A stretch of 64,000 nt of DNA from a virus. The stretch is from IMG/VR virus record IMGVR_UViG_3300032069_000005, positions 22,232-86,231 of that record; one strand, 5' to 3'. Positions 1 to 64,000 of this stretch are shown piece by piece (the first letter of the stretch is position 1; each line of letters begins with the position of its first letter). The position numbers and the translations under genes are program-made. The notes under the pieces are model-generated. The model saw only the letters and a list, made by a program, of their open reading frames with translations. It made no database searches and was not told the origin of the DNA.

Positions 1-2
1 AT

Positions 3-1610
3 AAGAAATATGGGTGGTATTTATTTGCTATTGCTAAAAATAGTAAAAAACCCCTGAAAGATGAACATTGGAGAGAAAAAGAATATTGTTCCAATGAAAA
101 AGCAAGGTGGATACAATGGCTGGAAAATGGATGCAATATAGCCATTAATTGTGAATTTAGTAATACAATGTTAGTTGATTTTGATGATAAAGAAGTTTCT
201 CCAGCATTACAGCCGCTAAGAAATGAATTGAAGAAAATGCTGGAAGATAGCAAAACATTAATGCAAAATACCCCCAGGGGAGGAAAACATTATGTTTTTG
301 TATTTGACTCTGAACTTTGTTTTAAACAACAAGTAGATTTGGGCGAAGGATTAAAAATAGATACAAGAACACATAAGGGATATTTCCTTCTTGCTCCTTC
401 TAAAGTATATGATAAATCCTATAATTGGATTAATCTTGGTGCGGAAATTAAAACAGTTCCGGCAGAATTGAAATCTAAACTATTGGAAATAATCAAGGTA
501 GATTCAGGTAGAAAATTAGAAACCCCCCCAGAAATGTCTCAAGAAATGAAAGAAATAATAGATAATCCCATTGAGCTAAAAGGCAATGATTTATCCGGTT
601 GTAGGAATAACACCTTTATTCAAACTGGCGGAGCACTCCTAAAAATGGGTATTCCCCCAGATAAAATAAAAGTTATATTACATTATCTCAATAAAAATTG
701 GTTAGCAACACCAAGAGCAGCACACGAAATAGAAGCAATGATGGGAAGTTTGGAAGGATATAAAGAAACTGAAGAACAGACCCAGGAAAATTCTATATAT
801 GAATGTTGTAAATTACTTAGTTCTGACATATCCGCAAAAGATATTATGGAGCACGTTTTTCCTGGAGAAAGAAATAAAAGAGCTATCGTTGATAAATATT
901 TAGCAAAATTTCACAAAGAAGGAAAATTATCAAGAAGAGGCAGAGGAAAATATGATTGTAAACAGGTAGTAGAATGGATTAATGAAGAACAAGAGCAATC
1001 TAAGGAAATAAATTATAAAATTCCTTATTTTGATGATGTGGCGTATTTTAGGAATGGAGATATTATTTTGATTGGTGCACCAACCGGACACGGAAAGACC
1101 ACAATAGCAATTAATTTTATTAAACAAATGAAAGAACAAGGAATTAGACCCTATTATTTATCATTAGAGGCGGGGTCTCGCCACGAAAAAACTGCCAATG
1201 CTCTGGGATTAACCCAAGCCGATTATTATATTCCAAAAGAAACCGTAGTTAATCCGCTTGCAATAGAAATAGAGCCAAATTCATTTACTATTGTTGACTG
1301 GCTTTATACAGGAGACGATTTTTCTCAGACCCAGGCGGTCTTCAAACATCTTAATGATGAAATGGTTAGAAAGGGGGGAATATTAATAGCTTTTACGCAA
1401 CTCAAAGAATCATACGAATATTTTGCTATAAATCTTGTGAAATCGTTTCCTCGTTTCTCTGCTCGATATATTTATGACGATGAAACGGGAATTATCGGTC
1501 ATTTTCAAGTTGATAAGATTACAGACCCACGTGGGCACTATCAGAATTATATAATTCCTTGTGAATTTAATTTTTCTACAAAAGAAATTTTAAAGAAAAA
1601 TAATATATAA
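3..1610 (+). CDS. Primase-polymerase with RecA-like ATPase domain (5' partial)
   Basis: The reading frame is open to the left edge, so the true start lies outside; the first in-window ATG (168) is internal because the 55 codons before it already read as prim-pol sequence. The N-terminal part resembles archaeo-eukaryotic primase/prim-pol proteins: a catalytic VDFD just after codon 168, a GGKH motif, and a DTRTHKGYFLLAPS segment like the DxR..GGY..APPS motif of that family. A second domain near 1074-1100 has a Walker A motif, GAPTGHGKT, and later a hydrophobic strand ending in D (FTIVDWL), as in RecA/DnaB-like ATPases. The likely role is priming and possibly unwinding at phage forks. It heads the rightward replication block. 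The prim-pol call is firm; helicase activity is inferred. Confidence 0.8.
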   Translation, partial: KKYGWYLFAIAKNSKKPLKDEHWREKEYCSNEKARWIQWLENGCNIAINCEFSNTMLVDFDDKEVSPALQPLRNELKKMLEDSKTLMQNTPRGGKHYVFVFDSELCFKQQVDLGEGLKIDTRTHKGYFLLAPSKVYDKSYNWINLGAEIKTVPAELKSKLLEIIKVDSGRKLETPPEMSQEMKEIIDNPIELKGNDLSGCRNNTFIQTGGALLKMGIPPDKIKVILHYLNKNWLATPRAAHEIEAMMGSLEGYKETEEQTQENSIYECCKLLSSDISAKDIMEHVFPGERNKRAIVDKYLAKFHKEGKLSRRGRGKYDCKQVVEWINEEQEQSKEINYKIPYFDDVAYFRNGDIILIGAPTGHGKTTIAINFIKQMKEQGIRPYYLSLEAGSRHEKTANALGLTQADYYIPKETVVNPLAIEIEPNSFTIVDWLYTGDDFSQTQAVFKHLNDEMVRKGGILIAFTQLKESYEYFAINLVKSFPRFSARYIYDDETGIIGHFQVDKITDPRGHYQNYIIPCEFNFSTKEILKKNNI

Positions 1611-1738
1611 TGAAAAGAAAAATATTTATATCTGTTCGTAATTTTATACTTAAAATAAAATATCCTAATCGAGATATTATTTGGAAAAGCAGAAAATGGA
1701 ATCGAAAATATACTGATTATGTTGATTTATCTGGATAA
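1610..1738 (+). CDS. Small basic protein, unknown
   Basis: A 42-residue reading frame whose ATG shares an A with the stop of the primase gene (TAATG), the coupling seen throughout this operon. The product is rich in Lys, Arg and aromatic residues and has no motif I recognise. It fills the gap between the primase and the nuclease gene. There is no Shine-Dalgarno beyond the upstream coding sequence, so expression would depend on translational coupling. Confidence 0.4.
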   Translation: MKRKIFISVRNFILKIKYPNRDIIWKSRKWNRKYTDYVDLSG

Positions 1739-1743
1739 AGATA

Positions 1744-2076
1744 ATGGATAATAAAAAAAAGGGAATCCAGTTAGAATTAATGGCAGCGAGTAAACTTCAA
1801 GAAATCTTCCAAGAAACTCCGCCAATTCGTCCCTCAAAAGCATCCTCTGGCGGGTCGCATAATACTGAACTCGCCGATATTCAATCTCAGAATATATTTG
1901 TTGAGTGTAAGAACGATGGCAATTGGTTTAGAAGAAAGATTTGGGTGAAATTGCTTAATTCACTTCCATTCGGAACTACCAAACTGCCTATGTATATAAT
2001 CAATGACCCGATTGAAGGTGTTTTAGTTATGTTATCTTTTAATGATTTGTGTAGATTATTGAAGGAGAAAAGATGA
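1744..2076 (+). CDS. PD-(D/E)XK nuclease, Holliday-junction-resolvase-like
   Basis: A 110-residue protein with a compact restriction-endonuclease-fold signature: E11 in the first helix (GIQLELMAASKL), D45 in NTELADI, and E54-x-K56 in VECKND, with a basic/aromatic stretch (NWFRRK) after it. Phage proteins of this size and motif spacing are usually annotated as Holliday junction resolvases or recombination nucleases. It sits between the primase and RecA-like genes, which fits branch resolution or end processing. The substrate is not shown by sequence. It is distinct from the RuvC-like nuclease at 8968. Confidence 0.65.
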   Translation: MDNKKKGIQLELMAASKLQEIFQETPPIRPSKASSGGSHNTELADIQSQNIFVECKNDGNWFRRKIWVKLLNSLPFGTTKLPMYIINDPIEGVLVMLSFNDLCRLLKEKR

Positions 2077-2237
2077 AAAAAATTACTCAAAAATCACTTA
2101 AAAAAAATTTAATTAAAATAATAAATCAAAGCAAAATTGAAGAAGTGATTTATGAACCAAGATATTATGAAGGATATGAATTACAAAAAACACTTATCGG
2201 TAGCACTATTACTATAAGAACAAGGCTATTAAAATGA
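2073..2237 (+). CDS. Small hypothetical protein
   Basis: A 54-residue frame starting in an ATGA overlap with the nuclease stop and ending in another ATGA overlap with the next gene; this double coupling supports it as real. A GGAGAAAAG ribosome binding site precedes the ATG. The product is very basic at its N terminus (KKITQKSLKKN) and has no recognised motif. Confidence 0.5.
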   Translation: MKKITQKSLKKNLIKIINQSKIEEVIYEPRYYEGYELQKTLIGSTITIRTRLLK

Positions 2238-2620
2238 CTAATTTTTTTAATAATATAAAATATTTTATTCAAAGAGGTAAACGAGGTTACGCTGATTGCG
2301 ACCTATGGGATTTTGATGTTTATCTTGCAAAAACATTAACAAATGCGTTAAAAGATTTTAAAAAAATAAATCAAGGAATTGCCCCAAATATCTACAGGAA
2401 ATATATTAATAGAAAAGATTTAACACAGAAACAAAAAGACGAATTAGCAAAAAAAGAATGGAATACAATATTAGATATAATGATTAGAGGATTTAGTATT
2501 GTTCCTAAATTATTTGAAGGAAAAGTATTAAACAATAAAATATTAAAAGAAGGTTATATGTATGAATTAGGAATAGCTTTTGATTTTCTTAAAAAATATT
2601 ATTTTGATTTATGGGATTAG
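2234..2620 (+). CDS. Conserved phage hypothetical protein (RGYADCDLWDFD-type)
   Basis: A 128-residue protein with an N-terminal block (IKYFIQRGKRGYADCDLWDFD) followed by amphipathic helices. From memory, a similar RGYADCD..W..D block followed by 'YLA..L...L' occurs in many phage proteins of unknown function, usually near replication genes. There are no membrane segments and no catalytic signature. It is translationally coupled to both neighbours. Function unknown. Confidence 0.6.
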   Translation: MTNFFNNIKYFIQRGKRGYADCDLWDFDVYLAKTLTNALKDFKKINQGIAPNIYRKYINRKDLTQKQKDELAKKEWNTILDIMIRGFSIVPKLFEGKVLNNKILKEGYMYELGIAFDFLKKYYFDLWD

Positions 2621-2628
2621 GAGATAAT

Positions 2629-2919
2629 ATGATTAAGATTTTTTGTTTTGACCCAGGTAAAAAGAAGACCATATTGGCGGGATTTTATAATAAAGAACTT
2701 AAAACTTTTTTTAAAAAAGTTAAATCATCTCATTGGATGCGAATAGAAAAATCCTATGGAATACAGGACATTGTATTACAACAATTAAATAATTTAGGCT
2801 GTAAAAGCATTTGCATAGAAACTAAAACGTCGATAATACAATCTAATTTAGAAGATTGGCTAAAACAGCCAACAAAAAATTATGGGAATGGTAATCAAAG
2901 ATTTTTAGGAGGTAAATAA
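2629..2919 (+). CDS. Small hypothetical protein, FDPG-start
   Basis: I place the start at 2629 because TTAGGAGATAAT directly precedes that ATG; an in-frame ATG at 2611 lies inside the upstream gene and has no such site. The 96-residue product begins MIKIFCFDPGKKK, an Asp-Pro-Gly after a beta strand, as in RNase H-fold nucleases, and later has ICIETKTS. That makes a small RuvC/YqgF-like fold conceivable, but the catalytic set is not complete. It lies directly upstream of the RecA-like gene. Confidence 0.45.
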   Translation: MIKIFCFDPGKKKTILAGFYNKELKTFFKKVKSSHWMRIEKSYGIQDIVLQQLNNLGCKSICIETKTSIIQSNLEDWLKQPTKNYGNGNQRFLGGK

Positions 2920-3962
2920 TGGGTAGAGGCAGACCGAAAGGAAGCAAAAATAAAAAAATAACAACTCCCAAAACAGTTACAGAACATATTCAGGAGCAAT
3001 CACCAAAAGTCAAGGAAATGATTAAAGAAGAAAAAGAGAAATTATCTAAAAAAAATGAGATTAACTCCGCACTCAGAAACTCGGTAAATGAACTTACAAA
3101 AAAATTTGGGCACGAAATCATTCACTTTGCTTCTGAAGAGCCGGAAAGAGAGAGAATTCCCACTGGAATACCTGAATTAGACAAGATGATTACTGGATTC
3201 CCTTCTGGTGCATTTTCAGTAATTTGGGGAAATAAAGGAAGCACAAAATCAACCACAGTATTGAATTTGATTGCTCAAGCACAGAAACTTGGAAAACAAT
3301 GCCTTTATTTAGATTTAGAAACCTCCTTTGATAATAAATGGGCGGATAAATGCGGAGTAGATAGAAATAAATTATTAATTGGTCATTTTGACAATGCTGA
3401 GCAAGCATTAGATACTGCAATAAAAATGAGCAAAGAGAAAGTTATAGATATAATTATATTAGACAGCGTCCAATCTCTTTCTCCCGAAGGAGAACAAGAA
3501 ACTAAGAAAGGCGAAACCAAAAGCACTGGCGACGACACTGTGGCTTTATTGGCGAGGAGATTAAGTCAATTTTTTAGAATGGATGCAGCAGGAAATTATA
3601 GAGGTAATATAACATTTATTTTAATCGGGCAAAGTAGGATGGATTTAAGCGGATATATTAAATTGGAAAAATTAAGTGGAGGAAAAGCAATCGCACATTG
3701 GGCTACTTTAATTATAAAGGCATATCGGTCAACTAAGGCAGATGCACCAAGATTTAAATTTGAAATCAAAGGTAAGAAAAAAGAAATCCCAATTGGATTT
3801 GAGATTTGTTATCGTTTAGAAAAAAAGAAGATTAGTGGAACTGCTCCTGAAGAAACAGAAGTAAGAGCAAATTTTTATAATGAATTTGGTTTTGTAGAAC
3901 CTACAGAAAAACAGATAAAAGAATTATATTCGGATTGGATTTCTTTTGAAGAAAATTCTTGA
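2919..3962 (+). CDS. RecA/RadA-like recombinase ATPase
   Basis: A 347-residue RecA-fold protein. The N terminus (GRGRPKGS) looks like an AT-hook followed by a charged helix. The ATPase core has Walker A GNKGSTKST near residues 104-112, a conserved strand-Glu (YLDLETS), and Walker B IIILDSV. The entry PTGIPELDKMITGFPSGAF is typical of RecA/RadA/Sak-type proteins. The likely role is single-strand annealing or strand exchange during phage recombination-dependent replication, with the nucleases and SbcCD encoded nearby. The ATG follows GGAGGTAAATA. Confidence 0.85.
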   Translation: MGRGRPKGSKNKKITTPKTVTEHIQEQSPKVKEMIKEEKEKLSKKNEINSALRNSVNELTKKFGHEIIHFASEEPERERIPTGIPELDKMITGFPSGAFSVIWGNKGSTKSTTVLNLIAQAQKLGKQCLYLDLETSFDNKWADKCGVDRNKLLIGHFDNAEQALDTAIKMSKEKVIDIIILDSVQSLSPEGEQETKKGETKSTGDDTVALLARRLSQFFRMDAAGNYRGNITFILIGQSRMDLSGYIKLEKLSGGKAIAHWATLIIKAYRSTKADAPRFKFEIKGKKKEIPIGFEICYRLEKKKISGTAPEETEVRANFYNEFGFVEPTEKQIKELYSDWISFEENS

Positions 3963-4201
3963 TGAAAACTAAATATAAATATATTCAATTTGATTTGGTA
4001 GAACAAGATGAAACAAAGAAGACTCAAGCATATACCGTAAGAAATATAAGTCTTCAGATAATATTAGGTTATATAAAATGGTATGGTGCTTGGAGACAAT
4101 ATTGTTTCTTTCCAATGATAGGAACAATCTATAGCGAAGGATGTTTAAAAGATGTTGCAGATTTTATAAAACAATTAATGGAAGATAGGAAGAAGGGGTA
4201 A
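3962..4201 (+). CDS. Conserved small phage protein (WRQYCFFP-type)
   Basis: The ATG at 3962 shares its A with the upstream TGA; a TTG one codon earlier is less likely. The product has 79 residues and contains a segment ILGYIKWYGAWRQYCFFP, an aromatic pattern common in small phage proteins of unknown function near replication genes. No metal site or membrane segment is evident. It is probably a cytoplasmic accessory protein. Confidence 0.5.
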   Translation: MKTKYKYIQFDLVEQDETKKTQAYTVRNISLQIILGYIKWYGAWRQYCFFPMIGTIYSEGCLKDVADFIKQLMEDRKKG

Positions 4202-4204
4202 TAA

Positions 4205-4519
4205 ATGTTTAAAGATATTATATATCAGATTTATTCGGATATAGAAATAAGAATTTATGAATTAGCAGACAAAAAAATACTTATTTTTATTATAGCTGCT
4301 TGGTTATTTAATTTACAAGATAAATTAATATTTAAATGGCTAAGATTGCAGTGTTGGTTATTTGGATGTGAAGAAAGGGGCGGATATGGGGGATTTAATC
4401 TTCCTTGTGATGCTTATTGCTTTTATTGTAATAGATGCGGAGCAACTTATAGTAATTATGAAGGAAACACCAATTATCATTTATTAAAAGGGATTTTTAA
4501 AAGAAAATATAATGCTTAA
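4205..4519 (+). CDS. Small membrane-associated Cys-rich protein
   Basis: 104 residues. A hydrophobic stretch (ILIFIIAAWLFNL, about residues 25-37) suggests a membrane anchor or buried helix. The C-terminal half has six cysteines, including CDAYCFYCNRCG, which looks like a zinc-binding knuckle. It is preceded by GAAGAAGGGG and overlaps the polymerase start by eight bases. I do not recognise the family. Confidence 0.45.
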   Translation: MFKDIIYQIYSDIEIRIYELADKKILIFIIAAWLFNLQDKLIFKWLRLQCWLFGCEERGGYGGFNLPCDAYCFYCNRCGATYSNYEGNTNYHLLKGIFKRKYNA

Positions 4520-6752
4520 TCTTCCAATCCAAAATATATCCTCAATTGGTCGTGAAATAATTCTCTTTAATCGACAACAAAGCGGAGAGCTTACAATAAT
4601 GAGAGATTTATTGTTCAGTCCCTATTATTATGTTCCTTCTCCTACTGGAATATTTAGAGGATACTTTGGCGGAAAATATGATAAAGTTACTTGTAAAAAT
4701 CCCCGGGAAATAAAAGATAAACGAAATGTAAAAACAGATGGGGAAAGTGATGTTCCATATGTTCGTCGTTATCTACTTGATAAAGTAAATATAATTAAAT
4801 CTCCTACGAGATGGATTATGTTTGATATTGAGACTCTTAGTAAAATTGTTCCTAATCCATTGGTTGCCCCAGACCCAATTACTTCAATAACCGCATATGA
4901 TAATTATGAAAAAAAGTATATTCAATTTTGGTGCGAAAATTATCCATCTGAATATGAACTTATAGATGCGTTTATCAATTATATTAAGGAAAGGAAGCCA
5001 GATTTACTCCTGGCGTATAATATAAATGGATTTGATATGCCTTATTTGGTTACTCGTTTTTCTGACTTCGGAGAAAAGGTTAGCCCCATAGGACAAATTA
5101 AAAAAAGAAATGGATACCCAGAAGGAATCAGTATAGTCGACTATTATGAACTCATTAAAAAAGTATATAAATATAAGAGGCATACTTTAGATTTTATTTA
5201 TTCTGATGAATTTAAAGTTCCCCAGAATTTTATAAAATATAGATTTAATGAGATTAGCCCAATCATTAAAGAAAAGAATCTGGAAGATGTAAAAAAAATG
5301 GTCGCCTTAGAAAATAAATTGCATCTCATTGATTATTTTGATGAACAAAGGAGAATTGCAAAAGTTCTTTGGGAAGATTTATGTCATTTTAGTGTATCTA
5401 TCGATGGATTGATTTTGCAAACTGCGAAATCTAAAGGCGTAGTCTTACCGAGTAAACCAGACGAAGAAGAAAAACTTCGTCGAATAGAGGAAGATGAAAT
5501 CGAAGGCGGATATGTATTTGCCCAACCAGGAAAATATGATGACGCTTCTTTACTAGATATTTCTGGGACATACCCGAATCTAATTACTACATTTAATCTT
5601 GACCCTGTAAATAAGAAGAAAATCCCCAATTCGCAGACAGTAACTATCAGAAAAATCCACATAGAACAGAATCCCAACGCCATTGTGCCAACAGTTGCCA
5701 ATAGATTAATCGCTTCTCGTAAACAAATCCAAAAAGAACTCGAAGGAAAAACAGGCGAAGAATATGATTTATTAAAGAAAAAAGATGATGCACATAAATC
5801 GCTTAATAATGTGGTCTACGGGATTTTGCTTTTTAAGAATTCTCGTATATATGATAAAGACATCGCCGATTGCATTACCTATTTAGCGAGGTTCTTAATT
5901 CGATATACCAAATTTGCTTTAAGAAAATTGGGATATTCAGTCATTTCTTCAGACACCGATTCTATTTTTGTTCATTCCAGAGATTATGAGAAAATAGAAA
6001 AATTATGCAATGAAACATTAATTCCTAACTGGCTTAGACACTTTGGCAAAACAGAAGGAACTCTGAGATTTAAATATGAAGGATATTTTGAGAATGTTGT
6101 TTTTGAAGCACCAAAACATTACAGAGGCAATTTTGTTACTGCTAAGGGCGAACATAAAATGATAAATAAAGGCATCGAAATTGTTCGCAAAGATTCTTCT
6201 AAATTTCAAGAAGAATTTTTAGAGGAATTATATAATAGAATTTTAAAAAATGAAAGTGAGCAAACCATCTCTAATTGGATATTAGAACAAATAAAAGAAT
6301 TACCCAATAAACCATTGAAAAATATTGCATTTCCTTTTCAAATAGTCCAAAAAATTTATAATAGTATTCCTATATCTATTCGAGCACTTCAATATACTGA
6401 CGAAATAATTCCCAATTTTAGTCAAGATTATCATAATGAATTATATTATATTTATGTTAAACCATTTGGAACAGCAGAAAGACATTCCAAAAGTATGCGA
6501 AAGAATAAAGATACTGGAAAAAAGGAATTAAAAGAATCACATACTATAATAAATAAGAACGTCCTCGCCTTTGACGAAAATACTGACCACATAAAAGAAG
6601 TAGATTATTCAGAAATGATTAGACGCAATATTTTAGATAAGGCGGAAAAGCTCTTTGATGTTTTGGGATGGAATAAAGAATTGATTGGGATAAAAAAGAA
6701 AATTTCTAAAAAAGATGCAATTGCCGAACTCAAAAAAAGAGGATTATTATAA
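4512..6752 (+). CDS. Family B DNA polymerase with 3'-5' exonuclease
   Basis: 746 residues with the family B order. ExoI is FDIETLS (D105, E107) and ExoII is NINGFDMPYL. The polymerase motif A region is LDISGTYPNLI, a variant of DxxSLYPS; motif B is KSLNNVVYG; motif C is SSDTDSIF (Asp near 481 and 483). It replicates the phage genome with proofreading, working with the prim-pol at the left end. No terminal-protein-primed (phi29) insertion motifs were noted, and the length is closer to the compact cellular/viral enzymes. Its last codons (DAIAELKKRGLL) are duplicated at 7762-7805 as part of the mom repeat described below. Confidence 0.9.
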   Translation: MLNLPIQNISSIGREIILFNRQQSGELTIMRDLLFSPYYYVPSPTGIFRGYFGGKYDKVTCKNPREIKDKRNVKTDGESDVPYVRRYLLDKVNIIKSPTRWIMFDIETLSKIVPNPLVAPDPITSITAYDNYEKKYIQFWCENYPSEYELIDAFINYIKERKPDLLLAYNINGFDMPYLVTRFSDFGEKVSPIGQIKKRNGYPEGISIVDYYELIKKVYKYKRHTLDFIYSDEFKVPQNFIKYRFNEISPIIKEKNLEDVKKMVALENKLHLIDYFDEQRRIAKVLWEDLCHFSVSIDGLILQTAKSKGVVLPSKPDEEEKLRRIEEDEIEGGYVFAQPGKYDDASLLDISGTYPNLITTFNLDPVNKKKIPNSQTVTIRKIHIEQNPNAIVPTVANRLIASRKQIQKELEGKTGEEYDLLKKKDDAHKSLNNVVYGILLFKNSRIYDKDIADCITYLARFLIRYTKFALRKLGYSVISSDTDSIFVHSRDYEKIEKLCNETLIPNWLRHFGKTEGTLRFKYEGYFENVVFEAPKHYRGNFVTAKGEHKMINKGIEIVRKDSSKFQEEFLEELYNRILKNESEQTISNWILEQIKELPNKPLKNIAFPFQIVQKIYNSIPISIRALQYTDEIIPNFSQDYHNELYYIYVKPFGTAERHSKSMRKNKDTGKKELKESHTIINKNVLAFDENTDHIKEVDYSEMIRRNILDKAEKLFDVLGWNKELIGIKKKISKKDAIAELKKRGLL

Positions 6753-6895
6753 TATGGATTTATCTAAATTATCTAATGAAGAATTAATGAAAATAGCGAA
6801 AATATCTCCTAAATTTGCGGGGGAAGTATCGAAAAAGATACTCCTTGCTTCCAGCGAGGAAGGTGGGGTGCAAGTCCCTAACCCCGCTCCAAATA
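6723..6895 (+). repeat. 173-bp exact direct repeat, left copy
   Basis: Identical to 7776-7948. It covers the last 10 codons of the polymerase gene, its stop, and the first 47 codons of the Mom-like gene. The two copies lie 1053 bases apart and diverge at once on the right-hand side. Confidence 0.95.
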
Positions 6896-7686
6896 AAGAA
6901 TTAATAATTAAAAAAAAAGAAGAATTGATGCACTCTGATTTTGATTCTTCAAATTTTATGATAGAATTAATTGAACCAAAAATGACATATGAGTGGATGA
7001 TGTATAAACATTATGCACATAAAATACCTCCGGTTATTAAATATTGTTACGGTTTATTTAAAAATAAACAACTCGTGGGGGTTTGTGTTTATGGAATATT
7101 GGCAAATAAAGAATATAATAATGGAAAATGTTTGTTTAAAAATTATCGAGTTGATGTTTTAGAATTAAAAAGATTAGTTGTAGATGATGATTTGCCAAAA
7201 AATACATTATCTTATTTTGTTTCAAAAACATTAAAAATGCTTCCACAACCAACGTGCGTTGTTAGTTATGCAGATAGTAATCAAAATCATCACGGATATA
7301 TTTATCAGGCTACCAATTGGTTATATACAGGTATGGGAAGAGGGAAATTAGCAATAATAGACAAATCAACGGGAGAGGAAATTCACGAGAAAACGATATA
7401 TGACAGGTATGGGACAAATAATATAGAAATTTTAAAAACTAAATTTGATTTTGATACAAAAATTTTAAAAGGAAAATATCGTTATTTAAAATTTATTGGA
7501 AATCATAAACAAAAAAAAGAAATGTTACACTCATTAAAATGGAAACTTTTTCCATATCCAAAAGGCGATAATATCAATTATGATGCTTCTTATAAAATTA
7601 AAAATTTAAATATAAATAAAAAAGGAATAATTCAGGAAAAGAGAGAGGAAGATAGACAGACAGAAAAACAGGAGGAAGAGAGATGA
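6754..7686 (+). CDS. Mom-like DNA adenine modification protein, copy 1
   Basis: 310 residues; the start two bases after the polymerase stop is chosen over an upstream in-frame ATG inside that gene. The core resembles the phage Mu Mom family (GNAT-like proteins that convert adenine to N6-methylcarbamoyl-adenine, shielding DNA from restriction): HYAHKIPP, then ELKRLVVDDDLPKNTLSYF, then VVSYADSNQNHHGYIYQA and W-x-Y-x-G. Residues 1-47 and the Lys/Glu/Arg-rich last residues are almost identical to copy 2, while the core is strongly divergent. The N-terminal 47 residues are not part of Mu Mom and their role is unknown. Function is inferred from motifs only. Confidence 0.75.
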   Translation: MDLSKLSNEELMKIAKISPKFAGEVSKKILLASSEEGGVQVPNPAPNKELIIKKKEELMHSDFDSSNFMIELIEPKMTYEWMMYKHYAHKIPPVIKYCYGLFKNKQLVGVCVYGILANKEYNNGKCLFKNYRVDVLELKRLVVDDDLPKNTLSYFVSKTLKMLPQPTCVVSYADSNQNHHGYIYQATNWLYTGMGRGKLAIIDKSTGEEIHEKTIYDRYGTNNIEILKTKFDFDTKILKGKYRYLKFIGNHKQKKEMLHSLKWKLFPYPKGDNINYDASYKIKNLNINKKGIIQEKREEDRQTEKQEEER

Positions 7687-7805
7687 TATTGAAATTTCAA
7701 CAACATAATGGTTGGGTATATGTTTCTGATTTATATAAAGTAGAAACCAGACAAATGTCAAAAAAAGAAGCACTCGCCGAACTCAAAAAAAGAGGATTAT
7801 TATAA
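7683..7805 (+). CDS. 40-residue chimeric ORF, duplication remnant
   Basis: The ATG lies in an ATGA overlap with the first Mom-like gene. The first half (MILKFQQHNGWVYVSDLYKV) resembles the N terminus of the protein at 8700 (MIVKIIQENGALFYDGFEKI). The second half (SKKEALAELKKRGLL) copies the C terminus of the DNA polymerase. It therefore looks like a junction left by tandem duplication. It may still be translated, but I expect no polymerase function. Confidence 0.5.
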   Translation: MILKFQQHNGWVYVSDLYKVETRQMSKKEALAELKKRGLL

Positions 7806-7948
7806 TATGGATTTATCTAAATTATCTAATGAAGAATTAATGAAAATAGCGAAAATATCTCCTAAATTTGCGGGGGAAGTATCGAAAAAGATACTCCTTG
7901 CTTCCAGCGAGGAAGGTGGGGTGCAAGTCCCTAACCCCGCTCCAAATA
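7776..7948 (+). repeat. 173-bp exact direct repeat, right copy
   Basis: Partner of 6723-6895. A second, 53-bp exact repeat (7636-7688 and 8653-8705) marks the other end of the duplicated unit: it covers the shared C-terminal codons of both Mom-like genes and the start of the following gene. Confidence 0.95.
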
Positions 7949-8703
7949 TAAATAAAATCATAAAACAAAAATATGATAAAATACAAGACAATAAATCACA
8001 ATCGAAAGAGATAAAAAATTTTAATTTAAAAGATTTAAATATGAAAGAATTGGAATTTCAAATAACTAAAGAATTTATTGTTAAGAATCATTACAGTCAT
8101 ACAATTTCTTCATCTATAAAAGCAAGTATTGGATTTTTTTATAATAATAAATTAGTTACTGCTATTGTTTATGGTCATCCAATTGGAATTAATGTTGGTT
8201 CTTGGTTGCAAGTTCCTGAAGGAAGTTATGCCGAATTAATTAGAGTTTTTAGTGTTGATGAGTTACCAAAAAATACGGAAAGTTATTGTTTGGCAAAGTC
8301 ATTTGAATTTTTGAAGAAAAATAAACCAGAATTAAAATATTTAATTAGTTATGCAGACCCCACTCAAGGGCACGTAGGTTATATTTATCAAGCAACTAAT
8401 TGGTATTATGTTGGTAAACAGATAGGAATGGATAGAATTTTTAAAATTGATGGCAAACAAGTTCATAGAAGAACCGCCAATGCTGCTTATGGAACATCTT
8501 CAGTTAAAAAATTATCAGAATTATTAGGCAAAAGATTTGAAGTATCAATAACATATCCAAAACACATTTATTTAATGTGTTTGGGTTCTCGTAAAGAAAA
8601 AAAAGAATGGTATAATAAATTCAAACAATTACCATATCCTAAAATAATTCAAGAAAAGAGAGAGGAAGATAGACAGACAGAAAAACAGGAGGAAGAGAGA
8701 TGA
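7807..8703 (+). CDS. Mom-like DNA adenine modification protein, copy 2
   Basis: 298 residues, with the same first 47 residues and the same C-terminal tail (REEDRQTEKQEEER) as copy 1. The core matches the Mom family more closely: NHYSHTISSSIK, then ELIRVFSVDELPKNTESY, then YLISYADPTQGHVGYIYQA and NWYYVG. In Mu, Mom adds a methylcarbamoyl group to adenine N6; this product is expected to act on phage DNA in the same way. Two dissimilar cores in one genome suggest different target or chemical specificity, or cassette replacement. A DNA methyltransferase and a SAM synthetase lie 3.2 kb downstream. Confidence 0.82.
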   Translation: MDLSKLSNEELMKIAKISPKFAGEVSKKILLASSEEGGVQVPNPAPNINKIIKQKYDKIQDNKSQSKEIKNFNLKDLNMKELEFQITKEFIVKNHYSHTISSSIKASIGFFYNNKLVTAIVYGHPIGINVGSWLQVPEGSYAELIRVFSVDELPKNTESYCLAKSFEFLKKNKPELKYLISYADPTQGHVGYIYQATNWYYVGKQIGMDRIFKIDGKQVHRRTANAAYGTSSVKKLSELLGKRFEVSITYPKHIYLMCLGSRKEKKEWYNKFKQLPYPKIIQEKREEDRQTEKQEEER

Positions 8704-8963
8704 TAGTAAAAATTATTCAAGAAAATGGAGCATTGTTTTATGATGGATTTGAAAAAATCAGATATGAATATAAAACCAGTGAAGAAATGGAAACCATCGA
8801 TACAAACGCTATGTGGATAAACAGTAAGTTGCCTCTGAGCGGAATTTTGATTATAGGTCGTAGAAAACCGATAATTGGAACTGACCCAGAATTTACTATT
8901 AGAACAAATGGGGAGACATATCTTCTTAATGATGAAGGTAAGACGATAGAAAGGATTAGATAA
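8700..8963 (+). CDS. Small hypothetical protein following Mom
   Basis: 87 residues, starting in an ATGA overlap with the second Mom-like gene. No known motif; beta-rich sequence (ILIIGRRKPIIGTDPEFTIRTNGETYLLND). A truncated relative of its N terminus occurs at 7683 after the first Mom-like gene, so it once travelled with mom in the duplicated unit and may be a functional partner. Confidence 0.5.
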   Translation: MIVKIIQENGALFYDGFEKIRYEYKTSEEMETIDTNAMWINSKLPLSGILIIGRRKPIIGTDPEFTIRTNGETYLLNDEGKTIERIR

Positions 8964-8967
8964 AACA

Positions 8968-9546
8968 ATGATTTCTCTTCTTCTCTCTAAACTTGAAAAG
9001 AATCTTGGATTGAAACTTCGTAAGAATGTAATGTGCCTCGGAGTTGATACTGCTTCAACTACTGGACTGGCTCTTATTTCTACTTTTGGGGGAAAAGCAA
9101 TAATCGATTATTCTATTTTTAAATTACCCTCAATTCCCCGAAAAATAGCTGACCAAATGTTAAAGGCGGAAAAATACGAGCAAGCAATGGACAGTGCTCT
9201 TAATTTAATTAGAGATTATAAAAAAGAAATGAAAATTAAATCCCCATCTATTTTGATATTGGAGCAATCTTTTCTTTTAATGAGTCCAGAAACTTTTGGT
9301 TATCTTAGAAGTCTTGGGGGTGTTTTCTATTCTGAACTTTATGATTCGTTTGATGAGATAAAATTTTATCTTCCTGGAGTTGCAAGAAAATTAGTTGGAT
9401 TTCACTCAAATTTAAAAAGAGGAACTCCAACAGACCAAAAGAAAAAAGAAATAGTAGATTGGATTTCTAATGTAGTAGGAGAAAAGATTAAAGACCATAA
9501 TATTGCGGATTCCATCCTATTATCACTTGCGGGGATAAGATTATGA
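8968..9546 (+). CDS. RuvC-like RNase H-fold nuclease
   Basis: 192 residues with the RNase H-fold pattern of RuvC-type resolvases: D27 in GVDTASTTGLAL after the first strand, LILEQS with the expected Glu, and an Asp near residue 181 in NIADSILLSLAG. Basic residues and KKKEIVDWI precede the last helix, as in RuvC. The likely role is cutting branched DNA before packaging. A methionine at residue 22 is an alternative start. It overlaps the next frame by four bases. Confidence 0.72.
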   Translation: MISLLLSKLEKNLGLKLRKNVMCLGVDTASTTGLALISTFGGKAIIDYSIFKLPSIPRKIADQMLKAEKYEQAMDSALNLIRDYKKEMKIKSPSILILEQSFLLMSPETFGYLRSLGGVFYSELYDSFDEIKFYLPGVARKLVGFHSNLKRGTPTDQKKKEIVDWISNVVGEKIKDHNIADSILLSLAGIRL

Positions 9547-9971
9547 CAAATTGGAAAGAAGATTTAGAAAAAAAAGCAATTGAACTCAACATTAAAAAGG
9601 AGGAGAAAAATGGTAGTTCTACTCAAGGAAATAGTCGCCTTCGTGATAGGAGTAGTAGCGGGCGGGGGCGGGATGCTGATTTATCAAACATTCGCAAAGA
9701 AAAGTTAAATAATGTTAGAGGAGGTGAATTAATGATTTCTAAAGAAGGTGCACTTCGGGACATTGATGGTATCGTTAGTAAAGGGGAATATATTGATAGG
9801 GAAACAAAAAAGACAATAACATTAAATAGTGATTTGGAAAAGTTAGGGGCAATCGTTAAAGTTTTGATTGTGTTTTTGAATTCAATGAGGTCAAATCAGT
9901 TGCTTCCTGAAACAGAAAAGGCTCGCATTTACACCGAAAGAAAAAACAGGAAAGAAACAAATAAACAATAA
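9543..9971 (+). CDS. Hypothetical protein, possibly two genes in one frame
   Basis: A 142-codon frame beginning in an ATGA overlap. Codons 24-62 read as low-complexity Ser/Arg/Gly sequence (GNSRLRDRSSSGRGRDAD) that looks like the wrong frame of the hydrophobic ORF at 9610. A strong ribosome binding site (AGAGGAGGTGAATTA) stands before the in-frame ATG at 9732, so a 79-residue product (MISKEGALRDIDGIVSKGEY...) is likely made from there. That product has a predicted helix (LGAIVKVLIVFLNSM) and a charged tail; family unknown. Confidence 0.45.
   Translation: MTNWKEDLEKKAIELNIKKEEKNGSSTQGNSRLRDRSSSGRGRDADLSNIRKEKLNNVRGGELMISKEGALRDIDGIVSKGEYIDRETKKTITLNSDLEKLGAIVKVLIVFLNSMRSNQLLPETEKARIYTERKNRKETNKQ
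9610..9708 (+). CDS. 32-residue membrane peptide, out-of-frame overlap
   Basis: An ATG preceded by AAAAAGGAGGAGAAAA, one of the strongest ribosome binding sites in the window. It encodes a short hydrophobic peptide with a Gly-rich transmembrane stretch (IVAFVIGVVAGGGGMLIYQ) and a basic end (KKS). It is read in a different frame from the surrounding ORF. The peptide could be a small holin-like or regulatory membrane protein. The call rests on the ribosome binding site and the transmembrane pattern only. Confidence 0.5.
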   Translation: MVVLLKEIVAFVIGVVAGGGGMLIYQTFAKKS

Positions 9972-9977
9972 CTTAAC

Positions 9978-10005
9978 GAGAGTGATGGTTAATAGCCTCA
10001 CTCTC
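9978..10005 (+). promoter_or_regulatory. Intergenic hairpin before small gene
   Basis: GAGAGTGA and TCACTCTC form an 8-bp stem around a 12-base loop in which GG/CC can pair further. It lies in the only sizeable intergenic gap of this part of the operon, just upstream of the AAAAAGGAG ribosome binding site at 10010. There is no T-run, so it is more likely an RNA-processing or translation-control element than a terminator. Confidence 0.5.
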
Positions 10006-10021
10006 CCAAAAAGGAGTTAAA

Positions 10022-10237
10022 ATGAAGAATTATATTCATATTATAATTCCCAAAAATAAAGAGGTCATTAAAGCACAAAGAGCAACAATTTCTATTGGAA
10101 GAAAGAAATATTATGTTCAGGTTGAAGATATTAAGATTGAATATAAAAATTCGTTTTGTGAAATTGGAAATTCCGATATTATCACACAACCCATAGAGCA
10201 TATTAAAATAAATTTTAAATTATTAAAAAATGAATGA
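10022..10237 (+). CDS. Small hypothetical protein
   Basis: 71 residues after an AAAAAGGAG ribosome binding site and the hairpin at 9978. The sequence is basic and beta-rich (IHIIIPKNKEVIKAQRATI). No motif recognised. It overlaps the next small gene. Confidence 0.5.
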   Translation: MKNYIHIIIPKNKEVIKAQRATISIGRKKYYVQVEDIKIEYKNSFCEIGNSDIITQPIEHIKINFKLLKNE

Positions 10238-10379
10238 TTTAATTTGGTGTCCTAAATTTAAAATAAATGTTAATCCCGAAATGGAAGAAAATTGTTTAGG
10301 GTGTATTTTTTGGGATAAAGAAAAAAAGATATGTTTTTTTGATGAATGGCTTCCAGGATTAAAAAAAGAAAATGAATAA
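10230..10379 (+). CDS. 49-residue Cys-rich small protein
   Basis: Start at 10230, overlapping the previous stop. The product contains CPKF, CLGCIFWD and CFFDEW: four cysteines that could bind zinc. Its stop overlaps the start of the membrane protein at 10372, continuing the pattern of coupled genes. No family assigned. Confidence 0.45.
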   Translation: MNDLIWCPKFKINVNPEMEENCLGCIFWDKEKKICFFDEWLPGLKKENE

Positions 10380-10734
10380 TTTAAAAGATATTTTTGGTGG
10401 ACTATTAATTTTAACATCTATAGGCGATGCCCTAAAATATACTATCCAGGCAAATAAGATTAGAAAAACACAAACTGCGAAATCAATGTCAAGGAGATTC
10501 ATTAATCTTGCTTTGCTAAATGATTTTGTGAAATTGGGATATGGATTTGTCATTAAAGATTTATTTATCATTACTTCTTCTATGTTGGCATTGGTTTGCA
10601 TGACGGATTTATTTTGGCAGATTTATTGGTGGTATCCGTATCGCAAAAGAGGGTTAATCAACTTTCGCCGACCATCTATTTTTATTTATTTAATAAATAG
10701 TTTAACCCCGAATAACAGAAGAAAGAGGCTTTAG
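10372..10734 (+). CDS. PQ-loop/SemiSWEET-like membrane protein
   Basis: 120 residues with about three hydrophobic helices: LLILTSIGDALKY, LALLNDFVKLGYGFVI and FIITSSMLALVCM. Between the first two lies IQANKIRKTQTAKSMS, similar to the 'PQ..KI.KTKS..GMS' loop of PQ-loop/SemiSWEET transporters. A single three-helix unit is the SemiSWEET size. In bacteria these dimerise to move sugars or related solutes; a phage copy is unusual and its cargo is unknown. The C-terminal tail is basic. It sits between small genes and sbcD without obvious functional linkage. Confidence 0.5.
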   Translation: MNNLKDIFGGLLILTSIGDALKYTIQANKIRKTQTAKSMSRRFINLALLNDFVKLGYGFVIKDLFIITSSMLALVCMTDLFWQIYWWYPYRKRGLINFRRPSIFIYLINSLTPNNRRKRL

Positions 10735-11769
10735 ATGAATTTATTATTCGCTTCCGATTTTCATATCGAAGAGCAGAGTTTCGAGGAATTAGAATTGGTT
10801 TTTAATGAAATCCTTGAAATCAAAGAAGCTAATAAAATAGATAAAATTATCATTCCTGGGGATTCATTTGACCGCATTTCGCCCACCTCAAAAGAATTAG
10901 ATTTTCTTTCTACTTTTATAAAAAAATTAAATTGCCAAATAATTCTAATTGCGGCAAACTCACACGAAAGCACGACCCAAGAAGATAGTGTCATAAACCA
11001 CATAGGAATTTTGCGGGATGATATTTTAGTTTGTAAAGAATGGAAGGATGAACACCGTCTTTTCGCTGGGCACTTTATTGTTAAACAATCTACCAAAAAT
11101 AAAGGCGGAACAATCAACCAATCAGAATTAAAGGATTATCGGAATGTGGTTTTGGGGCACGGGCATATTTTCGAGTTGGTAAAACCAAATTTATGCCAAC
11201 TTGGGAGCATTAGATTTATTAGTTTCGGGGAAGACCCCGCTATTAATAAGAAGGTAGCAATCTGCTATAACTATGGTGAAAAAGACCAGGGATGGCAATT
11301 TATTGACCTAAAAACGCCCTATCCATTGATAGATATAGAGTTATGTAAAATGAACATTTCCAAAGACCTTAAAATCGTTCAAAATGACCCCCCAGAGCTT
11401 CGCTCCGGTAAGCAAGGGAAAGCTCCGAAACCCATAAACAAAGCCAAAATCGCCCCTTCAAACCCTATGAATCGCTCTTCATTTGGGGCAGTAGGCGAAC
11501 TTTGTTCCTTTCTGGATAAAACCAGCCCTAAGAGCAAGGTTAGGGTAGTTTTTAAGGATTATTCAAGTTGGGTAAATTTCTTACCTTTCTACCAGAGATA
11601 CAAGGATAAATTCTATGTGATGAGGGATAAGAAGGACTTTTTAGTTACCATAGATAATACTCCAAAAGATAATAAAAAAGAAACAATGAGAGAATCATTA
11701 ATTAAGTGGATGACTACAAATAAGATTGAAGATAAGATACAGAAGATTTTATTAGAGGAAATTAAATGA
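10735..11769 (+). CDS. SbcD/Mre11-like nuclease subunit (T4 gp47-like)
   Basis: 344 residues with the calcineurin-like phosphoesterase motifs in order: SDFHIE, IIIPGDSFDR, AANSHES (in place of GNHD) and VLGHGHIFE. It should form a complex with the Rad50-like ATPase at 13640, processing DNA ends during recombination and replication, as T4 gp47/gp46 do. Residues about 217-258 are an unusual Pro/Lys/Ser-rich, relatively GC-rich stretch (GKQGKAPKPINKAKIAPSNP) between the nuclease core and the C-terminal part; it may be a linker or an inserted repeat. It is separated from its partner by the modification genes. Confidence 0.85.
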   Translation: MNLLFASDFHIEEQSFEELELVFNEILEIKEANKIDKIIIPGDSFDRISPTSKELDFLSTFIKKLNCQIILIAANSHESTTQEDSVINHIGILRDDILVCKEWKDEHRLFAGHFIVKQSTKNKGGTINQSELKDYRNVVLGHGHIFELVKPNLCQLGSIRFISFGEDPAINKKVAICYNYGEKDQGWQFIDLKTPYPLIDIELCKMNISKDLKIVQNDPPELRSGKQGKAPKPINKAKIAPSNPMNRSSFGAVGELCSFLDKTSPKSKVRVVFKDYSSWVNFLPFYQRYKDKFYVMRDKKDFLVTIDNTPKDNKKETMRESLIKWMTTNKIEDKIQKILLEEIK

Positions 11770-11915
11770 ACTTAAATCCTTTTCTTATTATAAGTATTTT
11801 ATTAAATTTTTGTGCATCTGGTTGGTATTTTTATAAATCAGGGATAGTATTAGGTTTATTATTTTTAGGTTATGCTTTCTGTAGTTTTATTAGTTTATTT
11901 TTAAAGGTACAATAA
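11766..11915 (+). CDS. Small two-helix membrane protein
   Basis: A 49-residue frame starting in an ATGA overlap with the sbcD-like stop. Two hydrophobic segments, PFLIISILLNFCASGWYFY and GIVLGLLFLGYAFCSFISLF, are separated by KSG. Its size and topology resemble small holins, but its early-gene position argues for another membrane role. Confidence 0.5.
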   Translation: MNLNPFLIISILLNFCASGWYFYKSGIVLGLLFLGYAFCSFISLFLKVQ

Positions 11916-11925
11916 AGGAGACAAT

Positions 11926-12714
11926 ATGGAAATAAAAGAAATGTTAAATAAAATATTTTTAGAAACTAAAAATGGGTTTGAGTATGTAAAAGAAATTCCC
12001 GACAAGAGTATTGATATGATACTTTGCGATTTACCTTATGGCACGACTGCCTGTAAGTGGGATGCCGTTATTCCTTTTGAGCCACTCTGGGAACAGTATA
12101 AACGAATAATAAAAGACAATGGGGCAATAGTTTTAACAGCTTCACAACCTTTTACCAGTGCTTTGGTGATGAGTAATATTAAGATGTTTAAGTATGAGTG
12201 GATATGGGAGAAAAACACAGGAGCAGGATTTATCCACGCAAAAAATAGACCACTAAAAAGACACGAAAATGTATTAGTTTTTAGCAAAGGAAGTATGGGT
12301 CATATAACTTTATTGGGTGAGAAAAGGATGATATACAACCCCCAAAACTTAATAAAACAAAAAACTATCAGAAAAAATGGTGTAAGTGGAACAACTATTG
12401 GCGATAGACCATCACATCACGATAATTTAATTTCAGAATTTATGAATTATCCAACAACAATTCTTAACTATAAAAATGATAAGGGTCTCCACCCAACTCA
12501 AAAACCAGTAGCCCTATTTGAGTATCTTATTAAAACCTACACCAACGAAGGAGATATTGTTCTTGATAATTGTATAGGTAGCGGAACAACTGCTGTAGCG
12601 TGTAAAAGATTAAATAGAAATTTTATAGGTATGGAGATTTATCAAAACTACATAGATATTAGTTATAAAAGATTATCTGAAACAAAACAAGGAGAAGGAT
12701 TATGTTTGAAATAA
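11926..12714 (+). CDS. DNA methyltransferase, beta class (N6-adenine or N4-cytosine)
   Basis: 262 residues. Catalytic motif IV, DLPYG, occurs near the N terminus and the SAM-binding motif I, DNCIGSGTTAVA, near the C terminus with HPTQKPVALFEYLI before it; this order defines the beta class of amino-methyltransferases. DLPY rather than DPPY is a common phage variant. It methylates the exocyclic amine of A or C in DNA, with a target set by the central region. No cognate restriction gene is adjacent, so it is probably an orphan protecting phage DNA. AAAGGAGACAAT is the ribosome binding site. It overlaps the SAM synthetase gene by 13 bases. Confidence 0.9.
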   Translation: MEIKEMLNKIFLETKNGFEYVKEIPDKSIDMILCDLPYGTTACKWDAVIPFEPLWEQYKRIIKDNGAIVLTASQPFTSALVMSNIKMFKYEWIWEKNTGAGFIHAKNRPLKRHENVLVFSKGSMGHITLLGEKRMIYNPQNLIKQKTIRKNGVSGTTIGDRPSHHDNLISEFMNYPTTILNYKNDKGLHPTQKPVALFEYLIKTYTNEGDIVLDNCIGSGTTAVACKRLNRNFIGMEIYQNYIDISYKRLSETKQGEGLCLK

Positions 12715-13643
12715 TAGAATATAAAAGTCCAGGGCATCCAGATACTTTAACAGATTTGGTGGTTGAGGAGTGTGCTACTTTTTTGGATAAGTATTATCTT
12801 TCTATTTATAATAAAATTCTGCATTATAATGTTGATAAAGCAGTTTTTCTTGCTGGAGATGCCAGAATTGATTTTAAAGATTGGAAAATAATAAAGCAAC
12901 CTTGTTTTATTTTGGCAGGACAAGTTAGTAAAATAACAAAAGATTTAAAATGTGGATTAACTGATATAATAGAAAAAACAATAAAAAAATACTTGCCTAA
13001 TCTTAAACAATTCAAAATAGAAATTAGATGTAATAATGTTGTTGCTAATCTTTCTAACATAGCAGAATCAAAAGAAATACTTGCTAATGATACTTCATTT
13101 GGAGTAGGCTATTATCCTTATTCTAAATCAGAACAAAAAGTTTTTGCTATTAAAAAAGAATTGGATGAAATGATTGCTTTACAACAAATACCCATTGGCG
13201 AACTTTATAAAATAATGTATACCCCTAAAACTATAAGTATTTCTGCTCCGCTTTATGTTCAACGAGTTCATAATAGAAAAGAATACGCCAAATATAAGAA
13301 ACAAATAGAAAAGAAAGTATCTAAGTATGGAAAAATTATTTTTAATCCTGATTTTGAAAATGGATTTCCTTATTTAACAATTACAGGAAGTAGTATTGAA
13401 TGTGGAGACGATGGACAAGTGGGAAGAGGAAATAGATACAATAATTTAATTACTCCCTGCCGACCAATGACCATAGAAGCATATCATGGAAAAAATAATA
13501 AAAATCACGTTGGTAAATTATATAGTAAAATGGCTTTTGAAAGAGCAAAAGAAATCTATGAAAAAACTGGAAAATATACAGAAGTCATTTTAGTTAGTAA
13601 AATAGGCAAAGCGATAGCCGATTATGAAGAATATATAAAATGA
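12702..13643 (+). CDS. S-adenosylmethionine synthetase, archaeal type
   Basis: 313 residues matching the archaeal-type methionine adenosyltransferase family, unrelated in sequence to bacterial MetK. Visible signatures are SPGHPDTLTDLVVEE near the N terminus, HYNVDKAVFLAGDAR, NDTSFGVGYYPYSKSE, and GDDGQVGRGNRYNNLITP followed by RPMTIEAYHGKN and HVGKLY. The enzyme makes SAM from ATP and methionine. It is shorter than cellular members (about 400 residues). It overlaps the methyltransferase gene, so the two are probably co-translated and the phage can supply its own methyl donor. The pairing is direct; the supply role is inferred. Confidence 0.88.
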   Translation: MFEIIEYKSPGHPDTLTDLVVEECATFLDKYYLSIYNKILHYNVDKAVFLAGDARIDFKDWKIIKQPCFILAGQVSKITKDLKCGLTDIIEKTIKKYLPNLKQFKIEIRCNNVVANLSNIAESKEILANDTSFGVGYYPYSKSEQKVFAIKKELDEMIALQQIPIGELYKIMYTPKTISISAPLYVQRVHNRKEYAKYKKQIEKKVSKYGKIIFNPDFENGFPYLTITGSSIECGDDGQVGRGNRYNNLITPCRPMTIEAYHGKNNKNHVGKLYSKMAFERAKEIYEKTGKYTEVILVSKIGKAIADYEEYIK

Positions 13644-15727
13644 AACTCACCAAACTCAAATTAACTAATATTGGACTTTTCAAAGAAGGAACTTTAATTC
13701 CTCAACAAATTAATCTTATTAAAGGAATTAATTGCGATAATCCAAAAAATAGTTCCAATGGATGTGGGAAATCTACTCTTTTTAAAATCGCTTTATTATT
13801 TGGATTATTTGGAGAAACTTGCGGAAGAAAACTTGAACGAATAATTCATTCCGGTGCGAAAACTGCGGAAGTAGAATTGGAAATAACTCACGGCAGCAAC
13901 ATCATTCGCATTATTAGAAAAATCCCAACCAAATTACAGGTCTTTGTTAATGGCATAGATAGGGAATTTAATTCTTCTACAATCGCACAGAATTATCTTA
14001 ATGAGATTTTTGGAGATTTTACTTTCTTTAAGAAGTATTGTTTAGTTGATACTAAATCCATTAACTTATTAGATTCCTTAGATGATAGTAGGTCGATTGT
14101 TTCTTTTAAAAAGGAACTAATGGGTTTCATTGATACCGAATTCGCTCCGCACAGGGAATCATTATTAGGCAAAAAGAATGACCGAGAACTCTATTCAGTC
14201 GATAAGCGACTGTATAAATTTCATCTTTCCAAAAAGAGATTAGAGATACTCGAAAACGGGCTTGAAAGAATTAAAGAAGAACTCAATAATGTTAATCGAG
14301 ATAGAGAAATACAGCAGCAATCAATCAATCAATTGAGTGGGGAGATTACTTCTTCTGAATCTAAAATAGAATTTTTATATAATAAGGAAAGTGAAAATTT
14401 AAATAATATAGAACAGTGCAATGGGTTTGTTGAGGACAACAAAACGATAATAGAAAAATTAAATAATCTTCCGAAGCAAGAAAAAATAGCTGTAATTGAT
14501 TATGATAAAGATTTATCTATAGCAGAAAAAAAATCGGAATCATTAAATCAAGAATTAAAAGAAAACGAAAAGAAGATAGACTTAGTTAAAAAGGATATTG
14601 AAAAAATTAATTTCCAGATTCATTCAGCCGAAAATGATTTAAGCAAGTATAATAATGATAAAGTAAAGTTAAATAAAGAAATCATTGGATTGGATAATGT
14701 TAAAATAGGAACGAAATGTGATAAGTGCGGTTCTCTTGTTTCAATAGAATATCGGGACAGTTATCGAAAAGATAAAACTAATGAAATTGAGGATATAATA
14801 AAAAAAGAAATTCTATTAAAGAATTCTTTAATTGAATTGCAGAATTCGCTTACTACAAAAAATAATGAATTAAAATCATTAATTAATCGGAAATCGCTTG
14901 TGAGTGATAATATTGAAGTCATTAAAAAAGATATTAAAGAATTAAATAACAAAAAATTCGCACAAGCAGAGGCAGTAAAAAAACAGGAAAACTCGGCTAC
15001 CCAGATTACAACTGATATTGAAAAACATCAAAATTCAATAAAAATATCCGAAGAACAGATAAAAAAATATCTTAACCACAATATCGAAATAAAGAAAGAA
15101 ATCTCTGAACTAAAAATTACTATTGAATCTAACAAAACTAAATTATCCGAAGAAAGTAATTGTATAGATTATTACAATGATTTGTATAATGGAATACAAC
15201 ATAAAGAAACCAGGACTAAAGATTGTATAATGAAACTCAAAGAGGCATTTAAATTTTCGGATTATAAATACACTAAAGAAGATATTCGGCTCTATGCCGA
15301 TTCAATTAAGACCCTGGATGCCTTTTCCGGCTACTATATACAGGAATGGATGAATAATTTGTCATTTATTATTAATGACCTTTTAAAAGATTTAAATCTA
15401 TCAATTGAATTAACCGATGAAAAAGAATTCCTAAAAATAAAAGACGGAGAAGAAGAACTTACTTATGCGGATTTAAGTGATGGGCAAAGGATTTTCTTTT
15501 CTGGAATATTTAAATTGGCGATTTTATTGAAAAAAGGCGAATCTGATGGAATAATTATAATGGATGATGGATTGGGATGTTTAGATAAAATTAATTTTAA
15601 AAATTTAATAGATATTTGCCAGAATCTCCCATTTCAGCTTTTTGCGGTTTTTCAGGATTTGCCAATAATCGAAAATGTCAATGAATTTATAATAGAAAGA
15701 AAAAATGGTGAAAGCAAAATCATATAA
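13640..15727 (+). CDS. SbcC/Rad50-like ATPase (T4 gp46-like)
   Basis: 695 residues. An N-terminal ABC-type Walker A (NGCGKST, with an acidic/Asn-rich extension before it) is followed by long coiled coils. A zinc-hook CDKCGS lies near residue 360; after a second coiled coil come the signature LSDGQR and Walker B IIIMDDGLGCLD. This is the architecture of SMC/Rad50 proteins. It partners with the Mre11-like protein at 10735 in end processing. The start overlaps the SAM synthetase stop (ATGA). Its last 23 bases overlap a homing-endonuclease-like gene. Confidence 0.88.
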   Translation: MKLTKLKLTNIGLFKEGTLIPQQINLIKGINCDNPKNSSNGCGKSTLFKIALLFGLFGETCGRKLERIIHSGAKTAEVELEITHGSNIIRIIRKIPTKLQVFVNGIDREFNSSTIAQNYLNEIFGDFTFFKKYCLVDTKSINLLDSLDDSRSIVSFKKELMGFIDTEFAPHRESLLGKKNDRELYSVDKRLYKFHLSKKRLEILENGLERIKEELNNVNRDREIQQQSINQLSGEITSSESKIEFLYNKESENLNNIEQCNGFVEDNKTIIEKLNNLPKQEKIAVIDYDKDLSIAEKKSESLNQELKENEKKIDLVKKDIEKINFQIHSAENDLSKYNNDKVKLNKEIIGLDNVKIGTKCDKCGSLVSIEYRDSYRKDKTNEIEDIIKKEILLKNSLIELQNSLTTKNNELKSLINRKSLVSDNIEVIKKDIKELNNKKFAQAEAVKKQENSATQITTDIEKHQNSIKISEEQIKKYLNHNIEIKKEISELKITIESNKTKLSEESNCIDYYNDLYNGIQHKETRTKDCIMKLKEAFKFSDYKYTKEDIRLYADSIKTLDAFSGYYIQEWMNNLSFIINDLLKDLNLSIELTDEKEFLKIKDGEEELTYADLSDGQRIFFSGIFKLAILLKKGESDGIIIMDDGLGCLDKINFKNLIDICQNLPFQLFAVFQDLPIIENVNEFIIERKNGESKII

Positions 15728-16361
15728 CAATAATTCTAATAGAAATTCCCATAGGAAAACAAATCGATGCTGTGATTGTGGGAAAAAAATACTCAAAATA
15801 TCTGTTCGATGTTATAAATGTTTTAGGAAAGGAAAATTAAATCCTATGTTTGGAACTCATAAATTTTATGGTAAAAGATTACCTTCAGAAATATTATTTA
15901 AAATCAGAAAAGTTTTAAAAGGAAAAGACCATCCGAGTTTTGCAGGGGGAAAGCCCAGGTGTATGGTTTGCGGAAAAAGATTGAGTAGTTATGGATGTAT
16001 AAGATGCAGATTTCATAAAGATAAATATTATAGCGGAAAGCGAAGTCCCAGATTTGGGAAAATCGCACATCCCAAATATATTAAATATAAAAACATTTGG
16101 TTTCATTCTTCTTATGAAGTAGCATATGCAAGATATTTGGACTATAATAATATTAAATGGCAATACGAACCCGAAACTTTTAATTTAGGAAACACCACCT
16201 ATACTCCAGATTTTTATTTGCCAAAGTTTAATCTTTATATCGAGATAAAGGGATTTTGGAGAGAAGATTCTAAAAAGAAATATATTAAATTTAAACAAAA
16301 GAATACGATTGTGTTGTTAAATCAATCAAAATTACATAATTTAGGAATAATGGTTAAATAA
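15705..16361 (+). CDS. PD-(D/E)XK homing-endonuclease-like protein with zinc fingers
   Basis: 218 residues. The N-terminal half has two Cys-rich knuckles (CCDCGKK...CYKCF; CMVCGKR...CIRC) and NUMOD3-like DNA-binding segments (NPMFGTHKFYG). The C-terminal half has WFHSSYEVAYARYL, then YTPDFYLP and YIEIKGFW, a PD-(D/E)XK nuclease signature (E, PD, ExK). Such composite proteins are free-standing mobile endonucleases of phages. Its start overlaps the 3' end of the SbcC-like gene, the same insertion style as the HNH genes in the virion operon. Confidence 0.75.
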   Translation: MVKAKSYNNNSNRNSHRKTNRCCDCGKKILKISVRCYKCFRKGKLNPMFGTHKFYGKRLPSEILFKIRKVLKGKDHPSFAGGKPRCMVCGKRLSSYGCIRCRFHKDKYYSGKRSPRFGKIAHPKYIKYKNIWFHSSYEVAYARYLDYNNIKWQYEPETFNLGNTTYTPDFYLPKFNLYIEIKGFWREDSKKKYIKFKQKNTIVLLNQSKLHNLGIMVK

Positions 16362-16808
16362 ATGATTAAAATAGAAAAGATATATAATATTCTTAAAGAA
16401 AATATCCCCAATAGACTAATTATTCCTATTATAATTTTTCCTACAACAGAAGAAATGTTAAAACAAGAAGCAAATGAATTATTTCGTGATTATCAAGAAT
16501 TAGTAGAGTCATATAGTAGACAATATAGGGCAGAGAATTATCTTGATACTCCTTACTGTAGACACATTGTCAATAAACATAAAATAAATGCCTTTAATAT
16601 TAATATGTTAGCGACTAATCCTATAAAAATATCTTTTGAAAATGTAGAATGTAGACCTGAAAGAGAAATTGCATTTCTTTTATTACACGAATTCGGTCAT
16701 TTGGCTATGGCGAAAGCAGGAAAATATCGAGATGAAATATTAGCAGATAAATTTGCTATTGTATGGACTAAAAGATTAATAGATAAAGGATTAATAAAAA
16801 ATGATTAA
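16362..16808 (+). CDS. Zinc metallopeptidase-like protein (HEFGH)
   Basis: 148 residues with LLLHEFGHLAMAK near residues 107-119 and DEILADKFAIVW 11 residues later, giving the HExxH plus downstream Glu/Asp of small gluzincin-like peptidases (ImmA/IrrE or M48-like). No signal peptide or membrane helix is evident, so it is probably cytoplasmic. ImmA-like phage peptidases cleave regulators, but no partner repressor is nearby. It is the first of several protease genes here. Confidence 0.65.
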   Translation: MIKIEKIYNILKENIPNRLIIPIIIFPTTEEMLKQEANELFRDYQELVESYSRQYRAENYLDTPYCRHIVNKHKINAFNINMLATNPIKISFENVECRPEREIAFLLLHEFGHLAMAKAGKYRDEILADKFAIVWTKRLIDKGLIKND

Positions 16809-17232
16809 ACAATTCATTTATATGATAATTATGGCAATTATTTATAGCCTACTTGAAATTCAAGTTGAAGGGAGAGATGGCTGGTGCAGAAACCTGCCCA
16901 CATTTCGCATCAATGTGTTCTTTAGAAAAATATTGGGTGGAAAGCCATTAACAGGATACCATCTTTATTTACTTATTTTTATGAGTATTGTATTTCACGG
17001 ATTATTCTTAGGAGAAATATATTCTTATAAGATAAGTTGTAGAGCATTTGGTTTAATGAGTTATTTTTTTGTATTAGAAGATGGATTGTGGTTTATCTTC
17101 AATCCGCATTACTCTATTATAAGATTCAACAAAAAAAATGTAGATTGGCATAAAAGATGGGTCTGGGGCATACCGCTAACCTATTATTGGGGAATAATTA
17201 TAGGAACTGGATTATTAATTCTTGGGAGGTAG
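16801..17232 (+). CDS. Multi-pass membrane protein, conserved type
   Basis: 143 residues with about four hydrophobic segments: FIYMIIMAIIYSLLE, YHLYLLIFMSIVFHGLFLG, AFGLMSYFFVLEDGLWFIF and the C-terminal YYWGIIIGTGLLILG. Conserved-looking polar patches (EGRDGWCRNLPT, GGKPLTGYH, EDGLWFIFNP) suggest a structured membrane domain rather than a simple anchor. I do not know its function. It starts inside the peptidase gene's 3' end and is followed closely by deformylase. Confidence 0.55.
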   Translation: MIKQFIYMIIMAIIYSLLEIQVEGRDGWCRNLPTFRINVFFRKILGGKPLTGYHLYLLIFMSIVFHGLFLGEIYSYKISCRAFGLMSYFFVLEDGLWFIFNPHYSIIRFNKKNVDWHKRWVWGIPLTYYWGIIIGTGLLILGR

Positions 17233-17233
17233 A

Positions 17234-17878
17234 ATGTTAAAAAATAAATTTTATTCACAACTTGAATTTGATATTTATATTGCAGAACAAAAAATAAGAA
17301 AAGATTCTGGTTACTTATCTGTCTCTGAAAGAACTCAATTAGAAGAAATGATTAAAAATCCCAAATCTTATATTACTGAAAAACCAAAAGATAATCCTAA
17401 TGTAAAGAAAATAGTTACTGATATTATCGAACTTCGTGTTCCTTGTCAGAAAGTAGAAAAAGGAGAAGATATAAAACAAATCATAACTGAACTTAAAGAA
17501 ACTTGCCACGCACATAACGGACTTGGATTAAGTGCCAACCAAATTAATTATAGAAAAGCAATTTCATATATTAATGTTCTTAAATCCTTTGACCCTAAGA
17601 CCAAGAAGGTAGATAAGACCGAATTAATCTTAATTAATCCGAGGATTATAGAAAAATCTAATCCCATAAAAATACAAAATGAAAGCTGCCTATCCTTTCC
17701 TGGGATTTCTGTTGCGACTAAAAGATATATTTATTGTATAGTTACTTTCCTATCTGAGGATTTTAAAGAAAAGACAATGGCATTGCAAGATTTGGAATCT
17801 TTTGCCTGTCAGCACGAAATACATCACATACAAGGAAAAACGATTCTTGATTTAGATGTAAAGTGGAAAAGTAAATAA
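17234..17878 (+). CDS. def: Peptide deformylase
   Basis: The start at 17234 is chosen because CTTGGGAGGTAGA precedes that ATG; an upstream in-frame TTG is less likely. The product is 214 residues. It has the three deformylase motifs: GLGLSANQI (motif 1, GxGxAAxQ), ESCLSFPG (motif 2, EGCLS variant) and QHEIHHIQG (motif 3, QHExDHLxG with His for Asp). The enzyme removes the formyl group from nascent N-formylmethionine proteins. Phage deformylases are known, and the gene points to a bacterial host. The first 75 residues are an extra N-terminal helical region. Confidence 0.88.
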   Translation: MLKNKFYSQLEFDIYIAEQKIRKDSGYLSVSERTQLEEMIKNPKSYITEKPKDNPNVKKIVTDIIELRVPCQKVEKGEDIKQIITELKETCHAHNGLGLSANQINYRKAISYINVLKSFDPKTKKVDKTELILINPRIIEKSNPIKIQNESCLSFPGISVATKRYIYCIVTFLSEDFKEKTMALQDLESFACQHEIHHIQGKTILDLDVKWKSK

Positions 17879-17882
17879 TTTA

Positions 17883-18515
17883 ATGATAATCCTCCTAACC
17901 ATAATCTATTCTATCATCATAATCGGGGTTCATGAATTGGCTCATTTATTCGCTGCAAAAGTCGTTGGTTGTTCAGTATCTGTATTTTCAATTGGCTTTG
18001 GGCGACCCTTCTATTCTTTTTATATAGGTAACACCCGATACAATATTGCACCAATTCTTTTAGGCGGTTACTGTGAACTAAAAGGCGAGAATGAACTTAG
18101 TCCAGACAAAGACGCTTTCTGTAATCTAACCTATAGAAAAAAATTCTTTCTAATTTCGGCTGGGTGTATATGTAATATTATTATGGGGGTTATTCCTTAT
18201 TTATTGGGATTGAAATGGGGAATTTTTTGGCTTTATTATTTTGGTTATTTAAGTATTGGATTAGGTGCGAGTAATCTATGCCCCGTTCCGTGTCTTGACG
18301 GAAGTTATTTAATTTTTGTTTGGATTGAAAAATTATTCGGAAAAGAAAAAGGAAATTATTTACTTAATAAGATAATGAAAACTGGATTTGTAGTTTTAAT
18401 CGTTTTAAATATTTTGACTGGATTGTGGTTAGCTTATTACTATAAATCAGAGTTACTATATTGGATTATTTTTTATTGGAAATTAATTATTGATTTTGTT
18501 GGGAGGATATTATGA
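17883..18515 (+). CDS. M50 site-2-type intramembrane metalloprotease
   Basis: 210 residues, mostly hydrophobic. HELAH sits in the first helix (GVHELAHLFAAKVVG), and NLCPVPCLDGSYL, the NPxPxxxLDG motif of site-2 proteases, in a later helix, together forming the zinc site. FGRPFYSFYIGNTRYNIAPILLGGYCELKG matches the RseP-like segment after the first helix. No PDZ domain is present, so it is a minimal form. The expected role is cleavage of transmembrane segments at the cytoplasmic membrane. Its stop overlaps the M16 peptidase start. Confidence 0.85.
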   Translation: MIILLTIIYSIIIIGVHELAHLFAAKVVGCSVSVFSIGFGRPFYSFYIGNTRYNIAPILLGGYCELKGENELSPDKDAFCNLTYRKKFFLISAGCICNIIMGVIPYLLGLKWGIFWLYYFGYLSIGLGASNLCPVPCLDGSYLIFVWIEKLFGKEKGNYLLNKIMKTGFVVLIVLNILTGLWLAYYYKSELLYWIIFYWKLIIDFVGRIL

Positions 18516-19669
18516 AAAAAATATATATAAATAAACCAGGAAATACTACATTCGTAATGGTTGCGGTAAATACTGGAGCGTTTAACGAAGTAGATGCCTA
18601 TAAGGGAATTTCTCATTTTGTAGAACATCTTTGTTTTAAAGGAAATCCAAAAAGAAACCAAGAACAAATTTCTTCAGCAATCGACAATATTGGCGGAGTT
18701 TTAAATGCCTTTACCGATTGGGAAATAACTGCATATTGGGCTAAAGTAGGAAATTCATATAAAGATTTGGCTATAGATGTTATTTCTGATTTGGCAACTA
18801 AACCCATATTCCCAGAAAAAGAAATTGATAAAGAGCGAGAAGTAATTATCCAAGAACTAAAAATGTATGAGGATGACCCTAAATCCGCAGTTTATGATTT
18901 ATTTAATAAACAATTATATAGCAAAGAGTCTGGATTTTATCTTCCAATTATAGGAACTAATGAAACTCTCAATAATATTAAGAGAGATAATTTAATTTCC
19001 TATCATAAAGAAAAATACAATAATCCCACATTAATAGTAGTTGGAAATGTAAAAAATTATTCTACTATTAGTTATCCTAATCCAAAATATATGCCATCTT
19101 CATTGGAAAAAGAACCAAAAGATTTATTAGTTGAAAGAAAAAATATAACTCAAGCGAATATTCTCATAGGAAATTCTATTAACTTAACAGATAAATTTGA
19201 CAAAATAGAACAATCGCATTGTTTATTATTGCTCGATGCGGTCTATGGTGATATGTCTGGAAGATTATTTAAAACAATTAGAGAAAAATATAATATGGTC
19301 TATCGAGTTCATTTTAATTGGGATTTATTTAGTAATGGATTTATTCAATGGGAAGTATCTGCGGGATTAGAAAAAGAAAATATTGCCCAGGCAAGAGATT
19401 TAATTATTCAGGAATTAATTCGCCCAATTTCAGAAAAAGATATGGATATTATTTTAAATAAGGCGATTGGGCAAAGAGAAATGACATTCGACAACAATAT
19501 CAACGTAGGCAGCACAATTGCATATTCATTATATAAAGGAATTGATTATAAAGAATATTTAAATAATTATGATGAATATCTCGAAAAAGCAACAGAAGTG
19601 GTAAACGAGTTTATAGAAAAAATGAAATTTAACAATAATATTTTAGTCGGAATTGTGCCCGAAAAATGA
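18512..19669 (+). CDS. M16 (insulinase/mitochondrial processing type) zinc peptidase
   Basis: 385 residues. The inverted zinc motif HFVEH lies near residues 34-38 (GISHFVEHLCFKG), and the downstream Glu lies in EREVIIQELKMYEDDP about 75 residues later. The rest follows the two-lobed M16B fold, with YLPIIGTNETLNNI and a C-terminal domain. There is no secretion signal, so it is probably cytoplasmic. M16 peptidases digest or process peptides; encoding one next to an M50 protease and deformylase is unusual for a phage. An ATGA overlap couples it to M50. Confidence 0.85.
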   Translation: MKKIYINKPGNTTFVMVAVNTGAFNEVDAYKGISHFVEHLCFKGNPKRNQEQISSAIDNIGGVLNAFTDWEITAYWAKVGNSYKDLAIDVISDLATKPIFPEKEIDKEREVIIQELKMYEDDPKSAVYDLFNKQLYSKESGFYLPIIGTNETLNNIKRDNLISYHKEKYNNPTLIVVGNVKNYSTISYPNPKYMPSSLEKEPKDLLVERKNITQANILIGNSINLTDKFDKIEQSHCLLLLDAVYGDMSGRLFKTIREKYNMVYRVHFNWDLFSNGFIQWEVSAGLEKENIAQARDLIIQELIRPISEKDMDIILNKAIGQREMTFDNNINVGSTIAYSLYKGIDYKEYLNNYDEYLEKATEVVNEFIEKMKFNNNILVGIVPEK

Positions 19670-20574
19670 TAAATAAAAAATTATTTTGGTTGTATTTACT
19701 TTCTGCTTCTATTTATGCAACTCAAGGATTAGAAGGGCTTCCTGGATTGCCATTATTCTTTTATCTTAAAGAACATCTTCATTTAACTCCAGAAAAAATA
19801 ATGTGGATTTCGTCGATTATTACTCTCCCTTGGTTAATTAAACCGATATTTGGATTTTTTATCGACAATTTCTTAACTAAGAAAATTTGGATTATTCTTT
19901 CTCTTATTGGAAGTATTTTGGTGTCTTTCTATTTCGGATTATCTCCTTATTTAACTATTCCTATAATTATATTAGTATCGATTTTAGGAAATTTAGCAAC
20001 TGCTTGGAGAGATATTTCAAACGACGGATTGGCGTGTGTAGAAGGCAAAGAAAATAATTGCTGTGATATTTTTCAGAATGTGCAATGGACTTCAATTACT
20101 TTGGCAGGGATTATTACAGGATTAGCTGGAGGATATATTGCCGACCATTTTAATTATAAATTTGCTTATTTATGTTTAATTCCTATTTATTTAATTATTA
20201 TAGGAATTGTATTAAAATATAAAGAACAAAATGCTTTAAAAGAATTAAAAAAACATTATCATAGTTCAATTACCATACATCATAGAAAGAAATCATCTTT
20301 GTTAGGTAACATTCTATCTTATAAAGAACTCTTTGCAAATAAATCATTTTTATTAGGCTGTTTATTTATTTTTCTATTTAATTTTAATCCAAGTTTCGGA
20401 ACACCTTTATTATTTATTGAAAGAAAATGGGGTTGGTCAGGATTTTTTATTGGGTTATTAGGAGCATTAAGTTCAACTATTAGTATTATTGGGGCACTTT
20501 TATATTATAAATTTAGTAAAAAAATTAAAAATAAAGATATGAAAATAATCATTCCAACAATCAAAATAAAATGA
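19666..20574 (+). CDS. MFS/BT1-like transporter, N-terminal part (interrupted)
   Basis: 302 residues with about eight membrane helices, starting in an ATGA overlap with the M16 gene. GLPLFFYLKEHLHLTPEKIMW, LPWLIKPIFGFFID and RDISNDGL resemble MFS transporters of the AmpG/BT1 (folate-biopterin) type. The frame breaks off after the eighth helix (FSKKIKNKDMKII...), whereas the family continues directly to helices 9-12. Those are encoded by 20649-21035 in another frame. About 160 bases of unrelated sequence lie at the break. It is probably an inactivated transporter, unless two-part assembly occurs. Confidence 0.7.
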   Translation: MINKKLFWLYLLSASIYATQGLEGLPGLPLFFYLKEHLHLTPEKIMWISSIITLPWLIKPIFGFFIDNFLTKKIWIILSLIGSILVSFYFGLSPYLTIPIIILVSILGNLATAWRDISNDGLACVEGKENNCCDIFQNVQWTSITLAGIITGLAGGYIADHFNYKFAYLCLIPIYLIIIGIVLKYKEQNALKELKKHYHSSITIHHRKKSSLLGNILSYKELFANKSFLLGCLFIFLFNFNPSFGTPLLFIERKWGWSGFFIGLLGALSSTISIIGALLYYKFSKKIKNKDMKIIIPTIKIK

Positions 20575-20648
20575 AAAATAAATGTAATTGTGGAGGTTAT
20601 AAATTGGGAAAAAGAATTAATAAGAACAAATGAATTAAAGGAAAAATT

Positions 20649-21035
20649 ATGCGTGTGGTTATCGAATATAAAGAAGTTATTTTAGACCTGAAAAATATTC
20701 TGAAATTAAGTGTTTTTATTTCAGCCGGAATTACTCTTTTTTATATTTATTTTACTCCCGTAAGTGCAATTATTTATAGTTGTTTATTTAGTATTTTTGG
20801 TATGTTTATTTTCCTTACTGTTATGACCTTTATGGCAGAATCAACTATTAAAGGAAAAGAATCTACATCATTTGCATTACTTTGTTCTATTAATAATTTA
20901 GCAGGAACTTTATCGATAATGACCGGAGCATTTTTATTACCTTTGCTCGGACTAAAGTGGCTTATTATTTTATCTGCGGGGACTTCATTTTTGTGCTTCC
21001 CCCTAATTGGCAAATTAGGAATAAAAAATGACTAA
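20649..21035 (+). CDS. MFS/BT1-like transporter, C-terminal part (interrupted)
   Basis: 128 residues. From LKNILKLSVFISAGI onwards the sequence gives helices 9-12 of the transporter begun at 19666: TLFYIYFTPVSAIIYS, FLTVMTFMAES, SFALLCSINNLAGT and GLKWLIILSAGTSFLC. The first 13 residues before LKNIL do not fit the family and come from the intervening sequence. A short frame in the same phase upstream (20571-20633, MKNKCNCGGYKLGKR) recalls the Cys-rich starts of the phage's homing endonucleases, a possible remnant of an insertion. Confidence 0.6.
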   Translation: MRVVIEYKEVILDLKNILKLSVFISAGITLFYIYFTPVSAIIYSCLFSIFGMFIFLTVMTFMAESTIKGKESTSFALLCSINNLAGTLSIMTGAFLLPLLGLKWLIILSAGTSFLCFPLIGKLGIKND

Positions 21036-21213
21036 ATTATCTATCGAAGAAAAAACTAAACTAATTGAGAGAATACAGAAATTATTTTCTTTGGGTGATA
21101 GTTCCAGAAATCCCAATGAGGATGAAGTAAAAAGTGCCCTATGAAAAGCCAAACAATTAACGAGACAACATAATTTAAGTTTATCAAAATTAAGGGGAAG
21201 AAATAATGAATAA
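21028..21213 (+). pseudogene. DUF2786-like small protein with in-frame TGA
   Basis: From 21028 the sequence reads KLIERIQKLFSLGDSSRNPNE, then DEVKSAL, then TGA (21142-21144), and in the same frame KAKQLTRQHNLSLSKL to a TAA at 21213. The two halves together match the short DUF2786 domain found in phage and host proteins (KI..LLALA.....NE.EA..AL.KA..LM..HNL). A CGA-to-TGA change would explain the stop. TGA is the ordinary stop of many genes here, so reassignment is unlikely. It overlaps the ClpP start. Confidence 0.55.
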
Positions 21214-21796
21214 AATTTATCGAAATGACGAAGAACCCATTGAAGATATTATCAAAAAAGATGAGCGATATACCGAAGAATATTATTTTCGAGTATTAAA
21301 TAAAGACCGATATATTCTTTTATATGATATTATTACAAATACATCTACCGATATAACAGTTTCTAAAATAAAAGCAATGAATATATTAGATTCAAAGAAA
21401 CCAATTACAATCGAAATTAACAGCCCTGGTGGAGATGTTAGTTGCGGATTCTCTTTAATTAATGCGATTGAACAAAGTATTGCTCCCATTCATACTATTA
21501 TTAGTGGTCAATGTGCAAGTATGGCTGCGTTGATTAGTATTGTAGGAAAGAAACGAAATATATATTATAATTCGTATTGGATGCAACATCCGCTTTCTGA
21601 GGGGCAAGCAGACTATTTGCAGTTTATCAAAGATAGAACCAAATTCTTAATTCATTTAGATAACATAACCAATAATATATTAAGAAAATATACCAAATTA
21701 ACCAAATTAGATTTACGAAAATGCTCTGTTGGAGAACTTTGGCTGTCAGCAGACGAATGTTTAAAAAAAGGCATAGTCGATAAAATAATAAAATGA
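21206..21796 (+). CDS. clpP: ClpP-like serine protease (S14)
   Basis: 196 residues. It has the ClpP fold signatures: ITIEINSPGGDVSCGFSLINAI, the nucleophile Ser in GQCASMAALI, and the His in WMQHPLSEG, followed by a helix and a strand with Asp candidates (TKLTKLDLRKC). The last helix DECLKKGIVDKI is typical. Phage ClpP-like proteins often act in capsid maturation, but this one is far from the head genes and close to host-like peptidases. No ClpX/ClpA partner is present, so it may use the host unfoldase or act alone. AGGGGAAGAAATA is the ribosome binding site. Confidence 0.85.
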   Translation: MNKIYRNDEEPIEDIIKKDERYTEEYYFRVLNKDRYILLYDIITNTSTDITVSKIKAMNILDSKKPITIEINSPGGDVSCGFSLINAIEQSIAPIHTIISGQCASMAALISIVGKKRNIYYNSYWMQHPLSEGQADYLQFIKDRTKFLIHLDNITNNILRKYTKLTKLDLRKCSVGELWLSADECLKKGIVDKIIK

Positions 21797-21858
21797 AAAA
21801 ATACAAAGAATGTAAAATCACTAAAAAGAGGCATATAAGACCAGCGGAGGAAAAATAA
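21793..21858 (+). CDS. 21-residue basic peptide ORF
   Basis: An ATGA overlap with the clpP stop opens a 21-codon frame (KKYKECKITKKRHIRPAEEK) that ends exactly at the start of the phosphoesterase gene. It is too short to judge by content; tight coupling on both sides is the only support. Confidence 0.25.
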   Translation: MKKYKECKITKKRHIRPAEEK

Positions 21859-22506
21859 TGAATATTTATTTTTCTGCCGACTGGCATCTTTAACCACGCA
21901 AATATAATAAAATATTGCGGAAGAACTGCGTTTATGAATGATGAAGAACTTTCAATTTATAATAAATTAAAAGATAGACCTCAAGAAGAACAAAAACAAT
22001 TTAAAATAAGTAAAGAATCTACTATTAAAATGAATGAAAGATTAATCAACAATTGCAATGAAAGAGTAAAAGAAGATGATATATTGATTTTTGATGGAGA
22101 TTTAGGGTTTAAATCTGGAACTGGCAGAGGGGAAGGAGAACCAGAAAAATTACAAAAATATGTCGAACAAATCAAATGTAAGCATATATATTGGATAGAA
22201 GGCAATCACGATGCAAAAGGCAAAAATAGTTTTAAAACTCCCCTCCAAAAAATGATTATCAAATGTGGGGGGAAAAGAATTTGTATAGTGCATAACCCCG
22301 AATTCGCAGATGTAAACTATGAAATCAACTTAACCGCCCACGTTCATAATAATTGGGAAATGAGGAGAATTCGCAAAGGATTTTCTTACACAGATGCTAT
22401 AAACATAGGCGTAGATGTGTGGAACTTTTATCCCGTAAACTGGCAAGAAATTTGGCAAAGATATTCGCATTACTTAAAGGAATTAAAATGCACCGAATCT
22501 GTATAG
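21858..22506 (+). CDS. Calcineurin-like phosphoesterase with +1 frameshift
   Basis: GCGGAGGAAAAATA precedes ATG 21858, which reads MNIYFSADWHL and then meets TAA (21891-21893). Skipping one T at CTT-T-AAC continues with NHANIIKYCGRTAFMNDEE..., giving a complete small metallophosphoesterase: SADWHLNHANII, DDILIFDGDLG, WIEGNHD, and LTAHVHNNWE at the C terminus. Without the shift, translation from ATG 21934 would lack the first metal ligands. The CTT TAA C context resembles the bacterial RF2 (prfB) CTT TGA C shift site, so recoding is possible, but an indel is equally consistent. Confidence 0.7.
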
Positions 22507-22613
22507 GAATAATTATTGGAATGTTGATTACTTTCTTTATTTTAATAGATGAATTATTTGGATGGTTAACAATTAAGAAATTAAAAAAATTATGGAAAAT
22601 ATTAAACCAATAA
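22488..22613 (+). CDS. 41-residue membrane peptide
   Basis: The ATG at 22488 follows AAAGGAATTAAA at the end of the phosphoesterase gene. The product has one clear transmembrane segment (ICIGIIIGMLITFFILIDELFGW) and a basic tail (KKLKKLWKILNQ). Longer in-frame starts inside the phosphoesterase gene are unlikely. Function unknown. Confidence 0.5.
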   Translation: MHRICIGIIIGMLITFFILIDELFGWLTIKKLKKLWKILNQ

Positions 22614-23884
22614 ATACTGCAATTATTTTAGCTGGCGGTCTGGGCACTCGATATGGCAGCGAAATACCGAAGCAATTCTGTAAGATTAATGGGAAACCAG
22701 CTATTCATTATGTATTAGATGAATATATTGCATCTAATCTATTTCCCAAAATTATCATTGCGATAAATGACCTAAGATACAAATACTTGTTTAAGAATTA
22801 TGATAAAAATACAATCAAAGTAATAAAAGGCGGAGATACTCGCACAAAAACTCTTTATAATGCAGTTCATTATGCCAAGCGGTTTAATCCTGAGAATGTA
22901 TTTATTCAAGATTCTGTTCGCCCATTAATTAAAAAAGAAGACCTACTGCAATATTTAGAAGCCATAAAAGGATTTGATTGTGTTGTTACCTATGAACCAA
23001 TAACAGATGCCCTCTTTGACGATGACCGAGATAAATTTAAATTAATTCAATCTCCTGATGTAGTGAAATTTAAGAAACTCTATCAGGAAATAAATCCCAA
23101 TAATCATACCTCAGCAATCTACCAACAATTAAAAACCCCCAAAATAAACTTCATAAAATTGAACCACGCAAACAATAAAATTACCTATCCTTATGACCTT
23201 TTTATATTAGAACATCTAATAAAATATAATGAGTATTTCCCTCATTCTCCCATTCTAAATGGTCGAACAATATTATTATTGGGTTATTCGGGAGGAATTG
23301 GATATTCAGTTTATGAAAACTTATTACAACGCAATGTTAAACAAATTTGGATTCCTTCTCATAAAGAACTAAATCTGGCGGAAAATTTTGAAGATTCTTT
23401 ATTGAGTAAATATTATGATGTTGATGTGATTATAAATTGTGCAGGAATTCCTTATAAAAATGAAAACTCATTATTATCTCATTATGAAGAAATGATGAAT
23501 GTAAACTTTAGAGCCAATGTCCTATTAATAGAATTTACTAAAAAAATAAGAAAGACATTTCACGATAGACCCATTAATATAGTTACTATTAGTTCTTCTT
23601 CTGCGACAAAAGGTAGACCTGGATTTACTATTTATTCAGCTTCTAAAAGTGCCTTGCATAGCCTGGTCGAAAGTCAGGCAGAAGAACTCGCAAAACAAGA
23701 AATCTATCTCAATTGCGTTTGCCCAGAGAAAGTGAATACTCCTTTTTGGAAAAAATTACATACCCCAATCAATAAATTAGAAACGCTTACTCCACGAGAA
23801 GTGTCTCAAATAGTGGTATCATTTTGCGACACCAAAGAATATGGAAAAATAATTCATATTAGAAAAGGATTGGTTTATGAATAA
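22592..23884 (+). CDS. Cytidylyltransferase-reductase fusion, CDP-ribitol-synthase-like
   Basis: 430 residues in two domains. Residues 1-220 are an IspD/TarI-type cytidylyltransferase: AIILAGGLGTRYGSEIPKQF, GGDTRTKTLYNAV and QDSVRPLI. Residues 225-430 are a short-chain reductase: LLLGYSGGIGYSV as a nucleotide loop, NCAGIPYKN, and YSASKSAL with the catalytic Tyr-x3-Lys. The same fusion occurs in Haemophilus Bcs1/Acs1, which make CDP-ribitol from ribulose 5-phosphate and CTP. The product here is therefore probably CDP-ribitol, used by the LicD/FKRP-like protein two genes downstream. Substrate identity is inferred. Confidence 0.8.
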   Translation: MENIKPINTAIILAGGLGTRYGSEIPKQFCKINGKPAIHYVLDEYIASNLFPKIIIAINDLRYKYLFKNYDKNTIKVIKGGDTRTKTLYNAVHYAKRFNPENVFIQDSVRPLIKKEDLLQYLEAIKGFDCVVTYEPITDALFDDDRDKFKLIQSPDVVKFKKLYQEINPNNHTSAIYQQLKTPKINFIKLNHANNKITYPYDLFILEHLIKYNEYFPHSPILNGRTILLLGYSGGIGYSVYENLLQRNVKQIWIPSHKELNLAENFEDSLLSKYYDVDVIINCAGIPYKNENSLLSHYEEMMNVNFRANVLLIEFTKKIRKTFHDRPINIVTISSSSATKGRPGFTIYSASKSALHSLVESQAEELAKQEIYLNCVCPEKVNTPFWKKLHTPINKLETLTPREVSQIVVSFCDTKEYGKIIHIRKGLVYE

Positions 23885-24602
23885 TATTGCAGTAATAATA
23901 ACTACAATAAAAAAAGACCAAATGATGTTAAAGTGCCTCCCTTCTTTTGACAAACCTGGAATAACAATCTATCTTTTAGACCAGGGGAAAATAACTCCCG
24001 AAAAAGAAACATTCTATAATTCACTTACTGATAAGGGGCATTGTATTTATCATATAGAAAAAGACATTGGATTATCTGCTGCAAGGAATTTTCTGTTAAC
24101 AAAAGTTACTGAACCATATATTATGGTCGCAGACGATGATGTAGAATTATTATCTAATCCCTATGATGTCTTGCATCATTTTGAAGAAAATCCAAATATG
24201 GGTCTCGTTGGCGGATGCCTATTTAATGTAGCTAAAAATAAAGAGCATCATTATGAATATGCCCTGGAAATAAGTAAAAAAATGCTCTGGCTAAAAAATT
24301 CCAATAAAATAGATTTAGTATTAAATTTTTTTATTGCAAGAAAAGAACTTTTTGGGGATATTCAATGGGACGAACAACTTCAGGTCATCGAGCATACGGA
24401 CTTTTTTCTGCGTCTAAAGCAATTAAATAAATGGATTATTGTATATGATAAAGTATTATTTGGAAATCATTATTCTTATGAATTTAGAACAAATGATTAT
24501 ACTACTTTTAGAAAAACTAAATTTGCCAAATGTATGCGAATATTTCATCAAAAATGGGGGATTAATGGAACTAAAAGAGACCTATGGAGGGAGATAAAAT
24601 GA
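23877..24602 (+). CDS. GT-A family glycosyltransferase
   Basis: 241 residues. It has a Rossmann-like start (IAVIITTIKKDQMMLKCL), SAARNFL, and the acidic metal site VADDDVEL (DxD type), then VIEHTDFFLRLK where the catalytic acid of family 2 / beta-4-galactosyltransferase-like enzymes is expected. There is no membrane segment. It transfers a sugar from a nucleotide donor; donor and acceptor are unknown. It overlaps the cytidylyltransferase fusion and the LicD-like gene, suggesting joint action on one glycan. Confidence 0.8.
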   Translation: MNNIAVIITTIKKDQMMLKCLPSFDKPGITIYLLDQGKITPEKETFYNSLTDKGHCIYHIEKDIGLSAARNFLLTKVTEPYIMVADDDVELLSNPYDVLHHFEENPNMGLVGGCLFNVAKNKEHHYEYALEISKKMLWLKNSNKIDLVLNFFIARKELFGDIQWDEQLQVIEHTDFFLRLKQLNKWIIVYDKVLFGNHYSYEFRTNDYTTFRKTKFAKCMRIFHQKWGINGTKRDLWREIK

Positions 24603-25171
24603 CTAATCCAAATGTAATTAAAGATTTTGACCTTATTCTAAAAGTTACTAAAGAATTAAATGTAAGAATTTTTTTAGAAGGAGGGGTTCTTCTGGGTGCA
24701 ATCAGAAATAAAGATTTCCTTTATCACGATAACGATTTTGATTTTGGAATATATAGGTCTGAATTCCCATCAGAAAGAAAAGATGGTTTTATAAAAGCAT
24801 TGACGAGCAAAGAAATGATATTCAAAGGATTTGAAGCTCCCTGCTTTGCAGAACGAGTAGAATTTGCCCCCAGGGAACATATGATGAAGTTCTGGTCGAA
24901 GTATGCTAAATGGAATGTTGATTTCTTTATCTTTGAAAAAACAGATAATGAATATTATCATAAAGGGTGGGGGGGATATTTTCATTTCCCACTGGAATGT
25001 TTAGACACTTTAGACGAAATTGATTTTTTAGGATATAAAGTATTAGTTCCTCATAATCCAGAATTATACTTAGAAACTTTATATGGAAAAACTTGGAGAA
25101 TTCCCAATCCAGGATTCAAAAAAAATGGGATTAAAAAAGATTATTGTAATTGGACAAAAGAGTTGAGATGA
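24599..25171 (+). CDS. LicD/FKRP-like phospho-sugar-alcohol transferase
   Basis: The start at 24599 is chosen for its ATGGAGGGAGATAAA ribosome binding site and ATGA overlap. The 190 residues carry the nucleotidyltransferase-fold signature of LicD and fukutin/FKRP: FLEGGVLLGAIRNKDF and HDNDFDFGIY with the metal-binding Asp pattern, then WNVDFFIFEK. Members transfer phosphocholine (LicD) or ribitol phosphate (FKTN/FKRP) to glycans. With a CDP-ribitol-synthase-like enzyme two genes upstream, ribitol phosphate transfer is the better guess. Acceptor unknown: host wall glycan or phage structure. Confidence 0.75.
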   Translation: MTNPNVIKDFDLILKVTKELNVRIFLEGGVLLGAIRNKDFLYHDNDFDFGIYRSEFPSERKDGFIKALTSKEMIFKGFEAPCFAERVEFAPREHMMKFWSKYAKWNVDFFIFEKTDNEYYHKGWGGYFHFPLECLDTLDEIDFLGYKVLVPHNPELYLETLYGKTWRIPNPGFKKNGIKKDYCNWTKELR

Positions 25172-26226
25172 ATAATGCCGAATTTAATAAACAATTAAAA
25201 TCCACAATAAAAAATAAAACAGTTCTTATTACTGGAGGAACTGGTTCTTTAGGACGAACTTTAATAAAAAGATTATTAAACTTTAATCCAAAAAAGATAA
25301 AGATTCTTAGCAGAACAGAAGATAAACGAGCAAAGGCAAAAAAAGAGTTTGAAAAAATATCCATAATCGAATATATTCCTGGCGACATATTGGACAGAGA
25401 CAAACTTAAATTTGCATTAGAAAATGTAGATATTGTCTTTCATTTGGCAGCAATGAAACGAATTGAAGAATGTCAACAACATCCTGAAGAAGCAATCAGA
25501 ATCAATCAAGGAGGAGCATCTAATCTAACCGAATTAATTTTGCAGAATAAAAATATACAATATGTAATCGGAGCGAGTTCGGATAAAGCCTGTAATCCTA
25601 CCAATATTTATGGAAACACTAAAAGGGCAATGGAAGATATATTTATTGGTGCTCAAAGAGGAGCAGAAGGAAGAGGAATTAAAACAAAATTCTCATTAAT
25701 TAGGGGAGGGAATTTTCTTGGAAGTGATGGTTCAGTTCTACCTACCTGGATTAATGCAGCCAAAGCGGGAAAATCATTGGAAATTACCGACCCCGAAATG
25801 AAACGATATACCCTATTATTATCTGAGGCGGCAGATTTATTTCTTTGGGCATTATTGAATTCAAGAGGCGGAGAAATTATTACCAGAGAAATGCCGATGT
25901 TTCGTTTAGGCGATTTAGCAGAAATAATTTCAGATATTTATAAAATAAAAATAAAGAAAATTGGAATAAGAATCGATGGCAGAGAAAAAATTAAAGAAGA
26001 ATTAATTTCAGACACAGAAATTCCATTTACAGAAGAAATATACTATCCTTTCAAAACTAAATATTTAAATAGACCAATAAAATTCAGAATTCTTATATTT
26101 ACTCCTGGGAAAAAGGTAGAGCAAACCCCCGATATTAAATATTCTATCTGTTTATCAAAAAAAGAATTATATAAAATGCTCAAAATCGGAGAGCCTTCTC
26201 CTGGAGAATGGTTTCCTAAAAAATAA
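25168..26226 (+). CDS. NDP-sugar 4,6-dehydratase/epimerase (PseB/FlaA1/CapE-like SDR)
   Basis: 352 residues from the ATG at 25168 (ATGA overlap); an in-frame TTG 18 bases upstream is less likely. The nucleotide loop VLITGGTGSLGRTL, IPGDILDRDKL, FHLAAMKRIEECQQHPEEA, and SSDKACNPTNIYGNTKRAME with Tyr-x3-Lys match UDP-GlcNAc-inverting dehydratases of surface polysaccharide pathways. The C-terminal lobe contains PGEWFPKK. It produces a modified nucleotide sugar, probably a donor for the adjacent glycosyltransferases. Confidence 0.85.
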   Translation: MNNAEFNKQLKSTIKNKTVLITGGTGSLGRTLIKRLLNFNPKKIKILSRTEDKRAKAKKEFEKISIIEYIPGDILDRDKLKFALENVDIVFHLAAMKRIEECQQHPEEAIRINQGGASNLTELILQNKNIQYVIGASSDKACNPTNIYGNTKRAMEDIFIGAQRGAEGRGIKTKFSLIRGGNFLGSDGSVLPTWINAAKAGKSLEITDPEMKRYTLLLSEAADLFLWALLNSRGGEIITREMPMFRLGDLAEIISDIYKIKIKKIGIRIDGREKIKEELISDTEIPFTEEIYYPFKTKYLNRPIKFRILIFTPGKKVEQTPDIKYSICLSKKELYKMLKIGEPSPGEWFPKK

Positions 26227-26228
26227 CT

Positions 26229-26891
26229 ATGAATGAAATATTAACTGTATTTGTAATTTCTACTCAAAGAAAAGAAAATTATCGAGAATGTATTAATTCA
26301 TTAAAATCTCAGACTATGAATTTTAACTTAATTGAAATAAAAGATATTTCTCCAATGCCAGTCGCTTTTAATAGAATGATTGAATTATATAATCATTCTT
26401 ATTACCATCTTCTAAATAACAATACTGCTGAATTTACTTATACCTCTTATAAATATCAATTAGAAAGTATAAATAAAACTCAAGAAATCATACAAAAACA
26501 TTTAAATTATAAAATTCGCGTATTTGGAGCAGTAGCAAATTCAATAAGTAAAAAAACAATGAGAATTATAGAGCATAATAAAGATTTAACTCATCTTTAT
26601 TATTATCTAAATTATAAAGAAAAAATTCCCAAAATACCTAACAAAAAAGCAATATCAGTAAATGGATATGGTTATTTAGAATTAAACATCGATAATTTTT
26701 CAAATGAAAACCAAAAAATATTAGACTTGCAATCATTTATATTTAATTTTGAAAAGTTTCAAGAAAATCCAATCATTTATCAATTACATCCTCAAATGTG
26801 GAATAACAGAGACTTTTTGCTTTTTGAACAAATATTGAATTATTTAATCTCAATTAATACAAACTTTATTTTCCCAACGGAGATTTTATGA
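26229..26891 (+). CDS. Glycan-related protein, mixed GT2-like / deacetylase-like features
   Basis: 220 residues. The first 45 look like the start of a family 2 glycosyltransferase (ILTVFVISTQRKENYRECI, SLKSQTM). The DxD site that should follow is absent. The end (IIYQLHPQMWNN, FEQILNYLISINTNFIFPTE) recalls the C-terminal motif of polysaccharide deacetylases. The middle matches neither. It could be a degenerate or chimeric enzyme, or a family I do not know. It overlaps the next glycosyltransferase by four bases, so membership in the glycan operon is clear. Confidence 0.45.
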   Translation: MNEILTVFVISTQRKENYRECINSLKSQTMNFNLIEIKDISPMPVAFNRMIELYNHSYYHLLNNNTAEFTYTSYKYQLESINKTQEIIQKHLNYKIRVFGAVANSISKKTMRIIEHNKDLTHLYYYLNYKEKIPKIPNKKAISVNGYGYLELNIDNFSNENQKILDLQSFIFNFEKFQENPIIYQLHPQMWNNRDFLLFEQILNYLISINTNFIFPTEIL

Positions 26892-29449
26892 TAGACAAAA
26901 ATCTATTATATAAGAGATATTATGATACAATGGAAAAATACAAAGAAAATTCTATTATTGAACTTCCCAAACAATTATTCAGAATTTATTTAAATAATCC
27001 CAATGAATCTAATTTTATTGCCTTAATGGGATGCCTGGATAATTTACTTAGTAAAAATCCAGACATTAATTTCTTTTATGTAGATAAATTATACGGAAAG
27101 TTTCTTAATGAAAAACAAAAAGAAATGATTAATCCAAAGAAAAAACTTGTCGTTCAATTGGCTCGTATCCCCTGTGCTAATTGTGGATATGAATTACGAA
27201 ATTTAATAAATACCTATTCAGATAATTTTATTTCTGTATATATTTTGGGACAAGAATACCATGCCAGTTATAAATGGTCTCTTTTTAGAAAATTTCCATA
27301 TGAATTTTTTTGGAAAACGCAAAAAGAACAGTGTATTGAACTTATAAAAAAAGCAGATATAATTCACGCTCATCATCTTTGGGACTTTGAAGAAATACCA
27401 GACTTAATAAAAGATAAAATAATAATCACTACTTTATATGATATTTCGTCTTCGGGTCAGAAAAAATACCAAGAAAGGGTTAAAAAATATAGTTCATTTA
27501 TTACAGTTGCCGACCAGCCATTACAAAAGGAAATATTCAAAGAATTAACCACTTATAGTCTTCCTATAGTTAGATTTCTCTTTAATGAATCAATAATTAA
27601 AAATAATCCAGTTCCCGTTGTTGTATTCGCCCCAACTATAAAAAATTTGGGAAATGATTTACCATTATGCTCTAAAAGAAGAGAAGAAGTATTAGAAATT
27701 ATTGAAAGATTAAAAAAAGAAATGAATTTTGAATTTGACTTAATTGAAGGAATTCCGTATGAAGAAAATCTTGATAGAAAAAGAAAAGCGGATATTATAA
27801 TTGACGATATGAATGATAAGTTTGAGGAATTTCATTGCACTTGTTTTTCAGATGATACCAAAGTTCTTACTGAATCTGGATGGAAATATTTTAAAGATTT
27901 AAAAATGTCAGACAAAATATATTCATTAAATGAAAAGAAAAAAATTATAGAATTATCTAAGATTAAAAGAATTATTAAACAAAATTACAATGGAAAATTA
28001 ATCAATCTCAAAAAACAAAATATTGATTTATTAATTACTCCTAATCATAGAGTAGTATATCATAATGGCTATAAAGATAAAAAATTAAAAATAAAACCAA
28101 TTAAAGATTTAATTTCGAGGTGCAGAATAGATATTCCTACGTCTGGTTTTTTATATGAAAAGTTAAATAGCAAAACATATAATAAAACCGATGCTCATTG
28201 GGCAAAATTCCTGGGATTGTTTTTATCTGATGGATATAGTCATAAAAATCATATCGGATTCCATATAAGAAAAAAATCAACTATTAAAATGTTAAAAAAA
28301 TGTTTACGAAAATTGCATACTCCTTATACAGAATATACATATAATAGAAATAATGTATTAGATACAATAATAAAAATAAGAAAACCCGACACAATTCATT
28401 ATGATGAACTCAGAAAATATGGGAAAACTCACGATAAATTTATTCCCTCTTATCTTTTTAAATCACATCCAAATATCATCAAGGAATTTCTGAATGGATT
28501 TATAGAAGGAGATGGAAGTATCAATAAAAATAATCAAATTACAATATATAATTCCAATAAAAATTTATTAGAAGATATTCAACAATTATATGTTTTAATA
28601 GGAGTATGCACAAATATCATTAGAACATATAATAAACAATTCAAAAAATATTTATTCAGAATCGTAATTAGAAAAAGTAAAAATATAGGAATCGAAATAA
28701 AAAAACATATTAAATTTAAAAAATATAAAGGAAAAGTAGTATGTATTGAATTAAAAACCAATTCTTTAATATATGTAAAAAGAAAAGAAAAATGTTGTTG
28801 GAGTGGAAATTCCTTAGAGGCTGCGTGTTTCGGGGCAATTCCCTTAACCAGTTATAGCGGGGAAGATTATCCATTCACAAAAACAAACATTAAAACTCTG
28901 GAATCTACTTTACGGTTCTATATAAATAATCCAAAAAAACTAAAAGAAGAACAACGAAGAATCGTGGAGTGGAGAAAAACATATTATACTCCAAAAAAAT
29001 TATTACTTCCTTATGAAACATTATACCAAAATCTATTAGAAAATAAACAGATAAAAAAATCTAAAATCATTGAAATAATACCTATAGAACCCCAAACTGA
29101 AGAAAAAAAAGAAATAGTAGTTAAATCAAGCCCCGAAAAAAGAATTGAGGAAATATTTAATATATTAAATGAAAATAAAATTTATTATTGGGCTGCAAAA
29201 GATACTTTATTATCTATTTTCAAAAATATGCCAATAGATACTAACATAATAAAAATAGGAACGACCAATAATACTATTAAACAAAATATTTTAATTTTGC
29301 TCAAGGATATAGATTTAAAAATTGAAATTGAAATAAGACCAAATCAAGAAATTAAAAAATATAGATTTTTGGATATGGATATTAATGTTCCAAAACCATT
29401 AATAAAATATTTGGAGTATTTTACAAAAAAATCATTCAAAAAAATATAA
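26888..29449 (+). CDS. GT-B glycosyltransferase interrupted by an intein
   Basis: 853 residues before splicing. Residues 1-318 carry GT-B features (LARIPCANCGYEL, ADIIHAHHLWDFEEIPD). Residues 319-641 are an intein. The remaining extein restarts with SLEAACFGAIPLTSYSG, the donor-binding E-x7-type block of GT4 enzymes, so joining gives EEFHCT-SLEAACFG and restores the active site. After residue 720 a Lys/Glu-rich linker leads to a C-terminal segment (EIFNILNENKIYYWAAKDTLLSIF) reminiscent of LicD-like nucleotidyltransferases, though its metal-binding Asp residues are not evident. Activity requires protein splicing. Confidence 0.75.
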   Translation: MIDKNLLYKRYYDTMEKYKENSIIELPKQLFRIYLNNPNESNFIALMGCLDNLLSKNPDINFFYVDKLYGKFLNEKQKEMINPKKKLVVQLARIPCANCGYELRNLINTYSDNFISVYILGQEYHASYKWSLFRKFPYEFFWKTQKEQCIELIKKADIIHAHHLWDFEEIPDLIKDKIIITTLYDISSSGQKKYQERVKKYSSFITVADQPLQKEIFKELTTYSLPIVRFLFNESIIKNNPVPVVVFAPTIKNLGNDLPLCSKRREEVLEIIERLKKEMNFEFDLIEGIPYEENLDRKRKADIIIDDMNDKFEEFHCTCFSDDTKVLTESGWKYFKDLKMSDKIYSLNEKKKIIELSKIKRIIKQNYNGKLINLKKQNIDLLITPNHRVVYHNGYKDKKLKIKPIKDLISRCRIDIPTSGFLYEKLNSKTYNKTDAHWAKFLGLFLSDGYSHKNHIGFHIRKKSTIKMLKKCLRKLHTPYTEYTYNRNNVLDTIIKIRKPDTIHYDELRKYGKTHDKFIPSYLFKSHPNIIKEFLNGFIEGDGSINKNNQITIYNSNKNLLEDIQQLYVLIGVCTNIIRTYNKQFKKYLFRIVIRKSKNIGIEIKKHIKFKKYKGKVVCIELKTNSLIYVKRKEKCCWSGNSLEAACFGAIPLTSYSGEDYPFTKTNIKTLESTLRFYINNPKKLKEEQRRIVEWRKTYYTPKKLLLPYETLYQNLLENKQIKKSKIIEIIPIEPQTEEKKEIVVKSSPEKRIEEIFNILNENKIYYWAAKDTLLSIFKNMPIDTNIIKIGTTNNTIKQNILILLKDIDLKIEIEIRPNQEIKKYRFLDMDINVPKPLIKYLEYFTKKSFKKI
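27842..28810 (+). mobile_element. Intein with LAGLIDADG endonuclease in glycosyltransferase
   Basis: 323 residues from Cys319 (CFSDDTKVLTESGWK, splicing block A) to Asn641 (CCWSGN) followed by Ser. Block B is LITPNHRVVY. The endonuclease domain has two LAGLIDADG-type helices: KFLGLFLSDGYSH and FLNGFIEGDGSI. The C-terminal junction is SGN/S, with Gly in place of the usual penultimate His. The insertion site is the conserved donor-sugar motif of the glycosyltransferase, a typical intein location. Confidence 0.88.
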
Positions 29450-29610
29450 TGTATCTCTCTCAAACAGTATTAATCAAATATAATGAAAAGATAGTTGAAG
29501 GAAAAGTAGTAAAAATTTATGATGAAGAATTGGATATTAAATTGGATGATGGTGAAATTGTTAGAAAAAAATATTGGGAAATAAGGAGCGTGCCCATTGA
29601 AAAAGAATAA
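29449..29610 (+). CDS. Small beta-rich protein, unknown
   Basis: A 53-residue frame directly after the glycosyltransferase, overlapping its stop by one base and the amidoligase start by 14. The sequence (VLIKYNEKIVEGKVVKIYD, then LDIKLDDGEIVRKKYWEIR) looks like a small SH3/Tudor-like beta barrel. Position suggests co-expression with the amidoligase. Confidence 0.5.
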   Translation: MYLSQTVLIKYNEKIVEGKVVKIYDEELDIKLDDGEIVRKKYWEIRSVPIEKE

Positions 29611-30280
29611 AAAGAAAGAAATAGAATTAATTGATATTACCAAAATCCGGTTTGCTCCAGAATTAGAAATCGAACTCCCTGCCAAAAAGGATTCTCAACG
29701 ATTAATTGATAGAGGAAAGACCCTAAAAGGATGGGAAATTAAAGCGGATGGTAGTTTGGATAATGGCATTGAATTATCTCCAGAAAATAGCAATCATTTA
29801 TATTGGAATGAAGAATCTCTTATGCAAATAAAAGAAATCCTTGCTTTGGTTAGAGTATATAGAGGAAAAATAAATCCAAAGACTTGCGGATTTCATCTGC
29901 ATATCAATATAAAAAATTTAACTGATGCCCAAATCCTAACAATAATCAAAGAATTTATCCACAAACAAAGATATATTATAAAAAGATTTAATGTTCATCC
30001 TGATAGATTAAAAGAAACCTGTAAACTATTACCAAAAGGGGAAATAAATAAATTAACAGAAAAACAAATTCACAAATTTAGGAATCAGAAAGAATATTCT
30101 TTTAGAAATTATGAGTATCTTGATGAAAAATATTATTCTTTAAATGTCTGCCATCTACCCAAGAGTGATTATCAGACCATAGAATTTAGACTATTTGGCG
30201 GTAGTGTTAATTTCAGGGAAATAAAAGAAAGGATTTATTGGACACTCTGTTTTGTTCGTGATTCACTTGAAAGAGAATAG
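29597..30280 (+). CDS. Amidoligase-family protein
   Basis: I use the TTG at 29597 because AAATAAGGAG lies eight bases upstream. The 227-residue product matches putative amidoligases of the glutamine synthetase-like COOH-NH2 ligase fold: FAPELEIELP, GWEIKADGSLDNGIELSPE, CGFHLHINI and QTIEFRLFGGSVNF. Such enzymes are proposed to form amide bonds in peptide tags or cell-surface peptides, and occur in phage and mobile operons. The substrate is unknown. Proximity to glycan genes suggests surface or wall modification. Confidence 0.72.
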   Translation: MKKNKKKEIELIDITKIRFAPELEIELPAKKDSQRLIDRGKTLKGWEIKADGSLDNGIELSPENSNHLYWNEESLMQIKEILALVRVYRGKINPKTCGFHLHINIKNLTDAQILTIIKEFIHKQRYIIKRFNVHPDRLKETCKLLPKGEINKLTEKQIHKFRNQKEYSFRNYEYLDEKYYSLNVCHLPKSDYQTIEFRLFGGSVNFREIKERIYWTLCFVRDSLERE

Positions 30281-30281
30281 A

Positions 30282-30512
30282 ATGAAAAATAATCGCCTAA
30301 AAGCGTGGTCTAAATTAATAGGTATATTATGTAGTTTTGGGTATAATAAGAGTAAAGAAAGCGGTATCTTGGGGGTAAACCAGCCTATTTTGAGGGGGTT
30401 AGCGTGCCCTAATTGCCTAAGACCATTGCCTAATAAAAAATTTCGTAGAAAATGGGGATGTAAATACTGTATCCCAAAAAAAACAACGGGGTATTGTAAT
30501 GGAAAATATTAA
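30282..30512 (+). CDS. Small zinc-ribbon protein
   Basis: The start at 30282 follows the amidoligase stop by one base. The 76 residues include a four-Cys ribbon (CPNC...CKYC) near the C terminus and a basic N terminus. No helix-turn-helix is evident. It overlaps the next gene by 14 bases. Possibly a nucleic-acid-binding accessory protein. Confidence 0.45.
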   Translation: MKNNRLKAWSKLIGILCSFGYNKSKESGILGVNQPILRGLACPNCLRPLPNKKFRRKWGCKYCIPKKTTGYCNGKY

Positions 30513-31245
30513 AGACTGTGTAATAATTGGGAGCGGGAAATCAATTGAACCATATCGAATTGAATTGATAGAAAAACTCAAAGACCGATTTGTAATCGTT
30601 ATAAATTATTCCTATAAGCATTTCCCACATACCTGTATGTGTTTCGGAGATAATGAATTTTATATTCCTCAAAATGCAAAAAAATATCCAGAAAAACATC
30701 CAGATATTTATGAAGAGTTAAAAAAAGAACCTCTTATTATCTATAATAATCATAAAAATGATATTATCAAATATCAGTTACCCAATACAATATTCGTCAA
30801 AAGTGGAAGCGGATACAATATTAATCCGCTTAAATCGGGATTCTATTGCCACGTTATTACAGGCATTTTTGCTCTATCACTGGCTCAGTTCTTATTGAAT
30901 TATGATGGCATTATTTATATATGTGGGTTCGATTGGAATAGAACCCCGCCCAATCCTAAAATTGATATACATTATTATTCCGACCAAGAATTAAATCATA
31001 AAGGCAAACATAAAACCGACTATTATAAAAATAATAATCCTGATAATTTCTTTGGGCATTTCAAAGAACCCAAAATAAAAATATATAATGTATCCCAGCT
31101 TTCTTCAATCCAGAGTTTTGAAAAAATAGCTTATGAGCAAATGTTTAGTTCACTATCTAATGAACATTATGACCAAAGTGAACTGAGACAGGAAATAAGA
31201 AAAAAATTAATTAATACCGATGGGATTATAAATTTGAATCATTAA
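30499..31245 (+). CDS. DUF115/MptE-like or sialyltransferase-like Rossmann protein
   Basis: 248 residues. It starts VIIGSGKSIEP, a nucleotide-binding-like loop, and continues with IVINYSYKHFPH and CFGDNEF; later come YICGFDW and IYNVSQLSSIQSFEKI. This layout occurs in the DUF115/MptE family and in bacterial CST-type sialyltransferase-like proteins that sit in surface glycan operons. The catalytic role is uncertain. It is the last rightward gene and its 3' end overlaps the converging virion operon by 39 bases. Confidence 0.5.
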   Translation: MENIKDCVIIGSGKSIEPYRIELIEKLKDRFVIVINYSYKHFPHTCMCFGDNEFYIPQNAKKYPEKHPDIYEELKKEPLIIYNNHKNDIIKYQLPNTIFVKSGSGYNINPLKSGFYCHVITGIFALSLAQFLLNYDGIIYICGFDWNRTPPNPKIDIHYYSDQELNHKGKHKTDYYKNNNPDNFFGHFKEPKIKIYNVSQLSSIQSFEKIAYEQMFSSLSNEHYDQSELRQEIRKKLINTDGIINLNH

Positions 31246-31704
31246 TTTTAAATCTACATCTAAACTCGGAGAAATAGAAAAGCACTGAATCGTATTGTTC
31301 ATTCTAACTTCCGCAAATTGATTATGAGAGTCCAAATCCATATCAATGCCATAGACCGTAAAAAACCTACTATAAACTAAACTTAAATCCCCTTGATACT
31401 GATAAAAAACCGCAGTTTTGATAAAAGGTAGCCAAGCTATTTTCAAATTCTTAAAAAGATTATCAAATACATAAATTCCTCTATTTCTCGTATTGGAAAT
31501 CTCTCTATAAAAAGGTTCGTAATAATGAAATTTCACCCAATCATATTCTATTGTTATTATTCGATTATTTATTTGTAAAATAGAACAATCAATTTCATTA
31601 TCAATTTTTTCTTGTTTCAATTTCAAATCATATAAATCATTTCCTGAAGTAATTAAATCATTGTAGAGGGTTCTTATTTTATGTTTTTCTTGTTCGTAAC
31701 CCAT
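31207..31704 (-). CDS. Virion operon distal protein, KHKIR N-terminal family
   Basis: 165 residues, last gene of the leftward operon. The first 15 residues (MGYEQEKHKIRTLYN) are shared with the proteins at 32595 and 32734. The rest is mixed alpha/beta with many Tyr (VKFHYYEPFYREI, YGIDMDLDSHNQF). No enzymatic motif. Position after the baseplate genes suggests a tail-tip or adsorption accessory role. Confidence 0.5.
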   Translation of the reverse strand: MGYEQEKHKIRTLYNDLITSGNDLYDLKLKQEKIDNEIDCSILQINNRIITIEYDWVKFHYYEPFYREISNTRNRGIYVFDNLFKNLKIAWLPFIKTAVFYQYQGDLSLVYSRFFTVYGIDMDLDSHNQFAEVRMNNTIQCFSISPSLDVDLKLMIQIYNPIGIN

Positions 31705-32594
31705 TATATTTTTCTCTCTTTGGAATCTATTCCTGACTTTATGGTTATTATTTCTTTCATTTGAGTTTGGTGTTGAGGAATATCTGCTTTATATTTGTTC
31801 TTAGTAATAATTTGCCCATAGGCAGAACCCAAATGAAAATGCCAAGTTCCATCTCCCACATCGTGCCTCGTTAACTGTTGTGAATATTGAGTAAACCGCA
31901 ATGAAATATCTGGTATAGCATCAACCACTTCCTGTAATTCATATAAAGATTTCATCATTATTTTTCTATCGCTTAACTTTATATAGAATTTTCCTTTAGC
32001 AGTTATAAAAAATTTAGGAACATTTAATGTTTCCATTTCGCCTAAATAAAAAGCATCTGGATAATTTCCCTTAATTTCTAAAATTTCTCCAGGAGGAAGT
32101 GGGTCAACTCCATATGTTCCGTGTAAATCTCCGTGATATAAATGAGGTCTCAATCCCATTGAATTTTCTTCCATTCCTCCGCCAATTACCCGCAGAGTAG
32201 TTACTTGTATCCGCCAATCTTTTAAAGAATCATAATAAATATATCTGGCATAAGAAGGAGATGTATCATAATATAATGCTACATTAGAATCGAGATAAGA
32301 ATTATATATTACTCCGTGATTGGGATACTGGTAATAAGGTAAAGAAGTTTTTTGGCATACCAAAACTCCATCTACAAAAATACTATAATAATCCATCCAC
32401 GATGGAGAAATACGATAAATTGGATATATTTCTTCTTCTAATTCCCTATCATAATTTATTAATAAATCAGAGTTAATATTTTTTATCATTTCTTCTGTAA
32501 TATCCAAAGATGTAGAAAATCTTTTTGTATAAGAAATTAATTTATACTGTTCTTCCGCCTGGTCTTTAAAATTAGGAATAATGAGTTCTGACAT
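31704..32594 (-). CDS. Probable tail/baseplate protein, unknown
   Basis: 296 residues. Beta-rich and Tyr-rich (YYSIFVDGVLVCQK, YYDTSPSYARYIYYD), with His-rich segments (PHLYHGDLHGTYG, GTWHFHLGS) that may bind metal. No known domain recognised. It lies between two small KHKIR-family genes and overlaps the last gene by one base. A virion-associated role is inferred from position. Confidence 0.5.
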   Translation of the reverse strand: MSELIIPNFKDQAEEQYKLISYTKRFSTSLDITEEMIKNINSDLLINYDRELEEEIYPIYRISPSWMDYYSIFVDGVLVCQKTSLPYYQYPNHGVIYNSYLDSNVALYYDTSPSYARYIYYDSLKDWRIQVTTLRVIGGGMEENSMGLRPHLYHGDLHGTYGVDPLPPGEILEIKGNYPDAFYLGEMETLNVPKFFITAKGKFYIKLSDRKIMMKSLYELQEVVDAIPDISLRFTQYSQQLTRHDVGDGTWHFHLGSAYGQIITKNKYKADIPQHQTQMKEIITIKSGIDSKERKI

Positions 32595-32762
32595 TTATAT
32601 AATATTCTCCCAAGCCGATTCCAAATAAATTATTCTCTTAATAGAATTTCCAGAAGGATATTTTTCTCCACTATAATTTATGTGTTTTATATCATTCTTT
32701 AATTCTTTATTTTTATTATAGATTGTTCTTATTTTATGTTTTTCTTGTTCGTAATTCATCAT
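32595..32762 (-). CDS. Short KHKIR-family protein, possibly truncated
   Basis: 55 residues from the Met codon at 32762 (MMNYEQEKHKIRTIYNK). The N-terminal block matches its two neighbours but the protein stops after about a third of their length. It may be a truncated paralogue or a free N-terminal domain. No good ribosome binding site is seen; expression may depend on coupling to the upstream gene, which it overlaps. Confidence 0.4.
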   Translation of the reverse strand: MMNYEQEKHKIRTIYNKNKELKNDIKHINYSGEKYPSGNSIKRIIYLESAWENII

Positions 32763-33213
32763 AGTATTTGGGATAATCAATAAATAATTTAATTTTTAAT
32801 CTAATTGTGCTCACAGGAACATCATCTGGTAATGCTCCCAAAAATCCAAAATTAATCTGTAACATATATATAATCTCATCCGTAGATTCATTGAGAATTG
32901 TTTTAAAATATTCATAAGTAAAAATATTAAAATCATAATCGTCAAAACATTCATCATATGCTTCTAAAGGATAATAAATATAATTTATTTTTAAATAGGG
33001 AAGGATTTTTTTTGGAAAATTCTTTAATAATAATTCAAGTGTATATACTGGTTCTCCGATTGTATCTTCCAAAACATATTCCGCCTGTTTCTTTATATAA
33101 TTAATACTTTTCCGTTCAATAATTTCTTTTTTTAATTTATCATATTCAGTATATTTTTCTTCAATTTTATTATAGAGTATTCTTATTTTATGTTTTGTTA
33201 AATCATAATTCAT
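32734..33213 (-). CDS. Virion operon protein, KHKIR N-terminal family
   Basis: The start is taken at 33213 (MNYDLTKHKIRILYNK), which aligns with the starts of the related proteins at 32762 and 31704; the upstream in-frame ATG lies within the baseplate gene. 159 residues, helical N terminus followed by an acidic/aromatic middle (PLEAYDECFDDYDFNIF). Function unknown; probably tail-associated by position. Confidence 0.5.
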   Translation of the reverse strand: MNYDLTKHKIRILYNKIEEKYTEYDKLKKEIIERKSINYIKKQAEYVLEDTIGEPVYTLELLLKNFPKKILPYLKINYIYYPLEAYDECFDDYDFNIFTYEYFKTILNESTDEIIYMLQINFGFLGALPDDVPVSTIRLKIKLFIDYPKYYDELRTRKT

Positions 33214-33214
33214 A

Positions 33215-36200
33215 TTATTCTTCTTCTTCTTTTTCATCTACATATTCTTCGTTTGCCAAATCAAATTTTCCGCTGACTTTCTGAAATTCTCCCGCAATCA
33301 CCAAGGGCTCTATGGGATATTCCCCATCTAATAATTCTATTTCATAATTTGATTTTATATTATCACAAGTCAGATTTACTTTCATTGTGCCAGAATCAAT
33401 TGATATTTGTTTAATACTTACCGGAAATCCATTAGAATTTTTATAGATATTTTTATGAGTTGTGTTTATGATGTTTACTCTATTCAACAATTTTAATTTA
33501 TAATATAAATAAGCATCAATATGTAAGTCTAAATTAACTGATGTTATAGGAAGAATATTCCCATTGATATTTTTTAATTTTTTATATTCAATTGCAGCAA
33601 CATCTTCAACATATTGAAGATAATCATAAGTTTCTCCATCTGTGCCCCAATAGAGCCCATCTACTTTATCTATATATCTTTGGCAGGATATTCTTTTCCC
33701 ATTTTTACAAGATACTTCTTTATAAGGAGCTTCACCAACTAAATAATATCCTAATTCAACTTCTAAATCATCAAATATTTCTTGCTCTATGTAATTTGCC
33801 CATAAAACTTCATATAAATCTCCACTTAAAGGAGCTAAATTCGTTCCTATATAAAGATGAGGTTCATCGCTTGGGGAGAATATATACCCTCCCCAACTCG
33901 TTTCACCAATCAAACCATAGACCTGTATTGTTACATACCAAAAATAGCTATATCCTGGTTTAAATTTAAAAGTTCCTTCTTCCATCTGCTCTGCGAGTTT
34001 TTTTTCGTCCATATAATTAAAACCCATTATTACACGTTCTGTTATTTTTGTTCCTTTATTTATTTTTATCCCTTTATAATATTTTGGACTTTCTTCTTTG
34101 TTATCTACTCTTGGAGTAGCTTTCGTAAAATTATCATTGCTTTTATTTGCTTCAATATAGCCATAAGCCCCTTGAAAACTACCAAATATTAGTGCATTTG
34201 CTCTTTTACTAGTCCATTTAAATCCATTCCAAAACATTCCGGCTTCTGAAATAATTATAATTTGATTATCAATATAAGGATTGTCAATAGAAACATCATT
34301 AATCAAAACATCATATAAATGCAATTGCTCATTCGGGGCAGTTAGAGGCAAATCTATCGTCCTTAAACCATAATTCGAATTTATTTCATCTGATTCACAA
34401 GAAACTTCTACTGATTCTGATTCGCTTGATGCCTGTAATGCGATTATTTTTCCTATAAATTCGGGGTTACTTTCTCTATTTGTAAAATAAATTTTTACTA
34501 TATTATTATCAGTTATTCTCGTCGGATTATTCAAATCATCGTGTTTACGAGTCAATGTAAAAGTCGCAGTGCTCTTATTATCCGCAGTATGCGTTATTTT
34601 TATACTATTTAATTTTAAATCATTATCCGCTAATTCTGTTCCATTTATCTTAATATGGAAATCTTCTATCCCTAATGGAGATAAAGAAACATCTTTATAT
34701 ATTATTTTATTAACTCGCAAATCTGTTTCAATTATTGATTGTGATAATTTTTTTGCTCTCAAATCAGTATTTATCAATGCCCCGAATCCGGCGGATAAAT
34801 AAGTATTTATTAATTCTTGTTCTGACCTTCTTACTCTTAAATCCATATTTATGATGGATTTTTCAGATTCATCTAAAACAAATAAACTCTCATCTGCTTC
34901 TAAATCAGAAGCAAATGTAATTAAATAATCTTCACTATGAGATATTGAGTATAATTGTTTATTTTCTCCTAAATAAAATGATGTATATGAAGATGGGTCA
35001 ATCAAACTAACTTTTATAATATATCCATTATTAGAAGATAAGTATAAATATTCTCTATCGTGATTAATTACCAAATCTTTTGCATTTAATTTCCCAGTTA
35101 AAGTATATATAGTATAAATACTTGGGTCATATAAATATACCTTAATTACTTTTATGGGGTTAGTATCAGTTACTATATAAATATGGCTATTATGTATAAA
35201 TTTATTATGACAAACTTCTACTATATTTGCATTGGAAATAATAGTTTGCTTTGTATTATCTATATAAGCGGAGGATGTAATATTCTGAGTTATATTTCCT
35301 TTAATATGTGCAACTGATGTAATTGTTTTTGTAATAAAATGGCTTTCTTCCGCACCGGCCGAGGAATAGGTAGGTTCTGTGGCAACATATTTTTTTACAA
35401 TAAAATCATCAAATATTGCGTTTATTTGCGGTGCACCTGAAGAAGTATCAAATACCAATAATCCAAGATATTCATTGGTTATTGTATTTGTTCCAGCATT
35501 AGAAACTGAAAGAGTAAAAGAATCTGTTCCATAAAGACCATTATATGTAGTAGAAACTTTACGCAAACCAATCCAAAAATTAGTTCCGGTATAATTTATT
35601 GTTTGTATAGTAGTTGCAGTATTTTTAGCGAAACCGATGTGTTGCCCACCACCATATTGCCTTAAAAAGTATACCCAATTAGTATCACTACTATAATTTA
35701 TCATTCCAGCGTTATGATAATTTGTCGTTGGAGAAAATTTTAAATGAACTAATGCTTCGTGGTCTACTGTTATTGCGGTCTTTCTTTTCAATATTGGTGC
35801 AGTCCAAGTCCCATTCCAAAATTCCGTATCAGTGGTTTTTATATTAAGTTCATCTGGGCTGGTTACTCCTTCGTCCCAATTTCCAACTGACTCTCTAACC
35901 CATTCCCATTTATCAGTATTTAAACTTTCATCATCAAACCCATCATAAAATAAAAAAGTGTTTTCCCCATTACTTACATTATCTGCTCCAGATTTCCCAT
36001 AATAACAATATACATCTTGATTGGTTTCAAGACTATCGGCGACTTCCAACCAAATATAAGCAATCCTATTTGGAGTAGTTCCAGTAACTTGTTCTACCCA
36101 AAAATCTAATAAAGTAGTGCCATCAGAAGAAGTAAATCTCAAATCTCCAGAATCATTTTTATCGGATGGAAAATCTGAAGAATTTCCCTCTGTGTGAAAA

Positions 36201-36319
36201 TTAACTCCCGCAGAACCAGAACTTTCGCCAACCTTTAATCTAACTTGATAGTTAGTCCCTGCTCCAGCCTGTCCTGTAATAGTTACTTTTTTTCTATAAG
36301 TCCAACTATCTAACCACAT
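33215..36319 (-). CDS. Large tail/baseplate protein with DUF2341-like domain
   Basis: 1034 residues. The N terminus (WLDSWTYRKKVTIT, then DLRFTSSDGTTLLDFWVE, YCYYGKSGADN) matches DUF2341, usually followed by a concanavalin-like carbohydrate-binding fold (DGFDDESLNTDKWEW), which is present here. Repeated 'INTDLRAKK / IETDLRVNK' segments follow near residues 500-535. The C-terminal third (FHIKINGTELADNDLKLNSI) resembles baseplate hub/tail-associated proteins. It is probably the main tail-tip protein joining a sugar-binding head to the hub. GAGGAATAAA precedes the ATG. Confidence 0.65.
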   Translation of the reverse strand: MWLDSWTYRKKVTITGQAGAGTNYQVRLKVGESSGSAGVNFHTEGNSSDFPSDKNDSGDLRFTSSDGTTLLDFWVEQVTGTTPNRIAYIWLEVADSLETNQDVYCYYGKSGADNVSNGENTFLFYDGFDDESLNTDKWEWVRESVGNWDEGVTSPDELNIKTTDTEFWNGTWTAPILKRKTAITVDHEALVHLKFSPTTNYHNAGMINYSSDTNWVYFLRQYGGGQHIGFAKNTATTIQTINYTGTNFWIGLRKVSTTYNGLYGTDSFTLSVSNAGTNTITNEYLGLLVFDTSSGAPQINAIFDDFIVKKYVATEPTYSSAGAEESHFITKTITSVAHIKGNITQNITSSAYIDNTKQTIISNANIVEVCHNKFIHNSHIYIVTDTNPIKVIKVYLYDPSIYTIYTLTGKLNAKDLVINHDREYLYLSSNNGYIIKVSLIDPSSYTSFYLGENKQLYSISHSEDYLITFASDLEADESLFVLDESEKSIINMDLRVRRSEQELINTYLSAGFGALINTDLRAKKLSQSIIETDLRVNKIIYKDVSLSPLGIEDFHIKINGTELADNDLKLNSIKITHTADNKSTATFTLTRKHDDLNNPTRITDNNIVKIYFTNRESNPEFIGKIIALQASSESESVEVSCESDEINSNYGLRTIDLPLTAPNEQLHLYDVLINDVSIDNPYIDNQIIIISEAGMFWNGFKWTSKRANALIFGSFQGAYGYIEANKSNDNFTKATPRVDNKEESPKYYKGIKINKGTKITERVIMGFNYMDEKKLAEQMEEGTFKFKPGYSYFWYVTIQVYGLIGETSWGGYIFSPSDEPHLYIGTNLAPLSGDLYEVLWANYIEQEIFDDLEVELGYYLVGEAPYKEVSCKNGKRISCQRYIDKVDGLYWGTDGETYDYLQYVEDVAAIEYKKLKNINGNILPITSVNLDLHIDAYLYYKLKLLNRVNIINTTHKNIYKNSNGFPVSIKQISIDSGTMKVNLTCDNIKSNYEIELLDGEYPIEPLVIAGEFQKVSGKFDLANEEYVDEKEEEE

Positions 36320-36320
36320 T

Positions 36321-36779
36321 TTATTCCTCTATAATGAAATTACCGCTTTCATCAATTTGTAATACTATTTTTTTATTGAATCCGTGATTATCTAAATATT
36401 GATAGCCCAAATGGTATATTATTTCTACTTTCTTTTGTTTTAAATCTTGTAATCCAAAAGTCATATAAACTCTTCTAAAATAAATAAGACGTATGTTATT
36501 TTTTTTAACTTCGGGGTTTCTATAAGGTATAATGAGGTCATTAAATCCTATAATTCCTTCTTGTAAATTTACTGTAAATAATTTGCCTTGCTTATTTGTC
36601 AAATTGAAATAAATTAAATCATTAAATTTATTTAACACTTCTCGAAATTCGTGTATAGTTCCATCTTCATCAAGTTGATTTATTTTTGTTCCATCGGAAA
36701 ATATGGCAAACCAAAAAAAAGTAAGGTCAGATATTGAATTACCGACCTCTGAATTTTTTTTGCCAATTGAATTCGACAT
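36321..36779 (-). CDS. Structural-operon hypothetical protein
   Basis: 152 residues, mostly beta strands (LTFFWFAIFSDGTKINQLDEDG, LIYFNLTNKQGKLFTVNLQEG). TGGAGAATAAAAA precedes the start. No domain recognised. It sits between two tail proteins. Confidence 0.5.
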   Translation of the reverse strand: MSNSIGKKNSEVGNSISDLTFFWFAIFSDGTKINQLDEDGTIHEFREVLNKFNDLIYFNLTNKQGKLFTVNLQEGIIGFNDLIIPYRNPEVKKNNIRLIYFRRVYMTFGLQDLKQKKVEIIYHLGYQYLDNHGFNKKIVLQIDESGNFIIEE

Positions 36780-36794
36780 TTTTTATTCTCCAAA

Positions 36795-37283
36795 TTAGAT
36801 TACATCGTATGACATATTAAAAAGTTTCTGATTAACTACTCCGATAGGAGAAGTTATTAAAGTTTGCATTTGCAGACGCAAATAATCCGTAAATCCCGAA
36901 ACTCCAGTTGCACCATATATAATTGTTGGGTCTCCTTCATAAGAATTAACCGAAAGAGCAGAACCATATTCAGTAGGAATCGGGTCATCTCCAGTATCAA
37001 TCTGAGAAGGAGTTGCATAAACTACATTAGCTGCCGCTTTTATCACTTCATCAGTAACATAATTTCCTTCCAATTTCCAAAATTTAATATTTGAAATTTC
37101 AGTCCAAGTCCCAGTAAATTTTCCTCTAATATATTTGGCAAAAGAATTAGTTCCTCTTATCACTGGATTACTTGCGGGAACAATGTTTGGGGCATCTACA
37201 GACCCAAAATTTATATTCTCTATGTCATCGGTAATATCTTCTCCCACTCCATTGCTCTCCGAAAAAACAAACGAAGCACTCAT
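36795..37283 (-). CDS. Structural-operon protein, probable tail component
   Basis: 162 residues, with no charge-rich helices and Ser/Thr/Gly-rich beta sequence (NVVYATPSQIDTGDDPIPTEYG, YEGDPTIIYGATGVSG), typical of virion surface proteins. AAAGGAGAAAATTT is the ribosome binding site. Function unknown. Confidence 0.5.
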   Translation of the reverse strand: MSASFVFSESNGVGEDITDDIENINFGSVDAPNIVPASNPVIRGTNSFAKYIRGKFTGTWTEISNIKFWKLEGNYVTDEVIKAAANVVYATPSQIDTGDDPIPTEYGSALSVNSYEGDPTIIYGATGVSGFTDYLRLQMQTLITSPIGVVNQKLFNMSYDVI

Positions 37284-37296
37284 AAATTTTCTCCTT

Positions 37297-37872
37297 TTAA
37301 CTTAATTCTTGATTATTATGTTCCCAACCAGTATCTTTCCATACTTTTGTCAAGATTGGGATTGAATCTAAATTAGAAACTACCCATAAATTTCCATCAT
37401 TGTCAATATCTATTTTTTGTGCATTACTTACATCTGCCAAATCTATGGTCTCAATAAATGCTCTTGTTGATTTATTATATTTACATATTTTGGTATTTTC
37501 TCCAGTTCCCTCAGTTCCAGAAATTAAAAAATATACATAAGTAGTATCTTCAACTAAATCAATTGCTTCTTCGGTTATTCCCATCTCTTTAGTAAAATAA
37601 GTTATACTTGATGGATTAGATTTATTTACTTTTGCTCCTATATAAACAGAATGGTCTAATGCCAAATAAAGATAAGTAGTATCATCGACCATATAATTTA
37701 TTGCATCGGCTATAATGTCAACATCCCAGTAGCGAAAATTAACATTAAAAACACTACTTTTATAAAGTGAGCATACAGAATCTTCGCCAAAGAAAGCGAG
37801 CCAAATAAACTCGCCATTCACTAATTGGGCGGTAACTGCCTGTTTTCCTGCGAATGTATATTTATTTTTCAT
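37297..37872 (-). CDS. Structural-operon protein with propeller-like repeats
   Basis: 191 residues with recurring strand-loop units (MVDDTTYLYLALDHSVYIG, LVEDTTYVYFLISGTEG, IDIDNDGNLWVVSN) resembling blades of a beta-propeller. The start follows the upstream stop by one base. It may form part of a tail-tip receptor-binding complex; no catalytic motif. Confidence 0.5.
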   Translation of the reverse strand: MKNKYTFAGKQAVTAQLVNGEFIWLAFFGEDSVCSLYKSSVFNVNFRYWDVDIIADAINYMVDDTTYLYLALDHSVYIGAKVNKSNPSSITYFTKEMGITEEAIDLVEDTTYVYFLISGTEGTGENTKICKYNKSTRAFIETIDLADVSNAQKIDIDNDGNLWVVSNLDSIPILTKVWKDTGWEHNNQELS

Positions 37873-37873
37873 T

Positions 37874-38497
37874 TTACGTATATTTTATTGCCATTACTGG
37901 AACTTCGGCAAAGCCATATGGAAAATTCGCTGGAAGAGTAATTCGCAAATTAAAATAAAGGTCTTTCGCTGCTTCCAATGAACCCTCTCCCCCACCATTG
38001 TTTAACCATAGAAAATGCCCTGGAGAACTGCCCGCTAATCTACTTCCTACCCAGGGATAGCCTGGCAGACCATCTGTAGTGACTATTCCTCTAAAAAAAC
38101 TATTATTCGCCACTCCCTGACCTAAAGCATAACTCGCCACACTATCCAAACCACTGTCATCCCATAATTCTAATGCGGGTTCAGAAAAAGTCTCAGCATC
38201 AAATGAAGCACAAAAGACATATCTTTTATTCTGATGTCCTGCCAAATGTATTTCTCTTAAAATCCCCTCAGAAGCATCTGCTAAAAATAAATGAGCATAT
38301 TCAACATCACTTCCAATAATTAAAGGTGCAGCAGAGCCGAGTTCGTGTGGAGATGGAATTAGTTCTCCATCCTTTACTATATCCGAACCTGCGGAAAAAA
38401 TTAATCGGTCATTCGTTAGATTAATTTCTACATAATCCGCCCCAGTCTCTCCCCTTGCAACATCATCTGTTCCAACATTTACATATAATTTAAGCAT
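37874..38497 (-). CDS. Structural-operon protein, probable tail tip/adhesin
   Basis: 207 residues of predicted beta structure (YVEINLTNDRLIFSAGSDIV, YAHLFLADASEG, AAKDLYFNLRITLPANFPYG). Gly-rich turns are typical of virion surface domains. An AAAGGAGAAAAATAAAA site precedes the start. It directly follows an inserted HNH gene. No enzymatic residues recognised. Confidence 0.5.
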   Translation of the reverse strand: MLKLYVNVGTDDVARGETGADYVEINLTNDRLIFSAGSDIVKDGELIPSPHELGSAAPLIIGSDVEYAHLFLADASEGILREIHLAGHQNKRYVFCASFDAETFSEPALELWDDSGLDSVASYALGQGVANNSFFRGIVTTDGLPGYPWVGSRLAGSSPGHFLWLNNGGGEGSLEAAKDLYFNLRITLPANFPYGFAEVPVMAIKYT

Positions 38498-38499
38498 TT

Positions 38500-39237
38500 T
38501 TATTTTTCTCCTTTAAGAAACTTTTTGCCTTTTGATAAATTCTCTTCAGCCCATAAGGGCTGGAGATTAGTATAATGAAAACACTTGCGTTGTTCACTTA
38601 GTTTTCGTAAATCAAATGAAGCACAAGGTCTTATGTGGTCTATATGCCACTCTTTCATTCCTCTACCATTCCAACCACTGCCATAGTTAGACCAACTCAT
38701 TCCTGGTTTAAATTGAGATTCTAAATGAATTTTAAGTTGTTTAACAGAACATCCTATCAATTTAATAGTAGATTCCAACTTAGAATTTCGTTTCAACACC
38801 GCTCTCAATCTATTGGATAAATATAATCTAATTTTAAAAAGTATGTCTTTTTTTAGTTTCAACATTAATTTTTTGTGTATTGTTGTTTTATTTTTTAATC
38901 TATATAATATACTATATTTTATAAGTTTTTCTCTATTTTTATAATAATATTTATGCCGATATTTTTTAATGTCTTTATTTATTGGATTGTGCCTTCCTTT
39001 ATTCCAAGCATAATGTGTTTTAAAATAATTAAAAATTGCTTTGCTCAAATCTCGTCTGTATTTTTTGGATTTGCTTCTATCTTTCATTGTTCCATATTTT
39101 CTTTTAATTAATTTAGTCCTCCCGTCTTTATAATTTCCATTATTTTCTGGTATTCTAACCCATTGGCAATAACATTTCCAACATCTTTTATTTGGATAAT
39201 ATATTTCTTTTCCACAGTCAAGACAATGATTTTTCAT
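38500..39237 (-). CDS. HNH homing endonuclease, WHIDHI type
   Basis: 245 residues. N-terminal Cys knuckle (CLDCGKEIYYPNKRCWKC), a long basic helical middle, and a C-terminal HNH core: KEWHIDHIRPCASFDL followed by CFHYTNLQPLWAEENLSKGK. This differs from the two HNH genes at 51127 and 58948. Free-standing enzymes of this kind cut phage DNA at specific sites and spread by repair. It is wedged between two tail genes with only 2-7 bases on either side. Confidence 0.82.
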   Translation of the reverse strand: MKNHCLDCGKEIYYPNKRCWKCYCQWVRIPENNGNYKDGRTKLIKRKYGTMKDRSKSKKYRRDLSKAIFNYFKTHYAWNKGRHNPINKDIKKYRHKYYYKNREKLIKYSILYRLKNKTTIHKKLMLKLKKDILFKIRLYLSNRLRAVLKRNSKLESTIKLIGCSVKQLKIHLESQFKPGMSWSNYGSGWNGRGMKEWHIDHIRPCASFDLRKLSEQRKCFHYTNLQPLWAEENLSKGKKFLKGEK

Positions 39238-39244
39238 TTTTTAA

Positions 39245-39658
39245 TTACCAAGAATTCACCCGCATAATACAGGTATACTCAATTTGGTCTACTCGTAAAT
39301 TATCTTCTGGATACTCAATTGGAGATATTCTTTTACATTTATAAGAATATTCGGGAACTCCAGTTTCATCTGATTCAATTTTTAAATAATAAGGTGTATT
39401 AAGAACTATTGATGATTCCATTGTATCTATTAAAGCCATTAAAGAACCATAGGTTTCATTCCCAGAACCAAGAACACCTTTAAGAGTTAAATCCCAAACT
39501 TCTTCCCCGCCTCCAATTATAATCGAACCCTTAGAACGAACATTTTCGTGTTCGATAAATTTCTTTCCACTATGAGGATAATTAGCAGAAAAAACCACTG
39601 GAAAAGTATATACTGGAGTAGTTCCATCACTTGCATATAAAGTGAATATAATTGACAT
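39245..39658 (-). CDS. Distal-tail-like or baseplate protein
   Basis: 137 residues following the tape measure gene in transcription order, where distal tail proteins normally lie. Beta-rich sequence: FPVVFSANYPHSGKKFIEHENV, VWDLTLKGVLGSG, TPYYLKIESDETG. It is shorter than most Dit proteins and lacks a galectin domain. GGAGGAATAAATA is the ribosome binding site. Confidence 0.5.
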   Translation of the reverse strand: MSIIFTLYASDGTTPVYTFPVVFSANYPHSGKKFIEHENVRSKGSIIIGGGEEVWDLTLKGVLGSGNETYGSLMALIDTMESSIVLNTPYYLKIESDETGVPEYSYKCKRISPIEYPEDNLRVDQIEYTCIMRVNSW

Positions 39659-39673
39659 TATTTATTCCTCCGA

Positions 39674-42466
39674 TTACCAATCGTCTATTTTACCATAAAT
39701 ATTTAAACTCATTTTTGACTTTACATTGTCTAATTCTTTATTTATGGCATCTTTGACTTTTTGAGTTATTTTTTCCGAATCTATATTAACATTTATAGTC
39801 ATTGGTTCAACTAAAACTGATTGTAATACTTCGAGATTTCGTATTTTCTTTCTCTCTCTTTCAACTTCTTCTGGAAATACAAACCCAGGTGCTTTTTGAG
39901 CAAAGAATTTTTCTGCTGTGGCCTCTTCAAATGTCCCACCACTAAATTTCTTCAATGCTTTCATTGCAGAAGTAGAAAGTTGGGGAGCGGTTAATTCTCC
40001 TCCAAGATACCTCGATATTTCGTTGGCAACTGCACTGCCATATTTTTGATAAATTTTAAATAATTCAACTATATGAGAAGATTTCTTTTCTTGTTCATCA
40101 ATTTCTTTCGTAATTCCCGCAGCCAATTTAAGTCTATCTTCAAAACTATTTTTTAAATATTCTTCTCCTTGTATTAACGCCTTTGTCTTCATTTCTTGAT
40201 ATATAATAAGATATGATTCCTGACCAAGATAATCAAGAACAGAATTTTGTAATTTTAATCTTTCTTCAATATCTTTATTTATCGCACCCACTCTTTCTTC
40301 TTCTAATTCCTGCTTTTTAATTGCCCTTTCGTGAATATTATTAAATTCATATAAACTATCCATCATTTGAATTTCTAAATCCAATAATTGTTCATTAGTA
40401 TATAGCCCACTTGCTTTTGCACGATTTAATTTTTCTGTTGCCGATATTTTATCTTTTTCATAATCGAGTAATTTTGTTGACCCATCTAATTCCTTTTCTA
40501 AATCAGATATAGTTTTCGGTGTTTTTTCTACTTCATATTTGCTCATTCGTTCATCTATTAATTTATTTTGTTTTTCTTCTAATTTTATGAGTGCCTCTTT
40601 GGCTGATTTTAATTCTGCCAATTTCGCTGGGGCACGAAATAATGTCAATCCAACCTTTATGGGTGATAGTGTATTGGATGTTAATTCGTTTGTTATTTTT
40701 TTTATTTGTGCCTCAAGAACTTCTTTATCAGTCTTAATTTCTAAATCTACTTCTTGCTTTATACTAAATTTAGCAATATCATCTATTAACAATTCCAATT
40801 TCTGCACTGCATCATCAGTATCTATATTTATGGCAGATGGTATTGAACTATTTTTTCTTATTCTATCGATTGAAGAATTTATCTTTTCGAGTATTTTAGT
40901 ATTTATATCTGATGCGGGTCTATTTAAATATTCATTTCTTAATTCTATTAATTCTTTCAAACTATTAATTTGTGCGATTTGAGAATCAGTTCCTTTTTGC
41001 ACTTCGGCTCGGTATTTTGCTCCTTCGGCTTTTATCGATTGTGTTGTATTCAATAATCTTGTCCATCCGCCAATTAATTCTGCTAATACATCTAAAGAAA
41101 CTTTAAATCCTTCAGTATCTGCTACAGCAGTTGTTAAACTATTCCAAGAAGCCGATAACCTATCTATTTTAATTTTAGTAGTTTCTTGTATAATGCCAAA
41201 TGCTTGTTCTGCTGCACCCGCCGAATCTAATGCAATAATGCGTGCATTTAATGAAGCATTATAATTCTGCATCAACGCCATAAAAATAGTAAGTTGTCGT
41301 TTAGATGCTACGCTTGCTGCTATAGACATTTTCTCTGTATTAGCCAATCCATTCCATTTAGAAGCTAAGTCATCCAAAACTGAAGTAGCACTCCTATATG
41401 TATTTGTTAATGCAAAGGTCGCCTTGTTTTGTTTGTCTAAATAAATAGGTATTTTTGCTATCTGGGTTATTGTTTTTGCTCCGGTAGTTAATAATCTTGC
41501 ATAAATAAACTGCAATCCCCGTGCTGCTTCTGAACCGCTTTTACGAGTTACTTCTACGACAGCAGCAACATCTCCAAGAAAAGCATTAATAGTAATTCCT
41601 AACTGATTGGCGGTAGCTCCAGCAGCTTTGGTTGCGTCGGCTAAATCTTTTGAAGTAACTGCAAAATTTTTAGCCACACTAATCCATTTATCTATGATAG
41701 ATATACTATTTGCTACTGGTATATTAAAACTTTCTACACCAGCAGTTAAATCATCTACAGTAGTTTTCATATCCGAACCCAAAATCTGAGAAGCCTTCAT
41801 TGCTATCGTCGTCAAGGCGATAACTTCACTTACCGTTTTCCCTTGTTGAGCAAAAATTACAGCAGCATCTAACGCCACAGAAGCAACAGAACCATAAGCC
41901 ACAGAAAGAGCAACTAAAGAAGTTTGTAACCTATCATATTCTTCGACAGTTCCTTTACCCACTATCTTTATTTTTGCCATTGCGGTTTCTAAATCTATTA
42001 GAAATTTAACTTGTTCTCTTAGTAATTGGCCTACTGATTGAAGAATAAATCTAAAAGCCATCCATACTGGTGCAACTATCATAACTCTTCTCAATGCCTT
42101 TTCAAAATCCCCCATTTCTTTTACTGGAATCATTCCTTTCGCATCAAGAGATTTCATCAATCCATTTATCTGAGGTTGGGTTGCCCCCACTTTTATTAAT
42201 GACTGATTAAGCAAATTCATCTGGTCGGCGGTTAATTTTATATTTCCAGCGTCTACCTCAGAAAAAATACTCCTAATCTGACCTGGACTGAAATTAAGCC
42301 CCTGCATTGATTCAGCTAATTTTTCATATCTCGCAGATACTTCGGGTGCATTTTTTCCTGCTTTAGTTACTGCTTTATCAATGCCTTCGAGTTGAGCACG
42401 AACATTTCCTTCTTCTTTGTATTTAGATGCTATATCAATTAAAAAATTAAAGTGTCCTTCTTTCAT
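39674..42466 (-). CDS. Tail tape measure protein
   Basis: 930 residues. Residues about 150-480 match the TP901-type tape measure domain (DLETAMAKIKIVGKGTVEEYD, SVALDAAVIFAQQGKTVSEVI, DLTAGVESFNIP, GFLGDVAAVVEVTRKSG-like segment), followed by long coiled coils and an Ile/Lys-rich C terminus. It sets tail length and is ejected with DNA; by length, a tail of roughly 130-140 nm is expected from the usual residue-to-length relation (inference). It overlaps the preceding small gene, as in many siphoviruses. Confidence 0.9.
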   Translation of the reverse strand: MKEGHFNFLIDIASKYKEEGNVRAQLEGIDKAVTKAGKNAPEVSARYEKLAESMQGLNFSPGQIRSIFSEVDAGNIKLTADQMNLLNQSLIKVGATQPQINGLMKSLDAKGMIPVKEMGDFEKALRRVMIVAPVWMAFRFILQSVGQLLREQVKFLIDLETAMAKIKIVGKGTVEEYDRLQTSLVALSVAYGSVASVALDAAVIFAQQGKTVSEVIALTTIAMKASQILGSDMKTTVDDLTAGVESFNIPVANSISIIDKWISVAKNFAVTSKDLADATKAAGATANQLGITINAFLGDVAAVVEVTRKSGSEAARGLQFIYARLLTTGAKTITQIAKIPIYLDKQNKATFALTNTYRSATSVLDDLASKWNGLANTEKMSIAASVASKRQLTIFMALMQNYNASLNARIIALDSAGAAEQAFGIIQETTKIKIDRLSASWNSLTTAVADTEGFKVSLDVLAELIGGWTRLLNTTQSIKAEGAKYRAEVQKGTDSQIAQINSLKELIELRNEYLNRPASDINTKILEKINSSIDRIRKNSSIPSAINIDTDDAVQKLELLIDDIAKFSIKQEVDLEIKTDKEVLEAQIKKITNELTSNTLSPIKVGLTLFRAPAKLAELKSAKEALIKLEEKQNKLIDERMSKYEVEKTPKTISDLEKELDGSTKLLDYEKDKISATEKLNRAKASGLYTNEQLLDLEIQMMDSLYEFNNIHERAIKKQELEEERVGAINKDIEERLKLQNSVLDYLGQESYLIIYQEMKTKALIQGEEYLKNSFEDRLKLAAGITKEIDEQEKKSSHIVELFKIYQKYGSAVANEISRYLGGELTAPQLSTSAMKALKKFSGGTFEEATAEKFFAQKAPGFVFPEEVERERKKIRNLEVLQSVLVEPMTINVNIDSEKITQKVKDAINKELDNVKSKMSLNIYGKIDDW

Positions 42467-42797
42467 TTTTCTTTTTCCTTTTATGGAATACTACGTGCAA
42501 TTCTTTTTGTGTTTCTGGTTTATCTTTTTCTTCTTTTGCATCATCGTGTTTTTTCCATTCCATATAAGCATCTTCATATATCTCGTCTTTTAATACAATA
42601 TCTTTTATTTTGTTTAAATGAATATCAGTATAGATATTATGATAAAAATAAAGATATGATAAATAAATCTGCTGCAATAAAGATAAATCGACATCATTGT
42701 GAAATAATTTAATACTCGAAATCTCTTTTACCGTAGAAAAAAGATTTTGATTTCTTATTGATTTAGCTATTTTTCTTAATATAGTTGATTCATTCAT
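42447..42797 (-). CDS. Tail assembly chaperone-like protein 2
   Basis: 116 residues immediately upstream of the tape measure gene, with which it overlaps by 20 bases; that is the usual place of the second tail assembly chaperone. The C terminus is very basic (VVFHKRKKKNERRTL). It starts in an overlap with the previous gene's TGA. No slippery frameshift site joining it to its neighbour was identified by eye. Confidence 0.5.
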   Translation of the reverse strand: MNESTILRKIAKSIRNQNLFSTVKEISSIKLFHNDVDLSLLQQIYLSYLYFYHNIYTDIHLNKIKDIVLKDEIYEDAYMEWKKHDDAKEEKDKPETQKELHVVFHKRKKKNERRTL

Positions 42798-43435
42798 TTT
42801 ATCTGAACCAGTGAATTTAAATGAGTTGCTTTAATGAGTAAAACATCATCATCAAATTTTCTAAACTCTTCAAGTGTAGCAAATACTCTCGTCCATTCAT
42901 CATTTACTTTTTTTTCTAACGCCAACCAAACCTTTAATTCCATTTCATATGCTTCGAGTATTTTCTCTAATGAATGTGCCAATAGGTTTTCTTTTTGCCT
43001 TTTAATTTCGTCGATTGCTTCATTTATTTCTTCAATTTGTTTTCTATATTCCACAAGACCAGATTCTTCAACTTTTTTTGAAATCGCTTCGCCCAACTTC
43101 AACTGAATTGATAATCCTTCTCCAATTAATTTTCTAATCTGCTTATCAATATCTTCTATATCAATACCTCGAACTTCTTTGTATATTTTTATTAACTCAG
43201 ATTCTTTTTTTATTTCTTTATCTTCGAGTAAACTATTGTATTTTTTTACCAAAAACATATATAAAGTATCTTTATCTTCCCGATTTAATAACCTAACTCG
43301 ATATTCAATGTCTCCATATTTAAAAGAAATATAATTATTTTTTATCATTTCTTCTAAATTAGAAATTTCGGCGTTTTCTTTAATAATATCGATAATTTTT
43401 CTCGCATCGTCCTTACTAATCAATTCTTTTTCCAT
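42794..43435 (-). CDS. Tail assembly chaperone-like protein 1
   Basis: Start at ATG 43435, five bases after AAGGAG; a GTG two codons upstream is possible. 213 residues, helical and acidic/basic, with FKYGDIEYRVRLLNREDKDTL early on, a pattern seen in phage 'tail assembly chaperone' proteins, then a coiled coil (EYRKQIEEINEAIDEIKRQK). Position between tail tube and tape measure supports the call. Confidence 0.5.
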   Translation of the reverse strand: MEKELISKDDARKIIDIIKENAEISNLEEMIKNNYISFKYGDIEYRVRLLNREDKDTLYMFLVKKYNSLLEDKEIKKESELIKIYKEVRGIDIEDIDKQIRKLIGEGLSIQLKLGEAISKKVEESGLVEYRKQIEEINEAIDEIKRQKENLLAHSLEKILEAYEMELKVWLALEKKVNDEWTRVFATLEEFRKFDDDVLLIKATHLNSLVQIK

Positions 43436-43437
43436 TT

Positions 43438-43677
43438 TCACTCCTTATTTTTTTGACGAAATTTAACATATAAAGAATCTTCGTCCATACATATATTTAA
43501 AATTTGGTCTCGTAAATCTCTCGTCCATTCGTGAAGAACTTCTTTGACATTAGATTTTATAGAAGAAATGTCTCCAGAGCAATCGAACCTTTTCATTACT
43601 TTACCCACAATCTTATCCGATTCTTTGCTTAAGATAGTTTTTAAAAGTCCCAAATCGATGTTGGTATTTTTTTCCAT
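43438..43677 (-). CDS. Small tail-region protein
   Basis: 79 residues, helical (DLGLLKTILSKESDKIVGKVMKR), ending in a TGA that overlaps the next gene's ribosome binding site. No recognised family. Located between the tail tube and chaperone genes. Confidence 0.45.
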   Translation of the reverse strand: MEKNTNIDLGLLKTILSKESDKIVGKVMKRFDCSGDISSIKSNVKEVLHEWTRDLRDQILNICMDEDSLYVKFRQKNKE

Positions 43678-43679
43678 TT

Positions 43680-43802
43680 TTACTCCAGTATAATTTTTTC
43701 CCAGAATTCCAATTCATTTCCTATTTCAGCAATAATATATAATTTATCATTTTCTTGCCAGAAATCCCATATATATATTGTAACAAAAGGTTCTTGTGCC
43801 AT
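43680..43802 (-). CDS. 40-residue protein downstream of tail tube terminator
   Basis: A frame starting at ATG 43802 (MAQEPFVTIYIWDFWQENDK) and ending two bases before the next start. The beta-strand/aromatic composition and perfect packing against the next gene support it. It begins 13 bases beyond the T-run of the terminator at 43815-43850, so its expression requires read-through or a nearby start site. Confidence 0.5.
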   Translation of the reverse strand: MAQEPFVTIYIWDFWQENDKLYIIAEIGNELEFWEKIILE

Positions 43803-43814
43803 TTTAATATTTTA

Positions 43815-43850
43815 GCAAAAAAGCCAATCTTATAAGGTATAGGATTGGCT
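43815..43850 (-). terminator. Intrinsic terminator after major tail protein
   Basis: On the minus strand, AGCCAATC and GATTGGCT form an 8-bp stem followed at once by TTTTTT (complement of 43816-43821). It closes the transcript of the tail tube gene. Confidence 0.8.
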
Positions 43851-43890
43851 CTGCGAGTTTAATTAAATATTTTACCCTACCTTACGTATT

Positions 43891-43951
43891 AATAGTTAAT
43901 CTTTTGGGAGGAGTGTCAGGCAAACCTGAGCAACTCCTCTTTTTAACTATT
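43891..43951 (-). terminator. Long nested hairpin directly after major tail protein stop
   Basis: Three nested stems: AATAGTTAA/TTAACTATT, GAGGAGT/ACTCCTC and CAGG/CCTG around CAAA. It starts three bases after the stop codon at 43954. A T-run follows the inner stem on the plus strand, so it may stop antisense transcription or stabilise the 3' end of the tail tube mRNA. Confidence 0.6.
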
Positions 43952-43953
43952 AC

Positions 43954-45168
43954 TTAAAATACTGTTTCTTCTAATGAAACTGAGAAACTTGAACCTATTA
44001 ATGAATTATTTGCTGACTGATAATCTTCAACTGCCTGTGAATCAGATAAAGCTGATGGAGCTAAACCAACCATCTTATATTCCATCATAAAAGTAGTCTT
44101 GGTATTATCAGTGTATATTTTTACAATTATAGTTACATCATCAGAAAGTTCACTGGTGTCAATATATTTGGGATTGGATTCTCCAGATAATACTTCTTCG
44201 ATAGTAAAATCTTCCAAAATTCTCCCAAGAGTAACAGTAACTGTTTTTTCGCTAACTCCAGTCTGAACTACATTTTTATTTCCTAATTCTTTATAATCCT
44301 TTCTTGTAAAAGCAATATCAATGCCTATACTCTGTAACTTAAATAACTGAGCACCAGTTCCACTACCAATTTGTGCATAGATAGTAATCTGGTCAGCATA
44401 ATAAGCATCTGCGTCATCTTCATTATCTTCCCAGAGGTCAGTATATGCACTGGCAGAAACATAATAAACTTTAATTAAATCAGATGCCAAACATCCAGTT
44501 ACTGTTAATTCCTGAGTTCCATCATTATAGCTATATGAAGATGATGTTAATTCAGTTACAACACCCGCCCTGACTCTTAAAACCATTAACATATATGTAG
44601 CTGTCTTATATTCTATTGGTGTTGGGGGTTCGCTTGTTCCACCAAAAGAAATTACTTCTGATGCCCCTGAAGCAACTTGTTCCGCATAAGCAACATAATA
44701 ACCAGGAAGAATACAATATTTTTCTCCAATTAAATCAAAATTTCTTTCTATAGCAGAATCGGGGTCTCCTATATTAATAGTAATTTTATTAACTCTCATA
44801 TTGGGATACCAAACAGAACCAATAAAAGTTCCTGTATCATCAGTATAATCGTGGCTAAGATTGAAACGAGTAGATTTCAAATCATCTAAATCAATTTCAG
44901 TAGACTCTCCGGTTGATGGGTCTACCAGATTAGCCAAATCTCTAAAAAATGCCATTGCACCATTCTCATATTGTCTTAATGAATAGGCATTTGCTGGATT
45001 TCCTTTTCTCGTTCCTAATTGTCCGACACGACCAATTTCAAATAATTTGGTAGTGTTAAGAGTTAAATCTTTCCCAATATCAATTGCCCTGTCGATTTGT
45101 TCAGGTTGCCTTGCTGAATTCCAGGGATAAATCCTTGCGTGATTTGAATCAGCGTGTAACATTCCCAT
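43954..45168 (-). CDS. Major tail (tube) protein
   Basis: 404 residues. Position between the connector genes and tape measure, its own promoter and terminator, and a composition rich in Ser/Thr/Asp with beta strands (TRFNLSHDYTDDTGTFIGSVW, ITIYAQIGSGTGAQLF) all fit a siphovirus tail tube subunit. The central segment (VTELTSSSYSYNDGTQELTVTG) looks like an inserted Ig-like domain. It is larger than minimal tube proteins, probably because of that insertion. Sheath genes are absent, so the tail is non-contractile. Confidence 0.72.
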   Translation of the reverse strand: MGMLHADSNHARIYPWNSARQPEQIDRAIDIGKDLTLNTTKLFEIGRVGQLGTRKGNPANAYSLRQYENGAMAFFRDLANLVDPSTGESTEIDLDDLKSTRFNLSHDYTDDTGTFIGSVWYPNMRVNKITINIGDPDSAIERNFDLIGEKYCILPGYYVAYAEQVASGASEVISFGGTSEPPTPIEYKTATYMLMVLRVRAGVVTELTSSSYSYNDGTQELTVTGCLASDLIKVYYVSASAYTDLWEDNEDDADAYYADQITIYAQIGSGTGAQLFKLQSIGIDIAFTRKDYKELGNKNVVQTGVSEKTVTVTLGRILEDFTIEEVLSGESNPKYIDTSELSDDVTIIVKIYTDNTKTTFMMEYKMVGLAPSALSDSQAVEDYQSANNSLIGSSFSVSLEETVF

Positions 45169-45197
45169 TTTTAAATCCTCCTATCTTTCAATTTGTT

Positions 45198-45276
45198 GTT
45201 ATGATATTTATGTCCTCTATGACTGTCAATTTTGGGTTAATTTCTTCTCCATAAGAAATCAATTGACTATCATAAC
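45198..45276. repeat. Large interrupted inverted repeat around promoter
   Basis: GTTATGATA, TGTCAATT and ATTTCTT on the left pair with AAGAAAT, AATTGAC and TATCATAAC on the right. The right arm is nearly continuous (24 bases) while the left arm carries two unpaired inserts of about 17 and 9 bases, one of which includes the promoter spacer. It lies in a 167-base gap without a gene. Confidence 0.7.
45201..45229 (-). promoter_or_regulatory. Sigma70-like promoter for major tail protein
   Basis: On the minus strand, TTGACA (45229-45224) and TATCAT (45206-45201) are spaced by 17 bases, close to the bacterial consensus. The transcript would start near 45194, followed by an AGGAGG site at the gene start. 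Confidence 0.7.
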
Positions 45277-45335
45277 AAAATCATACGAATATTAAATTGC
45301 TTGTATATCTATCAAGCGACCATACGAGTTATCTT

Positions 45336-45551
45336 TTATCCATGATTGGCTTTGCATTTTCCTTGTATTTCACCAATCTCTGCTGCATTTTCATATAATT
45401 TTTTTTCAATACATTTAATGGAATCTTTTATTTCTTTAACCGCAGTTTCCAAATGATGTAAATCATTGAATTTTATTACACAGAAAATCGCAGCATTAAA
45501 TCCAGTAAGTAATAAAGTTATTCCAATTCCAATTAAGCCAGTGGTTTCCAT
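45336..45551 (-). CDS. Small membrane protein, holin-like
   Basis: 71 residues with one N-terminal transmembrane helix (LIGIGITLLLTGFNAAIFCVI) and a C-terminal coiled coil (LETAVKEIKDSIKCIEKKL). Single-pass proteins of this shape include phage holins and spanin-like factors, but it lies between connector and tail tube genes and no lysin is nearby. AAGGGGAAATATT precedes the start. Role uncertain. Confidence 0.5.
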   Translation of the reverse strand: METTGLIGIGITLLLTGFNAAIFCVIKFNDLHHLETAVKEIKDSIKCIEKKLYENAAEIGEIQGKCKANHG

Positions 45552-45562
45552 AATATTTCCCC

Positions 45563-46048
45563 TTAACTTGATAACGCTACTTTTACTTCTGCCCGAATCA
45601 GATGCCGATATTTATCCGCTAAATTTTGAGTTTCTATATTGACCAATTCTTTTCGGTTAGCAGTTATTTTTGTGGTCTTTATTCTTCCTTTTAAATCTTT
45701 AGCACTAATAATTCCCTCGCTAACTTCGTATTCATAATAAGGCAATCCTAATTTAATTTTTTCTGCTAAATAATCTGCTAAAAATAGGCGAAATCCATCG
45801 TCTTTACAAAATAAGCGAACTTCTATTATAAATTCTTTTTTATCAACAGTAGAACCAATTTCCCTGGAATTCATTGGTCGTTCTGAAAGATTAGCAACTA
45901 CACAAGGAAGCGTTCCTATATAAGCATCTGAAAATGATTTTTCTAAACGAACATCAGTTATTTCATCCTCAGAAAAAAGGTCAGAAAAATAATCTAAAAA
46001 ACTTCTTTCCACATTACGACTAATAGTATTATTTATGGATAATGGCAT
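45563..46048 (-). CDS. Tail terminator-like protein
   Basis: 161 residues in the slot between an HK97 gp10-like protein and the tail tube, where tail terminators (gpU-like) lie. The sequence has an N-terminal helix followed by strands (PCVVANLSERPMNSREIGST, EFIIEVRLFCKDDG, LIRAEVKVAL) as in that fold. No direct motif is diagnostic, so the call depends on synteny. Confidence 0.55.
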   Translation of the reverse strand: MPLSINNTISRNVERSFLDYFSDLFSEDEITDVRLEKSFSDAYIGTLPCVVANLSERPMNSREIGSTVDKKEFIIEVRLFCKDDGFRLFLADYLAEKIKLGLPYYEYEVSEGIISAKDLKGRIKTTKITANRKELVNIETQNLADKYRHLIRAEVKVALSS

Positions 46049-46059
46049 TTCTTATTCCT

Positions 46060-46599
46060 TTATTTTGCATTATTTTCCAAATTTTTACTAAATTTATCAA
46101 TTTCTTTTTCAATATGTTTAGTTAGTGCGTCATATCCTTTATCAACAAAATTCAAAGGCGAAATTACTTTATGCGGTGTCATAAGAAAAAATCCAGAACC
46201 TTTTCCAGTATGATGCCACTTTTCCCCAGAACCATCTGCTTCTGGGGCACGAAAATTATCCCCAAAATAACCTATATTGGGTTGTGTTATTTCACATCCC
46301 TGGTCAAAATAATACCAGTAATGTTCTCCTTTAAAAGATTTTGGAAATCCATCTACCAAACCAATTCCAATATCAACTCCACCAGTAGAATTAAGAACCA
46401 TTACATTAATAGCATTAGCCAGTTTATCAAGTTTATATCCAGCACCTTTTATTATTTCTTGCATTATTTCAGCAGTAGCATCGGCTGATATTTTTATTTG
46501 ATTTTGTAATTCTGGATAAATACTCGCTTTAACTTCTCGATACCATTGAGCTGGATTTTTTCCAGATTTTGTTATAGTAACTGAAAATATTTTAGACAT
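46060..46599 (-). CDS. HK97 gp10-like tail completion/connector protein
   Basis: 179 residues. ISADATAEIMQEIIKGAGYKLD followed by a beta region with aromatic/Gly segments (YWYYFDQGCEITQPNIGYFG, HHTGKGSGFFLMTPHK) and a C-terminal helix (KGYDALTKHIEKEIDKF) matches the gp10/gpFII-like minor tail family. It bridges head and tail. ATTAGGAAAA precedes the start; seven bases overlap the upstream gene. Confidence 0.6.
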   Translation of the reverse strand: MSKIFSVTITKSGKNPAQWYREVKASIYPELQNQIKISADATAEIMQEIIKGAGYKLDKLANAINVMVLNSTGGVDIGIGLVDGFPKSFKGEHYWYYFDQGCEITQPNIGYFGDNFRAPEADGSGEKWHHTGKGSGFFLMTPHKVISPLNFVDKGYDALTKHIEKEIDKFSKNLENNAK

Positions 46600-46972
46600 T
46601 TTTCCTAATTAATATACAAATTAAATAAGATTCTCTTTTTTGTATTGAAAATCCTTTTTGGTCGTCCCAAATTGTTTGATATTCTATATCATCTATAACA
46701 ATTTTCTTAGCCGATTTAAGTGTTTCATAAAATCGCAATTCGGCGAGTATCATCAAAGAATCAAGTGGAATCCTACCATAATACTGCCATTTTATCATTT
46801 CTGGTGAAGCCTGACGAATATAAGCATCTATGGGAATCGGATTTCCGAATAGATTTTCTTTTGTATGCTCAGTTGGGTCGTTCTCCACAGATTGTGCAGG
46901 ATATACTAAAATTTTCTGCAATTTTCTCTCATCACGAAGAATTTGGAATATATTAAATCTATTATCTACCAT
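46592..46972 (-). CDS. Head closure/connector-like protein
   Basis: 126 residues between the bS21 gene and the gp10-like protein. IDAYIRQASPEMIKWQYYG and IVIDDIEYQTIW are reminiscent of head closure (gp16/SPP1-like) proteins. The ATG overlaps the stop of the bS21 gene. Assignment is mainly by position. Confidence 0.5.
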   Translation of the reverse strand: MVDNRFNIFQILRDERKLQKILVYPAQSVENDPTEHTKENLFGNPIPIDAYIRQASPEMIKWQYYGRIPLDSLMILAELRFYETLKSAKKIVIDDIEYQTIWDDQKGFSIQKRESYLICILIRKNV

Positions 46973-47133
46973 CTTTTTGCCCTTTTCGCTAATCTTTTTT
47001 TATCACTCGGTTTTGTGTAGTATCTACGAGCACGAATCTCCTCCAGCACTCCTGATTTTTTTACATCATTCGTAAATCGTTTAAGCATCGCTTCAAATAT
47101 TGGGTCAAATGTAGTATCAATTTTATTTTCCAT
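46966..47133 (-). CDS. rpsU: Ribosomal protein bS21 homologue
   Basis: A 55-residue frame. FEAMLKRFTNDVKKSGVLEE followed by IRARRYYTKPSDKKRLAKRA aligns with bacterial bS21 (F..ALRRFKR..EKAGVL.E.R.R..YEKP...RKRAK), including the aromatic-x-x-Pro and the basic tail. In bacteria, bS21 sits on the 30S subunit near the anti-Shine-Dalgarno sequence and helps initiation. Phage copies are known and are proposed to steer ribosomes to phage mRNA. Here it lies among head-tail connector genes and overlaps the next start, so it is expressed late with virion proteins. Confidence 0.88.
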   Translation of the reverse strand: MENKIDTTFDPIFEAMLKRFTNDVKKSGVLEEIRARRYYTKPSDKKRLAKRAKRW

Positions 47134-47736
47134 TTAATCCTCTTCGGCTGCACTTTCTGATAAATCAATATAATCTAATCTTCCATAACAAGGAGAGAAA
47201 TTATCCACCAATTTTTGTATTTTATCTTCGATTGATAAATTATCTCCAAATACGATGGTAAATTCCGGTGTCCTATAAGATTTTATTGTTCCTTTTGCTA
47301 AGATACCAGCAACTATTACTATCAAATTTTCTTGAACTTCTTCTGGAGTTGGAGATATTTCTTCTCCAGTTCCTAAAGTAAATGTTTCATAGTTAAATAT
47401 TGATAAATAATATAAGGCATTTTTAATATAAGATTCCAATTCACTATCAGAATATTTCTCATAACAACTATAATAAAATCCTAAAGTATCAGTTCCAGAT
47501 ATTAATTCTTCCCCAGTAGTTTCGTGAACTGTTAATTTTCCAGTAATAGAACTATAAGAATAATTATCAGAATCCCATTCCACGCCATTTTTTTCAACAA
47601 TTAATGTGGCTTCCGAAATATTTGCATCTTCAAGAATAAATGTTCTACTTCCTAAAAATGAACGAGTATAGAAGCGTGGTTTTAGATTGTCCTGTAAAAG
47701 ATTCCTTAACTTTGCGATTAGGTCATTGGGGGTCAT
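47134..47736 (-). CDS. Head-tail adaptor-like protein
   Basis: The start is set at 47736 (MTPNDLIAKLRNLLQDN), preceded by AAGGGAGATAGCGAAA; the longer frame starts within the upstream gene. 200 residues. An N-terminal helix is followed by an Ig-like strand region (EATLIVEKNGVEWDSDNYSY, GKLTVHETTG) and then helices (LESYIKNALYYLS), as in connector proteins with an inserted beta domain. It follows the capsid genes. Function by synteny. Confidence 0.5.
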   Translation of the reverse strand: MTPNDLIAKLRNLLQDNLKPRFYTRSFLGSRTFILEDANISEATLIVEKNGVEWDSDNYSYSSITGKLTVHETTGEELISGTDTLGFYYSCYEKYSDSELESYIKNALYYLSIFNYETFTLGTGEEISPTPEEVQENLIVIVAGILAKGTIKSYRTPEFTIVFGDNLSIEDKIQKLVDNFSPCYGRLDYIDLSESAAEED

Positions 47737-48181
47737 TTTCGCTATCTCCCTTGAAAAAGTGTTTAGGTTGTCGGGGTCTATAAAGAAGAATCTCCTTCCC
47801 CCGATTTCCTTTCTCGATAAAACCAATTTTTTGTAAACTTCTTAATATTGGATTTCCTACCTTTAATTTAGCATATGTCTCATCAAAGAAATTCCAAGAA
47901 AAAAATCTACATAATGCCCAAGTAACATTCCGGTCATTGGTTAAAATTCGTAAGTAACGGCGAAATCCTTTTTCGATAAATATTAATAGAAGTCCTTTTA
48001 TTTCGCCATCATAAAGAGCGTATATTTTTTGATTTTTAAGTAATCGTCTTATAGTATTTATATTATTTAGAAAAACTCTTTCTTTATTTATCGTTATGTA
48101 AAAATCAAAAAATTTATCATTTGTTTTTAAAACAAAGTAATATACATCATTGACATTTTTAGGTGAAAGTTTTTTTATCAC
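47723..48181 (-). CDS. GNAT-like acetyltransferase domain protein
   Basis: 152 residues with a GTG start preceded by AAAAAAGGAAAAGAA. The strand-turn pattern IYALYDGEIKGLLLIFIEKG followed by VGNPILRSLQKIGFIEKGNRG resembles the central and C-terminal part of GNAT folds, but the acetyl-CoA loop (Q/RxxGxG/A) is not clear. It lies between the capsid gene and the adaptor, an unusual place. It may modify a virion protein or be a structural derivative. Confidence 0.45.
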   Translation of the reverse strand: MIKKLSPKNVNDVYYFVLKTNDKFFDFYITINKERVFLNNINTIRRLLKNQKIYALYDGEIKGLLLIFIEKGFRRYLRILTNDRNVTWALCRFFSWNFFDETYAKLKVGNPILRSLQKIGFIEKGNRGKEILLYRPRQPKHFFKGDSENDPQ

Positions 48182-48191
48182 TTCTTTTCCT

Positions 48192-48246
48192 TTTTTGATA
48201 TTGGTTGTGGGGAAGGGGTTATTAGCCCCTTCCGTTATATCAAAAA
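48192..48246 (-). promoter_or_regulatory. Strong hairpin after capsid gene
   Basis: GGAAGGGG/CCCCTTCC (8 bp, 7-base loop) within an outer stem TTTTTGATAT/ATATCAAAAA. It starts at the capsid stop codon. There is no T-run after the inner stem, so partial termination, RNA processing or mRNA protection are all possible; this would raise capsid expression over downstream genes. Confidence 0.6.
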
Positions 48247-49206
48247 TTAACTAAGAATTGCGTCCATATCACAGTAACAAATATCTTTATAACGAGTTAT
48301 AGCCAATGTAATTGCTTCGTAACCAATAACGCCGTATCCTAAAATATTGGTAGTAGAAACTACCTGTAACCCACCGAGATTACTGATTAATCTTTCGGCT
48401 GCATCGGGAGCAATGCCCATTTCTTTTGCAACTCCTGGGTCTATTAAACGTCTCACAAAAAGAATAGGTTTTCCGCCAACGCCTTTTATTTTAGAATTTC
48501 TTGCAACCAATATAGCTGTCTTAGAATCTAAAACTGCAAGAGAAGAACCGCTATCAGTTTTTATCTCGCCGATAACTTTAACTAATTCTACTTTATTCTT
48601 AGCCAATAAATCTTCTGCAATCGTAAGTTTATAATGGAAATTATCTACATTATCCCTATCATATTTATTTATTGCGGTTACAACATCAGCACCAGCTAAT
48701 AAAATAAAATTATCGCCATAATCAGCAACCCGTTCAATCATTTTCTGTATTACTGTCCAAATATCGTCGCCAGTTTCAGTGCAACTAACACTTAAATCAG
48801 GTTCGCCAGTGTCACCATCAAGTGCCAAAATAGCGTCGCAAATCATCTTTACTTCTTTCTTATCCATAGAGCGACCTATTGAAACTTTCTTTCTTGCTAA
48901 AGCGGTATTGTCCGTAGAATCCTGTAACGAATGAAGAGAAACATAAGAAAGTTCTGACTGTAAACCGACAAACGTAAGTTCAGTAGAACCGGAAGGGCTT
49001 TTGCGATTTGCTGTTACTTGTCCGTCTAATCCGGCAGAATAAACTGTATCAGTATTGTCATCATAATCAAATACATAAACTTTTTCCCCAAAAGGAACTC
49101 TATCAATATCCGCTATTTCCAGTAGTTCCACTGGAACTGGAAACGCACTGTCAATAGGCTGACCGATAGTTTTTGCTAACTCTAAGGTAATGTCATTAGG
49201 TTTCAT
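48247..49206 (-). CDS. Major capsid protein (HK97-fold type)
   Basis: 319 residues. It follows the protease/scaffold gene and precedes the connectors, with a long strand-rich sequence, the phrase IDRVPFGEKVYVFDYD near the N terminus, a helix-rich middle (KEVKMICDAILALDGD, WTVIQKMIERVADYGDNFILLAG) and a C-terminal part (GGLQVVSTTNILGYGVIGYEAI) typical of HK97-fold capsid subunits. CAAGGAGAAAAATTTAA is the ribosome binding site. A strong hairpin follows its stop. Confidence 0.78.
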   Translation of the reverse strand: MKPNDITLELAKTIGQPIDSAFPVPVELLEIADIDRVPFGEKVYVFDYDDNTDTVYSAGLDGQVTANRKSPSGSTELTFVGLQSELSYVSLHSLQDSTDNTALARKKVSIGRSMDKKEVKMICDAILALDGDTGEPDLSVSCTETGDDIWTVIQKMIERVADYGDNFILLAGADVVTAINKYDRDNVDNFHYKLTIAEDLLAKNKVELVKVIGEIKTDSGSSLAVLDSKTAILVARNSKIKGVGGKPILFVRRLIDPGVAKEMGIAPDAAERLISNLGGLQVVSTTNILGYGVIGYEAITLAITRYKDICYCDMDAILS

Positions 49207-49226
49207 TTAAATTTTTCTCCTTGAAT

Positions 49227-51140
49227 TTAATCGTGCCCGTAGGCTATCCTGTTTATCTTTTTTTGTCTTTTCCGTGAAGGGTCGGTATCTGGTTGTGTAG
49301 TATCGCCAATCTCAAGGCTCGCTTTAGTTTCTTCTGGTTTTACTTCGGCTGCCTGTTCTTGAGATTTCTTCTCAAGTTCTTTTCTGAGATTCGCAATTTC
49401 TGTTTCTTTATCAGTTATCTTTTTTTCTAAATCAACTTTTACTTCGTTAGTTTTGGCTTCTAAGTCAGCAACGTGAAGAGTTATTAATTCTTCTTTAGCT
49501 TTCTTTACTGCCTCTTCTAACTCCGCAAAACTGTATTTCTTTACATATTGCATTTCGCCTTCAACTACATCTTCAGTTCCATCGGAATATTCGGTTATTG
49601 TTTTATAAGAACTTTTTCCTTCCGATGTTCCTGACAAAGTTCCATCTTTATAAGTATCAACATAAATATCACTACTTATACGAGTAACCTTAACTATAAT
49701 CTTCGGTGTTATTGTTTCTACCGGAGTTTGAGCTTTTACTTCCTTCGTTTCTTCGCCTTTAATCTCCGCAGGATTCGTTTCATCGCCCTTAACGGGCTTG
49801 GTTTCCTCTGGGATAATTTCTGGCTTGGTTTCCTCGGAAGATTTCTCTAAAGCATCCTTATGTCTTTCCAAATGTGCACCTGCTTTTTTCTGCAAATCTT
49901 CAGCAGAAATAGAATCAGATATTGGTTTCACCTGACTAACTCTCGCCAAAGCATTTTTATAATGAGGCAAATCTAAATTTGCATTAGATTTTTCTTTCCC
50001 TAAATCTCCTTCGCCATTATGGTGAGGAAGATGCCTTGCATTTTTATCCTGAGTTTTTTCTGGATATGCTGGTTCGATTGCAGCAAACGCTGAATCTGGT
50101 AATCCATTAATGAACTTTCTCGTCCATTTGGTAGCATCTTCGGTTAATTTGGCTCTTTCCTCATCAGTGGCATAATAAAATGCCATAGCAATATCAAAAG
50201 TTATTTCTTCTTCTTTTGTAACATTAGCATATAATTTTTCTAATTCCACTTTTCTTTCCTCCTTTTTGTTATTTTCTTTTGGTAGAATTATTTCTCCCTT
50301 ATCCTGACAAGGGCGATGATACCATTTTTGGTTTTCATCACAGAATAATTCTTTTTCCCCTATTTCTTTTTCACAGTGGGGGCAAATCCATTGTTCAGAA
50401 TCTATCTTTTTTATTACTATTTTTACTTCTTTTCCATGATTACAATTTCCACAATTTACGCAGATTGGTTCTTCTGTAACCAAAGTTGCAAAAACTAAGT
50501 CTTGATTAAAGACTTCATTTGCTATTTTTTCTGCTTCATCTATTATTTTTTTATTGGCTGTAGCCAGTAATTTCTCTGCATACGCTTCTTTACATGCTGG
50601 AGTTTCGCCTTCAATAAGAATACCCACTCCATGATAAATTATCGGGTCGATTGATTTAATACCATTTCCTAAATCATGTAAAACAGAATTACCATTTTCA
50701 TCTTTATTCCATATCTCAAAGGAGACTGCCATTTTATTTTCCTTTACCATTTCTTTCATTTTTTCAAATTCTTCTGGAAATAAAGATTTATATATTGCTA
50801 TATAAGTAACAATTAAATCTTTTTCTAACTTTGCATCTAAAATCCACCCACATATATAATTCTTTCCTAAATGCGACCAGTTGGCTTGCTTCCCCACAAG
50901 TGTAGGAAGTGCTTTTTTAGCTGCTTCTTTAGGCAATACAATATTATTTCTATTTGGAACATCTGTTCTTGCGTAAATTGTTTTTAGTATAGCTATATCT
51001 GGGTTGGGAACAACCAAATTCATTTTTTCTGCTATTTTTATAAGTTCAGAATCTTTTGATATTTCAATAAATTCACTTTTTGATTCTTTTGCTAAATCAT
51101 AAAGATATTGAGCCAATATTTTCTTATTACAATTTTTCAT
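49227..51140 (-). CDS. Prohead protease-scaffold fusion with zinc ribbon
   Basis: The start at 51140 (MKNCNKKIL) follows GGAGGTTTATAAAA. 637 residues. Residues 30-200 resemble phage prohead proteases (VGKQANWSHLGKNYICGWILDAKL, NKMAVSFEIWN). Then come a Cys-rich ribbon (CVNCGNC...CPHC...FCDENQKWYHRPC) and a segment of the LPDSAFA...ARHLPHHN...LPHYKNALARVSQ kind often found in such proteins. The C-terminal 100 residues are coiled coil (LEAKTNEVKVDLEKKITDKE), as in scaffolds. It assembles and matures the prohead. Confidence 0.72.
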   Translation of the reverse strand: MKNCNKKILAQYLYDLAKESKSEFIEISKDSELIKIAEKMNLVVPNPDIAILKTIYARTDVPNRNNIVLPKEAAKKALPTLVGKQANWSHLGKNYICGWILDAKLEKDLIVTYIAIYKSLFPEEFEKMKEMVKENKMAVSFEIWNKDENGNSVLHDLGNGIKSIDPIIYHGVGILIEGETPACKEAYAEKLLATANKKIIDEAEKIANEVFNQDLVFATLVTEEPICVNCGNCNHGKEVKIVIKKIDSEQWICPHCEKEIGEKELFCDENQKWYHRPCQDKGEIILPKENNKKEERKVELEKLYANVTKEEEITFDIAMAFYYATDEERAKLTEDATKWTRKFINGLPDSAFAAIEPAYPEKTQDKNARHLPHHNGEGDLGKEKSNANLDLPHYKNALARVSQVKPISDSISAEDLQKKAGAHLERHKDALEKSSEETKPEIIPEETKPVKGDETNPAEIKGEETKEVKAQTPVETITPKIIVKVTRISSDIYVDTYKDGTLSGTSEGKSSYKTITEYSDGTEDVVEGEMQYVKKYSFAELEEAVKKAKEELITLHVADLEAKTNEVKVDLEKKITDKETEIANLRKELEKKSQEQAAEVKPEETKASLEIGDTTQPDTDPSRKRQKKINRIAYGHD

Positions 51141-51759
51141 TTTTATAAACCTCCAATTTTTGTATATAATATTTTTGCCAATAATCTCTATTATAATTGG
51201 CTCGAACATTGCAAAAATTACATAAAGTAATCAAATTTTCTTTTTCACAGTTCTTTTTATCGTAATCGATATGATGAATATCTAAAACTCTACCTCTAAC
51301 TATCAAATGCTCTTCTTCGGTCATACTACAATTCTGGCACTCATGATTGTCTCTATCACGAATTAATTCTTTAAGTTCGGAATTAAATTCTTTTGTATAA
51401 GGTTCAAAAGAACGACCATCTATCCATGTAGGAGCTTTTTCTCCAAATCGATGAATTCCAAACATCGGATTGCCTTCACCTTTTAATGTTTTATAATAAC
51501 AAGATTTACATCTTTTATCTTTTCTATAATGTGCACTTTCATTTAATTCTTTATTACAGTCTATACAATAACATTTTCTCGAATCTTTGCCACCCTTCCA
51601 TTGATAATGATTTTTGCCTTTTTTATCAAACAATGGATTTGTTTCTGGTCTTGTAGCATATTGATATTTTCTTGCACAAGACTTGCATCGTATAGAACCT
51701 TGATATTTTGATAGTGGATGTAAATTTTTGTTACAATCTATACATTTGTTATATTTCAT
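51127..51759 (-). CDS. HNH homing endonuclease with zinc knuckles (copy A)
   Basis: 210 residues. Several CxxC knuckles (CIDCNKN...CKSCARK; CYCIDCNKE...CKSCYYK) and NUMOD3-like NPMFGIHRFGEKAP precede the HNH core: RDNHECQNC, VLDIHHIDYDKKNC and LCNFCNVRANYNRDYW. It lies between portal and protease genes, its 3' end spanning the next gene's ribosome binding site. The C-terminal 70 residues are very similar to the gene at 58948. Confidence 0.88.
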   Translation of the reverse strand: MKYNKCIDCNKNLHPLSKYQGSIRCKSCARKYQYATRPETNPLFDKKGKNHYQWKGGKDSRKCYCIDCNKELNESAHYRKDKRCKSCYYKTLKGEGNPMFGIHRFGEKAPTWIDGRSFEPYTKEFNSELKELIRDRDNHECQNCSMTEEEHLIVRGRVLDIHHIDYDKKNCEKENLITLCNFCNVRANYNRDYWQKYYIQKLEVYKNEKL

Positions 51760-53427
51760 TTATTCTTTCTTTTTCCAAGTTTTTGTTTCTTTATCATAAG
51801 TATAACCTTGCTTATTCATACATCTTTTAGCAGCATTGATGGCTATCGCCATCGCTTTTCCATCATCTCCCGTATCTTCATAAACAGAATTAAAAGTTGC
51901 CATAAAGACCTCTTGACAGTGCTTTGTCATCTTTTTTATATACTTTGGTAGTTCATCTAAATTTTTATATGGTGCTATCTCAAGGTCATCGATTATTTCA
52001 GCTTTCTTAAAATTCTTTGATTCAGGCGAATTTGGATTTTTATTTTCATCTTCTAAATTTTCCTGTTTATTCGTTTTTGGCTGCTTTTTTACTATGTCAA
52101 TGGCTTTTTCTTCTTGATTAACAATTATCCTGGGATAAAAAATTTCTTGTTCATCGTCTACAACTTCTTTCATTCTTCTTTCTTTTTCGGTTGAATAATC
52201 AAATCCCAAAGAACTAATATAAGATTCATAACTCAAATTTCCTCTATCATAAGCAGACCTAATATCAGATAATATCTGTTCAGTATTAATTTTTATTGAA
52301 CTGCTAACTATTTTTAGTGATATATTTTCACTAAAAAATTTCGTATGATATTCTTTATTTTCTTTGATGATAAGGTAAATTACTTCTTTTAAAATACTTT
52401 TAAATCCTTCAACATCAGAATTTATTTCAGCAATAAATGGTTTAGGATTTAGTCTTGTTTCCTGGCGGGATTGAGCAATCTCCAATAAATCAACAAAACC
52501 TAAGCCAGCCAACAATGCTCTATAACCCTGCCTAAATAATTCTTCTCTTAATAAAGGCAAAAGGTCAGGAATAATGTGTTTAAACTCTTCATCAAATGGT
52601 GTAGTAGATAATGGAACTTCCGCCTTTTCATTTTTATATTTTTTAAATGCTGTTTTTATAGCAGCAGAAATTTTAAGCATATCACTATCAGTATATTTTA
52701 ATCCTTTAAAAAATGCACCTTCGGTTCCTTTTATTAGTTGTAGTATATATGGTAACGCTTTTTGAACTGCTTCGTCTCCCTTTGATTGCAATACTTCGAT
52801 TGCTAAATAATTTTTAAGAATCCCTTTTCTTATACAATAAGGAGAGGGATATTTGGTTATCCATCTTGTTCCTGCTTTTTGAACTATTATGTCTTCGTTG
52901 CCCTTTTTTATTATATTTTTAAACTCACTATCATTATAATATTCTTCAGTTCCAAGTTTATAATTTTTTTCATTTGGGCGTTTTATATAAACAGAAGCTC
53001 CATTATGAAACCATAAGGTCGTAGGAACATTTATTTCATTATTTCCTATTTTGGTAGGTTTCCAATCACCAATTTTTAGTAGACATAATGAAGAACCTTT
53101 TTTTACTTCCTGATAATATTCTTTCGCTAACTCTTGCAATCCAGTGGGGACTCCATCAATATTTATATTTATTTTTTCTAACCAAAGATTTAGTAAATCC
53201 TCTAAAGTTTGATTAGAACATTCTATTTTAAATTTGGCTTCAGAAGAGGAATTAATGGAATACTCTAATAATGTATTCACTATTCCCGTAACATCATCAT
53301 CGAGCATTTGCGATATTGCTGCACATCTTCCGTGAAAATCTTCAGGAATAGATATTCCTCCAGAAGAAAACATTGCGGAAATAAATTTCTGCCACAAAGC
53401 ATCTGTTATATTAAAATCATTTGCCAT
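51760..53427 (-). CDS. Portal protein with C-terminal ChaB-like domain
   Basis: 555 residues. It follows the large terminase. The middle resembles portal proteins (LPLLREELFRQGYRALLAGLGF, EIAQSRQETRLNPKPF). The last 70 residues (LDELPKYIKKMTKHCQEVFM, NSVYEDTGDDGKAMAIAINA, YTYDKETKTWKKK) match the ChaB-like domain found in phage head proteins. The portal forms the dodecameric DNA channel. A C-terminal ChaB fusion may recruit protease or scaffold; that is inference. AAAAGGAGTTATAA precedes the ATG. Confidence 0.78.
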   Translation of the reverse strand: MANDFNITDALWQKFISAMFSSGGISIPEDFHGRCAAISQMLDDDVTGIVNTLLEYSINSSSEAKFKIECSNQTLEDLLNLWLEKININIDGVPTGLQELAKEYYQEVKKGSSLCLLKIGDWKPTKIGNNEINVPTTLWFHNGASVYIKRPNEKNYKLGTEEYYNDSEFKNIIKKGNEDIIVQKAGTRWITKYPSPYCIRKGILKNYLAIEVLQSKGDEAVQKALPYILQLIKGTEGAFFKGLKYTDSDMLKISAAIKTAFKKYKNEKAEVPLSTTPFDEEFKHIIPDLLPLLREELFRQGYRALLAGLGFVDLLEIAQSRQETRLNPKPFIAEINSDVEGFKSILKEVIYLIIKENKEYHTKFFSENISLKIVSSSIKINTEQILSDIRSAYDRGNLSYESYISSLGFDYSTEKERRMKEVVDDEQEIFYPRIIVNQEEKAIDIVKKQPKTNKQENLEDENKNPNSPESKNFKKAEIIDDLEIAPYKNLDELPKYIKKMTKHCQEVFMATFNSVYEDTGDDGKAMAIAINAAKRCMNKQGYTYDKETKTWKKKE

Positions 53428-53440
53428 TTATAACTCCTTT

Positions 53441-56179
53441 TTAATAAACTCCCATTCCTGGTTTTTCATTTTCTTCTACAGGATTTATATTTTTAAATTC
53501 AAAATTCCATTGACAAATACTGAAAACCTGAAATGCCTGATGCAAATGGTCAGCTCCCTTATTTCCATAAACAATTCTTTTATCACTTCTTAAAACTACT
53601 TCATTATCAAACTGAACATCTAATTTACTATCAAAATGAGCGAGAATTTTTTGATTATAGAATAAGTGTTTTATTCTCTGAATACTCCAATCTACGATAT
53701 ATTCTTCCTTATAGGTTGGTGTTCCTGATTTATCTCTTAAAATTTCATTTGTTTTTTCGTCTCTTTCAAAATCTATAGAAATTTTCTCATTAAAACTAAC
53801 TCCAAAAATATGTTCGCCATTTGCTGTATTATATTTTTTTGCCAAATAACTGAACATTGCTTTTCCACCGCCGGAAGTAACATCAATTCCTACAATATTG
53901 GCTCGCAATATTCCAATAATAAAATCAACAATTTCATTATCTTCATCTGGAGAAAGTTTATAAGTCGTAATATTAAGTTCGTATTTATAAAGTTCTTTTG
54001 TTTCAAATAGCACTATTATTTCTGTGGGTGCTGAACCTTCTCCTTTATCTACCGCAATCCAAATTCGTTCTGCATTATTGGGTCTAATTAAAATTAAATT
54101 TTCTTTATAACGATGAAAATTATTTTTATTTATTTCAAACGCTTTTATAGGTATTGGTTCGCCATCTTTATCTCGTTTATAACATAAACGAACTCTCTCA
54201 ATATCATAGACACTTTCACCATCGTCTACTATTTGTCCCAAAATCTGCGTCCTGTAGCCAGGAGAGTTTCCAGACCACATACATTTTTTATTTCTTCTAA
54301 TATATATGGTATGATTTGGCTCGGTTTCAATGCACCAAATGTTTCCTTCATAATATATTTCTTTTATTCGATTTACATAAATATACGGTTCTCTTATACT
54401 CTTCCTTTCACTAATTAAATATTGGTCTCTATCTTTGCGATAGCTAATAGTAGCATAATTTCCTGATTTAATAATTAATTCTTGTAAATCATTCGACAAT
54501 TGTTTAGATGAAGTATAATAGTTTTTCCTTTTTCCATCTCCATCGCCTTTATTAAAAGCATCTAAAAATAAATTAATCTGTCTTTTACTTAAATTCCTTA
54601 TAAAATTAGGAACTTTTTTGTTTCTGGCATATTTCAAACAATTTTTCAATAAATATTTTCCTAAAACTTTATTTGTAATACTAAAACCACCATAAGAAAA
54701 CTTATCTCTTAGATTTAAATTATATAATATGTTCTGTATTTCTTGAATGTATTCTTGGGATTTTGATTGAGAAATTTGAATCCTATAATGAATCCATTCA
54801 AATATTCCTCTTTTTTCTTTATACTCATAGACACACCCCTCACTAACAAACCATCCAAGAAACTGCAAAAAGAAATCCATATTATATTTTATTTTGCCGA
54901 TTTTTATAGATTTTTTTTCATTTCCAATCCAATTCATATTCTGATTTAGTTGAAGTTTATTTACAGGATAAAATTCATATTGGGAAGTATATTTATTTTT
55001 GCATCCATAAGAGCAAAAATACTTTTGTTTTTTCTTATATGACTTATCTAATTTTAATCCACATTCTAAACAAAAATCAGTATCATATAATTGATAATTT
55101 TTCTTAATCGCTTTATGAGAAAGAATGGTTTCTAAATCTATTAATCTAAAATCTTTTTTTGGTGTTTTAAATGGAATTTTGTGATTAGAAGTAACCAAAA
55201 AATCTATTACCAAATTATTATATTCGTATAATTTCCCTTCGTAATCATATTTAAAAATGCTTTTAATTCTTTGATATTTTGTAATATTTTTTCCTATATT
55301 CCAACTAACTACTAAATCTTTATTGTTAATATTAAAAATGTTTTTCCATCCATTGTTAGTTAAAATTTCAGTATTAGAATCAAAACATTGTTTTCCGCCG
55401 AACTCTTTTTGGGCTGCTTCATCTTTTTCAGAATCCCAAGAAGGATTGGCGTAACTCGGAAGATTTACAATAATATTCTCGTTTTTTATATCAAGAAATT
55501 TTCTTCCAATCGGAGATTGCTTTTTGAAATTGGTCATTCCAGATAATCTTTCCACCATTCCCATTTCTGATTGTGCCATTAATTTTTTATTAGAAATTGC
55601 ATCTGTAAGAAAACTTCCTTCTTCTTCCCAATTCTTATCGGCATGTTTTTGATACCAATTTTTTCCTGGAGCTTTTCCTGCAAAAGTATTATTTACAGAT
55701 TCTATTCTGACCCCATTTTTAAAATTTAATAAATATGGATTCGCTCTTGATTTTATTCCTAAAGATTTAAGAATTGGATGATTTTCAAAAGCAGGAATTA
55801 TTATTTGCATTATTCCACTTATTTTAGCAGCATCACAACTGGAAAGAATTCCCCATTTACATATTTTATGCCACACCGAAAGAAGTATATCGACATTAAT
55901 TCCTATCCAGCTTTTTCCAGTAAGTCTTCCACCAAAATTAAGACAATCACCTAATCCTTTCTTTATTCTAAAATTTTCTTTTTTTGTTAGTTCTGGATTT
56001 TCAAAGAACTGACTTTCAAAACTTAACATTGGATATTGGTATTTTCTTACTTCTGCAAATTTATTTTCTTCAAAAGAACTTAAATCATCTAAATTACTAA
56101 ACATCACCTCAGTGCAACTAATTGGATTTGCTAAAATTTCAAATACTGCCAGCTCTTCTGGTGATATTTTACTCAGCAT
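53441..56179 (-). CDS. terL: Terminase large subunit interrupted by an intein
   Basis: 912 residues before splicing. The ATPase part has Walker A GGRLTGKS (residues 83-90) and ILSSCDAAKISG. Residues 265-638 are an intein. The C-terminal extein is the nuclease: IWIAVDKGEG, IVGIDVTSGGG and DHLHQAFQVFS carry the RNase H-fold Asp residues. Splicing joins EFGGKQ to SPGYRTQ. The enzyme cuts and pumps DNA into proheads through the portal. CAGGAGATTATAA is the ribosome binding site. It overlaps the small terminase by 11 bases. Confidence 0.9.
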   Translation of the reverse strand: MLSKISPEELAVFEILANPISCTEVMFSNLDDLSSFEENKFAEVRKYQYPMLSFESQFFENPELTKKENFRIKKGLGDCLNFGGRLTGKSWIGINVDILLSVWHKICKWGILSSCDAAKISGIMQIIIPAFENHPILKSLGIKSRANPYLLNFKNGVRIESVNNTFAGKAPGKNWYQKHADKNWEEEGSFLTDAISNKKLMAQSEMGMVERLSGMTNFKKQSPIGRKFLDIKNENIIVNLPSYANPSWDSEKDEAAQKEFGGKQCFDSNTEILTNNGWKNIFNINNKDLVVSWNIGKNITKYQRIKSIFKYDYEGKLYEYNNLVIDFLVTSNHKIPFKTPKKDFRLIDLETILSHKAIKKNYQLYDTDFCLECGLKLDKSYKKKQKYFCSYGCKNKYTSQYEFYPVNKLQLNQNMNWIGNEKKSIKIGKIKYNMDFFLQFLGWFVSEGCVYEYKEKRGIFEWIHYRIQISQSKSQEYIQEIQNILYNLNLRDKFSYGGFSITNKVLGKYLLKNCLKYARNKKVPNFIRNLSKRQINLFLDAFNKGDGDGKRKNYYTSSKQLSNDLQELIIKSGNYATISYRKDRDQYLISERKSIREPYIYVNRIKEIYYEGNIWCIETEPNHTIYIRRNKKCMWSGNSPGYRTQILGQIVDDGESVYDIERVRLCYKRDKDGEPIPIKAFEINKNNFHRYKENLILIRPNNAERIWIAVDKGEGSAPTEIIVLFETKELYKYELNITTYKLSPDEDNEIVDFIIGILRANIVGIDVTSGGGKAMFSYLAKKYNTANGEHIFGVSFNEKISIDFERDEKTNEILRDKSGTPTYKEEYIVDWSIQRIKHLFYNQKILAHFDSKLDVQFDNEVVLRSDKRIVYGNKGADHLHQAFQVFSICQWNFEFKNINPVEENEKPGMGVY
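54266..55387 (-). mobile_element. Intein with LAGLIDADG endonuclease in terminase
   Basis: 374 residues from Cys265 (CFDSNTEILTNNGWK) to Asn638 (CMWSGN), followed by Ser. Block B is FLVTSNHKIPF. A four-Cys zinc knuckle (CLECGLKL...CSYGCKNKY) precedes the endonuclease domain with helices FLGWFVSEGC and FLDAFNKGDGDG. The C-terminal SGN/S lacks the usual His before Asn, as in the glycosyltransferase intein, and the last 12 residues of both inteins are alike. Confidence 0.9.
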
Positions 56180-56891
56180 TTATAATCTCCTGAACTTTAT
56201 CATTTTTATATATATCTTCGTATATTAAATCGATAAATTCTGGAGCGACCCCAAAAGCTGTAGCCATTTCTTCTCTGGTAACTTTTTGTTCTTCATACCA
56301 TCTATACATTTCTTTATTATAAAGTATTGTCTTTTTAAAAAAAGTAACTTTTTCTGTGGTGTGCCCTCGCATATCCTTCATAATTAAATATAGTCGTTTA
56401 CAATAGGGGCATTTTGCGACATTACATCCGGCATTTTCTTTGTAATAAGTTAATGCTTTTTTATAAAGAAGATTCCATTCTTCTAATGTATTCGATTGTT
56501 CTCTTTTTGATAAACCTAAAGAATCCTTTAATTCCAAAATTTGTTTTTCAGTCTCTCTGAGTTGTTCTACATCATCTTTTGGGATTGCTGGATTAGTTTT
56601 TTCATATTCCTTTCTTAGAATAGTTTTATATCGTTCCGCCAGAATTTCCAAATCAATTAACTGGCGAAGTGTATCTTTTTCGGCTGCACTCTCAAGAGAA
56701 GATTCCTCAAGATACCTATCTAATAAACTTTGTGCAAATTTTCTTTCTTCTGAATTTATAGCAAAATTCAAAGAGCCAAGTAATTCGTCTTTCTGAAGAT
56801 ATTCATCTACTTTTTTGTAGAGTTCTTCTTCAGTCAGCGATTTATATTGTGGTAAATTTCTATATTTATTAAAAAGTTTTTCTCGCTCCAT
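56169..56891 (-). CDS. Terminase small subunit-like protein
   Basis: 240 residues, helical and charged, directly upstream of terL. A C-terminal EEMATAFGVAPEFIDLIYED looks like a DNA-binding helix pair, and CNVAKCPYCKR is a possible zinc knuckle. TerS proteins recognise packaging sites and are poorly conserved, so the assignment rests on position, size and helical composition. Confidence 0.6.
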   Translation of the reverse strand: MEREKLFNKYRNLPQYKSLTEEELYKKVDEYLQKDELLGSLNFAINSEERKFAQSLLDRYLEESSLESAAEKDTLRQLIDLEILAERYKTILRKEYEKTNPAIPKDDVEQLRETEKQILELKDSLGLSKREQSNTLEEWNLLYKKALTYYKENAGCNVAKCPYCKRLYLIMKDMRGHTTEKVTFFKKTILYNKEMYRWYEEQKVTREEMATAFGVAPEFIDLIYEDIYKNDKVQEIINAE

Positions 56892-56913
56892 CCTACCCTA
56901 CTTTTTTATTTGG

Positions 56914-56935
56914 GAGGGGAAGAATTCTTCCCCTC
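56914..56935 (-). promoter_or_regulatory. Perfect 22-bp palindrome between fibre and terminase genes
   Basis: GAGGGGAAGAATTCTTCCCCTC reads the same on both strands and lies in the 50-base gap before the small terminase gene, so it is close to the terminase ribosome binding site. It may be an mRNA hairpin, a packaging recognition site near terS, or a protein operator. No T-run follows in the minus direction. Confidence 0.6.
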
Positions 56936-56941
56936 AAAAAA

Positions 56942-58948
56942 TTACCAATTTACTCCCACACAATGAAGTTTTAAATCTTTATTATTGTGAGTTGTAATTT
57001 TCCATTTCATTTGTGTTCCAGAAGGTTGTCCAGAAATGTCTACCGCATCCGATACTAAAATCCTTTTTCCAGTATCATAATCTCCCTCATCTGTCAAAGT
57101 ATGCTGTGTCCAATTAGAACCATTATTTCTTGAAATATACGCCTTTAAATCTGTATTAAGAGTAATGGAATCTACATCTTCTTCCATAATTACTATACGA
57201 GATTGTGTTGGTGCTTCTTCTGCTATTGTTGCCAAAGAAATAAGAGTCATATTATTAAAAATTGTATTATAAGTTTTAAAATTAAAATTAACATCGTTCC
57301 AATACGACCAAACCGCATCGTCGTAATAATGCCCCCTAGCAGTTAATACTTCCACATTTCCGCACCATTCAATATAATTAGTATTATCTACTCCTCTATC
57401 ATCATTTAAAACTATCCAATATTTTGTTCCTAAAGTCAATGATATTGGTGTAGTAAAAGTAAAAGTATAATAAGTATCACTTGTTGATATTCCCGAAACA
57501 TCTAATGCAGAGCTATCTATTCCTATCTGAGTAAGCGGGTCGCCGCTTCCATTATCAGAATAAATTTCTACCCACATATTTCCCGTAGGAGAATTTACTT
57601 TTCTTAATTGAACAGCTATTTTAGATAAATCGTAATTTTCAGTAGGAGTAAAAGGATAAGCTAACAAACTTTGACCGGTCTTACTTAAACCTACTCTATT
57701 ATCTACCACCACATCTCTGCTATCTTTTAGATTATCAGTAGCTGTTGGTTTGTATAAATCATTTGAAGAATCATAATCTTGATTTTCCGATGTATCTGTG
57801 TCTACTCCGGTTTCATCTTCAAATTCATCCATTAATCCATCTAATAAATTAAATTTTATTAAACTTCCTTGAACTGCTAATTTAAAAAATCCTAACATTA
57901 AATTATAAAATAATTTATTTATAGTTCCTGCCAAGCCAGCCAATTGGCTGTGGTCATAAGTTCCTTCGTGAGTAGAAACTGCTCCGAGAGGTTCTTTATT
58001 ATCTAAACTTTCTTGAACAGTTATGCCTGTCTCATCAGTAGGAATTTCCGATGCGACTTGGTCTGCCGTAGCTCCATCTTCTATCCCATCAAGTTTAGTT
58101 CCATCTACAGATAAATCTCTGCCATCTATTTTTATACCAGAAGCAACATCTAAATCCGATTTTAATAAGCCATTATTTATCAATTCTGTTTCATTAATAG
58201 TTACATAAGTCTCAAAATAATAATCTTCAGCAACTTTACTCCAACTTCCTGCTCCACCAGTTACCCTGCTTCCTCCACTATAAACATTTGTGTTATTTTT
58301 TATTAATTCTACTTCACCAGATGAACTAAAAGTAACTGCATACATTACCCCAGATATTACTGAAGCTGGAATATTAAAAATTACATCAAATTCTCCACTT
58401 TCTGAGGGAATGTTATCACTTGAAATATTAACTGTAGCCAAAACATTCCCATTTGGTAATTCATTGGTAACTTCTTCTATATTTACTGTGAGAGTATCTG
58501 GATTTTGGCAATACCCTTTCAAAATTATTTTACTCAATAAACCTGTTCGTTCAACAGTAAAAGTCTGCCCTTCATTCTGTGCTTCCTTGGCTGATGTTCC
58601 TGTAGTTTGCTGCTGGTCTAAAATTTCCTCATTTGCCTGTATCAAAGTGTTATCTGTATTTTGGTCGTGTAATTGAGCAAAATCAGGTTTTCCACTTATA
58701 TTATTCCAATCTACTTCAGAAGCATTTCCAACATTTATCCAATCAGTCAATTCCCCCGAAGAAGATGAACTATTCCAAGTATACATACTATCATTGGATT
58801 TTACAACATAACAATCATTCTCGGAATTTCCTGTCAAAGGTAAGTCATTGACAGTAGGCACAGTTCCTTTTAATTTTAATAAAGCAGTATCCAATATTAA
58901 ATTAAACTGTCCGGTGCGGGGGTTGATTTTTTGTTTAAAAATACTCAT
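56942..58948 (-). CDS. Large tail fibre/appendage protein
   Basis: The start at 58948 (MSIFKQKINPRTGQFNL) follows GGAGGAATTTTATA; longer frames begin inside the HNH gene. 668 residues. The N-terminal TGQFNLILDTALLKLKG and YVVKSNDSMYTWNSSSSSG are typical of fibre start domains. There are two jelly-roll-like modules (QTFTVERTGLLSKIILKGY; YDLSKIAVQLRKVNSP with TLGTKYWIVLNDD) and fibre-like stretches (DLDVASGIKIDGRDLSVDG). It probably binds the host surface. An HNH gene is inserted just upstream. Confidence 0.65.
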   Translation of the reverse strand: MSIFKQKINPRTGQFNLILDTALLKLKGTVPTVNDLPLTGNSENDCYVVKSNDSMYTWNSSSSSGELTDWINVGNASEVDWNNISGKPDFAQLHDQNTDNTLIQANEEILDQQQTTGTSAKEAQNEGQTFTVERTGLLSKIILKGYCQNPDTLTVNIEEVTNELPNGNVLATVNISSDNIPSESGEFDVIFNIPASVISGVMYAVTFSSSGEVELIKNNTNVYSGGSRVTGGAGSWSKVAEDYYFETYVTINETELINNGLLKSDLDVASGIKIDGRDLSVDGTKLDGIEDGATADQVASEIPTDETGITVQESLDNKEPLGAVSTHEGTYDHSQLAGLAGTINKLFYNLMLGFFKLAVQGSLIKFNLLDGLMDEFEDETGVDTDTSENQDYDSSNDLYKPTATDNLKDSRDVVVDNRVGLSKTGQSLLAYPFTPTENYDLSKIAVQLRKVNSPTGNMWVEIYSDNGSGDPLTQIGIDSSALDVSGISTSDTYYTFTFTTPISLTLGTKYWIVLNDDRGVDNTNYIEWCGNVEVLTARGHYYDDAVWSYWNDVNFNFKTYNTIFNNMTLISLATIAEEAPTQSRIVIMEEDVDSITLNTDLKAYISRNNGSNWTQHTLTDEGDYDTGKRILVSDAVDISGQPSGTQMKWKITTHNNKDLKLHCVGVNW

Positions 58949-59661
58949 TATAAAATTCCTCCATTTTTGGTTAGAATATTTTGTATTTTTTCTTGATAAA
59001 TCTTTTGCCAATAATTTCTGTTATGATTGGCTCTCGTGTTACATTGTTGGCAAGTAGTAATCAAATTATATTCCTGGCAATTCTTTTTATCATAATCAAT
59101 ATGATGAACTTCTAAAACTCTACCCATAACTATCAAGTGTTCTTCTTCAGTCATTCCGCAATTCTGACATTCGTAGTTGTCTCGTTTGCGGATAGAATCT
59201 TTGAGGGTTTTATTAAATTCTTGTGGATAAAGTTCATAACTTCTTCCATCTATAAAACAATGATTTTTACTTCCTAATTGAAAACATTTCAAACAGTATT
59301 TTGATTGTGGTCTAATAATTTTCTTACAATTTAAACATTTATTCTTGGGTTTTCTTCTAAATATTCCCGAACAATGCTGACATCTCGTCGAATAAATATT
59401 TATCACTTTTCCGCAATCGATACATTTTTTATTTTTAATATTGTTTCCGTGTTTATAATTTGAATTTCTAATACCTTTACTTGCACAAGAATGGCAATAA
59501 TTGGCGTAAAAATTATTTAATTCTTTACCACAATCTTTGCACTTATGCTCTTTTTTGTGCCGCGTTCTATATTTTTTATTACATAAATTGCATCTTTTAT
59601 ATTTTGGTTTGCTAATTTCTTTATTACAGTCTATACAATAAAATTTAGTTTTATATGACAT
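58948..59661 (-). CDS. HNH homing endonuclease with zinc knuckles (copy B)
   Basis: 237 residues. At least five CxxC knuckles in the first 140 residues, then the HNH core RDNYECQNCG, VLEVHHIDYDKKNC and TCQQCNTRANHNRNYW. The core is very similar to the gene at 51127 while the N-terminal zinc regions differ, consistent with a spreading endonuclease family. Its last codon overlaps the start of the fibre gene. Confidence 0.88.
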   Translation of the reverse strand: MSYKTKFYCIDCNKEISKPKYKRCNLCNKKYRTRHKKEHKCKDCGKELNNFYANYCHSCASKGIRNSNYKHGNNIKNKKCIDCGKVINIYSTRCQHCSGIFRRKPKNKCLNCKKIIRPQSKYCLKCFQLGSKNHCFIDGRSYELYPQEFNKTLKDSIRKRDNYECQNCGMTEEEHLIVMGRVLEVHHIDYDKKNCQEYNLITTCQQCNTRANHNRNYWQKIYQEKIQNILTKNGGIL

Positions 59662-59663
59662 TT

Positions 59664-59945
59664 TTATTTTATTGATTCACTCATTATCTCTTTTAATTGT
59701 GCTGGTAAAACATAATTATATCCACCACGTCCAGCGACTACAGTATCATATTCACCTGCTTTAACACAGTAACGACCTTCATTGCCATCTGAATTGTAGC
59801 GAGCAATTAAAATAAGACCTTTATTGTCCATAAAAATAATATATTCATTATCGTCCCCAGTTACATTTGAACCAGTATAAGAATTGCAAAAGAAAAAATT
59901 ACTCATTCCAAAACTAATACTTTTACTTACTCTTTTCTCAGACAT
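59664..59945 (-). CDS. Small structural-operon protein
   Basis: 93 residues, beta-rich (YIIFMDNKGLILIARYNSDG, GRYCVKAGEYDTVVAGRGG) with an N-terminal Ser-rich start. An AGGAGTAAATAAAAA site precedes the start. No family recognised; likely a small virion protein. Confidence 0.5.
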   Translation of the reverse strand: MSEKRVSKSISFGMSNFFFCNSYTGSNVTGDDNEYIIFMDNKGLILIARYNSDGNEGRYCVKAGEYDTVVAGRGGYNYVLPAQLKEIMSESIK

Positions 59946-59995
59946 TTTTTATTTACTCCTTTGTAGTTAATAAATTTTTTTATTTTATCCCAAAA

Positions 59996-60685
59996 TTATG
60001 GGGTATATTCTTCCCAAGTTAAATTTAAAATAATTTTTCTTGTATCAGAAGATGTTCCTGCGTCTGGTTGTCTACAAACAATACCTTCGCCTGGGGCTAA
60101 TATTATTTCTCCATCTTCTGATAATATTAATTCTTGCTGATGGGAAACTCCCACTCCAACTGCGGTCAATACCGAAGTAACTATAAAAGCACATATAGTT
60201 GCTCCTGCCGTTAAACTTAATCCTGTAGACGCGGTTAATACTAATCCGCTGGGATTAGGTTCTGAACTTTCTATTTTCGCTGGTGTTAATTGTGCTCCTG
60301 AAGCTGTTCCAGTAAATGTTACTCTTTCTATACTAATTCTCGGTGCAGTAACACATACAAGTGCGGTAGTAGGAGCTACTCTAAATAAAATTTTTCTTAT
60401 TTTCAAATTTTTAGTATTACCTACTGGATTGATTATCCAAAAAAATCCAGCAGTTGCGGCGTGAGCTGATACTTGAACTGTTAAATTACCTGAATGAACT
60501 GCAAATTTTGGACATAATGAATTTGGTGCAGCAACTTCTTTACCATCTGAATCATATAAAGTTGCTCTCAATGCTTTACTTATAGGGTCTATTTTTAATT
60601 GGTCGGAAGAATCACCACTTTTAAGTATAGCCCCTCTTTCTGATTTTAAAGTTTGTTTTAAATGATTTAAAAAATATTTAATCAT
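59996..60685 (-). CDS. Structural protein with beta-sandwich composition
   Basis: The start at 60685 (MIKYFLNHLKQ) is preceded by GAGGAAAATAAAA. 229 residues. After a short basic helix the sequence is Ala/Thr/Val-rich beta (RISIERVTFTGTASGAQLTP, GLSLTAGATICAFIVTSVL) and ends IILAPGEGIVCRQPD...ILNLTWEEY, resembling phage appendage or head decoration proteins with a jelly-roll fold. Probably a virion surface protein. Confidence 0.55.
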   Translation of the reverse strand: MIKYFLNHLKQTLKSERGAILKSGDSSDQLKIDPISKALRATLYDSDGKEVAAPNSLCPKFAVHSGNLTVQVSAHAATAGFFWIINPVGNTKNLKIRKILFRVAPTTALVCVTAPRISIERVTFTGTASGAQLTPAKIESSEPNPSGLVLTASTGLSLTAGATICAFIVTSVLTAVGVGVSHQQELILSEDGEIILAPGEGIVCRQPDAGTSSDTRKIILNLTWEEYTP

Positions 60686-60696
60686 TTTTATTTTCC

Positions 60697-61095
60697 TCAA
60701 CCTATTAAATAATTAATTTTAAATTTGTCGCTGATATAGCCTTCAAGTGATTTTGCATAAATTTTAAATTCCCCATTTCCTGGAGCAAATTTTAAATCTA
60801 TTGAATCACATTCTAATTCGTCAAGTTCCTTCCCAGTTGGTGCTTCGTATGCGAGGTTACCTGTAATTTGAGAAGTAATTAAAACATCTGAATCAGTTAT
60901 AATAAATTCTTTTTCTGAAACAGGAACTGTTCCAAAATCTATTTCACATTGTTTAATATTGGTAGAACCTGCTCCTGGAACTTTCCAAGTTTTATCTCCA
61001 AATAAACATTTAGTTCCATCAGCACCAGTTCCTCCCAAGTCAGTTGTTTTTATTTTATTGTCAATATCTAATATTGGAACTTTTCGTAATGTCAT
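60697..61095 (-). CDS. Tail fibre-associated protein
   Basis: 132 residues. The N terminus (IKTTDLGGTGADGTKCLFGD, KTWKVPGAG) is a common phage fibre-segment motif, followed by a beta domain (EKEFIITDSDVLITSQITG, IDLKFAPGNGEFKIY). It probably belongs to the same fibre complex as the genes on either side. AGGAATTAAAATA precedes the start. Confidence 0.6.
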   Translation of the reverse strand: MTLRKVPILDIDNKIKTTDLGGTGADGTKCLFGDKTWKVPGAGSTNIKQCEIDFGTVPVSEKEFIITDSDVLITSQITGNLAYEAPTGKELDELECDSIDLKFAPGNGEFKIYAKSLEGYISDKFKINYLIG

Positions 61096-61106
61096 TATTT
61101 TAATTC

Positions 61107-61472
61107 CTAAATTTCAAAAGTTAAGCAACCTAAATCAGAATCGTATTGTGCTCTTCTATTATAGGCTTCATCATAATTTGATTTTAATGCTGTAGTAAAT
61201 GCAACTTCTATAGCATCTAAAATTGTTTTATTAGAATGTGTATGAGAATTGGTTACTGCTCCATCATAAGATGCTTTTAGAGCAGTTGTAAATTCCTGTT
61301 CTATTGCATCAAGAGTTGCTTTATTTGAATGTTCGTGTTTCTTTGTAACCGCATCTTTTAAATCCGCAGCCGATGCGGTATTTCCAGCCCCATCATCTAT
61401 CGATTCTGCTTTATCAACTATGTCATTTGCATTGGCATCATAAGTTGATTTTAACATATCGCCTAAACCCAA
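61107..61472 (-). CDS. DUF2793-type fibre protein, C-terminal part
   Basis: 121 residues from ATG 61472, containing repeats HSNKATLDAIEQEFTTALKA and HSNKTILDAIEVAFTTALKS, each followed by a YD motif. The same frame continues upstream past this ATG as GASGDWSGKEKNIAWYDG and YQYNGSSWAVLFEELGLGD, so it is the 3' part of the gene begun at 61759. See the frameshift finding at 61631. A related HSNKEILDSI motif occurs in the small protein at 61763. Confidence 0.65.
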   Translation of the reverse strand: MGLGDMLKSTYDANANDIVDKAESIDDGAGNTASAADLKDAVTKKHEHSNKATLDAIEQEFTTALKASYDGAVTNSHTHSNKTILDAIEVAFTTALKSNYDEAYNRRAQYDSDLGCLTFEI

Positions 61473-61759
61473 TTCTTCAAAAAGAACAGCCCAAGAACTT
61501 CCATTGTATTGATAAAATTTATTTTCATCAACAACATAGGTAAGTGTGCCAATTTTGGGTGCATCAAATTTCCAAATAGCACCATCATACCAAGCGATGT
61601 TTTTTTCTTTGCCTGACCAATCTCCCGATGCCCCCTCCTCCCTACTATATATCTATTGCCTTTGGCTGGAGAACCTGGAGGAGTTGATAAATCTTTATCT
61701 AATACTGCTGGCTGAAATTCATAAGACTCAAGAACAGGAACTCTGTATGGTATAGTCAT
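61463..61759 (-). CDS. DUF2793-type fibre protein, N-terminal part
   Basis: 98 codons. Residues 1-40 (VPVLESYEFQPAVLDKDLST, then PAKGNRYIVG) match the start of DUF2793 tail proteins. After the G-run at 61631-61635 the frame becomes unlike the family (GHREIGQAKKKTSLGMM), while the -1 frame gives the expected GDWSGK...WYDG...YNGSSW sequence. GGAGAATAAAAA precedes the ATG. The native product is probably about 215 residues spanning 61107-61759. Confidence 0.65.
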   Translation of the reverse strand: MTIPYRVPVLESYEFQPAVLDKDLSTPPGSPAKGNRYIVGRRGHREIGQAKKKTSLGMMVLFGNLMHPKLAHLPMLLMKINFINTMEVLGLFFLKNWV

Positions 61760-61762
61760 TTT

Positions 61763-61987
61763 TTATTCTCCAATTATTAAAAAATTTTTTAGTTGATTAT
61801 CAAAATAAATACTATCTAATATTTCTTTATTTGAATGAATGTGCCCCGATTCCCCTTTTAGCCCACCTTCTATAGTAATATTTATTAATGGAATTTCAGT
61901 AAAAGAAAAATTAAAAGATTCTTTGATTAATAATACATTTATGGGTTGAGATTTTTCAAGTGTTATTTTAATTATTTCTCCAACCAT
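61763..61987 (-). CDS. Small fibre/baseplate protein
   Basis: 74 residues, starting in a TAATG overlap. A strand region (INVLLIKESFNFSFTEIPLINITIE) is followed by GGLKGESGHIHSNKEILDSI, the same HSNK-LD-I motif found twice in the DUF2793-type protein, suggesting related fibre segments. Confidence 0.5.
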   Translation of the reverse strand: MVGEIIKITLEKSQPINVLLIKESFNFSFTEIPLINITIEGGLKGESGHIHSNKEILDSIYFDNQLKNFLIIGE

Positions 61988-62322
61988 TAAACATTCCCCG
62001 TTACATTTAATTCAAATAAAATAGTTCCCATTAAAATAGTAACATACTCCTCATTTTTTACAGTAATATCATAAAAATAAGAACCTAATAAATTAGTGTC
62101 GTTAGAAGTTAGCATTATAACAGTTTGACCTTTTAATGGATTAGTGTGTTGAGTAATGATTTTTTTTATTTTAGCATTAGCATAAGAATCACTGAGTTTT
62201 TCTTTAACTGTAAAATAAATAGTCCAATTAGTTATGTTTGGAAATGTTTTATCTTTATTCTGAAAAATTAATGTAAAATTTTTGGTATTTCCTTTTATAA
62301 TTTTTAAATCTAATTTTCTCAT
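61987..62322 (-). CDS. Baseplate upper-protein N-terminal-like protein
   Basis: The start at 62322 (MRKLDLKIIKGNTKNFTLIF) has TATGAGGAAAGA in front; the longer frame runs into the terminator and is excluded. 111 residues matching the Ig-like N-terminal domain of phage baseplate/fibre adaptor proteins: KIIKGNTKNFTL, ITNWTIYFTVKEKL and LLGSYFYDITVKNEEY. It is the first protein gene of the leftward operon, just beyond an intrinsic terminator. Confidence 0.6.
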   Translation of the reverse strand: MRKLDLKIIKGNTKNFTLIFQNKDKTFPNITNWTIYFTVKEKLSDSYANAKIKKIITQHTNPLKGQTVIMLTSNDTNLLGSYFYDITVKNEEYVTILMGTILFELNVTGNV

Positions 62323-62336
62323 TCTTTCCTCATAAA

Positions 62337-62384
62337 ATAAAAAAAGCCCAAAACAAAGTCTAAAACATAACTTTATCTTGAGCT
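62337..62384 (-). terminator. Strong intrinsic terminator upstream of first virion gene
   Basis: On the minus strand, AGCTCAAGATAAAGT pairs with ACTTTGTTTTGGGCT over 15 bp (three G-U pairs, 10-base loop), followed by TTTTTTT. It ends the structured RNA region and lies only 15 bases before the first virion start codon. Confidence 0.85.
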
Positions 62385-62756
62385 TTAACTTTTGGGAGTG
62401 GTTCTTGGGAGACGCTTGGCGACTCCTGTTACCACTCTGAAATTCCGACAATAAAAGAAGTCGGATATAATAACATTAAGAGTAGCTACTCAGTTGAAGA
62501 GCGACTTCAACTTATCCTATTCGCTACCCTGTATCCTTTTCTACTCAATTTGCCCTGCTTGCAAACAGATAGGAATGGCTCACCTTTCGAGTGTATACAT
62601 AACCTTTTCCGAGCCAAAGTCGACCAGGCATCCCCAATCCAATTACCTTTGAAAGTCAGAAAAGGAATAAGTATCAAATTTAATAAGCGATTTTCGTATT
62701 TTATGGCACGCACTCTATCGCTTGAAACGTCGCCAATGCTCTACAACGAGCTTACA
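62339..62756 (-). ncRNA. Candidate structured RNA or leader at head of virion operon
   Basis: About 415 nt between a near-consensus promoter (62763-62790) and an intrinsic terminator. Visible stems, in transcript order: GCTC/GAGC near the 5' end; AAGCGAT/ATCGCTT (62684-62723); CCTTT/AAAGG; GGCTC/GAGCC (around 62577-62614); CTGTTTG/CAAGCAG; GTTGAAG/CTTCAAC; a GAGTAGCTACTC palindrome; CCGAC/GTCGG; and a nested GAGTGGT...ACCACTC hairpin (62395-62437). The region is clearly richer in G and C than its flanks. Short frames in it lack ribosome binding sites. I cannot match it to tmRNA, RNase P or 6S. Confidence 0.6.
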
Positions 62757-62762
62757 CTACTA

Positions 62763-62790
62763 AGTATATATCAAAAATCGATTTTGTCAA
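62763..62790 (-). promoter_or_regulatory. Sigma70-like promoter for leftward virion transcription
   Basis: On the minus strand, TTGACA (62790-62785) and TATACT (62768-62763) are spaced by 16 bases, within an AT-rich upstream tract. Transcription would start near 62756 and run through the structured RNA into the virion genes. It is the best promoter match noticed in the window. Confidence 0.78.
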
Positions 62791-62958
62791 GTAATATTTT
62801 TTATTTTTTACTTAATAATATAAATACTTAATACTATTGTATTTATATAATCAGTTTTATGCCAAATTTATAATCTCTCTCTTCCCCCCCTAATACCCCT
62901 CTATCTTACTCTTATTATAATATTGTTACTGTAACTGTTACTATAATACTATTAATTG

Positions 62959-62982
62959 ACTAACTTACTCTCGTAAGTTAGT
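62959..62982. repeat. 10-bp perfect hairpin in non-coding right end
   Basis: ACTAACTTAC and GTAAGTTAGT separated by TCTC. The ACTTAC/GTAAGT core recurs near 63945-63985 at the window end. Possible operator, origin or control element. Confidence 0.6.
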
Positions 62983-63140
62983 AGAACTCGAATGTTGAAA
63001 AGCACATTCTCGTTCTCTATTTTTTTATCAATTTATGTTCTTTTCTTCTCTGCTGGGGCTACTCAGGGAAGAAAAAACTTAAATAAACCCAAACATTGAT
63101 TAAATTATCCTGGGGGTAGGGGGAAGCTTCCGGTGCGACA

Positions 63141-63482
63141 TCTACCTTCTTCTACCTATGTATAGGTAGGAAATAGGTAGAAACCCAAATAAATGATACA
63201 ACTTCATTATTTCTAACGAGGTAGATATGAGGTAGAAACTCATCTACTAAAATGGTAGATAATAGTAGAAAGGCAGTATTTGCCTCCGGCAACCACTAAA
63301 TTAGCTAAATTGCTAATTTAATCACAACTCTTTTATTTTCAATTAGGTAGATATAGGTAGATTACAAAAATAATCTAACTGTATTATTATTTTCTGTGGT
63401 AGAAGTGAGGTAGAAACAAAGGTAGATAGATTACCCATTGAAATATATAGAGTTAAATAAGGTAGAAACTCCAACTTCTACC
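63141..63482. repeat. Iteron-like array of GGTAGA/TCTACC
   Basis: At least twelve copies in about 340 bases: TCTACC at 63141, 63151 and 63477; GGTAGA at 63176, 63220, 63231, 63254, 63346, 63356, 63398, 63409, 63421 and 63461; plus GGTAGG at 63165. Many extend to AGGTAGAAA or AGGTAGATA. One pair forms an inverted repeat (CTACCTATGTATAGGTAG). Such clustered short repeats in an AT-rich gene-free region are typical of iteron replication origins or multi-site operators. The rest of 62830-64000 holds no convincing gene. Confidence 0.75.
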
Positions 63483-63836
63483 TATAATAAAGATAAATGT
63501 CCGATATGTCCCATAAATGCCCCATAATGAAAAAAGAAGGTAATTTCTATTATCCTATAGTATCTTTGCTAAAAAAACTATCCCCCCTATACCATAAATA
63601 ATGTAGTTCTTATTAATTCGCCGAACAGCTCCGACCAGGGGCGATTTATTCTCCGAAGATATTTTAATTAATATTGATATAAGTCCAATAGATTATGAAA
63701 GTTACGATTAAAATAATTAAATATTAAATTAGCCCGAAGAAGTCCAGATGAAGAAATAATAAATATTTATTCTAAGTGCTTGCAGTAAAGGTAATTAAAT
63801 TGGGCAAAGCGATAGAAAGGTATAGTCGTATAGTTT

Positions 63837-63857
63837 CCGAAGAATTTTCGGCTTTTT
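63837..63857 (+). terminator. Possible intrinsic terminator in right-end region
   Basis: CCGAA and TTCGG around GAATT, followed by CTTTTT on the plus strand. The stem is only 5 bp, so it is weak. It could end a short transcript through the gene-free region or be chance. Confidence 0.4.
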
Positions 63858-64000
63858 GCTAAACTGAACTCCCCCTAGGTTGGCATAACTCATTGTATTA
63901 TAATAGGATAGAATAAAAACAAGGCAGGGCATATTATAATTTACTTATAGAGTAAGTCAAAATCAACTTACCTAAACTTACTTCTTTTATTATTCTTTCC

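Follow-up and report, generated by a model that had tools for sequence, protein, structure and literature searches.

An orphan copy of a DUF3800-associated hairpin in the leader of a phage virion operon, and a possible role for it as an RNA decoy

The window, by which we mean the whole 64,000-nucleotide stretch of viral DNA analyzed here, contains an operon of virion genes preceded by a promoter, a leader of more than 400 nt and an intrinsic terminator. The features of this region are listed in Table 1 together with genes noted elsewhere in the window.

Table 1. Features of the leader region and other genes noted in the window
Feature	Position	Strand	Remarks
Promoter region	62756..62800	-	TTGACA at 62790, TATACT to 62763, then TTAGTAGT
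Predicted leader RNA, ~419 nt	62338..62756	-	bounded by promoter and terminator; fold z -4.8; GC 0.399; homologue in G044
Outer stem with 5' bulge, hairpin at apex	62603..62665	-	domain fold; similar asymmetric outer stems in relatives
DUF3800-type hairpin GGAUUGGGGAUGCCUGGUCG	62621..62640	-	7-bp stem and 4-nt loop between flanking Gs; match to covariance model R1
Second conserved leader block (CTCGGAAAAGGTTAT...GAGTAGAAAAG)	62536..62613	-	78% identity over 78 nt in G044
Intrinsic terminator, 18-pair stem plus T7	62337..62386	-	stem 62386-62343; kept in G044
First virion-operon gene, 111 aa	61987..62322	-	no Pfam match; L003 homologue 76% identical, same place
Probable large terminase	53441-56179	-	split by LAGLIDADG intein
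Glycosyltransferase-like protein	26888-29449	+	second LAGLIDADG intein within it
Three HNH-like homing-endonuclease-type genes	51127-51759, 58948-59661, 38500-39237	-	among virion genes
Host-like cluster	17222-21796	+	peptide deformylase, M50 protease, M16 peptidase, BT1/MFS transporter, Clp protease
AdoMet synthetase (PF01941)	12702-13643		
IspD-like cytidylyltransferase fused with short-chain dehydrogenase	22592-23884	+	adjoining glycosyltransferase-like genes

The first-pass annotation of this DNA had described a near-consensus promoter on the minus strand, followed by a GC-rich, hairpin-dense leader that has no credible ORF and ends in a stem plus T7 terminator 15 nt short of the first virion start codon. 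Most of this description was borne out. TTGACA-16-TATACT (62790-62763, minus strand) matches the consensus at 11 of 12 positions, a 45-nt copy that is 82% identical to the leader promoter and has TATATACTTAGTAGT in common with it lies 5' of an HTH gene in the same genome (G000:C1:10367-10411), and in the sister phage L067 the promoter reads TTGACA-18-TATACT and its -10 is extended; a promoter-like box is found at the same place in another sister phage, L003. The HTH gene that follows the promoter copy (L002 1501-1560) is small, and the ORF directly before the copy has, by appearance, a sigma-70 region 4-like C-terminal sequence. The GC content of the leader exceeds that of the window (0.302) to a degree seen in 1.3% of equal-sized stretches, and the longest ORF on the minus strand of the leader body is a 68-aa GTG frame, with no convincing gene. 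The terminator, whose stem has 18 pairs, is separated from the ATG at 62322 by about 15 nt, an interval with no strong promoter match. The claim of hairpin density was upheld only in part: the z score against shuffles is strongly negative for the whole leader, but falls to -1.9 when the terminator is removed, indicating that most of the excess fold stability is that of the terminator. By thermodynamics alone the density is therefore modest, and conservation is the better evidence.

The conservation of the leader was evident in related phages. The G044 phage, found by a portal homology search, has counterparts of three leader blocks at 78-91% identity, namely a hairpin block (33 nt, 91% identical), the second block (E 8e-13) and the terminator (64 nt, 81% identical), and the gene that comes next is of the type of the window's first virion gene. 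The second block has two small hairpins of its own. The L003 leader has a terminator hairpin at the same place and little sequence in common with the window except an 18-nt hairpin, and in L003, G043 and G048 this hairpin lies inside the terminator loop itself. The order of promoter, hairpin, terminator and virion gene is retained in relatives. Because the blocks are kept in G044 and the hairpin is found in the terminator loop of G043, G048 and L003, we conclude, from sequence comparison, that the leader is a genuine RNA unit that evolves within this phage group. The part of the earlier interpretation that this conservation supports is that the virion genes are preceded by a structured leader RNA having a promoter and a terminator of its own. 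The main feature of the leader, a 20-nt hairpin that also occurs in phage tmRNAs and in a bacterial RNA unit adjoining DUF3800 genes, lay beyond what the first-pass annotation could see. The proposed Rfam comparison was negative, as no family, including GOLLD, ROOL, the DUF3800 families and BjrC68, matched the window leader at threshold, and ARAGORN and Rfam detected no tmRNA in it; tmRNA, tRNA, GOLLD, ROOL and any other Rfam family were accordingly dropped as identities of the leader. Direct BLAST of the leader against annotated phages gave chance-level matches only.

The hairpin within the leader belongs to a family with the consensus GGRYUGGGGANNCCYGGYCG, consisting of seven pairs and a four-base loop with G on both sides, and it usually caps a longer stem with an asymmetric bulge; outer stems similar to that of the window are present in L003, L041, L067, L335, L336 and L337. 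A covariance model, R1, was built solely on copies from bacteria and tmRNAs, with the window excluded. R1 gave one match in 67 kb, at window 62640-62621 on the minus strand (32.5 bits, E 7.2e-5, 7/7 pairs formed); the window hairpin has the GG/G-flanked 7-bp stem and 4-nt loop of the family and fits its model. L003 also gave one match (E 0.002), and across 27 related loci (248 kb) no further match had E < 1. The stem has conserved U.G wobble pairs. In a set of 21 different hairpins every pair is formed, four of the seven pairs vary on both sides, and none of 500 shuffles reaches this, with the reservation that some rows had been chosen for pairing, which inflates the paired percentage. The core of the first alleles is constrained by the search, because those alleles were collected by pattern.

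In all eight records bearing the hairpin with a portal gene (G000, which is the window's own, G001, G004, G006, G019, G043, G044 and G048), it lies 4-16 kb upstream of that gene on the same strand. Besides the window's own, five hairpin-bearing phages were reached by protein homology and not by pattern; G019, G043, G044 and G048, which were reached in this way, have the hairpin at E 0.001-0.004. Among records with a portal identity of at least 44%, the hairpin was absent from 4 of 9, and in those four the sequence available ahead of the portal gene amounted to just 3.8-10 kb. The virion protein encoded at 48250-49206 gave no matches when used as a query for relatives.

The hairpin is not confined to virion leaders. 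Scans of viral contigs placed it in 31 distinct phage permuted-tmRNA contexts, classed by flanking sequence, and in those that were aligned to Rfam (RF04321) the hairpin is an insertion relative to the consensus. About 20 other noncoding viral places carry it, often before or inside terminators. Exact matches to the 18-mer in viral contigs numbered 34, which is close to a rough chance estimate, and many of them were coding (DWGFLV codons); the idea that all such matches are meaningful was rejected. The exact-match count alone is not significant, and it is context that separates the true copies; we kept only noncoding viral copies with the flanking G and the outer structure. BLAST of the phage tmRNA segment against annotated phages found no match. 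A relation to RAGATH hairpins gained no supporting evidence, and mimicry of 16S helix 45 was dropped because the loop differs.

In a scan of bacterial genomes, the hairpin and a terminator were found convergent with the 3' end of DUF3800 genes, with a usual distance of about 40-60 nt to the stop codon. Loci with DUF3800 that were found by pattern numbered 30, and among the clear hairpin-terminator units DUF3800 was present in 27 of 37 and absent from 10. Of the units without it (L160, L191, L227, L219 and others), some are near genes that look nuclease-like by eye (GIY-YIG, HNH, DUF1016-like). Promoter-like hexamers often precede the bacterial copies (mean score 7.8 vs 5.2 for shuffled sequence). 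Coding matches in bacteria were largely of the 'GLGNPGR' kind, which we take to be pth, and BLAST of the bacterial RNA against E. coli genomes gave no match. We also approached the association by homology, using tblastn to locate DUF3800 genes in temperate phages and plasmids. At 8 of the 13 loci obtained in this way the gene is faced by a hairpin of equal size with a terminator and a different, covarying stem, and the strict hairpin was absent from the other five. A second allele, taken from alphaproteobacterial DUF3800 loci, was then used to search viral contigs with one pair left free; the free pair was complementary in all 11 matches, and DUF3800 was absent from 10 of these and present in one (L305).

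We defined a whole unit as a hairpin with its terminator immediately behind it and a convergent DUF3800 gene no more than about 60 nt away. The window differs from this in that its terminator starts about 235 nt downstream of the hairpin, and in that PF12686, the Pfam family of DUF3800, is not found in the record. It is the hairpin, rather than the complete hairpin-terminator-DUF3800 unit, of which the window has an orphan copy. No DUF3800 gene was detected in 24 phage records (23 and the window's own), several of which are fragments. The sequences show the anatomy of the leader, the hairpin, its place in the family by model and covariation, its association with DUF3800 in bacterial genomes and its occurrence apart from that gene in phages. 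Two temperate phages have a DUF3800 gene of their own: that of Pseudomonas phage JBD68 (jbd68_43; L288) is faced by a divergent hairpin and a terminator, and that of Paracoccus phage Pkon1 (p21; L289) adjoins a CI-like repressor gene.

The AF2 model of DUF3800 (pLDDT 94) had RNase HII as its best PDB match (E 1e-4), and an RNase H-like fold is predicted from it, in line with PMC10910872. Neighbors of DUF3800 genes include type I RM systems (5 loci), a type III methylase and AbiEii. In the literature searched no toxicity or defense activity was reported for this DUF3800 clade, and PADLOC has no model for DUF3800.

The best reading of the genome context, in our view, is that the bacterial RNA restrains DUF3800 and that phages display copies of it. 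Since bacteria otherwise keep the hairpin beside DUF3800 in defense regions, the phage may use it as a decoy. The strong phage promoter would produce the leader RNA of the virion operon, mostly stopped at the terminator, with an orphan copy of a short hairpin-terminator RNA that faces DUF3800 in bacteria and mobile elements. We infer that this bacterial RNA binds and restrains DUF3800 as an RNA-antitoxin-like partner of a defense nuclease, and that phage hairpins carried in abundant RNAs (the virion leader, tmRNA and terminator ends) would act as a decoy during infection, for which high expression would be needed. That the leader keeps the host DUF3800 silent in this way is a realistic but tentative proposition. 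Terminator-controlled entry to the virion operon may exist beside such a role.

The leader could instead be a transcription switch, in which the terminator blocks the virion genes until a phage factor binds the hairpin or the second block and gives read-through. The position of the terminator just ahead of the virion genes, the lack of a strong promoter match in the gap, the retained order of elements and the hairpin in the terminator loop of three phages are consistent with this; however, tmRNAs carry the same hairpin, and bacterial RNAs have it immediately ahead of their own terminator, settings in which antitermination would be pointless, and no antiterminator gene was identified. We regard a switch as rather unlikely but as a serious rival. 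The comparison with the lambda Q and HK022 put leaders, which also have a terminator before late genes, meets the same difficulty, and nothing qut-like or put-like was identified in the leader. A general protein-binding or stability element, recognized by a common host RNA-binding protein in many RNAs including the DUF3800 RNA, would explain the hairpin in unrelated RNAs (tmRNAs, leaders and terminators) and the 10 bacterial units without DUF3800, but most bacterial units do adjoin DUF3800, the independently found DUF3800 genes have their own hairpin allele, and phages carry matching alleles; we regard such an element as improbable, though it too is a serious rival. Each record has one copy of the hairpin, even at 3 mismatches, and in several phages it is near virion or terminase genes, as might be expected of a site for a virion or packaging protein, yet other phages have it in their tmRNAs and it occurs in bacterial chromosomes as well, and most tailed phages are not known to need RNA for packaging; we give this explanation very little weight. 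A mobile DNA hairpin or homing target spreading among noncoding sites would fit the scattered distribution and the insertion relative to the tmRNA consensus, but is scarcely credible given that the conserved U.G wobbles and the sense-strand placement in RNA genes point to RNA and that each record has a single copy.

The decoy reading has a precedent in the pseudo-ToxI of phage PhiTE, a phage noncoding RNA that mimics the RNA partner of a host defense nuclease, ToxIN (PMC3475682). ToxI is a repeated 36-nt pseudoknot (PMC3475682), whereas the leader has a single hairpin and its putative partner is predicted to be RNase H-like. Type III toxin-antitoxin systems combine an endoribonuclease toxin with an RNA antitoxin that neutralizes it; what is predicted for DUF3800 is an RNase H-like fold. 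Structured RNAs adjoining DUF3800 genes were already noted by Weinberg et al. 2017, as cited in PMC10910872, and these candidate RNAs resemble the present units in that position. Rfam has DUF3800 families (e.g. RF02969, RF02968; PMC11701678), but the bacterial units and the window score below threshold with them, and the phage copies are without the gene. The Bradyrhizobiaceae sRNA BjrC68 (RF02353) likewise has a hairpin followed by a terminator, and it matched DUF3800 units at 26.3, 21.0, 20.6 and 20.1 bits, below its gathering threshold of 39; its first hairpin is longer, and the literature searched mentions no link between it and phages or DUF3800. Phage members of the permuted tmRNA family (RF04321) carry the same hairpin, but the window leader is not a tmRNA. 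In the part of the literature searched, there was no earlier report of orphan hairpins in phage leaders or tmRNAs.

More broadly, DUF3800 and its facing RNA could constitute an unrecognized RNA-controlled module of bacteria, prophages and plasmids, serving in defense or as a toxin, that is countered by allele-matched hairpins in the abundant RNAs of many phages, a generalization that we consider possible but somewhat doubtful. The pairing with the hairpin, the defense neighbors and the phage orphans suggest a testable role, RNA-controlled defense, for DUF3800, a family without a known function. If true, it would mean that phages have a widespread RNA counter-measure; it would also account for some of the unusual structured RNAs that phage genomes encode, and the hairpin would give a simple sequence marker for them.
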